A stretch of DNA of 64,000 nucleotides, taken from contig NC_049989.1 of assembly GCF_000003815.2 (NCBI RefSeq), positions 11,175,273 through 11,239,272 on the forward strand. The letters run 5' to 3'. The notes beneath the pieces were generated by a model, which was not told the DNA's origin, ran no database searches, and was given only the letters and a program-made list of their open reading frames with translations. How positions within the stretch are numbered: the first letter of the stretch is position 1; every line of letters starts with the position of its first letter. The stretch is from Branchiostoma floridae (Eukaryota > Chordata > Leptocardii > Amphioxiformes > Branchiostomatidae). The position numbers and the translations under genes were made by a program. Of the stretch, positions 1 through 64,000 are shown piece by piece.

Positions 1-485
1 GGTATAACGCATAACAAAACATTTGTCCGGGTGTAATTTCATCTGCCATGTGTTTTGCCATGTATCTAATGTATTGATGTCCTCTTGTAAGAGGGTGTGA
101 TCTCTGTCACTGTTTATCTCCCTGTAAATGACGCAGTCATCCGCAAAGAGACGGATGTTAGAGTTGAGGTTGTCGGCTAAGTCGTTAATGTACACTAAGA
201 ACAGTAGTGGTCCGAGCACAGTGCCCTGGGGCACTCCAGAGACTACCTCTGCCCACTCTGAGTGCTCTCCCCCAACTACCACTCTTTGTTTACGATTTTT
301 GAGGAAATTAGAAATCCAGTGGAGAACCTTACCCCTAATACCGTAATTTTGGAGTTTTAGGAGTAAGCGATCATGAGGAACTTTGTCAAAAGCTTTTGCG
401 AAGTCGGTTATAATCATATCTGTTTGCGACCTGGTATCTAAAGAATGGGCTAAGTCAGTTGTAGATTGAATCAGGCTAATGGATC
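1..485 (-). mobile_element. Non-LTR retrotransposon (LINE) fragment, reverse-transcriptase core, cut by the window edge
   Basis: Read on the minus strand, one frame is open from about 513 to the window edge and reads as a reverse transcriptase palm. In order it shows DFAKAFDKVPHDRLL (motif A, positions about 405-360), GVPQGTVLGPLLFLVYIND (motif B, about 237-181) and the catalytic box FADD (about 140-128), followed by the HPDKCFVM segment near the edge. This combination is typical of CR1/Jockey-type LINE ORF2 proteins. Upstream, in-frame stops appear at about 511-530, so the element is probably 5'-truncated near 485. No start codon is expected because the piece is internal to ORF2. The remainder of the element lies left of the window. 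The frame is intact over about 160 codons, suggesting a fairly young copy. The LINE clade is an inference; the RT identity is secure. Confidence 0.9.
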
Positions 486-794
486 TTGAAAAACTAAGAC
501 TTTCTAAATTTCAAGCACTATCATAATTCTAGCTTAAATTTAATATTCCGTTATCGCAAAAGTCGTCAGCAACTGCAATCTCGTACCATAGCAGGCTACA
601 GAATGATTGACGTGTTGCCGTGATCCACAACCTCTTCGGACGTGCCAGAACAGATTGCCTCCATATTCTTAATGACCTGTGGTCCCAATAAAACGGCCGG
701 AGTGGCACAGAATGTGCATTATGTATAAATAATGAGCATAGTATCGTCTGGAGGCGGATTTGGGTCAAGTCGTTCAAGTAATATCTATAGTCGA
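486..794. other. Unassigned spacer
   Basis: Lies between the LINE fragment and the tandem array. It contains an 82-codon minus-strand open frame (777-529) with no recognisable domain, which I take as chance. Confidence 0.4.
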
Positions 795-1540
795 AGTGAT
801 TGTCTGGATGTCAGAAGTAGTTGTGGGTAGTTGTGAGAAGTTATCTAGTACATTATTGGGAATTCCTGTCTCCATCTGATGCCCCAGTAGAGGGCTTGGT
901 GTACATGTTAAGATAATCAGACTTGCTGTGAGCATCAAACGTTCTTTCTCATGTTTGTCAGGATATCAGAAGTGTTTGAGTAGTTGTGAGAAGTTATTTA
1001 TCTTATTGGGAATTCCTGTCGCCATCTGATGTCCCAGTAGAGGGATTGGTGTACATGTTCAGATTTGCCGTGAGCATCGAAAGTTCTTTCTCGTGTTTGT
1101 AAGAATGTCAGAAGTGGTTGAGTAGTTGTGAGAAGTTATTTACTTTATTGGAAATCCCTGTCTCCATCTGATGTCCCAGTAGAAGACTTGGTGTTCAGAT
1201 AAGCAGACTTACTGTGAGAATTTGAAGTTCTTTCTCGTATTTGTCCGGATATCAGAAGTGGTTGAGTAGTTGTGAGAAGGTATCTACTTTATGGGAAATC
1301 CCTGTCTCCATCTGATGCCCCAGTAGAAGACTTGGTGTACAGATAAGCAGACTTGCTGTGAGCATTTGAAGTTCTTTCTCGCGCCAGTGAATTTTTCATT
1401 GAGTCAAGTCTAGTAGCATCTATAGCAGAAGTGATTGTCCGAAGTGGTTGAATAGTTGCTCCCTACGGGAATTCCTGTCTCCATCTGATACCCCACTAGA
1501 AGGCTTGGTGTTCAGATAAGCAATTTTTGCTATGGGCATT
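795..1540. repeat. Tandem array, about 145 bp unit, about 5 degenerate copies
   Basis: The phrase TCCATCTGATG recurs at about 871, 1021, 1163, 1306 and 1480, each time inside a longer unit containing GAATTCCTGTC, CCCCAGTAGA and TTCTTTCTCG. Spacing is 142-173 bp with indels, so the copies are diverged. No coding capacity is evident. Confidence 0.8.
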
Positions 1541-1616
1541 GTAAGTTTGCTCTCGCAGCAGTGATTTTGTTCATGGCTGTGTGATAACGTATATGAATCG
1601 TGACAGGCAATGGACA

Positions 1617-1700
1617 CGCCAAAAAGCAGTAACTCAAGCAACTGGATATGATTTGGGAAACGGCCAGACGTTTTAGATAGCATCATCTATCTTTCGTCAG
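1617..1700. repeat. Single arm of a dispersed hairpin repeat
   Basis: The stretch CGCCAAAAAGCAGTAACTC followed by AAGCAACTGGATATGATT matches both arms of the foldback at 5582-5718, so it is a solo copy of the same repeat family. Confidence 0.6.
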
Positions 1701-2669
1701 TGACACTGAAGTGAACTGGGAGAAACTGGTCTTTAGCATTACTATTAATGCAAAAGAGCTGAAGACAAATTTTGATGTCCAATAGGAAACGAGGTAAGAC
1801 GAAGTCAAGCTGAGGACAATTTTGGAACCCGATGGGAAACAACGGACACTCTTTCTTCCAACAGATAGAAAGCCTCGTCAGTTCCACTTGTACTTGTGTG
1901 GTTGATTTCTGGTTGACATCCCACGGGGGTACTGTTTTTGGTTCTGTTTGTGTCCTTCCTCTTCTTTATGAAGTGACCACTATCATCATGTTGATCATTC
2001 TGTCACTTGTTTATGTTTGAGTACCAATAACTCAAGATCCTTTGGATGGATTTGTACCAATCTTGGTATAAGGGTAGTTTTCGAGGTCCTAAAGCTTAAA
2101 GAAACATGGCGATTTGGGGGCCCAGTAGTAGTATTTTACGGCGCAGAAAAATTACCGGCAGACATCAGTTATTCTGAAAGTAGTATGGTACAGTTCTTGG
2201 ACAGCTGGTAATGATCAGCAGTCTCCGATGAATGGCCGCTTATGTGAGAGATTACTGGATTAGTTAGATTCATTACGAGAAGAAGAGACTCGCTAACATA
2301 TTTTATGGTTATATAGGGCTACTGCATGAAGAAAATTAAGAAACCCACAAGACGTCTATCAGGTCGATCTTTCATTTCATGTTTTACACTGGCACGGTTT
2401 TACCGACAACTAGTAGGAAGCACGAAACTGATTTGCCAAGAAACTGATACTAAATCCTTGTAGATTTGTGTAGGGTGAATAGATGTAGGTTTTACTTTTC
2501 AACACGCTCGATTAAGCCTTAATAAGGCATGAAATATTGGCAAATTCGGTCTCAGGTGGGAAGCTACACACAGGGCATCAGTCTGTGCTAATGGCACCTG
2601 GGAAACACTTTGCAATCATTCACACGTGGCGGTTCAGCCATTAGGAACAAAAGTGGGACACAACCGCAT
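1701..2669. other. No recognisable gene
   Basis: Only short open frames (60-66 codons) without domain features on either strand. No RNA gene or clear repeat boundary was seen. Confidence 0.4.
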
Positions 2670-2960
2670 CTTATATATGAAGAAGTTTATTTGCAAGTTC
2701 GTGCCCGAGGGCTAATTGCAAGTACATGGTATACACATAGTGACAATGGACAGTCATAAACAATATTCGAATCTAATACTAGTGTTGGCTATGTCTAAAC
2801 AGGTTGGGTTTGACTTCTTTTCGGGAAGCAGAGGGAGACGAAAAGCCACACATTTTCTAAAATTTGTGGGTTCTGCGATTTCAAGAGAAAAGTGGCTTTC
2901 TGTTTGTCTGTCAATGTGGGGAAATTGGGATAATACTTTGTGACTTCTCTAAACAGAGTG
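2670..2960 (-). mobile_element. Degenerate 3' end of a LINE (same family as 7285-7725)
   Basis: The minus-strand end contains the tail motif seen also at 3113 and 7285: on the plus strand, TTTATTTGCAAGTTCGTGC and GGGCTAATTGCAAGTACATGG. The adjoining 2780-2950 sequence aligns base for base, with many changes, to 7390-7560, which encodes the C-terminus of a LINE protein. Here the minus-strand frame is broken by stops, so it is a pseudogenised copy. Confidence 0.6.
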
Positions 2961-3583
2961 ATTCTGTCGGTTTCGTTGAATGAACATATGGAAATGAAAT
3001 GTGGTTCATCTTATATAAGCTTAAGGTCTTGCGACAAGATCAGACAATAGAAGAGCAGGTACTGGGTAGCCCTACATTTCATATTCGGGGAAGTTATATC
3101 ATTGATGTTGTTTATTGAAAATATATGTACATGCTCGAGAGCTAATTGTAAGTGCATGTAAGACCACAAAACGTAAATTTTATGGCTGACTCCAAATTTA
3201 ATGGCAAAAAAGATGATTGAAATAAACTAAAATAAATTGAGGATGAATAATGATGATGATGATGAAAATAAACTCCTGAACTAATTTCACTTCTACAACT
3301 ACAGACATAGCTATCTCCCTAGTGTCACTTCTACAATAAAGGATACCACACGACATAATTTATCACTTTGGTATTTGTTTCGTCATAATATATTCTACAA
3401 TAGACATCCAGCTTGTTTTGTTGGGTTTGAATTCTTCTATGATAATTGGGTTCCGCACACTTCTTCTATGATATTTCCGTTTAATATCAATATTAGTCAT
3501 AAAGGTAGTTTAATTTATTTTCAATTTCCAGAGGATGGGCACTACTTAAAATCTAACCATATATACGCAACAGACGACCGATA
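2961..3583. other. AT-rich spacer with a LINE tail fragment
   Basis: At 3113-3160 the motif TATGTACATGCTCGAGAGC followed by TAATTGTAAGTGCATG is a third copy of the LINE 3' tail. A short GATGAT run lies near 3250. Nothing else was recognised; the 75-codon plus frame 3375-3602 has no domain features. Confidence 0.45.
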
Positions 3584-4257
3584 TGGCCGTTTGCAAAGAT
3601 AATACCTTGTTTGTTATGGTGGCAACTTGATATAATATCATTATGATGCAGAGACAATAAGGCCGAGTCAATCGCATCTAATCTCTCCAGAATAGACACT
3701 GGTAATAATGTGTCATCCAGCTATCACAGAAAGAGTTTGTGATCATTTAACCCTTACCATTTAGCTACTACATTCGTTAAATGGACGGCTGCTCATCTAA
3801 TCTCTCTAGAATAGACACTGGTAATAAAGTGTCATCCAGCTATCACAGAAAGAGTTTGCGATCGTTTAACCTTTACCATTTAGCGATTACACTCGTCAAA
3901 TGGACGGCTGCAGTTCTGATGGTCCATCCGTGCAATGAAAACATAGCGGAAATCATCTCTTGATCATGACAGATCAGGCGATGTCTCCGTGTGCCCACGC
4001 AACATGTCACATAATGGATCTGGAGTGCAGTCCTTTCCTGATAGTTGCCATTATCTTATAATGGTCAGAAAGTTCATCGACCCAACAAGCTCCCTTTGTG
4101 TAGATATGTGCTTAACAACATCCTATGGGGCCAAATCAAGATCCAATAGTATACACGTACATCCCGACTCTAATGGGGCGCTGATGTCTATGAAAGTCGT
4201 TTCGGACATTACATCAACTTGCCACCATAACTAACAAGTTATCATCTTTGCAAACGG
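3584..4257. mobile_element. Inverted-repeat-bounded element enclosing a 119 bp tandem duplication
   Basis: Near 3584-3648 the plus strand reads GGCCGTTTGCAAAGATAATA then TTATGGTGGCAACTTGAT. The reverse complement of the same segment lies at about 4203-4257 with few mismatches. Between these arms, 3675-3912 is two copies of a 119 bp unit (starting CATCTAATCTCTC at 3675 and 3794). No transposase-like frame is present. It is probably a non-autonomous element; target duplications could not be identified. Confidence 0.6.
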
Positions 4258-5581
4258 TCGTATTGCTTTGGCCTGTCCGCCTATATGTCTGTCTGGTTAT
4301 TGCGTTGGCGTGTGTCCTCAGTTGGCTCGGTTGGATATAACGTCTTTGCTCTTGAAGATCTTCAGCAGAAACTTTTCCAAATCGCTCCATAAAGTTCGGT
4401 AAGCTGTGCCGCAAGCCAACGATGGCAACCTTTTTTTCGTAAAATCTTCAAAAGGCCTTGTAAATCCATGCCATACACAGAGTGCCATCTATTTTCGCTT
4501 TAAAGTATTTCACGTTTCTAACAAGTGTGTTACATGTGAGATCCACTATCATCTCGCCCTTGTAAGATGAATGCTAGCACCTTCCTGAATCCTGAATGGC
4601 ATCAATCAATGGTTTAACCGCCTGTGACACAAGACAACATTATCCCCGTTTTGCGAGCAGGTATGGTCAGATTACATATAATCATATCAGCGTCAAGCCT
4701 GTCTCAGTAGTCTGGCTTTGGAATTGGAGAGTTATAAATGACATATGCTCTGTCTGGATGTAGTAGCTTCCTCCCTACTTACAGACACTCAGTCGCAGCG
4801 TAGGCGGTTTCGGCAATGTTACATATTTTACACTTGGGAGGATAGACTGCGTGGGAGCGCAAATCTTTTATCGGAAGCTCGCTGCAGGCATAGGCTGTCT
4901 CTCCTACGAACGTTGAGATTCTACGAGATATCTATGGCAACAAGTAGGTTTGGTTTGCACCAAACTTTTTGACGCCTTAATGCAGTAATAAGGGAAGAAA
5001 AAGCCATTAGATACATCACCCATATGTACTTATTGCTCACTGCACTTGGTGCACCGGTGCATGGTTCGAAAAATACTCAACGAATTTCAGAGATAAAGAA
5101 CGAATTTTCTTACGTTTTCTATTATTTTTTTGTCTTGTAAGCCATACTTTTACGCATTACACAATATGTAAATCATTTTAAAAAATCGGAGAAAATAACA
5201 CAATAGTGCCGCAGAGAACGAACCCCAAGTGCATTGAGATACCACCTTTACGAAGGAGGGGGGTGGGGTGGTCAACAAGTCTCGTTCTTACCCAGACACG
5301 GGGGCGTAACTTAAATTTGGGGGCACAGTTATCAAGTGAAGCCTTTAGTGAATATCCCCCAAACTCACCTAATTTTGATAAGAAGCCCTTTGAAAATCAG
5401 TAAGTTAAACCACCACTGGGCTGTGATCTGAATTGTGCGGGTTAACAATAGGCTCTCCTTGCTTTCATTAGAATTTAAAATCTACCAACTCCGTTCAGGT
5501 ACGGTTAAGATACGGGGAATTCTTCATCAAACGTTTTCAAAACGCCTACGTAGATTTCATGACATGATATGATTTTGAAAA
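4258..5581. other. No recognisable gene
   Basis: Open frames up to 81 codons without recognisable features. I see no RNA gene, tandem repeat or long inverted repeat here. Confidence 0.4.
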
Positions 5582-5718
5582 TGCCAAAAAAAGCAGTTAC
5601 TCACTCAAGCAACTGGATATGGTTTTGGAAACGGTTAGATGTTTCAGATAACATCCGCTGTCATTCATCTGACCGTTTCCAAAATCATATCCAGTTGCTT
5701 GAATAACTGCTTTTTGGC
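5582..5718. repeat. Foldback (hairpin) repeat, arms about 55 nt
   Basis: GCCAAAAAAAGCAGTTACTC ... GGTTTTGGAAACGGT on the left is mirrored by ACCGTTTCCAAAATCATATC ... TAACTGCTTTTTGGC on the right, with a loop of about 35 nt. The arms are almost perfect complements. The same sequence occurs as a single arm at 1617-1700. Confidence 0.8.
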
Positions 5719-7284
5719 GTATCTTATGACCTGGATGTCGAACCTTCATAGACATTCAAAGAATGATTCATTTCTATTCATGCCCCGAAATTTAAGTCGT
5801 GATTCATATTTCATCTCTATATGAGGCCTAGAACTTATTGAATGCCCTTGTATGTCTACTTTGGCCTCTTCGTAGTTACCCACTGGAACAGAATATCAGT
5901 TTTCAACATGTCTAATCTAACGTAAAGGCAAAAAGAGTTCTGCTGACTGTCCGCAAAATTGGATACGAACCTTTTTATGAAGGTCTTATGTAAGGTTGAA
6001 TACAATCGCCTAAAGTTGAGCACGACTTTGAAGACTTTTCAAAAAGTACTGGTTATACATTCAATTCATTTCTATCTTTATTGATTGACGGGAGAGAAGA
6101 TATATGTAACAATAACATAAGAGTCTTGATATCTATAGGGGCTACACCTACGGGATATTGCAATCAGTTTCAATTCTTGTATAACCAAAGTAACTGTCGC
6201 CCGAAAATATATTGCAGGAATATCAGATTCTTCCGATGAGTGCGAAACGGTTTTCAATTGATGCACATATACACAATGGTGAATGGTTTATAATAAGGAG
6301 AACTATTCCAATTTGCAATCAAAGTAAGTAGGCGGATTATACACCGAGAAAATTACTTCCGCCTTCAAAAAGACTGATTTCGACTGCATATAGTCTTGAA
6401 AAATGAACATCAAAATCTAACTTGTAAAATTTTGAAATTTTGTAGGTATGTGGGTGAGATGTTGATATGATTAGAAAGCTTCTATGTCAAGATGACAGGT
6501 AATAATGTCTTGTAGAGTTAGATAATGACGTCTTACGGACGTACATAAGATTTAGATCAGTAATGACGTCTTACATACGTACATAAGAGTTAGATACGTA
6601 CGGTGATAATATCTTGGGTAGTCTTCATGTAAGGAATGTACTATTCCTGGAGCTAAAAGCTGTAAATTATGTAGGCGTTGCGGCGTTTCGATTAAAGCTA
6701 TCTTGTCTCCCGGAAATTGATATGGACGTCAAACCTGTGACAAAGGTTATTATTTTGATGAAGGACATCATTTGATAACCCCGTAATAATACCCGAGAAG
6801 TAGCGTAATTTCACATTTACAGTGGCTCGTCAGTGTTACGTCAATGCCAATCTTCTTTCTGAATCAATGTATCTATCCTCTTACTGAATCTAAAGTTATT
6901 TTTTTACTGAATCTAATAATATGTTAGTACTAGCTAGAATGTCTTGATTGCCCCACAAAGTACAATTTGATTGACGTATCCTTAAGGGTGATTTTATCTA
7001 ATAGAAGACATGTGCATATACCTCAAATACGCCAGAGGTTCTGAGTCGCTTTGTGTTTAATAGTTTGACTTCCTTTACTTCCTTGGTAACGCTTAAGAAG
7101 AGTGGCGGACGTCATTTGACACGTCAGGAAGTTAATCTCAATTTTTATGCAATTGTAGAGATTGAATTGTATTTGATTTTTTTTGTAGGATACAGATTGT
7201 AAATGTTGGAGCGGCGCAGTTCAGTTTTTGTAGCAAGGTGGATTCGTTCTTGTTAATCAACAATTAACGATTCATTTAACAGAA
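5719..7284. other. No recognisable gene; short direct repeats near 6500-6600
   Basis: A roughly 55 bp near-duplicate containing TAATGACGTCTTAC and ACGTACATAAGA is found at about 6520 and 6562; each copy holds TGACGTC. The rest is AT-rich with no open frame of note. Confidence 0.4.
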
Positions 7285-7725
7285 AGTTTATTGCAAATAC
7301 GTGCACGTGGGCTAATTGCAGGTTACATGGAAGATTCAAACAGTGTAAAAACAATATCACAATTAAATAAGTGTCTACTCTAGTCCAAAACTAGTCAAAA
7401 CTAACTCTAGATTCCTTTTTCGAAGACAGTGGAGGACGAAAGATCCCACCTTTTCTAATATGTGTAGGTTTTGTGATGTTAAAAGGAGAATTGTTTTCTT
7501 TTTGTCGGTGAATGTTAAGAAGTTTGGATGGAATTTGGTGGCCTCTTCAAACAGCTCTTTTCTTTCGTGATCGTAGAAAAAACAGTTTGACATAAAATGT
7601 GTTTCGTCTTCCACCACGTTTGACGTGCATTTTTTGCACGTTCTTTCACACACAGATAGCTTAATAAAAATCATTCTACACAATGACGATATGAACGTCT
7701 GCAGACTGTGCAAGTAAGTTTGCAT
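7285..7725 (-). mobile_element. LINE 3' end: C-terminal ORF2 piece (116 codons) plus 3' tail
   Basis: The minus-strand frame 7725-7375 encodes a C-terminal zinc-knuckle-like region. CKKCTSNVVEDETHFMSNC (cysteines about residues 32, 35 and 51) gives a C-x2-C-x10-H-x4-C pattern, as found behind the reverse transcriptase in many LINEs, and is followed by YDHERKELF. After the stop there is a roughly 85 bp 3' tail ending near 7285 in the complement of a CAATAAAC-type terminus, shared with 2670 and 3113. The piece has no RT domain, so it is strongly 5'-truncated. The first methionine is arbitrary. The family placement is an inference. Confidence 0.65.
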
Positions 7726-8499
7726 GGCCTCACAATACCTAAGTTTACCTTATTTCACCCTTTTCATAGCTTTTCCATGTCATTTTTCATCGATGTCGCC
7801 GAAAAAAACAACGAAGGTTTGTAATATCACGCCCACCAGGGCAGTCCGCCAACATGATGTAGATTGCAGGGGTACTCACCTGCAGACTCCAATTTTCCCA
7901 GAACTATCGTGTACGTGGAGTGGAATATGTTATAACCAAGCACAGTAGGGACATCTTCTCTGGATAGTTTTAAAGAATGCTTGCAGATAGATGTGCAAAA
8001 GTTAGATGTGACGGGTCGTTCAGTGTATTTTAACCAGCTGCTGCCGCGCCGCGTCCATACCGGCTATATAATTTTTTAGATGCAGAAACAGATACAGATA
8101 CAGATACAGACTCAACATGACCTTGATATCATATCGCCTGGAACTTTTGGACAAACTTTAACCGGTGCGATGTTAAGAAATCTTGGGTTAATCTTTAAAG
8201 TTACCTTTGCAACGTGTTTTAGGATACTTGTTTGTCAGCTAGCAATGTTACCTCAATGAACCTAAATTGTACATGTAGATACATTAATGACATGGGACAA
8301 GCCCTTCATGGTATGCTAGTACTTAGGAAACTACATTACAGAATGTCTAGACGCTAGAAATCCCTCCCATTATTGTAAAAGACAATTTCCTTGTGTAATT
8401 TAGTAGATTAGCCTTATAGAGCTGTAGTTATGGCCAGTAGATGCCATGATTTGTACCTTGTACAATTGTTGCGCAATAAAGGAAAAGGTCGGGAAAACG
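7726..8499. other. Spacer with a GATACA microsatellite
   Basis: A short (AGATAC)n run lies at about 8087-8112. A 74-codon plus frame at 7724-7948 has no features. Nothing else was recognised. Confidence 0.4.
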
Positions 8500-8720
8500 A
8501 GGGTCAACTTCGATAATGGGCCCCCTAGCGGCTTGATAAGATACTGCAGCGGAACCTCAATGTTTGATATCTCGTGTTCTGGACATGGTGTGGTCGTGAT
8601 TTTTGAGTGGGAGATAGACCTCGGGACATCTGAATACTGTGAGTTTGGGCCCCCTATAGCTAGTGGCTTGTTTGAAAATGCAGGCGCCGACTTCCTTTCA
8701 AACTTCGGACGAGAATAACT
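8500..8720 (+). repeat. Dispersed repeat with both strands open
   Basis: The phrase GTTTGATATCTCG ... TTCTGGACATG ... GGTCGTGATTTTTGAGTGG recurs, inverted and diverged, at 43445-43560. This explains why 90- and 116-codon frames overlap on opposite strands here; neither has a recognisable domain. GGGCCCCCTA occurs at both ends of the segment (about 8518 and 8646). Confidence 0.6.
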
Positions 8721-8926
8721 CGTTTTCGTATGCGAATAGTTGTTCATCAATTGATAGTATTAGCAACTTGATTCTTCTGTTGCTATGACTCGAATCTTCT
8801 GCAATTATCCAAGAGGAATTGAAACAGTATGTACCGTTCCTATCATCATCACACATCTGGATCTGTAAAGGGGAAGCTACCAGTATCGTTGAAGAGATTC
8901 ATTAGTTACGTATGTTCACAGTTTAT

Positions 8927-9126
8927 AAAATTTTTCATCAGTCAATGATTGTTATTAAAGGTAAGCACACGTACCTCCAAATTTTCGATGGCTACCCAGT
9001 CCATCTTGCTCACGGAGTGACCTAGTTCTCGCGAGAGTTGCAAGTCTTGACCTAGTTCTCGCAACTCTCGTGATAACTAGGTACGTATGCTTACCTTTAA
9101 TAACAGTCACTGATTGATGAAAAATT
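8927..9126. mobile_element. Foldback element of about 200 bp
   Basis: TTTTTCATCAGTCAATGATT and TTATTAAAGGTAAGCA at the left are mirrored by TGCTTACCTTTAATAA and GATTGATGAAAAATT at the right. Inside lie nested palindromic copies of GACCTAGTTCTCGC and the complement GCGAGAG/CTCTCG. No coding capacity; probably a MITE-like hairpin. Confidence 0.75.
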
Positions 9127-9900
9127 CTATTAATTGGAAGCTACCAAGTTATTAGGTTGTAAATGGTTCATGTTTCCGTAATGTAGTTTAAGGTTTGGTT
9201 TAATTTTGTATTAATAAAAATGTGGTCTTTTTTGCGAGCCCACATTTGATTAGCTAATCTTGGTAACTTCACCCATATCTACTCAAGCAGTTCGGTCACA
9301 ACTGGGCAAGTAATAAAATAAAGTTCTTACTAATGATAAAGTAAGATTGAGCTTATTACGTTTCAGATCTATATGAGGCGCTATCTACAGACCAATCTGT
9401 CTTTATTACTGCTTATGAGATGATAAAGATCCATTATGAGATGATAAAGTAACATGATACGTGACTTGTATTACTTACAGACAAGATTCTGCACATTCAG
9501 GTAATTGGACACTTTACATGGACGAAATAATCATTCCTACAGCCCGTGAACATTTCATGCCAGTTCTCATTATGTTACAATATCATTAAAACCGCATCCA
9601 TTTGATAGAGAGACTAAATCATTTCGTTTTAAACCTATCAAAAGTTGCAAAGGAATAACGAGATTCACAAGTGTAAGATATGAATAACAGACGTTAGGAA
9701 ACAGAATACCCATCTTCAACAATGGCAATCTCAGCTAGTTGTGAAGCAGAGAAAGACGGATATAGGTTGCCATAGCTCTCCCCTCCACACACATTACTTT
9801 CCATTTGCTTTTGGACAGACGAGGACAATGTGGCACTGCACTGCACAAGTTTTGTAACTTATATCAACAGTGCCACATATACAGACAGAAGATTTTTTTT
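9127..9900. other. No recognisable gene
   Basis: AT-rich sequence without an open frame of interest, RNA gene or clear repeat. Confidence 0.4.
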
Positions 9901-10003
9901 TTCTTTTATCTCCCCGACCAAAGTCAGGTACCCATTTTTACACCTAGGTGAAGTGTGCAAATCTAAAGTCACGACATTTGCCCCCCCCCCCCCCCCCCCC
10001 TGA
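9901..10003. repeat. Repeat relic and poly(C) tract
   Basis: CAGGTACCCATTTTTACACC at about 9926 is shared with 39352-39372 and looks like a fragment of a dispersed repeat. It is followed by a run of about 20 C near 9981-10000. Confidence 0.6.
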
Positions 10004-10895
10004 AAATCATATGGGGGATCTAAAACGAAAACCATGCTGTCGATGATGTCAGAAAGACTGACAAAAAGGGAAACCTCTAACCTTTATTCAACGACAATCT
10101 ACAAAACACCGCCGCAAATAGAACGGGATACCATAACTTTTTTTCACTACCAGCGTTCAAATAAAGCTTCAGTGAACTCTGGTTATGAGGGTATAAGCAC
10201 TAATGTCAAGGACCAAGCCCAGCTCGTAACGACACAATAATATCTTAATGTTCAAAAAAAGACGGGAATCTCTTACAATGACGGAGATGAGCCAGCGTCC
10301 ATATCGGTCAATTTGCTCACAAGAACCAATAACAACCGGCGGATCTCCTGCAAAGGCTGTCAGATGATTGCGTGAACAGGTCAAACTACTGCGACCTGTG
10401 ACCTTTTGGCGTCCACGGAACCAATAGAGGAGAATTTACGGCGTCATTTTACCCGAAAATGTCGCCTGAGTCGTTATACCACCCTGGTGCCTCTGATGGG
10501 TGGTCTCCAAGCAAAGGTCAAGGATTGTCATCACAGATTTCTTTCTGCAGAGCAGATTAGGTCAAGACTTCTAATCCATCAAGTAAAGCATCAGGGGAAG
10601 CATACATGGAAGACATACCTCTTTGCTACGGATAATCTGCATCTTTCATTTTAAGCTTTCATTAGCGATGCCTTCCTGAACCAAGATCTAAACAAACGTA
10701 GAATTGTGATAGATGACAATGTCATTTGTAGGCTTCATCTGATTCAACTGTTGATCACTGTCAAGTTTAATTGCCGAAATGAGAGCACGGGCATATCTAA
10801 AATCGTCTGCTTCAAGGTATATATACATACCAATGGAATAAACCTACTCTTAACAGGGACCGGGAGCGATAGGGGCTTTCATCAACATTTGATTC
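10004..10895. other. No recognisable gene
   Basis: Open frames up to 82 codons with no recognisable motif. No repeat was identified. Confidence 0.4.
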
Positions 10896-10900
10896 ATTGC

Positions 10901-10942
10901 TGACGTCACACGTGTGGCCTGTCACGTGTCCAGACCGATTGG
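10901..10942. promoter_or_regulatory. CRE + two E-boxes + CCAAT motif cluster
   Basis: A full palindromic CRE TGACGTCA (10901-10908), two CACGTG boxes (10909-10914 and 10923-10928) and an inverted CCAAT (ATTGG, 10938-10942) lie within 42 bp. These are standard binding motifs of CREB/ATF, USF/bHLH and NF-Y. No gene starts visibly beside it, so regulatory function is only an inference. Confidence 0.3.
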
Positions 10943-13900
10943 AGATAGTTAAAGAAGACTGAGCGATTCAGGCTTAACTTTCACATTTTTGGTACTTGGT
11001 AAAACAGTTCAATCTTCTCTATTACACGCATGAAAGCTTTAACGCCGTCAGGAGTTCCAGCAATATCGCATCAATAATGTCCATTCCAAACTTGGCTATA
11101 AGTCAACATATATGCATTCTCTACGTTTTCCTACAGAGGATTATTTGTATAGCTGACATGGTTACCATAATTCAACTCAAGATGGAACTATGAAAGGTTT
11201 TGATATGGCACAAACATCCATTAGTCGAGTACTAAACAACACAGTCGTCAACCCTACTCCCTTTGGTTATCAAACATGTATTATTGAAAAGTTTGTGACA
11301 AACGTCAACATATAAAAGTAACTCTCGACTTGTACGTGAGCCAAAGTGGACCTGTCGTGTAAAAAGTGACTCGTCGTTCATTCCGAGTAGTAAAACTAGC
11401 CCCAAGTTCGCAAAAGTCGTTCCGTACAGTGCCATTTACAAAGAAGACTCCTCGTGTGTCCAGGGTGAATGATTACCGTTGCTGCCAACCGCTACGATAT
11501 CAGTGCGACATGCGGACGGTACATCAATACCCCGCTGTCTGAGGGATCCACACTCCTATATCATCTCATTACTTTTCCGTTACGGATTGAAATGGAATAA
11601 CGATGACTTTACACGATGATAAGCTTCATGTCGATTCCCACGTTTGCTGCAACGAATGTCATTTGTCATAACAAAAGGAATGCTGACACATGAAAGAACA
11701 TAATTCTTAACAAGAAGGTGAAGGCGGAGAGAGAGTAGTTTATCATTATCTAACGTCCCTTGTTCTGACGTCTTGCCTGAACTTTTTCTGCATGTATGGG
11801 TATTGGGGATACAATGCAATTTGCTGGCAGTACCTGGCAAGTTTACAGTATGCTTTTTTCTGCTGCACAGTACGTACTATACATATATGCAGAGTAAGGA
11901 GGACCTAAGTTTTTAGGTAACTTAAAGGTTAATTTCTTAAATAATTCTTCAAAGCCGTTTCTAAATTACGGAAGAGGGAAGAGCCCCCCACCCCAGGCCA
12001 GGGAATGCCTAACAAAGCCCAGTCTGGATAGAGTTAAGCCTACTTCTATAAAAAACAAGGATCCAGTATTGTCTGTATCAGGGAAACTGGTAATACGTAC
12101 AGGACGAGTTAAGAACTATTTTCGGCATAAAGTATTACTATGTATATTTGTAATTTTGTATCCATATCTTTAATCTACAGTATGATCATAAAGGTAGGCC
12201 TCCAATTTAACAATATCTAAGGACAATTCAATCTCTTTAACTGGCCATGATTCCTAGATTCCTCCAAGACATTTTGAGTGACATCACTCTTCTTCAGCGT
12301 CACTAGAATAAATATGTAGAACAAGTATATACTACAGTAACTATAGTATCTATGGTAACCATTTTTTATATTGTATGTACTGTGAGGGGTCTCGAAGTCG
12401 TTTCTAGAGTGTTTTTTGAATAAGGCAGTGGTGACGACCTTGCAAATGGCAGTAGAAAGAATCAAAGATTGTTCCAACGAGTTGTACAAAAATACCTTCT
12501 GGCCTTTCGAAGTTTCAAATGCCATTATTCCAGTCATAATCAAAATATCCATACCATACTACTGCGGCTGCTTATGAAGTCACAAATGATTTAATACCAG
12601 CTCAACGAATCCGATAATTTCTCCGTTTTCTGGCACGTATAAGAACCCATCGCATTATCGTCTTTATTGGATTTTCCCCGCGAGCGTTCCAATTACTGAA
12701 CACAATGTTATTGTGTCTTTTTATAGTAACGCGTTAAGTATTGGCTTTGGTAAAAGCCATATTTCATGATAAGTTTTAACCATAACCATCATTGTAAGAG
12801 AAAATCTACTTCCAGAACGCGATTGTGCGTTGAAATCAACTAGTATCTAATTATAACAGTACAATATCTTGTAAAGCTACATTACAATGCAAGTAAATTA
12901 CTTTTTGTGATGATATAGATCACCACTAACTTACTTTGTTGAGAAATTTATTAACACGATGATAATTACTAAGCCGATTAAGTTTCAAAACTGTACTTAA
13001 TTGCACCTATGGATCATTATTAAGCAGCTGTATCATTCTAAGAATTGGCTTTACTGTCTATTTAATGACCCATAAAGCAGTGAACTGCGTAAATTTTATA
13101 GTATATATTATACACGTACGTTGAACCATAGTCAGGTCAAGTGATGGACATAGATTATGCTAGCTTATAACACAGCTTGACGTTCCAATCTGGACAATAA
13201 TGACTCAGCGAATTGTGGAACTCCTGGGGTTTCAAATTCAACATGTCTGAAACAATACTCAAGATTTTCTAACGTAGCGGTCAACCTTGGACAAACTTGC
13301 TTCTTGAACAAATTGTTTGTTGATTTTTGCATAGCAGTAGCCGTTACAATATACATTTTGTATCTCGTAAAAGTCAGCAGCAGTGTTAAAATATGTATTT
13401 TCCAAATGTGTTTTTTTTTTGCATGAGCGATAAATTACGTTGAGAAGTAACGCCAGTTTTGTACTGTAGATATAAGCTGTGTAAGGCCGGACTATGCGCT
13501 GGTTGCTGTTTGTGACTACATAACTTGTTTGATTAAGTTTAATGTTAGCTTTTTATGTCCATACATAGCCCTATATAGTACCTTCTAGTAACGTTCAGTT
13601 TTTAACTACCTGACCGACATAGCCCAGTGGTAACGTTTGTGATAAAGTTTGTTGTCAGCTAACTATGTCCTTTCATAGCATAATAATACCTGCCAGTAAC
13701 GTTCTTGCAGTTGTTAACTGCTCTAAATATCTGACCAACACGACCCTATGGTATGCAATGTTAATTGGACATGCATATCACTTGCCTTCCCGATTTACAG
13801 TAGCGTATTCGGAGTGGACTCTGTATGCGGGGAGCTCTGAAGTTTTGCCACTAGAAAACACTTCACGAGTGGCAGGGGGTTCTCTCACGGATTCTCCTTG

Positions 13901-14652
13901 CACGGTCCTGAGTCGAGTCTGAAAACAAGTGTGTAAATCGGGCAGCTGTCCAAAAATTTGACATAAGAGCAGTTTGAAAATATATTGCTTGTCACTACGA
14001 CAAATCGCGTTGAACCGGTAAAAAAGGTGTGCTTCTAGGAGTTGAAAAGCTTTTGGCGTGGGAGTAGCGAGGGAATAGCACAGATTTCATCACTAATACT
14101 CCTCTCATAGTTTGCTTCCAGTCGGGCAGACTTCGCTCCAGCGGTGCTCGGACAATGATTCATGGCCACTATTAACATCACTGAAGGAAAATGCACTTAC
14201 ACTGCATAAAAAACACGTATGGGGCTTACTATGAAGTAAGCAGTATATTGCCGTATTCAATACATTATAATCGAGAGAGGTAATAATTCACAATTCCAGG
14301 CAATAGCACTGGGCGTTTTATTGCCCTTTAGCTTTTGCAGGTTTAAGCCTTTTAGACGGAGGCATAAGACCATTTCATGGCTACAAAGCGCAGAGTTTGC
14401 CTGCTATATGCATATCACGGTCGAATGGACTGGCCGAGTGATCCCTACTGATACAACTTCTATACCCTATAGACATGAGCAGGTTCCAGAAGTTCTAGAT
14501 GTGTTGGACAACTAAGACTAAATCATTTCTCGCCAAGTGCCATGAATTATTCTTACCAATAGTGGTACGATCTTGCATCGCCAATGATCAAGGTAGAAAA
14601 AGTTCTCAAACAATATTTGAGCATAAAATAAACATGTGTCACATTTCCTATT
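10943..14652. other. No recognisable gene
   Basis: Longest frame is 111 codons on the minus strand (12552-12217); its C-terminal part (LKKSDVTQNVLEESRNHGQ) looks like a relic of a dispersed retroelement rather than a gene. A weak direct duplication sharing TAACGTTC and TAGC blocks lies at about 13540-13720. Nothing else was seen. Confidence 0.35.
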
Positions 14653-14837
14653 TACTGTAAATGCAGAAATGTTCGCGGTGGTTTTACGTTCGCGGTTTTC
14701 GCGGTGGTCACTTCACCGCGAACATTTTGCCATTATAGTTTTAGACTACAGTCTATGGCGCTATGCTACCGCGAACTTAAAACCCACCGTGAAAACTCCA
14801 TTTTCCTGCTAACGAGAAATTAAATGCATTTACAGTA
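14653..14837. mobile_element. MITE with TACTGTAAATGCA termini, copy 1
   Basis: The left end TACTGTAAATGCAGAAA and right end AAATGCATTTACAGTA are inverted repeats. The interior is made of TTCGCGGTGGTTTTA and CCGCGAAC blocks in both orientations. Related copies: 49413-49583, 56337-56531, 59806-60200 (interrupted), and a relic near 44800-44884. Non-coding. MITE families have been described in amphioxus; I cannot assign this one to a named family. Confidence 0.85.
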
Positions 14838-16125
14838 TTTAGAAACGTAGTAATAAGTCAAGTACAAAAAAATAACGAGCTCTACACGAATGACTAAATA
14901 TATCTGTATCACGTTAGCTGTAGTGTAAACGACCTTCTGCATAATGTGCTAAACCTGTTAATAAGCGGCAGCGACTGCAGGTGATATTACGTGGAACGAC
15001 TCTTGCCACCCAATTCTAATATTCTACATATAAATCCTCACATGCATAAGAAAGATGTTTGTGTCGTCATTATTTCTAATGATAAAAGTTTAACAAAGTC
15101 AATCCCGTATAGCAAAGGATATTAACACGTTTCTTAAAGAATGGGCAACAGCAATTCACAAAGCAATTTCAGATACATTATTTAAAATTTGAGCTGCACT
15201 GCGATACAATTGAGAGTCTTCAGCCATTCAATACTAGAGAGTGGAATATCTAAGGTCTTTTGTAATACTTCTAAGGTAAAGACTTCGTTTTTCTATGCAA
15301 AGAGAGATACTTCTTCGCCGCTTTAGGGGCTTAGCATGTTAATCAGTTGAAGCAAAACGTGCCGTGTAGTTAGATTTGGTACGTGTCCGGAAATGTTGTA
15401 CCCAGACACTGTCGTCTACAGGTTTTCTTATATATATCAATGATATAAATACCAACCAATACACAGATATTCTACCTATATGCGAAGCGTATTGGTATCA
15501 ACATATGTTTTGTATGGGTACATATGGGTCTCACAAGTATAGAAGTGTATGGTGCCACTTTAAATCCATCAGACGCCAAATAATTGAACACCTTTATAAG
15601 CATACATAGCAGACATAATTTATGTCACCCTCTTTATATCACTCAAAGTGTTAGGGCCCGTTTTTCACACATATTGCCTATAACCACAGCACGTTTTACT
15701 CCCTACGGAGTCTGGAATTCCCCGTGACATTGCCGATTTATGTGGTGTAACAGACCATCATATCGCTGTTTATGTAATAAAATATGAGTGATAAATGTAA
15801 GTTTATTGAACGCACATCTGTTTTGAACATCTGCCCCCTTATAAACACACTGCTGTCGTCTTACCTAAAGCTCATGTACTTACTTTCCTTTTATTACTGC
15901 CTTTTTTCTATTGAGCATCATCAGATATGCGCTTAAAATCATAACCAACGCATTAAAATACGCTTATTCCTTCCTCATAACGTATTAAATAAGTAAAACC
16001 TTTCAGATTTATAAGTTATGAAGCTAAGTCGAAGATGAGCTTCTCAAGATTACTGTGTAGAGTCATCCCTTAGACTGATAAGCTTGCATATAACGTATAG
16101 CAGATTATTGGTTACGATTTCAACT
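14838..16125. other. No recognisable gene
   Basis: AT-rich; a 77-codon plus frame (15376-15609) has no recognisable features. Confidence 0.4.
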
Positions 16126-16995
16126 GCGGTCACGTGGTCACCTCGTTTGACATGATTGGTGGAGAAGTGTGTCTTGACGTCACAGCCCGACTTCATAACA
16201 GCACCTGACTTCAGCGCCTCGCCTCGCCACTTTGTGCTGTCGAATCCAAGAATGCCGTAGCCTGGTTACCATACCATCGAGGCGCTCGAGATACTCTTCG
16301 GCAATTTAGGCGTAGCGGGCCCGTGCAGTTCATTAGCGCAAGCCGGGGGAGTTCTTACGAGGTTGGTTAGATTTCGTCGCGCCCCAAAGGCCGGCTACAA
16401 ACTCTGTCGACCAAATCTCAAAGGGAAGCTAATCCGACAGAAGCAGGTCGGTGCCTTATCACCCCAAAGCCGACCAGCGGAGAATGGTACCCAGGCTAAG
16501 AACGCCGCTGCACTAGCGCCGCCGATTTCAATGCAGGTTGCAGACTTTTCTATTCAACCTTGACTTTGCCTTTTATGAATGTCTGGCGCCGAAGGAAAAT
16601 AGTTATTCTAAATCCGCGAGGCTTTGTAGGGCAAGTGTTTGCCCCCAGTTGACATTCCTTTATGTAGGGTTATCCCCTTCAAATTGCCGCACGGGTAACA
16701 ATAGCCATATCTAGAGCGCCGGACAGTGTCTGTGAATTTGTTACACCGTTTACCATGACGGCTTGCAGTGTCTGTCGGCGTTGTAATAGTCTTATCAGTT
16801 TGTCCAGGTTTAGACTGATCATACCTCCCATTGTTAAAATCAATACAGGCGGAATGGGGAAAGGAAATGACTACGGAAGCGAGATCTTCTCAAGGCGTGG
16901 GCTAAGGAACGGCGTCCTTCACTGACATCGCTGCAAGGTCCAAGACATTGTCTGAAAGGTCATAGAGACGTGCCAAGAAGAGAAACTACCCACAG
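16126..16995 (+). promoter_or_regulatory. Possible promoter and non-coding first exon
   Basis: CACGTG (16131-16136), inverted CCAAT (ATTGG, 16155-16159) and a full CRE TGACGTCA (16175-16182) fall within 52 bp, followed by locally GC-richer sequence. At 16995/16996 there is a strong donor, CACAG|GTAAGC. This would suit a first, untranslated exon, possibly of the receptor gene that starts coding at 28975, whose coding exon has a good acceptor at 28722. A 66-codon frame (16363-16563) inside has no recognised domain. This is inference from motifs only. Confidence 0.3.
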
Positions 16996-17875
16996 GTAAG
17001 CTTCATAGTGTTTTTCTATGTAATACATCTTGTTTTGGATATGTGGCCTCCTATGAGTAAAAAAAAAACAACTAATATAATAGATAGCTTCGAATGTAAC
17101 TTGAAGGTAATAAGAACAGTTGCAAGAGGTGAAATATGTAGTGTTTTCTTTGAAATCGTTATTAGATATACCACATCGCAGAGATATGGGATCTGAATTA
17201 TATTACGTATAGACGCCTTCTAGGAGGGTTACACTGTTAGCAGGTTAAAACACAGAGTAAATATTGCAACCCCTTTCGTTCTACCAAGACCACCACTCAA
17301 AATCTCTGCACACTCTAAAATTGGGCTAGAATGTTGAAGTATCACGGTTATGATTTGACTTTGAATGTTAAGACTTAAGCTTCGAACAATCGCGTCTTCA
17401 GGTCCACTTTTACCAGAAATCTTATTCTTTAAGGACATATCTGTTTATACAATTCTTGCCCTTGTTAGTGTCAAGGACAAATGCTGAGCATTCGTCTTTG
17501 TCTGAATCGCCATTAAACATTGATAAGCTGTGATCGATCGATTAGTTGTACCGGTTTACGCTTTTAAGCTGTTTGCTAATCTGGTGAGCGTCGAGTCATC
17601 ACAATATACTTTGCCATGCGCCAACGCCAACAACAAAAAGTCCTATTTTTAGTAGAAACATGAAAACCATTCATTGAAGTGATAAAAAATTCATTCCGGC
17701 TTGAATCGAAGCAAACGATGAATTTAGGCCACCCTGCAAAAAGACGTAAGCACACATCCCACGTACGACACGCTCAGTCATACATCAGAAAACTCCTTCG
17801 AGACAGATGTCTTCTTCAAGTGCGTTTCGCTTATGGTGGTCCTTAAGTATGGGTTCCAATTGGATGGTTGCAGAA
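16996..17875. other. No recognisable gene
   Basis: Only short frames (62-69 codons); no repeats or RNA genes seen. Confidence 0.4.
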
Positions 17876-19484
17876 GATACTGGTATCTTTGGTCTGACAG
17901 CAGGAGGAGAATTAGGTTGATTAGACTGCAAAATTGACGAAGAACTGTTCACGCGGTTACAGATCGGCCGTTACACGTCTTAACTCCACCAAATTGTCTT
18001 TGGGTACTCTTAATCTTGCTGGTTGCCAAAGTCAATTTTGGCCCATGGCCAGAAGCAAGTGGAAATGGAAAGATGAATTTTTAAGATGAACCAACGTGTT
18101 TTTAGGTTTATTCAAAAGTTGTTTGCTGTATAATATCTTGACTTGACTGTTGTTTTATCCAGAGAGTACGGGGGTATCAAAATATTAAATACTGTTGCTA
18201 CCTAGTTCAATTTCAATGTTAAGCTACCTGTAATTCATTTTGGGAGGTTCAAATACTGGTATCTTTGGGTTTGACAGCAAGATGAGAATTAGGTTGATTA
18301 GACTGAAAATTGACGAAGAACTGTTTACGAACACACTGCTAACATTATTACTGTTACACGATCGGCCGTTACATGTCTGAACTCCACCTAATTGTCTTTG
18401 GGTACTCTTAATCTTGTTGGTTGCCAAAGTCAATTTTGGCCCATGGCCAGTAGCAAGTGGAAATGGAAAGATGAATTTTTAAGATGAACCAACGTGTTTT
18501 TAGGTTTATTCAAAAGTTGTTTGCTGTATAATATCTTGCACTTGACTGTTATTTTATCCAGAGGGTACGGGGTATTAGAATATTAAATACTGTTGCTACC
18601 TAGTTCAATTTCAATGTTAAGCTACCTGTAATTCATTTTGGGAGGCTCAAGATACTGGTATCTTTGGGTTTGACAGCAAGATGAGAATTAGGTTGATTAG
18701 ACTGAAAATTGATGAAGAACTGTTTACGAACACACTGCTAACATTATTACTGTTACACGATCGGCCGTTACCTGTCTGAACTCCACCCAATTGTCTTTGG
18801 GTACTCTTAATCTTGCTCATTGCCAAAGTCAATTTTGGCCCATAGCCAGAAGCAAGTGGAAATGGAAAGATGAATGTTTAAGATGAAACCAACGTGCCTT
18901 TGGGTTGCCGAAGTTGAAGTTTATCCAAAAGTTGTTTGCTGTATAATATCTTGCACTTGACTGTTATTTTATGCAGAGGGTACGGGGGTATTAAAATATT
19001 AAATACTGTTGCTACCTAGTTCAATTTCAATGTTAAGCTACCTGTAATTCATTTTGGGAGGTTCAAGATACTGGTATCTTTGGGTTTGACAGCAAGATGA
19101 GAATTAGGTTCATTAGACTGAAAATTGACGAAGAACTGTTCACGCACACACTGCTAACATTATTGCTGTTACACGATCGGCCGTTACCTGTCTGAACTCC
19201 ACCCAATTGTCTTTGGGTACTCTTAATCTTGCTCATTGCCAAAGTCAATTTTGGCACATGGCCAGAAGCAAGTGGAAATGAAAAGATGAATTTTAAGATG
19301 AAACCAACGTGCCTTTAGGTTGCTAAAGTTGAAGTTTATCCACAAGTTGTTTGCTGTATAATATCTTACACTTGACTGTTATTTCATCCAGAGGGTACGG
19401 GGGTTAAATTAAAATATTAAATATTGTTGCTACCTAGTCCAATTTCAATGTCTAGTTGCCTGTAATTCATTTTGTGAGGTTCAG
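17876..19484. repeat. Satellite-like tandem array, about 400 bp unit, four copies
   Basis: Units begin with GATACTGGTATCTTTGG (or AATACTGG) at 17876, 18252, 18651 and 19067, giving periods of 376, 399 and 416 bp. The first unit lacks about 25 bp present in the others around the TGCTAACATTATTACTGTTA segment. Copies 2-4 each keep a roughly 60-codon minus-strand frame (KIKSTQRQLGGVQ...SIFSLINLILILLSNPKIPV-like), with few differences. I see no domain, and frame conservation may simply reflect recent duplication. Confidence 0.9.
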
Positions 19485-20392
19485 AAAAGATGTCATGTAC
19501 ATAAACAGAACACTTGCTTCTGCTTTTAAATACTCCCTCGACCAATGAGATGAAGACAACGTAATCCTAATACATTCATGTTCTGCAAAAACGTGACAAG
19601 TTTTTAGAAAATAAATTCGGTACCACTCACGTTCTACGTTTTGGCGGCTACCAAAGTATTTATTTTATACTAAATTTTCCAAGTAGCACAATCTATTTTC
19701 AAACCATTTGTAATTACCATATTTCATCTGGGGAATATTATCTATTGGATTGACATTCCACTCCTGTCTCTTAATTAAATCCTAGTCTGTCCCTGGATGC
19801 ATCTTGCAAACAGATTAAAGGAACGCCGCTGCCATTGAATGTCAAACTTGATTCTGTGTAACCTAGGCACTTAATTGTATTTTACAGTGTGTACATAATT
19901 GATAATAAGATTTCGCGATTGATTACCTAGAAATGTCGAACTAAACATGGCGGCAGGCAGTAGATTCTCCTCACCTGCAGCCCAAAGATTTGATAAACCA
20001 ATACCCGCTTGTAAAGATTGCATTAAACCAAAATACAGCATTTTATTACACTATACAATCTACATAATATGTATAGTTCTCCAGCCATCCCCAACATAAA
20101 AAAATGACTCGAGATTTTTTTTCGTAAGGTTATAATCCAATTATGACTGCCAATGGCGTAGCATTGAACAGTGTTGGGAGTCGAGCACCGGAAAACATAC
20201 TTATGAAAGCAAACGATATTTGGACCACGTTGCGACAATTCTTCGAGACTGAAATACTGTATTTTTGATGATACGATGTTCAATGGCAGGAAAGTTGCAC
20301 GTGTATATTTGGTGCAAATGCCTACTTGTATGTCAAATAGATTATATTACCAGCGCTGCTGCATATAATGAGAAAATGTTGTACATTTGTTT
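19485..20392. other. No recognisable gene
   Basis: AT-rich; the 86-codon minus frame (20283-20023) is unremarkable. Confidence 0.4.
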
Positions 20393-20750
20393 CATATAAT
20401 ACAATATCTAAGCAATTTTAAAGCGTTAAAAGTGGAAATATTCTGAATAAGGCAGTCTGTATAATATCTAATGCACTATTTTAGCACATTTACGTCATTA
20501 TTTTATAAATTGAGCCGTTAAATTCGGCGCAGAAACAAGTCGCACGAGAATTCCTGATCAAGTCCTTATTTCAGGGGGTTCCAATAATAAGGAATATCCT
20601 CGTGCAACTTGTCTCTGGGCCGTTTTTAACCGCTCAAAGTATGAAATGATGATGTAAATGTGAAAATATACTGCAGTAGATGTCAATATTATACAGATTG
20701 CCTTATTCAGAATATTTCAACTTTTAACTCTGTAATATTGCTTAGGATGC
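20393..20750. mobile_element. Large foldback element
   Basis: The left arm (GAATAAGGCAGTCTGTATAA near 20444, CACATTTACGTCATTATTT, GAGCCGTTAAA, GCAGAAACAAGTCGCACGAG) is mirrored by the right arm (CTCGTGCAACTTGTCTCTGG, TTTTTAACCGCTC, GATGTAAATGTG, TACAGATTGCCTTATTC near 20692). Arms are about 150 nt with moderate divergence around a short loop at about 20565-20585. Non-coding. A partial arm recurs near 22040-22110. Confidence 0.75.
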
Positions 20751-21070
20751 CTTTAAAATTGACACAGCTGCAGAAAACGCTACATGTATGTATCAACAAA
20801 TCCACACAAGGCACAGAAACTAGCGTTGGTTAATGTATATCGATGGCGGAGTGTCCGAACAATTCAGACGGCTGTACCAACTGATGCATTGAACATAATG
20901 AGAAATAGTTGTATATTTGTTTCATATAATACATCCTCTAATATCTGAAAACTGACACAGATGCAGAAAACGCTATGTATCAACAAATCCACACAAGGCA
21001 CAGAAACTAGCGTTGGTTAATGCATATCGATGGCGGAGTGTCCGAACAATTCAGACGGCTGTGCCAACTG
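20751..21070. repeat. Tandem duplication, period 187 bp
   Basis: GAAACTAGCGTTGGTTAATG with its flanks (CAGAAAACGCTA before, CGATGGCGGAGTGTCCGAAC after) occurs at 20816 and again at 21003. Preceding sequence TTGTTTCATATAATAC also recurs, linking the duplication to the adjoining foldback element. Confidence 0.8.
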
Positions 21071-21344
21071 AGGTCACCTCCGACCTGGGGCAATCTGTAG
21101 TAAATTGGCTTCACCTTGGAGGCTGCACTTGTGGGATTGGTGGATTTCACGGATACTACCGTGACTGCGGTTTGGGGATTGTGGTATTTCACTTCTATTT
21201 CAAGAGATGAATTTGCCAGTTCCGAGTTAGCAAAAAGTTGCAAAGATGAGTTGAGAAAATCGAAACGTGTTAGACGGAAACGCTTCTCTTGGGACAGGCA
21301 TTCACAGGCATTCTAATTGTCAGCTTTTTTTTATGAATGTTCAG

Positions 21345-21676
21345 GGCTCGAAATACTTTTTTCTGCATACCTGCACTGGTGCAGGTAACATTGAAATTTA
21401 CCTGCACCAGACAAATTCTACCTGCACCACTCAGAATTTAAGAAGTATGGATCACACTAAAAATGTCAGGAACCGTTGCTATTTTTTTGATACTATATAG
21501 GTAGTCTCAGGCAACGCAGCTAATAACAATCCAATGTACACCTACATCATAGGATACTTATGTATAAAACCCAGTTCATGGACCAGTGCAGGTTAGGTGC
21601 AGGCAGACATCACAAATACCTGCACAGCTCTAATTTTACCCGCACTAACCTGCATATGCAGGTGGTATTTCGAGCC
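21345..21676. mobile_element. Inverted-repeat element rich in CCTGCACC motifs
   Basis: GGGCTCGAAATAC at the left and GTATTTCGAGCC at the right form short terminal inverted repeats. Inside, CCTGCAC and GTGCAGG blocks alternate in both orientations. About 330 bp, no coding frame. A similar left end (GGGTTCGAAATAC) appears at 59903 inside another MITE. Confidence 0.65.
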
Positions 21677-23686
21677 ATGACTGGTTGTATCGCGGTCTTA
21701 CATAACAGACTATTCATCGCGCTGTAAGTCTTGAACCTTGTACGAGTTCAACTTAAAACCAACAAAAGCAAAATAATTTATAATGGATGATCACATCAAA
21801 GACTTAAGACAGCCCTTTAGCCTCACATATGTCTTAGGATTAAGTCAAGGCTTGCATAATCCACTGGTAGAGTGTGTGGTAATGCAACAATTTACAGACG
21901 CTGCCCCACGGCGAAGCAGACACGCTGTCTACAGTCCTGTAAGCACATGAATAACTGTTCCGGGAAAATCGGCATATGGAGGTGAGATCAGGTCACCGTT
22001 AGCAGCTACAGTACGACCGTCGTATTTCATAGTTCAACATATTAAGCAATATTAGAGCGTTAAAATTGGAATTATTCTGTAAGAGACAATCTGCATGTGA
22101 TTGATTGATCTACACTGTATTCCCACATTTACATCTTTATTTCATACTTAGCCGCGCTAGGATTTACTAAATATTGTAACCTGGGAAAATTAGACTTCAT
22201 GGTGTCCTCGCGCCATTGCGGAATGTAACGAACTGTTGGAATGGAAAATAATAGAGTTGCATCATCTTATTACGTAGAAAAGTGCCCCGAAGCAAAAAAG
22301 TTAGATAGTTGAAGCTCTACAACACTGAGTCGGGCTAGTATTGCTTAGGTTGATTTTATTTTAACTTAATTCAATGTATCAAAAGTATCTAGTTGTTGTG
22401 AAGTGGAGGTGGATTATGGAGCTTTCCTTAAGTGGAAACCAAATATACCATCTGGAGATGCATGTTGCGTCGTACTTAACGATTACTGATGGAGAAGAGA
22501 GGAGGGGAGGAAGAAAGTCATCAATCAGTTCCATATCTCCCATCCCGTTCAGTGACTTCGTTTTCTACATCGTTTTAAACTGGTACATGATAGCTTTGAC
22601 GCATCATAGACAGTGCTACAAGCTATTTGCCTTCAGGCAAAAAGCGTTTTTCACTTTGTGGAATCCCAGCTTGATAATAGGACACAAAATACGCTACAAG
22701 CTATTCTTGGAAATGCCAAGTTAACGGTCCAATATTTCAAAGAAAAGGTAATCCATTGGAGATGTCTTTTGCGGTCAGGGACGGTTGTAGAGACATCACC
22801 TAGAGGTATCAGAGCCTACTACCAATCGATGGTTGAGATGGTGGATAGATGATTGTGTCTTTGTAATAAACTCGGGGGCTAGAGTCTGACTACCCTGGGA
22901 GCCAGACAGGACCGGGTAGCTTGCGAGGTTTGTTAGCAAGTTTTGTTCGGGGAGCCAAGGCAGTCAGCCCGACAATCTCACATTAGCACTACGGGGGAGT
23001 TTAAGCCCGAAGGAGTTATATAAAGGGTAGGTCCTAGCTGCCCGATCCCGGATGGCCACCAGGGTAGAGTCTGACATGTTAGGTGATGATCCGTATCTAT
23101 GTCCTCATCGGGCATCCGTTTATATTCCTCCCGAGATTCGCAAGCGTGTCCCACTATCAATACCCACTCTATACACTCGTTACAAACCTAATTAATAGAA
23201 CCTCAAGGTATTTCCAAACACCTTTGTGTGTACCGCGTGTCAGACCACCGCCGGAATAGTTTTCTTCCAGTCTAAGATTCAGTGGCTTTACCCGATTTGA
23301 TTTGAATTGACAACGATTTCATTCTCGATGTATATTACTTATCCCCGTAATCAACGTTGGTATCGTTTGTAGAATCAAAAGCCAGTTGTCAACTTTTCAA
23401 TTGCATTTGTACTTTGACTTTGACTTTGACTTTATTCAGATCCACTTTTAGCTATTACAACAATGTCAAACATTATGTTGCCAGCTATTCTTCCAGTGGT
23501 CTACATAAAATACATTGTCAGGTACTGGATGTAATGTACTGGATTCAAACATGTGTATTGGATGTAAAATATACATAGATGTGAGATATCCGTAACGGTA
23601 AAAGTTGTGATGTAAATCGGTGATTCTCTAGTCAGAGATCGTGATCTCTGTTAACAAAATGATTCTGCCAGTATAATCGTAGATTC
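21677..23686. other. No recognisable gene
   Basis: Contains a 116-codon plus frame (22374-22724) without domain features, a short (TTTGAC)n run at about 23411-23434 and a partial copy of the foldback arm at 22040-22110. I see no gene. Confidence 0.35.
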
Positions 23687-24880
23687 TGTCAGTAATATCA
23701 GTGACTACAGGTATAACGGGAGATGCCCCAACACGGTACGCTTTGTCTTGCGCTCAAACTCATGGCGCTCCATCGCTAGTTGCCTGAGAGTGGTCTAATT
23801 TTGATGACTGAATTTTTTACACATAGATTTGAACAACATACTTGAATAAGAAATGCATTCATGTGGTTCATGAACCTTTCGTGCTGCGTGTTACAAGCGG
23901 CAAACACTGCGAGACAATTTCGTGTATGTAACCTTCCAATTTTGTGCTACGCTGGACAGTGTGCCTAACTCGGTACGCTTTTTTTACATTTTGCTCTCTT
24001 CAGATGTAAGTGGTAAATTTAAGTACACAGAAGAAAAATAATAGTATGATATTTTAGCTTTCTTTTGACAGTAAAATCGTGACTGTATGTACTTCTTGTC
24101 TCACATGAGGAAGGCTGTACCTAGAACAATCCAGCTGATGTTTTTACGGGCAATGGGCTGAATGCACTGATTGTGAATGCCCGACTAAAAAAAACATTAC
24201 GAAAAAAAGACACCGCCAACATCAACAAAACTCTGTCTGATTATATGAAAATATCATCTACATCTCTCTATCAAGTCTTATTTTCATAGACAGCACGAAT
24301 CATTTGTTACAGTCAAATAAATCTTTGGAGCGTTCTCTAGTCTGCGACTTTCACGGCCACACTCCCTTGGGAGTACAATGGTGGCAATGTTTATGTCGCT
24401 TCCTTTTGGTTGCTTTTCTACTCAACAAACATTTGAAGACCCATATTCATAGTGTTTTATGGAGCTTTATTTATGTGTATCATGGCAGTTGTGTGACTGC
24501 TTGAAAGAGTTCGTATAGTTAGCGACACGAGCCGCCAATACGCAGAGGCCGATGACCGCAGTGATTCAGCACTGTCAACATTACTGTTAGAATTCTGTTT
24601 TAAAAAAAAACATGAAGTAAATATGTTACAGTATACTTGGAATGCAAATTAAAGCTGTGTGCATGAACATGGTTTATTTACCTTTGTAATCAGCATAGTC
24701 AGTGGTAACAAACACGGTGTACTTATGGATAATACGATCAGCAAAAAATCCGTTCCGTCTTACGACGGGAACCGTCTTAGGGCGGCCCCCGTTACACCAG
24801 TAATATCAGTGACTACAGGTATACACCAGTAATATCAGTGACTACAGGTATACACCAGTAATATCAGTGACTACACCACT
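23687..24880. repeat. 29 bp tandem repeat interrupted by a transposon
   Basis: The unit CACCAGTAATATCAGTGAC + TACAGGTATA is present once at about 23690-23715 and about three times at 24793-24875. The 1.08 kb element at 23716-24792 has inserted inside the array. Confidence 0.85.
23716..24792 (+). mobile_element. Non-autonomous TA-flanked DNA transposon, copy 1 (1077 bp)
   Basis: Termini are ACGGGAG... and ...CCCCCGT, flanked on both sides by TA. The surrounding 29 bp repeat supplies intact empty sites (CAGGTATACACCAG), which show that only a TA dinucleotide was duplicated, as Tc1/mariner-type elements do. Subterminal sequences contain CGTCTTAGGGCGG and GCCCCAACACGG. A second copy in opposite orientation at 53985-55058 is about 96% identical by eye. 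No frame longer than about 66 codons exists, so the transposase must come from elsewhere. Confidence 0.9.
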
Positions 24881-25279
24881 AACATCAGTAAAGATGCTGA
24901 TCTAAGTCTCTATTGACAGTAACTCTGATCCCGATTTCTATAGCTACCTGTAGAGTTTCCGGCTCTGCCAGATCGCAATCGCCATCCTTCATTCAAAAGG
25001 GCAAATATATGTGCCTTTTGCTTGCATGCAGAGTCAAATAGGATTCTGGCTACGTATAGACATGGGTTTGTAATACATGGTGTATGTACATGTATAGCTA
25101 GAATCCTATTGGACACCGCATGCAAACGAAACGCGCACTTCCTCCTCCGAATATGCAACTTAACATTGTACCCTGACCCGTACATAACAACCTTATATTC
25201 CTACTTAAGGAACACATTTCGGAGAATAAATGCCGCACGACAAGACGGCAGATTGCCAATCTGTTCCATCTGGATGAAG
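24881..25279. repeat. Small hairpin and spacer
   Basis: AAATAGGATTCTGGCTA (about 25036) is mirrored by TAGCTAGAATCCTATTGG (about 25094), with GCATGCA/TGCATGC outside. The arms explain overlapping 91- and 127-codon frames on opposite strands here; neither looks like a gene. Confidence 0.55.
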
Positions 25280-25979
25280 TTAAGCCTCACTGAACGTGCG
25301 CTGAATGAGGCACATTTGCTGAGTTCAAACACCGTAAAGCTATTTGGAGGAACATCTTCTATCTGCCATTTTTCTAATCTCCAAGCAGATCCAACGATGG
25401 CATAAGATAGTACCCAACTGGCCAAAGGAGTGTAGTCAGCCAAGAGGTGTATATTTGCCATGTAGGTAGCCAAACACAATCTTAGGCCGCCGGCTTCACC
25501 CCTCTGGCGGCTTTTGATACTATCTTAACTAGTATGCTACCGTAGGATCTGCTTGGAGATTACATTCTTCAGCTGATTTCACAGCCTGTCTTTAAGGCGA
25601 TTAACTATAGATATAAGACCGAATTAACCTAGTGAGAAATAATAAGGTAGCCTCCATATAGGCCCTATTAATCGCTGCGATCTCGCTGCGAACTAAATTG
25701 GATTTCTGTAATCCGTGTCTTCATAATTGGCGGATCATTAAAAAAGCTGCCAGGGGGGTGAAGCCGGCGGCCTAGGATTGTGTTTGGCTACGTACCTACA
25801 TGGCAAATGCACACTTCTTGGCTGACTGCACTCCTTGACCAGTTGGGTACTGTCTAATAATGCCATCGCAGGATCTTCTTGGAGATTAGACAAAATGGCA
25901 GATAGAAGATAGCTTTAAGGTGCTTGATGTCAGCAAATGTGCCTCATTCAGCGCACGTTCATTAAAATGTAGGCTTAAG
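25280..25979. mobile_element. Foldback of two inverted MITE copies
   Basis: A left arm (25280-25514) and right arm (25740-25979) are inverted copies of each other. They share TGAACGTGCGCTGAATGAGG, GAGGCACATTTGCTGA, TCTATCTGCCATTTT, GCCATGTAGGTA, AACACAATC and GCCGCCGGCTTCACCCC. The left copy is also framed by TAATCTCCAAGCAGATCC ... ATAAGATAGTA and their complements (to about 25563). A shorter relative is at 53782-53930. Non-coding. Confidence 0.8.
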
Positions 25980-28722
25980 ACTGAACAGAAAAACATTTTC
26001 TTTAAATCCCTTCAGCGATCTGTCAAATCGCCCTGTCTGTATTGTGGTATTCCGGTAGTGAGTCCGCCGCGCAAGAGGAGTTTGGATGTTAGTGAATAAA
26101 TTCAAAGCGGTGTGTAATCTATCAATACTTGACTCCACTTATTTTTTTTCCATTTGTAATAATTCCTTAAGTTCTTGTTTGAATAATTCATTTATAATTG
26201 TTTGTTATACATAGATTCGTGTATTCATCTTGTTTTACATTATTTTGCTATATGCTTCAGTTTGTAAATTTCTTATATTAGTAAATTAGTACCATCCATT
26301 TTCTTTTACATTTCCGTTGGATCCGTGGTTTATGTTTTTTGTCTATGGTTTTATGTTTTATTTATGTGAACTGTATATTTAATATATGGGAAATGCAATA
26401 AAAAATCATAAAAAAAACTATCAAGACTTAAGAGTTAAGACATTTATGGCCAGCTTGGTGATATCCTAGAATTTGCAGGTATCATCGGATGTTATTCCAT
26501 CTTGTTTTATGTGCAGTTTCTTTGTTTCATATAAGTTTGATTCGAAACGAAATTTGTAAACATCTATTGAAATGTTCATTCTTTTCATTTTTTTTTTAAT
26601 TGGGTGGGCCGACTACTCACTATTTGCAGCCAGGGGCTGAATTGCGAGGAGCTTACAATAGGCGGGACTAAATCGCAAGTGTCTGGAGCGAGCTGCCATT
26701 CGGCGCCACTCAGGTGACCTCAATACGACAGTAATTGCCCCAGGTGCGGCCAAGGTACTGTAGGTTTTGAACCGCTCACACCGCACCATCGCACATGTGG
26801 CGGGTTCTTTAACGTGCCCGGGGTATGACTCTCCCCAGACACGGGACCTCCATTTAACGTCCTATCCGAGGGACGAATGGTTTATACACGATAGGAATAT
26901 CTTATCATGTAGCAACTTATTCCTGGTTAATGGTCCCACCCTAAGGTTCATTCACACCAACTGCCTGCAGCCAAACTGTCGTTACCTGAACAGACGGATG
27001 TGTGATTGTAGTTATCGTTCGTGCTAAAGCTTTATTACCTACTGGAGCTCCGGAGATGTCAAACGTGCCATCATCTGTTCGCCTGACGAGTAGATCATTA
27101 CGTTTGACTTATTCTAGGCGGTATTTCAATGTCTGCACAGCGATGTTATCATCGGTCGTTTCTAAAGGTTATCTTGTGAGAAAAACTACCCTCAGGTAAC
27201 AACAAAATTAAAGCTATTCGTTAAAGCATTCACGAGAATTCAGGTTTTCCCGCCTAGGAACTATTGTAAATGTCTGTCATTAGACTAACTGTACTGTACA
27301 GCCTGAAAGGTAATCATAGATAGAAAAAATGCCTTTGATATCAATGACGGTTGCTGGCAATGCATGAGGAGACCTATATACTATTTTTAAACCGTGGCGA
27401 CTATAAACATCGTTAGAAAAAGCAACAGAAGAAAATCATGCGGTGGAACATGGAGTTAGGGAGGCAATACGTGTATATGAAAGAACGGGAAAGGCACTTG
27501 GATCATACCCTACCATCTCAACTGGACAACATTTAGCTAGTACATGTACTCAAACAACTAGAGCTAAGTGACTTGTTACCATGAACCTTGTCTTGATTTT
27601 GTCTTCGTTTGCATTTGGGGGCTTAAATTGATTTTTACCTCATTTATGCATTTCATCTATATTTTTGGTTAGACTTCAGATCTTGTTCAGTGTTCCTGAC
27701 GACAGGTAGTGGATAGTACCATAAAGAGTCTGACAGTTTCTTAAATCCATCCAGTTTGTTACCTTTTGTAAAATTATGGTTATTTCTTAGATAAAAGAAT
27801 GAAGCTTTTTTTCATTTACTTGCTCTAACGTCATATGTTTCTGTTCTGTATGCGTAGTTGTTGTAAGTCATTTGGGTGCTGTGAAGAGTCAATTGCACCA
27901 ATTTTGGCATCGCGTGCCACCAGTTTTCTCAAAAGGTACGTGCAAGAGCATTACATCATATCTAAACGGAAGGAAATGCATTTTACCCTTAGCAAATGAA
28001 CGCTCCTTGTACGTACAGTTTCTAGGTGTGTTTCACAGTGTTAAAGTCCCTAATCCACTAGGACGAGAGGTCGACTCACATGCTGATCATGATGAGCGCT
28101 TAACGAATTTCCTGCATCAGAAGCGAATCTTCAATACGCGTTTTCAGGCAAAGTTTAACATTTAGCATGACATTGCAACTATGAAGTCAAGGGCTACACA
28201 AATCCAATTCTGGCCGCAGCGAAATCACCCCGCGATCGTCGACTAGTGGAATGTGAACCTTATTGTTGCATTCAGTATGCAATACATTCATTACTACTTG
28301 CCTGGCGTCCGTCTGTCCAGTCAGGTTTCAATATCCGTATGTACGGAGAGGCTAGAATTACCTTGGATCAGTGTTGGTGTAGCTATTTAGAACTCAATGT
28401 CACGATAGGTCAGCCCTGGATGCCCTGGGTATCTCATCAACAACGAGCTAGCTGAGAGGTCTCCTCACACGGACGTAATCATGCTGCTTACTAGGGAATC
28501 AATCTGTAGAGTCTAACGATCTTGAGTGCCCTTGATCAGTCTTTCATGGTTATTTTTTTCCCCGTGTAGTCCAAGGCATTTCCACAGAATGCCACCACTC
28601 AAGCAAGCAGTTCTTCCGATGGTCTGACCGATGCTTAAAACATAGCAACCAATGTGATGTGTTTTGTTAGTTTGATAACCTGCACTCTTCATCTTCTTAT
28701 GTTGATACTTTCTGTTTTCCAG
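25980..28722. other. No recognisable gene; repeat relics
   Basis: 26100-26420 is AT-rich and ends in GCAATAAAAAATC plus an A-run, suggesting a retroelement 3' end. 26620-26880 has the look of a dispersed repeat (CATTTAACGTCCTATCCGAG). A donor-like CTCAG|GTAAC lies at 27195, preceded by AAACTACCC as at 16985. Frames up to 97 codons have no features. Confidence 0.35.
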
Positions 28723-28974
28723 GTTTAACACAAAAGAGTCGGCGAGAAGACCACATGGTCTGTTGGGCTACAGCAGTGGCTTTTTATCTCCGTCAAAATT
28801 TGCAGTCAGGATGAGGCAACCACTATGAAGTCTCAATACTCAAACACCGTTACCTCCTTACACAGAGTAATGACTGCCCAATATAGTCCTCGTAAGTTGC
28901 ACCAATGATAAGATTTCAAGACTTTATCAACCGGTCGTTCTCCAGTATCAAGCTACAAAATATTATATAGCGTA
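28723..28974 (+). other. Putative 5' untranslated part of the receptor's first coding exon
   Basis: TACTTTCTGTTTTCCAG at 28706-28722 is a strong polypyrimidine-tract acceptor directly upstream, so the exon that contains the start codon may begin at 28723 and be joined to an upstream non-coding exon. Short upstream ATGs occur at about 28754 and 28811. No transcript evidence is available to me. Confidence 0.4.
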
Positions 28975-31900
28975 ATGGACGCCATGGTGGAACGTATACT
29001 ACAAGCTTGGGCTGCCAACACCACAACTGTCCTCCCCTCTCCCAACCCACTGGATGCAGTAGCCATGAACGATTCCACAGAGATAGAAGCTGCCGTAGAC
29101 TCGTTCCTCGAGGACCCCACCAATACCACATTCTCTGTTGGAAACGACACCGGGATGGGGTTCTTCTACCAGCCTGAAGTTGACATCGCCATCCCCATCG
29201 TCTATTCCGTGGTGTGCATCCTGGGGCTGATCGGGAACTCGCTCGTCATCTCAGTCATACTGCGGTTTGAGAAGATGAAGACAATCGCCAACATCTACAT
29301 CCTTAACCTGGCCATCGGTAAAATTCCTTCCGTTAACTTTATGCCATGCATACATTAGGATGTGATTGTTCATGTCGCCTCGGTTTACTGGTTGTCCACT
29401 GGTTGTCGTTACTCTTACTAAATGTAACACGTTTTGTTTTGTTGTTCATGTATGGTGGGCCCCCTTGGAAATCAACTCTCAGTATGTTTAAGGAGCTACC
29501 CACTTGTTTTGAGATTAATTAATAGATATATTATTGTTGTAAGCTCTCTTTAAGCTGTCGTAAGAAGAAGTAAAAATGGCCATATCTACTAGCGATATCG
29601 GAGAGGCGGAAAGGCTTCAACACCTCTCTGTTATAAGTGACCACTTTGTATGAAACTTTGTGTCAATTTTGTAAAACCTTGTAACGACTAACATAGTCAT
29701 GTAGATTTTGAACATCTAGAATTGGCGTAAATCCTTAACAACCTCCTGTAGATCATGATGATATTTATGCCATAGAAGACTTTACAACTTTATAAAGAAG
29801 TTAAACATCGCACTATGATAACCACCAACACAGATGAGCGTCCGTTATAAATTTATAAAGCATCATCACTAAGATATATATTTTTCAGTGATTAAGTGTT
29901 GTGATTAAGTGTATATGTTAACTTAAAAGTTCATCTGTGTTGGTAGAAGTCACTTCCTGCAACCTATGATCCACTGCTCAATTAGTCACGTGTTCTATCT
30001 GCATAACGTGACGTCACGACAGCAGTGGATTGTTCATTTCTTGACAAAGACTGGTGCTGTTCAGTCGAAAATTTTGGTCCAATTTTTGTGTTGGAAATTA
30101 CAGTCCAACTATTTCGAGTGTATATGTTTTGTTCTTTCACAGCTGATGAGCTCTTCATGCTGTCCCTGCCGTTCTTCGTGGTGTCCATCCTGCTGGAGGA
30201 CTGGCCGTTTGGTGACGTCATGTGCAGGGTGGTACTGACTGTGGACGCCATGAACATGTTTACCAGCTGCTGCTGTATAACGGTAGGACAGTTTTGCGAC
30301 GCCTCATGGGATATCCTAGCGGTATATTAGATTCTGTTTGAAACATGGAAATTTATCTGATATTTTTGTTCACTCTACCATTAACTCCGACTTCTTAAAC
30401 ATCATAAAAGTTTATGCTCTAAACTTCATCTCATTTAAGGCTCTTGAATTATTAATTGTTTTATGACTAATCTAAGTTGTCACCACACTTCTTCAATTGT
30501 TTTCTTTCCAATACATTTTTCAATAGAATCGGACGGAGGGTGCTACTTTGTCGGTAGTTAGCATATCAAAAATATAGCCAGGGCTTCATTTTAAACGAAG
30601 TGTCTTAAAACACATTTAAACATTTCTGAAATGTGTCTTAGTTTTTCATACGAATTTTCATTTCCAAAAGAAGCAACCACATTTCAACTGATATAGTAGG
30701 CATGTAAAGTTGTCGGATGACAGGATCTATTTTCCACTGATGTATCTGCTACTGTTACCGAAAACGTGCCGCGTATGACGCTTTGATGTCCTTTTCCAGC
30801 TTTGTTGCTTTTAAGCTTCCGTTCCCAAATGATTAGCCCCACACTGATGTCACTAGAAGATCAGGAAACGCGTGCACGCCTCTGTTTTAAGCCGCCAAAA
30901 AGGTCGCATCTAAAATCGTCCAAAATGTCAGAAGCAGCTCAGTATATATCCCACTGGTACATACATCCCAACTTGGATTCATACAGTGTGAGAGAATTTT
31001 AAAGTTGAATGCAGAAGTTGTTTTCGGTTACTTTTGGATGAACTCCGTTTAGTCTGTTGAGATTGCACGGTTGCGCAAACTGCTTTGGTGTAAATCTAAC
31101 TTAATCAAAAGCTAAATTGCATCTCATGTGTTATTAATACGAATGTAATACGAAAACAAATTCGTAGCTCACTGCGCAACTAAGAGCAGGAATAATACAT
31201 GCAATTTTAGAATTCTGATTTTCTGAAAACTATGGCAAATCGACTCATTATTGCTTATCGTAAAAATTATATTCAAGAAAGTCAAACATACGATTCTTTG
31301 CTCATATTGCAATTTAGAATTTTCAAAAGTACGTATCTACCAAAGGGTGTTTACTTGGGACATTCTCAGACTACTACAAAATCAAAGTGTGAATGACGGA
31401 TTCTCCCACAGCTATCTGGTTCCCATGATTGCTGCCAGCTGTTCGTGGTTCATCCTTTACCGTCGTTATGGAGTGTTTTCTACCTTATTATAGTATTCCC
31501 CCAAATCTCTCATCTCTTAGTTTCTAAGAGGGCTTCAGAATACTTTTCCCAGCTTGGAAACTTGCAGTTAGACTTTCATAATATCGACCAGAAGGCGTTG
31601 GCATTTCGACAAGACCTTGCATGACACTTTATACGACTTAAGATTCAAAACAGGCACTTTCTACGCTTTTACAACACATCATTCATCATTTTTATCGTTA
31701 CGTGTGCATTTTGAAACGACCCCGAACACTTTCGAGGGAAAATATTCTTCCCATGGAAATGTCCTCTATGCTCCACAAATGTCATACAGACAGAATGCTT
31801 TATGTACACAGGTAAGTGCATATTTTACTGAAAATGGTGCAACATTTTACCTGAATAGTAGTTTTGTACGGTATTCTGTTCACGTACCTGGCCTATCAAA

Positions 31901-34900
31901 ATGATATCTTGACTACGATATCGAAAACAGTGATCTGTAACACTCCCAAATTATTTTGGCATAAGTATTACGAAACGAACCAAACGCTTGCAATTTTACA
32001 ATTGAAACAAATGTACTTTGGGGGAACTCTGAATATGTAAACAAATAAGCAAGCGAGCATTTATACAATCGCAGGCTTAACCCTCATCCGACCGTATGGG
32101 GTCATTTTTGACCCCAGGCGTATATTTTAATCTGCCATAGCAACATTTTTCATCAGAGAAAAAATTCCTTCCATGAATTTGTTTGTATACATGTCTTACA
32201 ACATCTACCAATTTTTCGCCGAGTTTTGCCCATTATTGTATAAGCTAAACTTGAAAGTTTGTGTCTTGTTCGGTGGGGTCAAAAATGACCCCAGCCAATT
32301 ATGAATCATTAATTACATAAATATCAAGTTATTTCAATAAAATAACAGGCATTCCTCATTATTGCTATTGCAGCAACAGGTTATAGTTGCTTAGATGAGT
32401 AAACACCGAATATTTTGAAAGAAATTTAGTATTTTAGTGTAAAACACAGTTTTTCGACATTCTGCATAAATTATGATAATACACACTAATTACCTATGCT
32501 AATGAATGTGAAAATGTTTCTAATTAATCAAAAAACAATATATGGACAGAATGTGCAGAAGGAACCTACAAGAAAGATCTTTGCGGGAAAATAGACAAGA
32601 GTTATTGAATGTATGTGTTTAGATGGCGGAATATGGTGCATAATTAAGTAATAAATTCGTTACTTTTCACAAATATTGTATTTTTTCTTGTTAAATAACA
32701 TTATTATGCTATCAGCATTATTGAATCATCACAATCATTGTTTAGAAATTGAAAAAACAAAACATTGTTTAAGTAAGTTTAGTATGGTAGATTTTCAGAG
32801 CAAATGTGGGTTTTCCTCATTTTCTGCATAAATTATGATAATGATCAATAACTACTGGCACCAAAACTTGTCAAAATATTTTTCATAGGTTACTGAAACA
32901 GTAGATACATAGAAATGACAAAATAAGCCAGCAGAAATATGTCTATGAGCAAAACAAAATGGGGTCAAAAATGACCCCATACGGTCAGATTCGTCGTAAA
33001 AATGTAACGGTCGGATGAGGGTTAACAAAAGACGTCGTTAGGATAAGGAATCATTATGATTAATCACGTCAGTAACACGCAGTTCGAAAATTCCGATAGG
33101 AAAGTGCCCGAGAGCTATATGAGGCATTTGCTATTGGAAGATAAACTCTTTTAGTACTTAAGATTTATGCCATAATGGCTTCTTTTGGGAGGCACGTTTT
33201 AGGCTGAAGGTGCGAGGGTCAATATAAATCCCCATCTAATGACCATGGTGAGTTTATTGCAGTCACCCTCTTATTTCGGCGTTCTGAAGTTTTCTAAGTG
33301 ACTGTTGAGTGGTGCATAACTTTTAGAAGCATAATGCACGCCCCGCTTTGGGAACGGTATTTTTGGCTTAATTAAGAAAACCCTTATTGATATTAATATG
33401 AGCATGTTTACAAGTAACATTTGTTCGGAGGTCAACCTCATAATTAAAGTGTTAACGTTGTGCTGTCAAACTTTGAACAGTTAATCCCACTCCAATGTTG
33501 CAGTACTACCACCTAATTGCATTTGCCCAGGACATTTCATCATTTGGAAGACAGTAGATACTCAATAATCGTAAATAGTTGGACAAAATAGCCGATACCT
33601 TAAACAGTAAACAGAGCAACTGTGCAGCGACCAATATTAAATTCCATAATTGGAGTATATTGTAAGATGTAAAAACCTCATTTGAACGATCCGAAACTCA
33701 CGAAGCGTAACAAATCGTTCTTAATCTATCATTAAATCCGATAAAGGATCTGTGCAAACTTTGCTCGCTCAGAGGTCGCTGTGCGGTCACAGCCCCTAGC
33801 GGAGTCTCCTATCATTTCTGCTAAGTACCCACCGCTGGGTTCTCAAAATAATTGACGTTGACCTTGTGATGCTCTTCGATTCGAAAGGCAATCAATGAGA
33901 GGTCAAGTACCCAGTGCACCGTGGAATAAACCGGACGTGATTATCCTTCCCCTCAGCACATTAGTTGGTCCAATACACAAATCCCTATCCAAAGTGTTTT
34001 TACGCAAAGGCCCAGCCACAAATGCGGAATTTGTAAAGCTCACATTTTTAAAGCGATTCATTGACCCTGAAAGGGTTTAGAAAATCGCAGTATGTATGTC
34101 CATCGGGAAATATGAAAACCAAAATGCTATTATCAACATTGCTGCATGCGATTTCTCAGTAAAACTTTTTTTGGTTTGAATGAGATCATACATGAAGGGA
34201 CTCACAGCGAGTTACATGTCACTGAACACCAGCAATGACTACACGACTAAACAAAAAAGTTTTTCGAGACGAAAGACACATACATTAGGCATACGTAGCA
34301 GATCCCGGATGGGGGTTACAAATAATGTATATACTAAGTTCTTGACAGTGGCCTTTGAAGCAAATGTAACGTAACTATGCGCTAGATTAAGGAAGTCTCA
34401 AAGACGTTGCAGTCTCTTTAAGAACGCAGGGATGAGTTTATAAAAAAACACGGACGTCATACGTCAAGGGCATTAGAAGAAGATTGCAGCAGACAGGCTT
34501 CCCAATTGCACGTGAACACACGGCGACAGTTTAAAAGGAAAAAAAATAATACATATTCGGTCTTTTTTCAGTTTAGGGTGGATACATTAGTTGATCTGGT
34601 AATTGTTAAGGCTCATGAGGGGATGATATGGTGAATCCTGAAGGTTATGTTTCAAGGAGAATCAGATATAGCCGTAATCCCAAGGTTGACTGGCATATTG
34701 CGCCTGATTGATCAAAGGAGTTCTCACGTCACTGATCAATCAACCAATCGTGACCTGAATAACAAGAGTCGAAAGAGTTATGATAATGACTGCAATGCCG
34801 CCTACCATCAACTTTATCATTTTTAAAATCATTACTATGGTACATTGTTTGGTTCATCATCGTCGGTTGGCTATGGAACATCTATGTTGTAATGATCATG

Positions 34901-37900
34901 ACTCGTATATTGAGAGGCATCTGAGTGCAGAACAGTTTCAAACCATCATCTTCATCGTTTTTAGAATCATTAGTCTGGTACTCATTAACTATACTCATTG
35001 ACATTGGTTGGTTCATCATCCTTGATTGGTTATGGGTCATCAATGTCTCAATGACGCGTATATGAAGAGTATCTTGTAGTATAACAGTTTGATACCACTA
35101 TATTCATCGTTTCAAAAGCATTATTCATAACTCATCGACTGTACTCATTGACATTGGTTGGTTCATCATCCTTGATTGGTTATGGGACATCAATGTCTCA
35201 ATGACGCGTACATGAAGAGCATCTTGTAGTATGCTAGTTTGATACCATTATCTTCATCGTTTTCAAAAGCATTATTCTAACACTCATAAACTACTCATTG
35301 ACATTGGTTGGTTCATCATCCGTGATGGGTTATGGGTCATCAATGCATCAATGAAGCGTATATGAAGTGCATTTGGGCGCATAGCAGTTTGATACCATTA
35401 TCTTAATCGTTTTCAAAAGCATTATTCTAACACTCATCAACTGTACTCTTTGATATTGGTTGGTTCATCATCCTTGGTTGCTTATGGATCATTAATGCCT
35501 CAATGACGCGCATTTCGGAGCAGAACAGTTTGATATCATTATCTCCATCATTTAGAATCATTATTCTTGTATTCATCAACCGTACTCATTGACATTGTCT
35601 AGCTCATCAATAGGGATGGTTATATACCTCGATACTGCAGTGACGGGCATATGCAGAGAACCTGGGAGCATAAAAGTTTAATACCACTATCTTCATCATC
35701 TTTACAATCAGTATTCTTGTACTCATCAACCGTACTCATTGACATTGCCTGGTTCATCATAATGTGCCATCAATGCTGCAGTGACGTTTATATGAAGAGG
35801 CACCCGGATGAGAAACAGGTTGAGGACATCCTTCGTCTGTCAACCATTAAACATTAACCATAGGTTTGTTATGGGCGTAAGTTTTCAGTCACGCTTATAA
35901 TAGCTTAGGCAAGAGCTGGAAATGGCACAGGCCGCCATTCGAATCCAATGTCACCCATATATTACTTGACTTACTTATATATCATCATCATCGGTCGGCT
36001 GCAACGCAGGCGACTGTAAGTTTCTTCCATGCCCTTCTGTCGGCAGTTAGATGGCGTATCTGCTTTGCGGTATACATAGGACACATATTGATAGACAATA
36101 AGATCAAGAGATGGTCTTATTAGTCGGGGTGATCTGCAAGCTCCCCCAGCTCAGCATAACCCAAATACATGCTATAAGATGGGATTATCCTTTCTTAAGT
36201 ACGAGATATATCATAAGCTTTCTAGAGAGAGAGCAATAGAAAGCCTGTCTTTAATAAGTGCTAGCCCGTATAGGCCAACAGGTCTTAGCAGATTTGGAGA
36301 GAGTGTTGTTTCCATCAAATGACTGTCTGTTCCCTACCACTTCTATTTTAACGACTAGCCTAACTCTAGGGGCAGATAGGTACTAGTAAATGTTTTCAGA
36401 CCCTTATATCCGCCAACTTCGAATTCGTACAGCAAGCTAACATACGTCCGCGAACCTCACGGTATTAAGTACTTTCTAAAAAAAAGTGAACGACTGTCAT
36501 TTTCAGACATCTACTCATAGCTTGTTTCTGGTTATCATACCCGTCCCACTCATTTGTTAGATATGTATGAATGCGTATGAAAATAAATCCGTACATACCA
36601 AACTTTGATGTAGCATGTTGTCCTTCATCATCAATTATGTAAGATGATGATACTCCTCTCTAAAACTCCCCACAAAGCTTAAAAGCCATCTATGTTCGGT
36701 TGTGCCCAAGGGTCAATGTAAATTATTTTCAAATCTTATGTTATTACATTCCACAGGGAACAAAGCAAAGTATCTGTAGCATCTGACATCTAAATGGATC
36801 GGTAGTAAATCCCTTCAATTCGTCATTCAGGAGTTTGTATCTAGAATGTGTGATCATAAACTGGAACGTGCTGTTTATCACGCCTCTTCCAGACAAATAC
36901 GCCCATAGGTGCCCTCATAACTCGTTCCAGACATTGAGCAGTCCGACATCCTGATACGGATCGTAGCAGTGGCACGCACACGCTTAACAATCAACATTGA
37001 TAATGACAAAGAAGAAGATGACATATCAAACTTTAAAAGGTTGCTAAAATTTTTTAGGCGTGTTTACGTTACGTGCATATCATTCATGTTCACCTTCACA
37101 GAATTTAGATGTTAAAGATTTCCAACGTTTTATTAGTAAATGAGAAGAAATTCGACGCCCTAAAGATGCAAATGTGCTGATTCGACTTTTGAACATAGGA
37201 TTATGACAAGATGGTACGTACCACTATAAGGGCACATAGATTAGCTTTCCAGTGATACGTAGTTCTAAGTAACTTACCTAGTAATGATGGAGACATGGTC
37301 AATTTTAAGTTTTGGGATTCGAATTTTTTGTGTGTATATAAACGCCGCGATGCTTTACTCTCGAGCTCAAAGCAGAGCTCTTTCACAAGGCCTGTTGCTG
37401 AAATTACGATTCTATTTTCTGCCTTCTCTAATCTCCTCCCTTTTTAGGAAAGCCAGTGCGAATTTCGTTTGCTTAAATCTTAAACAACACACCCTCCCTA
37501 AAGGCATTTCAATCTCGTAGACTTGCATTTTGTACACAGGGTTTTTAGAAGCCAGCGGGAATCCTTCCGTGTGCTTCCTTTTCCCTGCTGGCTTATCCTC
37601 GTGAAGCGATTGATGAAAAAGCCAATCTTTGTGGGGATCTATCAATTCACAACAAAGTACCATGCGTCGTCCAAACTCTCAAAGCGTAACTTATCTTAGT
37701 AACATGTAATTGCCGTTGCATTTGTGGGATTCTCTTTTCTACACACGCACAAGTACTTCGGGTGAGATGTACGTCCGTGGTTTGAATTTGGAGGACTTTA
37801 AAATTGATTTGGGAGGAGCAGTTTACGCCAAATATCCGACCGTGGAGAGCTGCTGTGGTCTAATGGGGTCGCTTTAGGATTTCCAATAACACAGGGTGAT

Positions 37901-40900
37901 GGCGTTTTGCCAGGAAGGAGTGGTTGTGCTTGAATGAAGCAGGATCTATTGCAAAAATTGTCCGGTTCTGAAATTGTAGTTTGGTTGGTTCAATAGCCGG
38001 CGAACCTTGCAGGCCGAATGAAGGTTCGGAAACGGCTCCAGATGTCTCAATGAGGGGTGGCTGCGGTGCGATAGATGTCGGTTAGCTGAGGAATGAGTCC
38101 ACTCTTCTATCTATAGCGAAACTGATTGTGGACGAGAGGGTCGAGAGTTCGGGTCGTCGTCTGTTATACGACTTGGGAAATGCTCATGTCCTTAGATCGG
38201 GACATTAAGCAGTGCATAAAAACAGTGTTTTTGTCCATCACTAGTTTTGACATTAATTCATATATCCAAACCAAAAATAAAGATCTGAAAAGTCCCGAAT
38301 GTCTTCAAAGCATGCTGTACAAGAAAGATTAAGTTAGACTATATCTGTGTAGACTGCTGGCGACATGGTAGGTAAGTTAAGATTCCGACGCAGTCTGAAA
38401 TACAAACTCGGGAAAAATAAGTGGACAAAATTGGCTCTCTTATACAAGCGTATTTATAGACAGGTACGTAATAACTCCTAGGGCCGTTAACCAGCACATA
38501 ATGACATGATGCGGCGTTGTATTCCCTCCTGTAATGTAAACTTCATTGTATATTCCCAATGTTGTATCCAATTTGGTTCCCATGATCTCCCTTAAATGAA
38601 GTACCGAGTAGTTACATGGGGCTTATTTGTCCCCGTAGGTAGCAGGGTGACTTCGAAGGTCAACACAATCAGTTAATGGACGTTACGGGAGGTGGGTACT
38701 CTTTCAGCGTAACAAGGCTCAAATGGTACATTCGACACAGTCTGGGAGACGAAATGATTAATACAGTGGGATTACTACTCTCTCTGAGCTCTTTGAATGT
38801 AATTTTCACTCAGATTAATGTCATGAGAATCTCCGCTGTTGGTGCAAAGCCCTTCTCTGCCCTTTTGTGTAGCTTTCTATGTAATCAACTTGTTTAGCGT
38901 TTGAAATGAGATTGTTACAGTTGTGCGATTTAAAGCCGGCGGGTCATGTAAAGGTTAAAGGTAATGTCCGTAGGACCGACGTTCGCTGGCTTATGGAGGT
39001 ACTCTGATTTAAACCATCCAGACATTCCGGCGGCAGAACAGAAACATTAAGTTCTCTGTGGATCATTTTATCAAGTTGTACAGCCGGCGAGAAATGTTAT
39101 ACTTCATCCGAAATGAAGTGCACGGCAAATCTTCACCAGCGGTGAAGGATTAAGTGAGAACGTTACCACCCAGAGGGCTATTTTCTTCGCATGAACACTA
39201 AATGGGATCTTGCAAAGTGTACCTGTGGGCATTTCATAGACTATGGATAAAACTTCATTCCACCGTTGTAAACTTTGGGCGCTGTAGAGGCAGTGGGTTG
39301 TGGCTAGACCACGGTATTGGAAGGCGTTGCCTTTTAACTCTCCAACGGAAGTCAGCTACCCATTTTTACACCTGGGTGAAGTGAAGTATAGTGATTTAAG
39401 TGCATTCACAAGAACACAATGTCAAGCCTTGTTGCCTGGTATCAAGGCACTGACTTTTCGGCCTTGTGCCCGCTAGCAGTATCCATTGAACACCATTAAA
39501 GAATGTGTATCCCTTACGAGTGGGTAGATTTGTATTACCTCATTTCAACAAGGACATCAGGTATAGCTATAGACTGATTCATCTTACCCACGCTAGAAGA
39601 CGCAAAGGTCAAAACAAATCAGAACGTACAAACTAACATTGAAGTAGCAACGTCTAATGGTATCAACTGAGCCTGATGCTCAATGACAAGGCATGAACAA
39701 GCATTGATTTGTGGTACCAAATAGTTTGAACACGAGTAACTACAGTTCAGATGTCTTTATATATTCGTCTGGGAAGATCGTTAGATTTCCTTGTCTATTG
39801 GGCTGTTATTAATGGATGGGTTTCACGGTTTTATCGATGTGGTTAAACCGGACGGCCGAGTGAAACGACGTGAATGTGATATTTCCAAGCCCTTTATTAC
39901 TTTCGGGTGGAATGACCGAGCTTAACCGGACAGATCGTAATCTACCGAAGAAGAGTTGCGAATCTCTCAAAGGTAAAGGGCGTTCAATTAGGGTGCAGCA
40001 ACCCTCAACCAACTCTAGGGGGAGTGTAAACCCATGATTGCTTAGCCCTTTATCTGGAATTAAAGTGTAAATTTGACAAAGGTTCAATCCCCTGTAGAGA
40101 ATTAAAAAAAGCCGCCGACTTGTTAGCGTTGCCACCTCTGACGTCCGACTCATCAAGTAGAAAGCTGTCTGTCTGTAAGAATCAATTAAAGTTTCTTAAC
40201 ATTCCATCAGTCTAATGATTGTAGACCCCCAGGAGGTAGAACACTGCAAGTTTGATGTAGGCAATATTCATGGTTTAAAGGTTTGGGTGATTGTCACAGA
40301 ACTAATTTCTGGAAAAGAAAATACATGACTGTGTTCAATATTGTATTTTTAAGCGTCACATATAGCCAAGGCTAGGAAGGTATATCTCCTTTCTGTTGGC
40401 AAGGAACACCATTTGCGTTTAACATTTCGATCGAACGCAACTTGCCAACACTGGAACTTTTGACATTTCATCATAGTTACGGTTTTCTGCAGGAAGGATG
40501 ACCCATGGTATCAGACCTTGACATGTCACCTTACAGAAGCATTGCCTGTTATCTTTATACGCCATGGGATGGGCCGATGGTATATAAAATCTGGCACCTC
40601 TCTCAGCGTGTGGACTAAGTGTCCTCTGATGTAATGTAGACTGTGACCTTGTCTAATATTCCACAGTATCATACGGTGTGTCATGTTTGTGTCTCATTTG
40701 TATTTGATACAGGCTATCTGATTGTGGTACATTCTATAACTGTAGACCATTATCTTATAAATTCCTATGTTACCCATGAAATTGCCACATCTCCTGTTCA
40801 GTACATGCTATGACTGAAGACAACTAACTTACCAGATAGTATGTTACTCAGTCCATGCCATTGCCATGGCTCTACATACAGGCTATGAGTGTAGACCATC

Positions 40901-43900
40901 ATCTGATGTTACCCATGCCATTGCCATGTCTCTTGTTGTACAGCCTATGAGGGTAGACCATCATCTGATGTTACCCATGCCATTGCCATGTCTCTTGTTG
41001 TACAGCCTATGAGTGTAGACCATTATCTGATGTTACCCATGCCATTGCCATGTCTCTTGTTGTACAGCCTATGAGTGTAGACCATCATCTGATGTTACCC
41101 ATGCCATTGCCATGTCTCTACAGGCTATGAGTGTAGACCGTTACCTGGCCATCGTGCACCCCATGAAGTCCCTCCGATGGCGGACGCCGTGCCGTGCCAA
41201 GCTCACCTGCCTCTGCATCTGGCTGGCCTCCTGTGCCATCATCTGCCCCGTGCCGTACTTTGCTGGAGTGGAGGCATTCGTAGGTAAGCATTCCAAGGTC
41301 TCATTTTGACGTTTAAAAAATAATGAATGGCAACCATTATATTGTTGTTGCTTTGTGTCCCAACGTTAACGGTCTATATAAGTGCCCCCTTGAACTGTAT
41401 CAGATTAGCTATACACTGAAAATAATATGCACGCAGATTAGTCATACCAGAATACACACAGAAAGGAGGTTGAACCTCCTTGGGTACAGGTTGAAACATC
41501 AGCGTTACGTTAAGAAGAAAAATATGAGATAACTATATATTGGGGGGGGGGGGCTTTGGTGAACAAGAGCATGCTGGCACGTGACATTGTAGACGAATAT
41601 GGTAGAGAAGAGGAAAACGTTGAAAAGGTGAACTTTTATATACGTGTACCTTCTTTCTCTTTGTTGTCCATCGTTGTTGATGAAGACTTCTACGTGCCTC
41701 TTTCCTCCAATTTATTGTGCACTCGCGTATGAAGCAGGAGTCCAGTCCCGAATCTACAGCTGAACTGGAACTGGCGCTGTCCCAGGTCACTTTCCAAGTA
41801 ACCACACACGTATTCTGTTGTTGCAGATACTACGGGATGCATGCTGCAATGGCCCGGTGACAGTTGGGCCCGAGCCTGGATTGTCTACTGCATCATCCTG
41901 GGTTTCCTCCTGCCGGTGGTGGTCATCACCATCTGCTCCGTGAAGATCGCGAAGGCTCTGGGCCGACAGGCCAACCAGCTCATCTTCGAGGGAGACGTGA
42001 AGTTATCCGCCTCGAGAAGACAACAGGAAGCAAGGAGAAAGCACAAGGTGCAACGGGTCTCACTAAATACAGAAAACAACCGAAAACGACCGAAAACAAC
42101 AATTATTGGGAGATAGCATTCATCTGATATTGGCTTGGATAAGTTCTCGGTATGGGTTATTGACTAGAACTAAGATACATCGAATACTAAAGCTCAACCC
42201 TAGTAAAATATTACACAGTAAGAGAAACCTTAGTACGTATATCACCCAAGCACTTTACTCTAGATCTATAGACACCATGGATAACAAAATATTTCCCCGG
42301 CAGGAAGAAGGCTATGGGTCTACTTTTACCTTTAATAATATTGTCTGGATATAGCCATGTTAAGCATGTATTGTCTTGGATCACAAAGTTATTTATTCAC
42401 AGTCATGATGTAACATGGCAGCCGACGTTTCGTTGAACGTGTGCCACCTTCTTCAGGGCAGTATCAACGACTACGTCAATTTGCATTGCAGCTAGATGTC
42501 GCTGATAACACTGTGGTTCCAAACGCGCAGTATTGTCTAACACATAGATTACTTGTCAAGTAAGAGTATCAACGAGATAATGGTACGTCACTAACCTGAT
42601 GGAATTTATGACGCATTCATTATCCTACAGGTGACGAAGATGATCCTGGCGGTGATCGTGACGTTTGTTGTCTGCTGGTTGCCATTCTACGTCGGACAAA
42701 TCGTCAACCTTGTCGCCAAGCTGCCTCCGACCACACTACTCATGGGTGAGGGAAGGGTCCAGTTTTAAAACATGGCAAATAACAAATATCAGAAAGAATG
42801 TAGATTTTACCGAAATATTTTTTTAAATTGATTTGTTGACACATTTACACATTCGCTCAGTCATATAGCTTAACAATGCGCAGATGTACGACTTGAACTA
42901 TATATTGATGGAATGGTAGGTTGCTGTTTAATAGTACATTTTTGTACAGCGTTTGATATCTATAGCCTTCTTGCAAGCAGTGGTAAAAATCCATATACTT
43001 TGTATTAACTCGATCGTGCCTGCTTATGGCATGCATGAAGGTACTGTAATCAGCCACATACCGTTACTCTGTAGTTTTAGCAGCCGAGTTCAAATGGATG
43101 GACAGAAAGACGACCTGTTTTGCACAGCACAGTAGGAAAAGAGCTCACCTGATAAGCTACCTAGCTCAAAATGCAATTTTGGGTTCAAATGATTTCTTCG
43201 ACAGTGTGTTATAACGAACATTTCGTTTTTAACCTCAGGAGTCTACAACTTCATTCTCTGCTTGAGCTACGTCAACAGCTGCGTGAACCCCTTCATCTAC
43301 TTCCTGGTCAGCGACAGTTTCCGGAAGAATGTCAAGTACATCTGCAGGTACGTATGGCAGGGATAAACGAGGCACCTTCTAATGTTAGGCCCCGTTTTCA
43401 CAAGATGAAGAAAAAATCATTGGAAGACCTTGCTGATCATCGATTGTTACATTAACAATCAAAACAAGAGCTGTTCACCACTCAAAAATCACGACCACAG
43501 CATGTCCAGAACTCGAGATATCAAACCCGGAAGTTCCGCACCAGTACCATAACGAGCCACTAGGAAGCCCAAAGTCTAATTCTTCCCAGGTCTCATCCAT
43601 ACCTACCCACATACGAAACATCGATACAATCCATGCAGGCGTTCATGAGTTAGGGTGGTCTTAAACACATACACACACGCGCACACACACTCATATGGAC
43701 CTTTACATGACACCTTTGTGCCAAGTTTAACTATTTCAAATGAAAAAAAGAACCAGTCGCATCAGAATTATTCATTCTGATGGAATTATAATAGTAAATG
43801 TTACACTTGCATCTTCAAATATGAGAATCAGTAAAGTTTTAAAGGAACCATATTTAAACACTACTGAACGTTCAATGGTTTTCTTTGCATTATCTTCATT

Positions 43901-44214
43901 TATTTCTGTCTCAAACTGGTGATACCTGAATTCGAAAACTTCCGAAAAATGAACCTCTTTTTTAATTTTCAAATACAATTCACAAAAAGCATTACCATGT
44001 CTTCCTCCCGAACAGTCCCCGAGGAGCCGAACTCAGCCGAACCAATACGGAGATGCTGAACAACAGTTTCCGCGCCACGGCTCGTAGAAGAGGCACCCTA
44101 CCGGCCCAGATCGGGCAGCACAGAATCGACAGTCTCAACACAGCTAAGGGCCACAGCATGCCGGACGTCAAGCGGATAGTGAGGGCGACAGACCGCCACA
44201 AGCCAAGTGTTTGA
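28975..44214 (+). CDS. Somatostatin-receptor-like class A GPCR (seven coding exons, 428 aa)
   Basis: A seven-transmembrane peptide receptor of the plasma membrane, expected to couple to Gi-type G proteins like its vertebrate relatives. Coding exons: 28975-29317, 30143-30282, 41124-41283, 41827-42047, 42631-42745, 43239-43347, 44016-44214; all borders are GT-AG and intron phases are 1,0,1,0,1,2. The N-terminus has four N-glycosylation sites (N15, N32, N50, N57). TM1 is about residues 71-96 (GNSLV). TM2 starts NLAIADELFML with D2.50 at 116. The disulfide pair is C142-C219. D149 sits in LTVDAMN at 3.32, the ligand-contact Asp of somatostatin and opioid receptors. Then come DRY at 166-168, CWLPFY at 303-308 and NPFIY at 343-347. 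[19 protein letters not shown] and [11 protein letters not shown] resemble somatostatin receptors most; galanin, opioid or MCH receptor types are less likely. Vertebrate somatostatin receptors usually have an uninterrupted coding region; this gene has six introns. M1 was chosen as the first in-frame ATG; M4 or M31 are alternatives. Intron 2 is 10.8 kb. Confidence 0.92.
29821..29947. mobile_element. Short inverted-repeat element in receptor intron 1
   Basis: ACCACCAACACAGATGA at the left and TCATCTGTGTTGGTAG at the right are inverted repeats about 127 bp apart, with AT-rich interior containing GATTAAGTGT repeats. Non-coding MITE-like element. Confidence 0.6.
29987..30016. promoter_or_regulatory. 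E-box + CRE pair in receptor intron 1
   Basis: CACGTG (29987-29992) and a full CRE TGACGTCA (30009-30016) lie within 30 bp, about 130 bp before exon 2. The same pairing occurs at 10901 and 16131. It may be an intronic enhancer; sequence evidence only. Confidence 0.25.
30283..32076. other. Receptor intron 2, unassigned part
   Basis: AT-rich intronic sequence. The 95-codon plus frame (31617-31904) and other short frames have no features. No internal exon is needed, since exon 2 joins exon 3 in frame at the SCCCIT/AMSVDRY boundary. Confidence 0.5.
32081..33021. mobile_element. piggyBac-like non-autonomous element (941 bp) with TTAA target duplication
   Basis: TTAA at 32077-32080 and again at 33022-33025 flank termini CCCTCATCCGACCGT ... 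ACGGTCGGATGAGGG. TTAA duplication with CCC/GGG ends is diagnostic of piggyBac-type transposition. A subterminal palindrome GGGGTCATTTTTGACCCC follows the left terminus directly, but on the right is separated from it by about 27 bp. This asymmetric spacing recalls the original piggyBac ends. A third copy of the palindrome is internal (32275-32292). TCTGCATAAATTATGATAAT also occurs twice (about 32460 and 32822). No transposase frame is present. Confidence 0.88.
33026..34789. other. Receptor intron 2, unassigned part
   Basis: No gene, RNA or clear repeat recognised; frames are 61-64 codons. Confidence 0.45.
34790..35850. repeat. Tandem array, about 150 bp unit, about 6-7 copies
   Basis: TCATTGACATTGGTTGGTTC and variants recur at about 34995, 35144, 35293, 35444, 35582 and 35733, with a degenerate copy near 34840. 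Each unit also has CAGTTTGATACCATTATC and ATCGTTTTCAAAAGCATTATTC. It lies inside receptor intron 2. Confidence 0.88.
35851..39334. other. Receptor intron 2, unassigned part
   Basis: Frames up to 83 codons on both strands without recognisable domains. No RNA gene or tandem repeat found by eye. Confidence 0.45.
39335..39500. repeat. Dispersed repeat fragment
   Basis: GTCAGCTACCCATTTTTACACC followed by TGGGTGAAGTGAAG matches 9920-9955 (CAGGTACCCATTTTTACACC). The downstream text (CAAGGCACTGACTTTTCGGCC) resembles a tRNA-derived SINE in reverse, but no intact promoter boxes are visible. Confidence 0.4.
39501..40699. other. Receptor intron 2, unassigned part
   Basis: A 115-codon minus frame (40156-39809) has no recognisable domain. 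Nothing else was seen. Confidence 0.4.
40853..41146 (+). repeat. 62 bp minisatellite that duplicates the exon 3 splice acceptor
   Basis: Units start CCATGCCATTGCC at 40853, 40913, 40975, 41037 and 41099 (spacing 60, 62, 62, 62). Each contains a T-rich stretch, ACAG and then (G/C)CTATGAGTGTAGACC. The last, partial unit is the real acceptor and first codons of receptor exon 3 (GCT ATG AGT GTA GAC CGT). Diverged older copies extend up to about 40700. Four decoy acceptors therefore precede the true one. A transcript using a decoy in exon 3 phase would read the VD of VDRY and then reach a stop (CTA TGA) in the next unit. Confidence 0.92.
42400..42620. repeat. Dispersed repeat fragment in receptor intron 4
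   Basis: CCGACGTTTCGTTGAACGTG followed by CCACCTTCTTCAGGGCAG looks like the conserved end of a dispersed retroelement. The 3' part, 42555-42615, is repeated inverted at 44592-44652 with only about three differences. Confidence 0.5.
43445..43620 (-). repeat. Dispersed repeat in receptor intron 6
   Basis: An inverted, diverged copy of the repeat at 8500-8720: CCACTCAAAAATCACGACC, CATGTCCAGAACTCGAGAT and ATCAAAC correspond to the complement there. It is followed by a short ACACAC run at about 43668-43691. Confidence 0.6.
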
Positions 44215-47045
44215 ACTCTTGAAAGCAGTCAATAACATACCGTATAAGGCTTCGGTCACAATTTCACCAGTGACCGCAGTCTGTATAACACAAACTCCGC
44301 TGTCCAGGGCTGTAACTGGCCCCTCCCCGGGGCCGGCGGATGTTTGGCGGGCTGCTATAAGCGAGATTTAATCAGGCTAAAATTTGTCCTGATGGACTGG
44401 CGGGGTACCTTTAGGTGATGTCACGCGGGTAGCTCACGGCGTCTATTTGTTGCCGGTTCACGGGCTGATTTTAATTCCGAGTTTACAAAGAAATCCGGGG
44501 CCCGGCCTGACCCAAATATAGCCACAGGGTGTCAAACGACGACACATCCGAGAGTGCTGTCTCCCCTTTGACAGCCTGTAGGATAATTCGTGCGTGATAA
44601 ATTCCATCAGGTTAGTGACGTACCATTATCTCGTTAATACTCTTACTTGACCAGCCCGTGAACTGCCCGACAGGGCCCCCTTTTTCCAATTGCGACCTAA
44701 GCGTAAAGGGGAAATATTTCCCGGGCGTTCAACTTCGTGGTAGAAAGAAAATGGAGTGATTTTGCAGTGGAAACAATGTTGTAGCCGAGCAGAAGATAGA
44801 AAGAAAATGTTCACTGAAGTTTTACGTTTGCGATAGAGAGAACCATGAACATAAAACCACCGCAAACATTTTCCGCTTTACAGTGATAAGCACTTAAGTA
44901 CTGATAACCTATTAGAAGCTATCGTATTTTTTTAGTGGATTTTGTCCAGTCGAGAACGTCATTCACGCAATACTATATAGATGAATATATCCTATACTGT
45001 CACGTTCACGTGAATTTATATGTGTTTAAGATGTAGATGTCACAGATAAAAATGATTTCATCTATCAACTACACGGACAAAATGTTGTCAGTTCCGTAGT
45101 TAGTCAACTGTCGTAACAATTGAAGTAACTTTAAACTTGCAGACGAGTTTAGGACAATTATGGTAGTAACCAATGTCACCGAGAATACCTACAGCCTGAA
45201 GCAACTACAATAACTTATGGTGTTGTTAAGACCTTTTATGGTGTTTTTAAGACCTTTGGGGCCTTGCCTTATTTGCATTTGTCTAAAATAATCGGAACAA
45301 AATTACATTGTGATGATGTGAAGTTTCTTATAGTCACAAGAAACAAGAATGTTTATAACAACTGGAGAAAAGATGTTTTCCAGGTGTATATCTATTAGAC
45401 AGACATATCATAGCATAAATGTTGTGTAAACCTAGTAGTTAAGTGTCTGTTGTGAGGTTTATAAGTACAGCAGTACCATGATATAACATGATATCTCCGG
45501 TCAAAAGTCATACTTCTGGTGTGGAGACAAAGTTATTTTTTTCATTGGGTAGCGCTCGCGGGTGAAGCTAGGGTTAAGGTTAAGGTTACATGTACATTAG
45601 GGTTATCCAATATACCCCTGACTTCTACTACCATTACCATTGCCCACTCAGTGTGTCTCCACTCCAGTATACTGGAAAACCCCAAGTAGTGCTGCAGCAA
45701 ATATTTGACAGGGTGTAAAATTTGGCTTGACACTCATAGGAGTTCCAATAATAACACATTGAAAAATGGTTACCAAAATTTTGGAATACCTATGCCAGCT
45801 ATTGAAGAATTAGCATCAAAACACTAGACGCTACTACATTGACTTCAGAAATGTAATTTGTGGAAAATTTAACTAAATTGGCGATATGTAACCCTGGTTA
45901 AATAAATATAAACAATAAACAAACCTTGTAATACTTGTACCAATACAAAGATGTGTATAATATGTACTGTTGCCTTTATCTAAATTATGCCTAGTAAATA
46001 AAAGAGTATTGTAAAATAGATTCAGTATAGAAATGAGTGTATATAATAAACAGGAAATGTATACATGTATACTCCATGGTTATATAATGTGCTGGTCACA
46101 GAATAGAGTTAAACAAACTAGAACAAAGGAAACTATGTCTATGTCCATGTCCATGTCCATGTCCATGTCCATGTAAGTATGGCTACTCTTGTCACATGTA
46201 ATATCATTATAAGAGACTGTTATTTTGGAAAATATACACAGATTGATATCAGCTGCGTACATCTTGTATATGACTTTTGTCCAGTATTTTCTACCCGTGA
46301 TACATGTACATGTACAATGTAGTTGTAACAACTAGGTATTTCAACAAGGTTCCTGGTACTTTGCAGTAAACATGATTGATGTTTAGTTCACTGAAATCAA
46401 CTTCAAGTAGTGAAAGATTTTTGGAAACCTCACTTAAGTTAGTGTAGGAAATAAAAACATTCTTGAACTGTATTCTGTAGAAGCCACCGGATACAACCTT
46501 TGCTTGATTTTGTGATATTTTTCACAGTACAACTTCCTTCTGTATGGTGCAATTTTCCTGTGAACACTGATTCGTCATGTTCTCCAACTGCAAGAAAAAC
46601 ACAAAAATGTAATTTATTTAATCTATTGTTCACATGTCATTCAAATAATGAAATCAAACTAATATAGACAACTATGAAGATGAAAATATGGAAAGTGAAA
46701 GACAAAAGGTTTAGTGGTATGTGATCTGCAAAAATTTACTGATCCTAGCCTTCTTTTTGGGGGTGGGGTGTTGGTGCACTGACATAAAATTCAAATTAAT
46801 CATCCGAGTAAAGTGTTGTGGAATTGTTCCTCATTTTCAGCAATAGAAAATTGTGTTTGTAAAAATTGTGTATATCTGAAATATAAAGTTGAAAATAGCA
46901 GCATCTTGATACAGTTCAGTTTTATGTTCTTAAACAGAACAAACAGTATCTGTTTGATTCCTTTGGCTGAAATCTACAAAAAATTGAGAGAATCCCCGCC
47001 AATACAAAACTTTTTCAAGACCTAACCGGTACCACTACTGCACCC
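44215..47045. other. Intergenic region downstream of the receptor
   Basis: Holds the receptor's presumed 3' UTR (length unknown), the inverted 61 bp copy at 44592-44652, a MITE relic (TTTTACGTTTGCG ... CCACCGCAAACATTTTCC) at about 44800-44884, a GGTTAAATAAATA retroelement tail near 45895, and many AATAAA-type sequences that do not single out a poly(A) site. Confidence 0.45.
46134..46176. repeat. Hexanucleotide microsatellite (CATGTC)n
   Basis: About six copies of CATGTC in a row, producing an Asp-Met alternation in the minus-strand frame. Not coding. Confidence 0.9.
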
Positions 47046-47356
47046 TTATGCTAAGGGCACAACCCGCCGTACATGCAATTTGTCTTTTTTGGGGAGGCCA
47101 CGTCCACCTTTATTTCTGAAAACGTTCAGGCTGTACGGCACATCTCCCGTACTAGCACGTACAGGGGGCGACTCCGCAGCCCGATGGCACACAAACTTTT
47201 GCCAGCACGTAAAGTTCTATGGAGTGTCTGTGTGCTCCAAAATTGTACGGAGTACGGAGGCGGTACTTACAACTTACGGATCCCAAAAGATAGCCCACGT
47301 TTTGGCACGTAGACAACACGTACTTGCACGTATGGCAGGTTGTGCCCTTAGCATAA
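47046..47356. mobile_element. MITE with TTATGCTAAGGGCACAAC termini
   Basis: The left end TTATGCTAAGGGCACAACC and right end GGTTGTGCCCTTAGCATAA are inverted repeats of about 25 bp, 311 bp apart. If the outer TA is taken as target duplication, this fits a Tc1/mariner-type insertion. The interior contains several ACGTGC/GCACGT palindromes. The 157-codon minus frame crossing it (47747-47274) is a chance frame across repeats. Confidence 0.8.
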
Positions 47357-47409
47357 CACAAACTATAGCAGCCACTTGTAAATAAATATTAAACCCTGGC
47401 CAGTTATTA

Positions 47410-47735
47410 GTGATACAAATGGGGGTGGGTAAGGGTCCAGGTACGATCCAGGTCCAGACGATCAGGTCCTGGTCCGGACCTGAACCTGATTGTACAACTT
47501 GTAAAGGGGTGATACTCAAAACATTGGGCTCATTTTGGTTTCCAATAAAGTTTTTTGAAGGAGTATCTGACTTCAACTGGCATTCTAAAATCCTTAGAAT
47601 GTTCATTTCTGAATCGGTCCAAAATGCACTCCACTGATATTTATCAGGTCTGTTTTTTCTGGACTGGCCCGATAAGAAAAAGAAAAAAATATCTTGTACC
47701 GATACACCGGACTGGTACCCACCCCTGGATACAAA
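47410..47735. repeat. Dispersed repeat of unknown class
   Basis: Begins near GGGGTGGGTAAGGGTCCAGG and ends with CCGGACTGGTACCCACCCC, so the ends are loosely complementary. It is open on both strands but shows no domain. I treat it as a repeat. Confidence 0.4.
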
Positions 47736-49412
47736 ACATTGTAACAAATTGGACTCGGCCAGGTCAGTTAGGACAACAATTCTTCACTGTCACCTGGAGA
47801 GACATTACAGGCTATAGAAGGTTTGGGGAATCACTACGAGGTGTGCAGTAAATTGAATAAGTTCTCAATAATGAAGGAGTGGGCAGTGGAAGAATCACCG
47901 GGCTGGAAAGAAACAAATTGGAGAACGCAGTAACCGAGAAAGAGTAATGAAGTCACAAGGGGAAGAAAGGTCGGACTGTGGCAGAGATAATAGTCAATCA
48001 AAGTCAGTGGGTGATCTTTTGAAGATAAGAGATGAACAGAATAAAGTATTAGCTTCAGAAGGGGGCACTTGCATGGATCTGTAGTGACTGAGTATGGTTG
48101 TTGTGGAGCTTCCAAAATAATGAAAAAAGAGGAAGCATTCTAAAGCCATCAGAGAGAAAAAATATATATTTGTAGGGGTCTAATGTCAATTGTAACACTA
48201 GAAAGGCAACATATGCAATCAAATACAATCATATTGTTTGACTTATAGTCTAGCTTGACAAACACATACATGCCGATGATGGTAGTACCCAGCCCCTCCA
48301 GCTCTGTCCTGCCACTTGCTACATTATGTATTTAAACACCATTCACAATTTTTGTTTCTCATCATTTGTTTTGAATGAAAAAAGAAGAGGAATAAGAACA
48401 AGAAACAGAAAAAACAATATGATTCTTTTCCGTGAAGGTATACATATTTTAATGAAATCATGCCCACATTTGGTTAGTAGACAAATGGCAAAAAAACTCA
48501 AGTTGGCTGTTCAGAAAAGTACTCGCTTAGCATCTCTAAAATGCCTCTCACAGTTGCTGTTACAGTAGTATCTCCACTGGGAGGACTTTGACTGTGACAC
48601 TAAGGGCACACCAATCAAAATTTTTGCGCTCTCTGATTTGCCTGCTTTATCTTGCTAAGCTGAGCAAAGTCTTTGAAGTAATTATAAGTCGTAGCCAATT
48701 AAATTATAGTCAGACATCTAACCAGGGAAAGCTTTAACGAAAACCCAGGGGAAATTATACATGGGTTACTCTGGGTGAAAGAATGGTACACAGCCCGTGT
48801 CATTGACAGTTCATTCCACTGCTGAGTGTAAAATATAGTCTCAGAGATGATACCAAATTATAGTGCTAATCTAAGAGCTACATCACATCCTGGTTTCTGA
48901 CGTACGTACGCAAAGGGCACTCAAAATAAGCCTCTAACTCATACAGGAACCTTGAAGGAACCCCTGGGAAATCTTGTAAGGAGCAGGTGTTTTTATCTTA
49001 GGATCAGAGCGTAGAATTACCTAAAGCTGAACCAAAGTCTACTTGTGTTATCTCTAGTGAGTAGACCTTTTTGTCAGCCAATTTGTATCAGTTATAGGGT
49101 CAGGCAACCTATGATTAACTCCCTATAGATTATTACTGACAAGATCCGAGACAAGGGAAATTGGAGTTTTGCTGGGCACTACTTGTGACACCCTGAGTTA
49201 GTGGTAGGTGAGCTCGTCCTGTGGGAGCCAACACAAGGAAGATGTAACCCAGGCAGACACAAAGCCAACTCCCATTCATATCCTAAGAAGAGACATAGAC
49301 CCTATAGCAGTACAGCCAGGATTGGACAAGTTTTCTAAAATTCACTTGTCCTATTGGGAAAAAATCAAAACCTTTATATATTTTTTCCTCCACTCCTGAA
49401 ACCTTATAGTTA
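47736..49412. other. Intergenic, no recognisable gene
   Basis: Frames up to 93 codons without features. No RNA gene or clear repeat seen. Confidence 0.4.
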
Positions 49413-49583
49413 AAAAAAAGGACTTTTCGCAGTGGTTTTAAGTTCGCGGTTACCATAGCACCATGCAATGTAGTTTCTTACTGCCATGGAAAAAAATTTG
49501 CGATGGTTTTAAGTTTGCGGTGAAGCAGACACTGCGAAAATCGCGAACATTAAACCACCGCGAAAGTTTCTACATTTACAGTA
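49413..49583. mobile_element. MITE of the TACTGTAAATGCA family, 5'-truncated copy
   Basis: Contains CTTTTCGCAGTGGTTTTAAG, GTTCGCGGT and AACCACCGCGAAAGTTTC and ends TACATTTACAGTA, like 14653-14837. The left terminal repeat is missing. Confidence 0.75.
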
Positions 49584-50050
49584 CTATCAGAAAAGTCTAA
49601 CCATTTAAAAAATCTATCCATATGCATTTGCTTGCCTATGTATTAAGATACATCTGACATTTTCCCCACACAGTTGGAATGGCTTCAAGAAAGCAATTTT
49701 CCTCCCTAGAAAGCACATTTCTCCTATTAGCGGACACACATCCCTCATTCCTGGCCTTCACAATCACTTCTTGTGATATAAAATCGTTTATTCAAACACC
49801 CAATTGGACTATAATTGCTTACCCTTACACAAAATAACAATAAAATACGGGTGGTATATGGTTTAAAAATTGGCTGAACCATTGCCATTAATGATTCCCT
49901 GATACCAGAAATAGCTGTATTCATCCATTACAATTTGAAAATCAGTTTGTATAATCAAGCTTGAAGAGGCATAAATGAAGAAAATTGGTGTTGGGTAGAA
50001 TCATTCTTAATGATTGATTGAATATACAAAAGATACCCTTTTCTGCTATA

Positions 50051-50123
50051 ACGGGGCTCGCCCTAAGATGATTCCTGCCCTAAGATGGCATTAAAAAGCG
50101 TACCATCTTAGGGCGGCCCCCGT
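50051..50123. mobile_element. 73 bp derivative of the TA-flanked transposon
   Basis: Ends ACGGGGCTCGCCCTAAGATG and CCATCTTAGGGCGGCCCCCGT match the CCCTAAGACGG end of the 1.08 kb elements at 23716 and 53985. It is flanked by TA on both sides (50049-50050, 50124-50125). Internally only AAAAAGCGTACC, also found in the large copies, remains. It is an extreme deletion product just downstream of NLE1. Confidence 0.8.
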
Positions 50124-50220
50124 TACAAATGACCAGAGCTGGAAATCATTGTATAAGCCTTGGGACAAGCATTAGTCATTATAGCCTCCTTGCAAATGTA
50201 CCAACTAGAAACAGCTTGTG

Positions 50221-50510
50221 CCTGGATGTTTGTGTTCTTGTGTGTTTGTCTGGATGTTTGTATTCTTGTGTGTTTGTCTGTATGTTTGTGTTTTTGTGTG
50301 TTTGTCTGGATGTTTGTGTTCTTGTGTGTTTGTCTGGATGTTTGTGTTCGTGTGTGTTTGTCTGGATGTTTGTGTTCTTGTGTGTTTGTCTGGATGTTTG
50401 TGTTCTTGTGTGTTTGTCTGGATGTTTGTGTTCTTGTGTGTTTGTCTGGATGTTTGGCAAAAAATGTGTTCTTGTGTGTTTGTCTGGATGTTTGTGTTCT
50501 TGCATGTGTG
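50221..50510. repeat. 28 bp minisatellite, about 10 copies
   Basis: The unit TGGATGTTTGTGTTCTTGTG + TGTTTGTC repeats with few changes, with one interruption near 50456-50466. Since 28 is not a multiple of 3 and no frame meets a stop, all frames stay open; this yields long artefact frames on both strands (up to 189 codons). It begins about 150 bp past the NLE1 stop, so may lie in its 3' UTR. Confidence 0.95.
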
Positions 50511-50660
50511 CTCATAATCACTGTCAGGAAGTGAGTGGGAAGATCACTGCAGAGGCCAGACTTGCAGGAGTGACAGGAAGTAGAGTTCAGAGGTGGTAGA
50601 ACTAGAAACTTACATGTAGATGCCCTGTAGCTCATAGAAGACAGAAAAACGAACAATAAC

Positions 50661-53600
50661 CTACATCTTGAGAACCCTGTCCCTGCCTCCACTGGCTACC
50701 CGCTGTCCATCAGGACTCCAGTCTACTGCAAATACCTGCAGAATTCAGACATCAACAAGACAAAAATTTAATATTTAGAGATCCTAGAATTTTTTGTTGA
50801 TTTTTGAAAGGCTGAGTTTCGGATTTGCCTTGGACATGTTTCTGCATTGTGCTGTAACAGTTCTGAGAGACAGCTTGCAATTGGACTCATAGTATTTTTC
50901 ACTGACTTGCAAATCAACCTTTAAGTTAGCCTATCCCCACACTCAGGTGCACAATGTACATGCATTTTGCATTTTCATGTGCAAAGAAGACAGAACATAT
51001 TTCTTACGTGGAGACTATATCTACGTTTGTACTTACTAGTATAATGGTATAATAGAATATTCAACAAATCCAAAATAACAAGAAATGGCAGGGAAAACTT
51101 ATGTACCTAAAATCTCACAGCAACAACTGTTTCCTACTTATTCTCTAGTAAAGATATTGGTATTTCTAGAAGACTAAAGAAAACAAAATGTGGTCTGAAA
51201 ACTGACCTCGTCAGCGTGTCCAGGCAAGTCGACGGTCAGTTTACGAGTTCTCACGTCCCAAACCTTCAACGTGCTGTCTGAGCTGCCACTGACCAGCAGT
51301 CTGCTGTCAGCTGACCACGCAACCTGTCCATCAATCAATCAATCTATCAGTCAATTACTCAATAATAATGGAACGCGTGGCGTAATCGGCAGCACGTTTG
51401 ACTCAGGTCCAGAAGGTCCTGAGTTCGAACCCTGCCGTGTCACCGATCTTGTACCCTTGGGAAAGGCACTTTTCACAACTTTCCTCACTTCAATCAAGTA
51501 AAAAATGAGTAATATAGGCTACAAAGGTCTTCAGCAAGTTGAAGTTGGTAGCCTCAAAACGAAATAAATAAATAACTAAATTATAATTGAATCAGTTGCT
51601 GGGTGAATGGGAAACATCTAGTTGGAGATTCCGTTATCAAATTTAAAGTTACATTATACCTATAATTATTATAGATTATGACAAATAAAACTTTTTTTTA
51701 AATTAGAGAGAAAGATGTCTTTCACTCAATCAACATATGATATCATACTATACACATAAAGATTTAACATTAACTCTATTAGGAAATTCTGTGTCCAATA
51801 GTGATTATAAATCATCAACTTCATCACAACATTTCAGAGTATAAGAACTATTACATCTGAAGACACATATATCATCATACTTAATTGTTATATAATGAGA
51901 ATTGGTTAAACTTTCAGTTTTCACATGTTACCAAACAAATACATCTGAGGATGTGGCCATAGCACGTGTACACAGAATGTACCATTAACAGAAGGGGTTT
52001 CTAAAACTAATACTGTCTTTTTTTCCACCTCTTGCTATAACACATTGTACAAAATGTGATATCACTGAGAGAATATTAAAAATAATCCTACTCTTTCTAT
52101 ATTATATAGCTTATTAGGTGTCATCATCACTGAATGTTATCAGATTTTAATAACTGGGCCTAATAAAAATTTAGGCTATTGGATCTTACGTAAGCCTTCC
52201 TATTGAGTATATTACATAAGCTACAAGGAGAACTAGAAGTGAGTGCATGTGTGATTGACATTGAACGAAGATGGCAGCAGTGATACCAGGCTAGGATTTT
52301 ATTAAAGGGAGTCCAAATTTAAATTTCTTGGTGAGTTGCAGTAAGTGACTATTGTAGGGGGGTCCGGGGGCATCCACCTTCCATGGTGCAGAGTTTTTGA
52401 GAACAAAGTTGAGAAGTCAAAAAGGTGCCTTCTAAAGTATCCTGAGGAGCAAAAATACTGTAAAAGAGGTCACAGTAGAAGACTGAGACCACAAATGACC
52501 TAGTCATATCCCTGGTCAATCAGAATTTCATGCTTGTCAGAGGATTTGCTCCCCAGTGTAACTGCTCTAGTGGGTCCAATTAGTACTTGTTATTCTAAGA
52601 AACGCGCCTCCAGATGACGCCATGACGCATGCCCCAGGCAAAAAGCCTGATTGATATAAAGCATTAGTGTGTTTATGATTCCAACAAAAGAGATTGTGAG
52701 ATAACCCCAACACTTAATACTTTGGGGGCATGTAATTTCAGCAAGGGCCACACTAACTTGAATTTCTTAATACTAAGAAAATAAAGATCTGCTGGCCTAC
52801 TGTGTGCACTGAGAAAGAAGGTACCAAAGGATATCCTGCTCAGACTGTACAAAACCATCACCAGACCTGGTCTGGAGTACGCCGACGTCGTTTGGGCTGG
52901 ACTCACCAAGCACGACGAAACAAAACTGGAATCAATTCAATACCAAACTGCCAGACTGATCAGCGGACAACATGGACTCCCGTACCCGTCATACCAATCT
53001 CTGTACACCCAGCTATCCCTTCCATCACTGCAGTTCCGACGACAATTCCACACCGCTGTCACCCTGTACAAGCTCCTCAACGGTCACTGCCCTCCACACC
53101 TTCAAACCCTGATACCCAGAACCCGTGCGTCTGCTACTGAGTCACGTTACTCCCTCAGGAACAGCGACCACCTGACATCTGAACTCACTAAGTCCACCAG
53201 AGGCCAGAGAACATTCATCTACAGAGCAACAGCACTCTGGAACACTCTCCCTACTGCTACTCGCACAGCCACCTCCACTGCTTCTTTCAAAAGAAAACTG
53301 TGGGAATGTCTAGGCAACCCTTACGCATGGTAAATTAGTCATACACGTGTATATACAGACCCTGACCTCTCATTGCAAATATTGTTGTCGATGATATGAT
53401 GTTATATACTCCATTTTAGATGATATGTAAGTTATCCTACACCATGTACATACAAATGTTCTTTTTTTAAAATTTGTATTGTTTATGTGTTTGTCAGCAG
53501 GGCTAGCCCTTTGTAATAGCCATAGGCTAGTTGGGCAGCCCTGGCTGTGTGTTCGGTGCAGCCAAACCAATAAATAAAATAAATAAATAAGAAAATAAGA

Positions 53601-56600
53601 ATAAACCATAAATTAAAAATAACAACATGAAAGTGAAGCTAGTGCTTTGGTACAGTTTCAGACAGTAAAAATCTTGTCTCTGTTTTGAAAGTTTTTGAAA
53701 GCTGTCGGAGAATGAAATGATTTGCTCAGGGTCTGTAAAGAGGAGTTCAACTTGGTAATCTCTAGGTAGATTTACCAGTGACATAAGATAGTATCAACGC
53801 TGGCTAAAGAGTATAGCTGGCCAAAAGTAGCCAAACACACTCCTAGGCTATTTTTGCTCATTTGTAACCTGTCACTCCTCTGGCAGGTTTTGTTACTATC
53901 TTATGCTACCGTAGGATCTACTTAGAGAATGGGGTTGGCACTTTCAAATTGATGTAAATGATAATACAAAGACCCTTTATAGTAACGGGGGCCGCCCTAA
54001 GACGGTCCCCGTCGTAAGACGGAACGGATTTTTTGCTGATCTTATTATCCATAAGTATACCGTATTTGTTGCCACTGACTATGCTGATTACGAAGGTAAA
54101 TAAACCAAGTCCATGCACACAGCTTTAATTTGCATTCCAAGTATACTTTAACATATTTACTTCATTTTTTTTTAAAACAGAATTCTAACAGTAATGTTGA
54201 CAGTGCTAAATCACTGCGGTCACCGGCCTCTGCGTATTGGCGGCTCGTGTTGCTAACTATACGAACTCTTTCAAGCAGTCACACAACTGCCATGATACAC
54301 ATAAATAAAGCTCCATAAAACACTATGAATATGGGTCTTCAAATGTCTGTTGAGTAGAAAAGCAACCAAAAGGAAGCGACATAAACATTGCCACCATTGT
54401 ACTCCCAAGGGAGTGTGGCCGTGAAGGTGACACCAGAGTACGCTCCAAAGATTTATTTGACTGTAACAAATGATTCGTGCTGTCTATGAAAATAAGACTT
54501 GATAGAGAGATGTAGATAATATTTTCATATAATCAGACCGAGTTTTGTTGATGTTAGCGGTGTCTTTTTTTCGTAATGTTTTTTTTAATCGGGCATTCAC
54601 AATCAGTGCATTCAACCCATTGCCCGTAAAAACATGAGCTGGATTGTTCTAGGTACAGCCTTCCTCATGTGAGACAAGAAGTACAAACAGTCACGATTTT
54701 ACTGTCAAAAGAAAGCTAAAATATCATATTATTAATTTTTTTCTGTGTACTTAAATTTACCACTTACTTCTGAAGAGAGCAAAATGTAAAAAAAAGCGTA
54801 CCGAGTTAGGCACACTGTCCAGCGTAGCACAAAATTGGAAGGTTACATACACGAAATTGTCTCACAGTGTTTGCCGCTTGTAACATGCAGCGCGAAAGGT
54901 TCATGAACCACATGAATGCATTTCTTATTCAAGTATGTTGTTCAAATCTATGTGTAAAAAATTCAGTCATCAAAATTTGACCACTCTCAGGCAACTAGCG
55001 ATGGAGCGCCATGAGTTTGAGCGCAAGAAAAAGCGTACCGTGTTGGGGCACCTCCCGTTACACACCAGTGATGTAATCCTACAAAATGTAATAACTGGGA
55101 TTTAAACGAAGGATTTTGAGATCAGCCTTAAGCCCCTTTTGGGCACGTAACTCGAGCAAGTAGGCAAAGAATGAAACATGCGCCTCAGGCATTGACGTAA
55201 ACAATGATGACACACCTGATAAACAGCGTTGACGTGCCCACGCAGTGACGTTAGGTACCTGCAACAGAGATAACAACATCCCATCCATTCACACTATCAA
55301 TATATGGGTTTAAAGGGCTTGTCTGAAGGTAGAGAAGACTAGACGCACAACATTTGCAAGAGAATACAGCATATTTTAACCACCTCTCAACCTACATGTA
55401 TGCAAAAATGTTCTGTTCCAAAAGTGAATGTCGAAAAAGTTAACCCCCTTGCGAGAATGGACTATTCGTGAGACACTTGAAAGCAACGGATATAGGTTAC
55501 CCGACAGATAAAGGTGAACTAGCGTTACCGAAAAGAGGACATTGAGACGTTGAATCTTTCTTCTGTACTCACTTCCCAGTTTTCCCGTCCCACAGCTTGA
55601 CGGACTTGTCGAAGGATGCGCTGGCGATGAGCCGTGCATCTGGCGAGAAGCACACCTCATTAATGAGCGCCATGTGGCCTGTCATACGGGCTAACGACTT
55701 CTTATCTAACGACGGTTGCCATAGAAACAGGGTGAAGTCATCCGAGCCTGACACCAGCCTTTCTGTACCTGTACCCTGTGGGAGCACAAAAGGGTCAGAG
55801 TTCAAATCTAGCCATTGCTGTTTTAGCTTGAATTATGTCTCATTTGTAACAGTGTTTATCTGGGTAAAAAAGAAAAAAATTCAGGGGTCTTAGTGGCAAG
55901 TGTGCAGATGTTGACACACTGGCAACACCAAATCCGTGGATGTTTTTGGCACCTTTAGACAGACTAGCCGTGAGGCTCGGTGGGCATCACTCCACCATCA
56001 TGGGGGTAGGGGAATGGTGAGTATCAAACGTAGGACCTACTGATTCTGATTCCAATGCTTTAGCCGTTGCGCCACACAGACACCCCTTTTCTTTTTTGAT
56101 ATCTGTGCTTAAGTTCTTAACTCCCTGACTGTTATGATACGCTTGTTGATACATGAATTTTGTGTTTACAAAAGAAAACAGTGCAAACCTTTGCGGTGTT
56201 GTATCTCTCCAAAGCCTTCCTCTTTATTTCTTCAGCTGTAAAATAATTTTCAAAACTTAATGTTTCAGACACAAGCACATGATGTAAGCCTTTAAAAATA
56301 TAACATATGTGCATATATGTTAACATATGGACCAACTACTGTAAATGCAGAAACTTTCGCGGTGGTTTAATGTTCGCGGTTTTTGCAGTGGCTGCTTCAC
56401 TGCGAACTTTTTTTATTGACAGTAAGAATCTACAAGGCATGGTGCTACCGCAAAATCAAAACCACTGCGAAAAGTCCTTTTCCCTGCTACGGCAAAAGTA
56501 AATCCCTACGAACTTAAATGCATTTGCAGTATTGCCTGACTGAGAGCTGTACATGTACGTTATCATGGTATCATGGAACGGAAAAGGATGTGGTTTTGTT

Positions 56601-59600
56601 TTTGTAATTATGTAAATATTGTATTGTATGTATTGTTATTTGTTTATGTATCCAGGGCCTCCATGAAAAACAGTGTCAGCCACTGATCGGAGCATACCCT
56701 GGTTAAAGAAAACAGAAATAAATAAATAAATAAATATCATCTATTAGGCCATGATGACTATGGTGACAACCAATCATGCACTCTTATTGGACAGTTGATA
56801 AAGAATCCGGAGGTTTTATTGGTAGTTCTGTGGGAATGGTTATGGCTCTAAAGATGCAAGTTCTCAGGGTTGAGGCCCAATGAGCCTCAAGCCAAATCAG
56901 CTGAACAGTGGGAGATAGTGTAACACAGACTAAATCTTCTGTATCATATATCTCCATAGCTACCATAACTGTGTTCACAGTTCTAAAGATGTTTGATTTA
57001 AAGCATCACATATTTCAAATCAAAAGTACCAAGAGTTTCTTGTACATTTCCTGCTTACCTGCTTCAGGTGTGTCTTTGTGTATGATGGAAGCCCTCGCAG
57101 GGTCGTACGCTCCCGTACGTATGGCGTAGTCTGTACTGAGTGCCATGGTGTTCACCCAGTGGCCATGACCCTGAAGTGTTCTACACAACACTCCCTGGGG
57201 AATAAAAAAAGTCCAGGTTACTGACAACAGTCCCTGTACTATTGACAAAAGCTGTAACTCTTATAGTGTAAATATGTACTTGTCTTGTAATGGTCTGTTT
57301 ATTGTCTACTACTCCCACCACTATAATTTCTCCTCATCATCATCATCACCATTACCAACATCATCTTCATCCTCATCCTCCCCATCCTCCTCAACATCAA
57401 CTACTTCATCTTCATCCTCCATCTCATCACATCATAATCATCATCATCAACATCATTATCATATTTCTCTTCATCATGATTAACATCATCTTACATAGTA
57501 TTACATAGTATAACATGTACATACATACATACATAAACATACTGTTTGAGTTGGAACAGAAAGTTTGACCTCCAAAACACACTATCTACCCCTGTATACT
57601 AGACTAAGTAGACATCATATTGAACACCTTTTCTAACCAATTACATTAGTCAAGGATCCATTGCGACCCGTGAAGGCGTCTCAAAGATGTCCACGTTCAA
57701 GAAAAGAAGAAGAAAAAAAAAAACATTAGTCAAACTCCTTCCTACATGTGTTACAAAAAAAGTTGGTTCCCTACAGTTTTGAATGTAATGGTTTACTTTC
57801 CAATATCATAAATTTCCTGAATATTAAAGCTTGTACTGATTCCGTACTCACATCGTCCGGTCTCCAGACTTTGATGGTTCTGTCCTGTGAGGCTGTGTAG
57901 ATTAGTCCCTCTCCTCCCCAGGGCACACATGTCACACTCTGGAGGTGGCGGCTCAGGCTGAGTAACGTCCTCCCCAACACTACATCCCATATTCTCACTG
58001 TGCCATCCGGTATGTTAAGTATAGATTATTTTNNNNNNNNNNNNNNNNNNNNNNNNNNNNNNNNNNNNNNNNNNNNNNNNNNNNNNNNNNNNNNNNNNNN
58101 NNNNNNNNNNNNNNNNNNNNNNNNNNNNNNNNACAAACAATGTAAAGCAAGAATCTGCCCAACACAATATCACATATTCCCATGTGCCATCAATGTGTAC
58201 TGATAATCCCAATACTTATCCCATAACATAGACTTTAAAACAGACCTTTGATGCACTTGCAAGACGTCTGCACTCAGGGTTACTGAAACATCAGAACAGA
58301 GGGGAGATTAAGTTTCTACAGGCATGCAGATACCTTCATTCCGAAGATAGTATTCAGGTAAGTTCCGTTAATTATACAGAGGAAAATTATATACGAAAAT
58401 TTTCATTACCTACTGCACTCCCCATAATTGAACAGTCAAATATAGCAAGCTTTCCTGCAAAGTCAAGTAGCCATTGCAGTTGGTCATTCATCTTGACAGA
58501 GTTTCTTTGTGTGCTGGACCTAAACTCTAACTTTGTGATCAATTCGTAAGAAAGCGCTTTCATCAAACACGGCATGTGTGTGACATGGACCGGAATAAAA
58601 CTATTAAAAGTTTCATCTTCAGAGAGTCTATTATAGAGTAGATTAGTTTCCAGCATTGCTTTACAAGTTGCCATGTATTATATCATATCTATTACAATAA
58701 TTTTAAGCAATCAGTCCTGTATGAGTACATCCCTTACCACAACTTGTAACACTAGTATGTGTGTACCTTTATCCTTGGGGTAACCTATATTAATTGTTTT
58801 TAGAAATGGGATAATTGTAATGGCAAGCCGACGGATGGTGGCTTCAAACCTGTTTTGAAACAAATATTGCAATTTGAAACCACTAACCATTGACATCCCT
58901 AAGTAAATACCTTGTTTTTAAAAATAACAGATATAGGTTACCCTGTGGATAAAGGTGAACTATCGTTACTGGTAGATGCATAACTTACAATGTAGAATCG
59001 TTATGTAGCTTTACAAATTGTAGTTACCTATGTAATGGTTCCCATGAGAGGAAGGTTATCCACTGTTTGTGTCCTGTCAACATTTTCCCCTGTTGTTTCC
59101 CTGTGGCTGGATCCCATATACAGATCTGTAAGATGGATCATGTCACTTGTCAAACAATCTTCAAAAAGTCAACAAAATCTATCATATCTTAATATCAATT
59201 ATGAAGTTACTAGTAAGTTCTACTATATAGAAATGAAAACTACGCGTGTATGTTAAAAAGCTGTTACAGCACACAAAACAGCAACTTCTAAATTTCCATT
59301 CTTTCCCGAGTCATTCACATATGTTTGACATATTGCAGTACCTAACCATGTCACAGAGGGGCGCTGCTGCACTGTAAAGAATATGACCCCGTACTTCACC
59401 TGTGCATTTTTACATCCTGATGCCAGCTTTCTCCCATCGGGTGCCCAGGCTAATGCTAGAATCCAGTGTGAGTGGCCTGGAAAAAGACACATCTTGATTC
59501 TTACCATTGGAAATAATTATTAAATACAACAGCATATTAAACAATTCGGAAGGCACCAATTTTTCCAAGTGCGCTACAGCACCTTGTAATCACAATAAGA

Positions 59601-62457
59601 TGCAATACAATACAACATCAGCAAAACATATCAATTTCATCAGAAAGGTATGGAGAAAATGGGCCCTTACCTTTACATGTGAACTTTGGGGTCTCTGTGT
59701 AGATGTCCCAGAACCTAACAGTAGTGTCGCCCGAACCACTGGCCAAAAATCTACAGAACAATCAAACAGTCAATGGAAACATGTGAAACCTAACAGTACC
59801 GTCAGTACTGTAAATGCATTTAAGTTTGCGGGGATTTACTTTCGCGGTAGCGGGAAAATGTAGTTTTCGCGGTGGTTTTAAGTCTGTGGTAGTATCATAG
59901 CAGGGTTCGAAATACACATACTTAACTTGCAATTTGCACATAATTTTCAAGATTTGCACGTAAAAATATTCTGAACTTGCAATCTTGCATGTTGAAAATA
60001 CCTGGCCGTAAAAATACTCTGAGGAATTGGACACCCTACTCTAAGACAGAACGACATATGGACCTCTGTCTTTTTCCTTCCTTGTTTTTGCCGGTAACTT
60101 CACTAGATGTAATCAAAATTCGCCAATTCAAGCTAGCGATCCTCGTCTCGATACTATCATAATGGAAAAATGTTCGCGGTGAAGTGGTCAAAAAGTATGC
60201 TGATAAAAGTATGTTGAGCACTGCACATGTATATCTAATACAGCTACATTTGTATATCATAAACTAAAAAATAAGTCAACACACAGTTGACCAGTTGACC
60301 AAATGCTCACCTGCCACTAGGACTGAACGCTACCGAGATGACAGCCTCGGAGTGACCCTCGATGGTACTGGTACACCTGGTGACAGCACGGACCTTGAAG
60401 ACGGCCTGAGGCTGGTAGATGATGTCTAAGACCTGCTCTGTGCCAAGCTTTTCCTTCTCAACCACGTCTTGAAGATCAGAGACGATTTCTCGGTCATTGA
60501 CGAAGAAAGCATAAGGTGTGGTCTCTTCCTGGAGGATAGGAATAAAAAAACAGCTTAAACATATAACTGTATGATGTACTTGGTGATAATGGGTAATATG
60601 TTGAACTTTTACTGACCCCTTGTCTACTGTTAACATGTACACAGGCACTCTCTACTCTGACAGGACCTCCATTAGAGTACTAGACATTTTCTTTATCTTG
60701 GATTGTTGACTCACAACCTGTAGGTACTGATCATGAGTTGCAATTCCTAAAGGGTCTCAATGTTTACCCTTAACTTAAGAAAGGCACTTTACACTAATTT
60801 CCTCACTCGACTGAAGTGAAAAAGAGTACCTAGCTTTGGCTAGGGACATCCTTTGGATAGAACGTTCAACGGTGGCTGTGTTTGACGAGAGCCATTTTAA
60901 CCTCAAACATTCTAATAAAGACCCCACAAAACTTTAGTTTAGCGGTCCATCTCGGTGTGAGTGTATCAAATAAATCTGTATGGGTATGCAGCTCATAATT
61001 TAAGTACTATTTATTACAAACCTGGCTTGTTATGCCATGAGGTAGTTAACCGGGTACGCTATACAAACAATGTAAACAAGCAAACGTTTTTGTACCTTTT
61101 CCAAGAGTGCATGACACACCAGCTGTAGTTTCTCTGGCGTGATGTCTAACGGAAGGTCAAAGGGCGCTCCCAGAACCTCCCCAGATTCGCTTTTCAGCTG
61201 GGCGAGAACTCGACTGGTGCCGGATGTCTCACTGAGGGAAAAGGTTACAGGTTCTTCACCATACGGCTTCTCACAAAGATCAGAACACATGTGCGGCGAC
61301 AGGAATGTCTAGGTAATGTGCCAGAGGTACAATGTAAAGTCCCCATAAAAGAAAATAATACTCATCTGTCTGTGTTCTCACAGAGATCAGAACGCATGTG
61401 GGGTAACAGGAATGTCTAGGTAATGTGCCAGAGGTAAAGTCCCCGTAAAAGAAAATAATACCCATCTGGACATTGTTATGAAAATCGAAGAATGGAAGAA
61501 TGGTCCAGACAAGGACAGTTTCCTTTTCAGGGGACTTTACCTTTGACATATTACCTAGAATTTCTGTCCCCGTACTAAGTACATGCGTCCTGATCTCTGT
61601 GAAAACTGAAAGGGTTTATCTACTACCAACTCAATCGCCCCATATTAGGGTGACCACAATACTGGATACTGGATCACCCCTGGTTTCATTCTGGCTTTCA
61701 ACACACATATATCATACTACTCAATATGCTAACAAAACCTCGTGACAGTAGTACTTATATGTGTATAAAACTGTCGGCAAATCGATGTCATAATTTCTAC
61801 AGTTCGAAAGGCACCGAGAAATGATGTGAAATCTAAAATTATAACTCCAGGAGTTAGCTTATTCATGCCCGTAGCCAGGATTTGGTCTGGGGGGGTTCGT
61901 TTTACTATTTGGCGGACCAACGAGCGCCGAAGGCGCGAGTTACCTAGGGGGGTCCGGGGGCATGCTCCCCCGGAAAATTTTGAAAATTGAACTCTCTGAA
62001 ATGGCATTTCCTGCGTTTTTTGAGAGATTTTCACACAACTGCTTCAGACATTATTTTATTCGACGAAAACGAAAGATTGGGTACATCAGTTATGAAATGG
62101 CACGTCATCACTTCTCCGAACTTTGAACTGGCTCTAATACCCCATTCAATTTGTACAACCGACATGTAACTTCGAAAACTGGATGCTTTACAACACTCTT
62201 GTACTTGAAATGTTTTTCCTCTTAGAAATGGGTATAACTACTGTATTTATAGGTTTACTGTGCGACATTGCAAGATTTTCCAAGTTTTTTTAAGGTTGAG
62301 ACAAGCATAATCATATTTGATGCCATAAATATTACATGGCATAACCAGATTTCATTAAAACATCGATAATGGTGCCCCCCTCCCCACTCTTAGAAAAATA
62401 TACCGAAGTGATGCCACACAAGGAAAATGACATTGTCCTCCATCCTTACCTCATCAT
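50661..62457 (-). CDS. NLE1: NLE1 / Notchless homolog 1, WD-repeat ribosome-assembly factor (one short segment lost at an assembly gap)
   Basis: Nuclear/nucleolar factor of 60S subunit maturation. Its ubiquitin-like N-terminal NLE domain docks on the MIDAS domain of the AAA+ ATPase midasin (MDN1); it was first found as a Notch modifier in flies. Coding exons in transcript order: 62457-62450, 61231-61096, 60528-60311, 59750-59671, 59476-59400, 59125-59028, [missing segment], 58010-57852, 57194-57059, 56235-56189, 55775-55573, 55258-55216, 51323-51207, 50735-50661. All visible junctions are GT-AG and keep frame; 205 + 259 codons are seen against 485 in the human protein. NLE domain residues about 10-90 ([40 protein letters not shown]79 matches the Glu reported to contact midasin). 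Eight-bladed WD propeller with VTRCTS...[62 protein letters not shown] and [13 protein letters not shown]. The start ATGATGAG|gtaagg lies directly behind an in-frame TGA. The stop gives ...DRVLKM, a few residues short of the usual IWRR-type end. Confidence 0.96.
51371..51566 (+). mobile_element. tRNA-derived SINE in NLE1 intron
   Basis: RNA polymerase III boxes are visible: A box TGGCGTAATCGG (51378-51389) and B box GAGTTCGAACCC (51421-51432). A SINE body (CTTGGGAAAGGCACTTTTCA, TTTCCTCACTTCAATCAAGT) and an AAATAAATAAATAA tail follow. It is antisense to NLE1. The body is shared with 60775-60955. It is not a functional tRNA gene: the stems do not close properly. Confidence 0.8.
51567..52800. 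other. NLE1 intron sequence, mostly unassigned
   Basis: AT-rich. A short fragment GGGGGGTCCGGGGGCAT at 52357-52373 is shared with the repeat at 61863-61985. No exon is needed here. Confidence 0.5.
52801..53591 (+). mobile_element. 5'-truncated LINE: ORF2 C-terminus and 3' UTR
   Basis: On the plus strand an uninterrupted frame runs from 52809 to a TAA at about 53333. It encodes the post-RT region [53 protein letters not shown] and [10 protein letters not shown], which is characteristic of non-LTR retrotransposon ORF2 C-termini (CR1/Jockey type). A 3' UTR follows, ending near 53591 in AATAAATAAAATAAATAAAT, the simple-repeat tail of such elements. The copy is antisense within NLE1 intron 12. 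The frame is intact, so insertion is recent. Confidence 0.9.
53782..53930. mobile_element. MITE related to the 25.3-26.0 kb foldback
   Basis: CATAAGATAGTA at 53782 and TACTATCTTATG at 53893-53904 are inverted repeats, followed by CTACCGTAGGATCTACTTAGAG. GCCAAACACACTCCTAGGC and CACTCCTCTGGCAG correspond to sequences in 25280-25563. Confidence 0.7.
53985..55058 (-). mobile_element. Non-autonomous TA-flanked DNA transposon, copy 2 (1074 bp)
   Basis: The reverse complement of 23716-24792 over its whole length, about 96% identical by eye, with termini ACGGGGGCCGCCC and CTCCCGT flanked by TA (53983-53984 and 55059-55060). It sits in NLE1 intron 12 between exons 55258-55216 and 51323-51207. High identity implies both copies moved recently. 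Confidence 0.9.
55985..56090 (-). mobile_element. tRNA-derived SINE head in NLE1 intron
   Basis: On the minus strand an A box-like TGGCGCAACGGC (56074-56063) and B box-like GTTTGATACTC (56029-56019) are correctly ordered and about 35 bp apart. The body is degenerate. Confidence 0.55.
56337..56531. mobile_element. MITE of the TACTGTAAATGCA family, copy in NLE1 intron
   Basis: TACTGTAAATGCAGAAAC at the left and AAATGCATTTGCAGTA at the right; TTCGCGGTGGTTTAATG and GGTGCTACCGC inside. Same family as 14653-14837. Confidence 0.85.
56596..56735 (+). mobile_element. LINE 3' tail
   Basis: TTGTTATTTGTTTATGTATC ... CCTGGTTAAAGAAAACAG followed by (AAAT)n to about 56735. Resembles the tails at 53560-53591 and 45895; no coding part remains. 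Confidence 0.5.
57340..57540. repeat. Low-complexity TCA/CAT-rich tract and (ACAT)n
   Basis: TCATCATCATCATC-type imperfect trinucleotide repeats to about 57480, then ACATACATACATACAT at about 57515-57537. It explains the Ser- and His-rich artefact frames here. Confidence 0.9.
57654..57722 (+). mobile_element. Tiny retroposon with perfect 11 bp target duplication
   Basis: ACATTAGTCAA at 57643-57653 and 57723-57733 flank a 69 bp insert that starts GGATCCATTGCGACCCGTG and ends in AAGAAAAGAAGAAG plus an A-run. An oligo(A)/AAG tail and a long direct repeat are hallmarks of LINE-driven retroposition of a 5'-truncated template. Confidence 0.85.
58033..58132. other. Assembly gap (exactly 100 N)
   Basis: A run of 100 N, the usual placeholder for a gap of unknown size. 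It lies at the 5' edge of the NLE1 exon at 58010-57852. Confidence 1.
58140..58195 (-). pseudogene. Decayed partial copy of the NLE1 exon 58010-57852
   Basis: On the minus strand GATGGCACATGGGAATATG and TGTGTTGGGCAG align with exon GATGGCACAGTGAGAATATG and TGTGTTGGGGAG (about 78% over 45 nt). There is one missing base, after which the frame reads [15 protein letters not shown] against [15 protein letters not shown]. It lies across the N gap from the real exon, and is either an old local duplication or a gap-edge assembly product. Confidence 0.6.
58244..58357 (+). other. Exon-like segment of unknown gene, antisense to NLE1
   Basis: Bounded by an acceptor-like TTTTAAAACAG and a consensus donor CAG|GTAAGT, this 114 nt segment is open in one frame for all 38 codons ([19 protein letters not shown] in the middle). 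I do not recognise the peptide. It could be a nested gene's exon, a retroelement piece or chance. Confidence 0.25.
58387..58674 (-). other. Unrecognised 95-codon open frame in NLE1 intron
   Basis: Starts [15 protein letters not shown] and has protein-like composition ([15 protein letters not shown] near the end), with a possible donor GTAG|GTAATG close to its 3' end. It does not belong to NLE1 by sequence. It may be a fragment of an inserted element; no family was recognised. Confidence 0.25.
59806..60200. mobile_element. MITE of the TACTGTAAATGCA family, split by a second insertion
   Basis: The left part 59806-59900 (TACTGTAAATGCATTTAAG, TTTCGCGGTGGTTTTAAG) resumes at about 60152 (ATAATGGAAAAATGTTCGCG, GTGAAGTGGTCA) exactly where the intact relative at 14653-14837 is continuous. 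TATCATA occurs on both sides of the intervening roughly 250 bp, consistent with a 7 bp target duplication. Confidence 0.75.
60775..60955 (+). mobile_element. SINE body in NLE1 intron
   Basis: AAGAAAGGCACTTTACACTA, TTTCCTCACTCGACTGAAGT, GGCTAGGGACATCCTTTGGA and TAGAACGTTCAACGGTGG form the body shared in part with 51440-51500. The tRNA-like head is not recognisable here. Confidence 0.65.
61262..61607. repeat. Roughly 100 bp repeat: two direct copies and one inverted copy
   Basis: GATCAGAACACATG ... GGAATGTCTAGGTAATGTGC ... AAAAGAAAATAATAC occurs at 61278 and 61385 (period 107). A third, inverted copy lies at 61528-61607. It lies just 5' of NLE1 exon 2 in intron 1 and supplies the false ATG at 61290. 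Confidence 0.85.
61863..61985. repeat. Dispersed repeat with GGGGGTCCGGGGGCATGCTC core
   Basis: GTAGCCAGGATTTGG ... GAAGGCGCGAG ... GGGGTCCGGGGGCATGCTCC then CCCGGAAAATTTTGAAAA. A fragment recurs at 52357. Non-coding. Confidence 0.65.
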
Positions 62458-62800
62458 TCAAGCCCTTGTGTCTACACTTGGCCTTCAGATCGTCTAGAAA
62501 CCTTGTGGATTGTCTTATTTTCCCGAAAATCTCCGAGAAGGAACAAGTCTGGGTTCGCACCACATGTGCGGTCTCTGACCCGGAAGTTGAAATCTAAGAT
62601 TCTACCACTTTCTTGATGGAGGTAAACTATGAAATAAATGTTTCACTCAATAACAATCATTACGGTCCATTTTAGCATTTGATTTGAGTAAAATCAAAAT
62701 AGTATTCAAGTATAGATTACATAAATTTTATAGATCGTTTTCACAGAACGTTCGAAAACCGTTCGATCACGCGTGGGCGCCATGTTGGATGATAACCTGG
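62458..62800 (-). promoter_or_regulatory. Probable NLE1 5' UTR and promoter with a YY1-type motif
   Basis: Minus-strand sequence upstream of the micro-exon start. At 62788-62777 the minus strand reads CCAACATGGCGC, a match to the YY1 motif AANATGGCG in the orientation usual for housekeeping and ribosome-biogenesis promoters, about 320 bp before the ATG. The transcription start is not visible. Confidence 0.4.
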
Positions 62801-64000
62801 ATGAATAGAACACAGAGCGGCGCTATCAAAGTTACTTGCGGCGGGTTCAAGTGTGCTGTTTTGTCTCCGTACTGTAAATCATTAAGTGATGTAGCCAAGG
62901 TTAGATATCAGGACAAAGTTGCATAAATACGTCTTGATCCATATGCTTAAAAAAACGGCATTCAACGATCTATAACGTTGGTTTCGATGGCTGAATACCT
63001 GGCCATCCGTTGCCCCTACCCTGGGACTACATAATTATGAACTGAGGACTAGCTACCGATCCCCCACCGCACGCGCGCACGAACTTTATACCTGCCCCAT
63101 TATCCAACCGTCCCCGCTACCCGCTTGGGGCAAGATTTGGCGCTTCCCCGACCCAAACTCCGTGAGGCAAGCGGATTGTGGGGGGCAGCGGGATAGTGAT
63201 TAGGTTCGTGCAAGCTTCTTTTTCCCCCCTGTATTTTGGCGTGTATTTGAGAGCACAATTGGAACATCCTCGATTACGAGGAAAGAACCATTATGATAGA
63301 AAGCCCTACTCACAAAATTACAAAAAAAAAACATGATTTGATCAAGTAGCATTAAAGGTAATCAGGGCAGCTGACGTTACTGCTGTATACTGTGCACTTA
63401 ATACGGAAAAGTCAAACTCAGAATGCTTGGCACATGATTTGTCAGCATGGAGGTGACAGGAGCTCCAACAAGCTTGTAGAAGTTTCCCTTGCCGCAATAC
63501 AAGCACAGAGCTCAGTGGAAGACAAGCCCGACTTTGTCGATTCTGTACTAAAATCATGCGTTATACGGAAGTAGGATGTCATAGTATTGTGTAAGGGTGT
63601 CGCCATACGTGCGTACATTCAAGTTCGTACGGGGTGGTCCGTATGAATTTCTTAGCCTCTATGAGGCCCCACGGGGTAGTGGATCTTTAGTAGAAATTAG
63701 ACATATAATATATCAGGGGAGTTAGGTGACCGAGGAATATGGTTTGCGACCCAGCTGTTGTCTATTTTTGTCTAATTATATTTTCCGCGTGTCCTAGGGC
63801 GCTTTTTTGTCCGTGTAAAAACGAAAGCGAAGCGCTGTGGCGGGCCGCAGTGTCCGGAGGTGCCACACTGCGGCGCGCTGCTGCGCATCACTTCCATTTT
63901 TTTTCTCCATTTTCATGTGCGCACAAGTGTGAACGGAGTGAGAACGCCCAGTTTCAATGACCATCTCCGTTGGAACTTCAGTTATTTGGTAGTTTTCGGT
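62801..64000. other. No recognisable gene at right edge
   Basis: GC-richer patches at 63060-63230 and 63780-63900 (GGGCCGCAGTGTCC, GCGGCGCGCTGCTGCGCATC). Frames up to 80 codons without recognised domains. Nothing else was identified. Confidence 0.4.

Follow-up and report, generated by a model that had tools for sequence, protein, structure and literature searches.

The third coding exon of a putative somatostatin-receptor-like gene in Branchiostoma floridae is preceded by a row of tandem copies of its own start, each with its own copy of the splice acceptor. We consider it probable that this array is a mirage, which arose by tandem duplication, has been reshaped by minisatellite turnover and has a near-neutral effect. 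The window, i.e. the whole stretch of DNA that was analysed, is 64,000 nucleotides long, and positions are counted from its first letter.

The receptor gene and the array before its third coding exon

The gene was read as six coding exons, and a further C-terminal exon beyond these is likely. Pfam 7tm_1, the domain of rhodopsin-type receptors, was found in all three exon stretches submitted, out of the six exons. The best protein match of the spliced product is somatostatin receptor type 2 (SSTR2, E 7.7e-83), with the opioid receptors behind it (best E 4.2e-65). We name the gene from this best match alone, as a putative somatostatin-receptor-like GPCR. According to the accessible text of PMC2246102, somatostatin receptors are listed among the GPCRs of B. 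floridae; in that of PMC3560075 the authors report no unambiguous SSTR member in this species. Intron 2 has 10,841 bp as compared to 493-825 bp in the remaining four introns.

28975..29317, + strand: coding exon 1; start codon picked by eye; protein match SSTR2
30143..30282, + strand: coding exon 2, ending ...FTSCCCIT and followed by the donor GTAGGA; Pfam 7tm_1
30283..41123, + strand: intron 2, phase 0, between ...CCIT and AMSVDRY
41124..41283, + strand: coding exon 3, true acceptor at 41124, donor GTAAGC
41827..42047, + strand: coding exon 4, as read
42631..42745, + strand: coding exon 5 (TM6), as read
43239..43347, + strand: coding exon 6 (TM7), as read

Four decoy acceptors, each reading ACAG before the cut, lie at 40882, 40944, 41006 and 41068, upstream of the true acceptor. 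From the first decoy to the true site the spacing is 62, 62, 62 and 56 bp. Tandem Repeats Finder reports an array at 40853-41119 (period 62, 4.3 copies, 94% matches, score 471). Each unit is composed of 31-37 bases from the end of intron 2 and 25 bases from the start of exon 3, and past +25 the alignment gives no likeness of the units to exon 3.

40702..40731, + strand: possible remnant of the oldest unit, ACAG/GCTAT...CTGAT with an internal deletion; found by eye, placed by alignment
40722..40756, + strand: decayed copy, 16.5 bits against a control maximum of 10.7; ACAT replaces ACAG
40767..40829, + strand: decayed copy, 25.6 bits against the same maximum; ACAT replaces ACAG
40882..40943, + strand: unit 1, after decoy 40882 (AG/G); exon copy at 40882-40906
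40944..41005, + strand: unit 2, after decoy 40944 (AG/C)
41006..41067, + strand: unit 3, after decoy 41006 (AG/C)
41068..41123, + strand: unit 4, after decoy 41068 (AG/C); 56 bp, ending at the true acceptor
41089..41093, + strand: CTGAT, a branch-point-like motif with its A 32 nt before exon 3

The coordinates, Tandem Repeats Finder and the alignment bear out the first-pass annotation in its description of four repeat units, each with a T-rich tract, ACAG and a copy of the exon 3 start. Its unit length of 60-62 bp fits three units of 62 bp and fails for the last one, and its copy of the first five codons of exon 3 is an approximate one. Identity to the exon is 21, 19, 21 and 20 of 25 bases in units 1-4, and AGT reads AGG in unit 2. 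Replacement of the DRY codons by GAC CAT CAT holds for three of the four units; unit 3 has CAT TAT. All differences between the units and exon 3 beyond +16 (at +17, +19, +21 and +25) are transitions, as expected of a copy that is free of coding constraint; no design is necessary to explain the loss of DRY.

The centre of the array is homogenised. Pairwise, the three inner acceptor stretches differ in 1-2 of 72 bases, and they have AG/C and an inserted TTGTTG-like stretch in common; decoy 1 and exon 3 have AG/G and lack the stretch. A homogenised centre with the edges excluded is the pattern described for the globin mirage in the accessible part of PMC3087553.

Older copies were searched for with a profile that was built from the four units and thus finds these by construction. 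It gives five strong places with 54-77 bits, the true boundary among them. Thirty random 64-kb sequences with the dinucleotide make-up of the intron served as the control and gave 158 hits, of which the best is the 10.7 bits quoted above. Older copies had been said to extend to about 40700; the two decayed copies carry this to about 40722, and from there on the claim depends on the remnant at 40702-40731, seen by eye alone. When the unit was aligned separately with 40600-40722, gaps allowed, the alignment followed a different path and its score of 10.8 stayed within its controls (null 95% 13.3). In the decayed copy at 40767..40829 there is a further AG just a few bases upstream, at an acceptor-like place (40802). 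Mirages are recognised by an AG in many but not all units, and here all four strong decoys have the AG and both supported decayed copies have ACAT.

Acceptor strength and the stops behind the decoys

Acceptors were scored with a matrix of 39 sites: 11 from the two genes in the window, 6 from related receptors (L033-L036) and 22 from chaperonin genes, the latter being the unambiguous acceptors among 54 chaperonin exon matches. Genuine acceptors were scored leave-one-out and the ladder sites with the full matrix. Among 609 AGs in or at the end of intron 2 the true site ranks 4 (4.98 bits), the inner decoys rank 7-9 (4.51 bits), the remnant site at 40713 ranks 10 (4.29) and decoy 1 ranks 43 (0.70). 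The inner decoys are near the median genuine acceptor, as 20 of the 39 score lower. The bootstrap 95% interval for the true site minus an inner decoy is -3.74 to 5.05. Inner decoys are above the true site with the 11-acceptor matrix (2.33 vs -1.46) and with the 17-acceptor matrix (5.10 vs 2.76), and below it with a generic matrix (4.10 vs 5.77). Since the four matrices give either order, we take the true site and the inner decoys as no different, so acceptor strength alone gives no reason why the last site should be chosen. The earlier description of five successive acceptors of a single class stands, decoy 1 being its weak member, and the scoring that had been proposed as a check does not find the three inner decoys far weaker than the true site.

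The surroundings of the sites are similar as well. CTGAT is also present 38 nt before the decoys at 40944, 41006 and 41068 (three of the four), and the AG-free stretch is 49 nt before each inner decoy and 43 nt before the true site. RNA structure was considered as a way of hiding the decoys and was rejected, as the predicted fold of the array is no more stable than that of shuffled sequences (z +1.2).

Reading on from decoys 1-4, a TGA is reached at 40948, 41010, 41072 and 41128, respectively. The first-pass annotation placed this TGA in the following unit; every decoy does meet one, and that of the last decoy sits in exon 3 itself. Between these stops and the end of exon 3 there are 153-333 nt, which by the usual rule makes decay of the message likelier than a stable truncated receptor. 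The receptor truncated after TM3 that had been predicted from misuse of a decoy should thus give way to message decay as the likelier outcome.

We propose the following course of events. A tandem duplication would have included 31-37 bases at the end of intron 2 together with 25 bases at the start of exon 3, and the duplicate would have been amplified upstream of exon 3 through ordinary minisatellite turnover. Inner units were homogenised, the edge units and the older copies drifted, and the copied exon start, free of coding constraint, lost its DRY codons by transitions. It is likely that the true acceptor is still used because only 41124 is joined to the whole of exon 3 and its donor GTAAGC, i.e. 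the choice would be made via exon definition. If a decoy were used now and then, the resulting message would have an early stop and would be degraded. The near-neutral effect of the array is taken over by analogy from other loci. The array is probably tolerated rather than used; as the evidence now stands, the decoy ladder is unlikely to have a function. A row of competent-looking acceptors offers a natural case in which to ask what else, besides the acceptor itself, guides the spliceosome to a site.

Exon edges, splicing output and the history of intron 2

To see how boundary copies compare with copies elsewhere, we used 54 of 60 chaperonin matches, which represent nine chosen multi-exon genes and 108 exon edges. 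These are edges of profile matches and may differ from the splice sites, and the random positions were drawn from outside the terminal 1.2 kb of each locus at either end. Local copies above the null maximum of 18 (400 controls) are found at 5 of 108 edges and at 223 of 1948 random positions (Fisher p 0.03); at a score of at least 25 the counts are 4 of 108 and 175 of 1948 (Fisher p 0.08). Both p values are too small, because the random positions probably share a few large arrays and are non-independent. Two of the four convincing edge copies are on the donor side and two on the acceptor side. The fifth edge (L065), which is GT-rich and under the mark of 25, was judged to be low complexity and rejected as a boundary copy. 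A Tandem Repeats Finder array lies within 25 nt of only one of the 108 edges. Local duplication is common in chaperonin genes and affects exon edges no more frequently than other positions, perhaps less so. The idea that boundary copies are aimed at splice sites was rejected, as the counts at the mark of 25 speak against it. The 4 of 108 edges give a small first number for the frequency of boundary copies in this genome. Among 26 junctions of the two genes in the window (12 acceptors, 14 donors), copies within 1.2 kb that exceed the maximum of the junction's own control were found for one, the acceptor of exon 3.

A different reading would make the array a copy-number-dependent attenuator, in which the decoys divert splicing to an unproductive message and a longer allele gives less receptor. 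If this is true, every unit that is added brings another, equally strong acceptor whose use ends in decay. The inner decoys score about as high as the true site and close to the median of the genuine acceptors, which fits this reading, as do the stop behind every decoy and the human ABCA7 VNTR, which alters splicing by its length (accessible text of PMC5954066). We nevertheless consider it improbable. Published mirages are reported to leave regular splicing undisturbed, as far as the accessible parts of PMC3087553 and PMC3902484 go. Local copies are rarer at exon edges than at random positions. Both supported decayed copies have lost the ACAG, although there are only two of them and one keeps an AG nearby. 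The wider proposal, a heritable attenuator of a peptide-hormone receptor, variable in length, in which allele length sets receptor output and mirages across the genome act as splicing quantitative traits, appears to us slighter still. It should be noted that an attenuator is compatible with the array being a mirage.

A second reading is no better placed: the array may be the trace of an intron gain by tandem duplication across the exon, as proposed for the globin mirages. This concerns the history of intron 2, which was followed in the 30 loci that match best in a single frame; two of the 30 are the receptor gene's own exons. All 28 paralogous loci that were read are uninterrupted at the position of intron 2 (161); since the search scores each frame separately, this sample favours genes that lack introns. 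Position 161 is crossed by 91 of 113 non-own matches, and six matches, from five loci, begin or end close to it. In three of these five loci the sequence runs through 161 and an intron lies in the arginine codon of DRY instead. A fourth is contiguous but has a frame break. In the fifth (L036) an acceptor fits the DRY position and the preceding exon was not found. Four of the five are therefore without an intron at 161. The absence of interruption in the paralogs suggests that intron 2 was probably gained in the receptor gene, or else that it is a survivor among retrocopies.

These counts favour the intron-gain reading, and a model for it is described in the accessible part of PMC3087553. Against it, the positions of introns 1, 3, 4 and 5 are likewise uninterrupted (in 28/28, 28/28, 26/26 and 25/25 covering loci), and these introns have no junction copies nearby; the bias of the sample towards intronless genes weighs in the same direction. 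Between the intronic half of the unit and the end of exon 2 the resemblance is weak (p against shuffles 0.01, 0.04 and 0.10 in three units), and there is no enrichment at the corresponding place in the paralogs, where the share of coding positions with an equally good score has medians of 0.31, 0.41 and 0.50. Beyond these weak p values a derivation of the unit from exon 2 is unsupported. Intron gain, like the attenuator, is compatible with the array being a mirage.

Collapsed or false tandem copies are very improbable: repeats are prone to assembly error and a single assembly was used, but the units are non-identical, the decayed copies lie outward and a 501-b query corresponds to one genomic place. 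With this query, in a genome of 513,431,437 bases and 431 contigs and a search that skips very common words, a dispersed element was rejected as the source. Rfam and tRNA searches gave no match.

Mirages and other known systems

The array, as a probable near-neutral mirage, can be set beside three known systems. In human ABCA7 the VNTR of intron 18 also has a unit that carries a splice signal, and retention of the unit leads to a frameshift and an early stop. It is unlike the receptor array in that the signal is a donor, not an acceptor, and in being far longer. Retention of the unit is independent of VNTR length there and skipping of exon 19 is length-dependent (accessible text of PMC5954066).

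Intron gain by tandem genomic duplication is the Rogers model (cited in the accessible text of PMC3087553), with the potato RdRp gene reportedly as a further case (PMC4974935). The receptor gene is like it in having tandem copies with splice signals and unlike it in that there is no good support for intron 2 having arisen from the duplication.

The closest systems are the mirages of amphioxus, tandem repeats spanning intron-exon boundaries that the accessible parts of PMC3087553 describe in Adh3 and globin genes. Their lengths differ between haplotypes, and their units are homogenised in the centre and diverged at the edges. Both the Adh3 data and RT-PCR of globins point to undisturbed regular splicing (PMC3087553). 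PMC3902484, in its accessible part, adds PGBD5, cites troponin C and also suggests regular splicing. The first-pass annotation did not name this class, for which the cDNA work on record suggests regular splicing. A literature search of titles and abstracts with partial coverage found no mirage in a somatostatin-receptor-like gene, and the array is apparently an unreported member of the class.

Our scan of this genome adds a globin case. One of 9 globin matches (L057, C18:7180855) has a 158-bp array of 4.2 copies that reaches into an exon and copies an acceptor region ending in AG followed by GTTACTCCG. In period and place this array fits the published BflGb6 mirage, which consists of 150-160 bp from the 3' end of the B12.2 intron and the 5' part of exon 2 (accessible text of PMC3087553); the fit concerns these two features and supports the presence of the class in this genome.

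Compared with the published mirages, whose length can vary between alleles and even somatically, the receptor array has decayed copies upstream and 25 nt of copied exon, and its gene is unnamed in the accessible parts of those papers. Its unit length is inside the reported range, from the 10-72 bp of Adh3 (via PMC3087553) to the 150-160 bp of BflGb6. Like the mirages of Adh3, BflGb6, BflGb9 and PGBD5, it spans an intron-exon boundary with the AG copied, and its centre is homogenised and its edges are diverged.

Repeats in the receptor gene and a paralogous locus

The opening 50 or so bases of intron 4 of the somatostatin-receptor-like gene (window 42049-42100) are part of a dispersed repeat, which in a genome search matched at dozens of genomic places, frequently as adjacent pieces. 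An 80-nt stretch finishing at the exon 5 acceptor of the same gene (window 42552-42631) has an inverted copy 1.9 kb downstream (window 44575-44654, 93%), and no additional copy of this stretch was present among the genome matches listed. In the paralogous receptor locus L032 the reading frame is broken at the TM3 codon adjoining the position of the receptor gene's intron 2; this locus may represent a pseudogene or an error in the assembly.

G000:C13:10291500-10294500, minus strand, somatostatin-receptor-like paralog L032, frame break at about 1461

Tandem arrays and a WD40 gene elsewhere in the window

None of the six further tandem arrays listed here for the window lies within 700 bases of any placed exon.

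796-1381, tandem array
3675-3911, tandem array
17956-19483, tandem array
24793-24875, tandem array
34931-35760, tandem array
50222-50502, tandem array

The minus strand also holds a WD40 gene, which we take to resemble Notchless (NLE1); one of its exons adjoins a 100-N gap (window 58033-58132).

51205-61300, minus strand, WD40 gene, at least 8 exons recognized by eye

Exon-edge copies in chaperonin genes

Four duplications of exon edges, two donor-side and two acceptor-side, were seen in chaperonin (TCP1) genes of the same genome (loci L060, L063 and L065).

L060, about 7349-7520, exon-edge copy
L063, about 5990-6130 (reverse-complement coordinates), exon-edge copy
L065, about 1303-1550 (reverse-complement coordinates), exon-edge copy
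L065, about 8858-9118 (reverse-complement coordinates), exon-edge copy

These duplications are similar to mirages, the amphioxus tandem repeats that span an intron-exon boundary.
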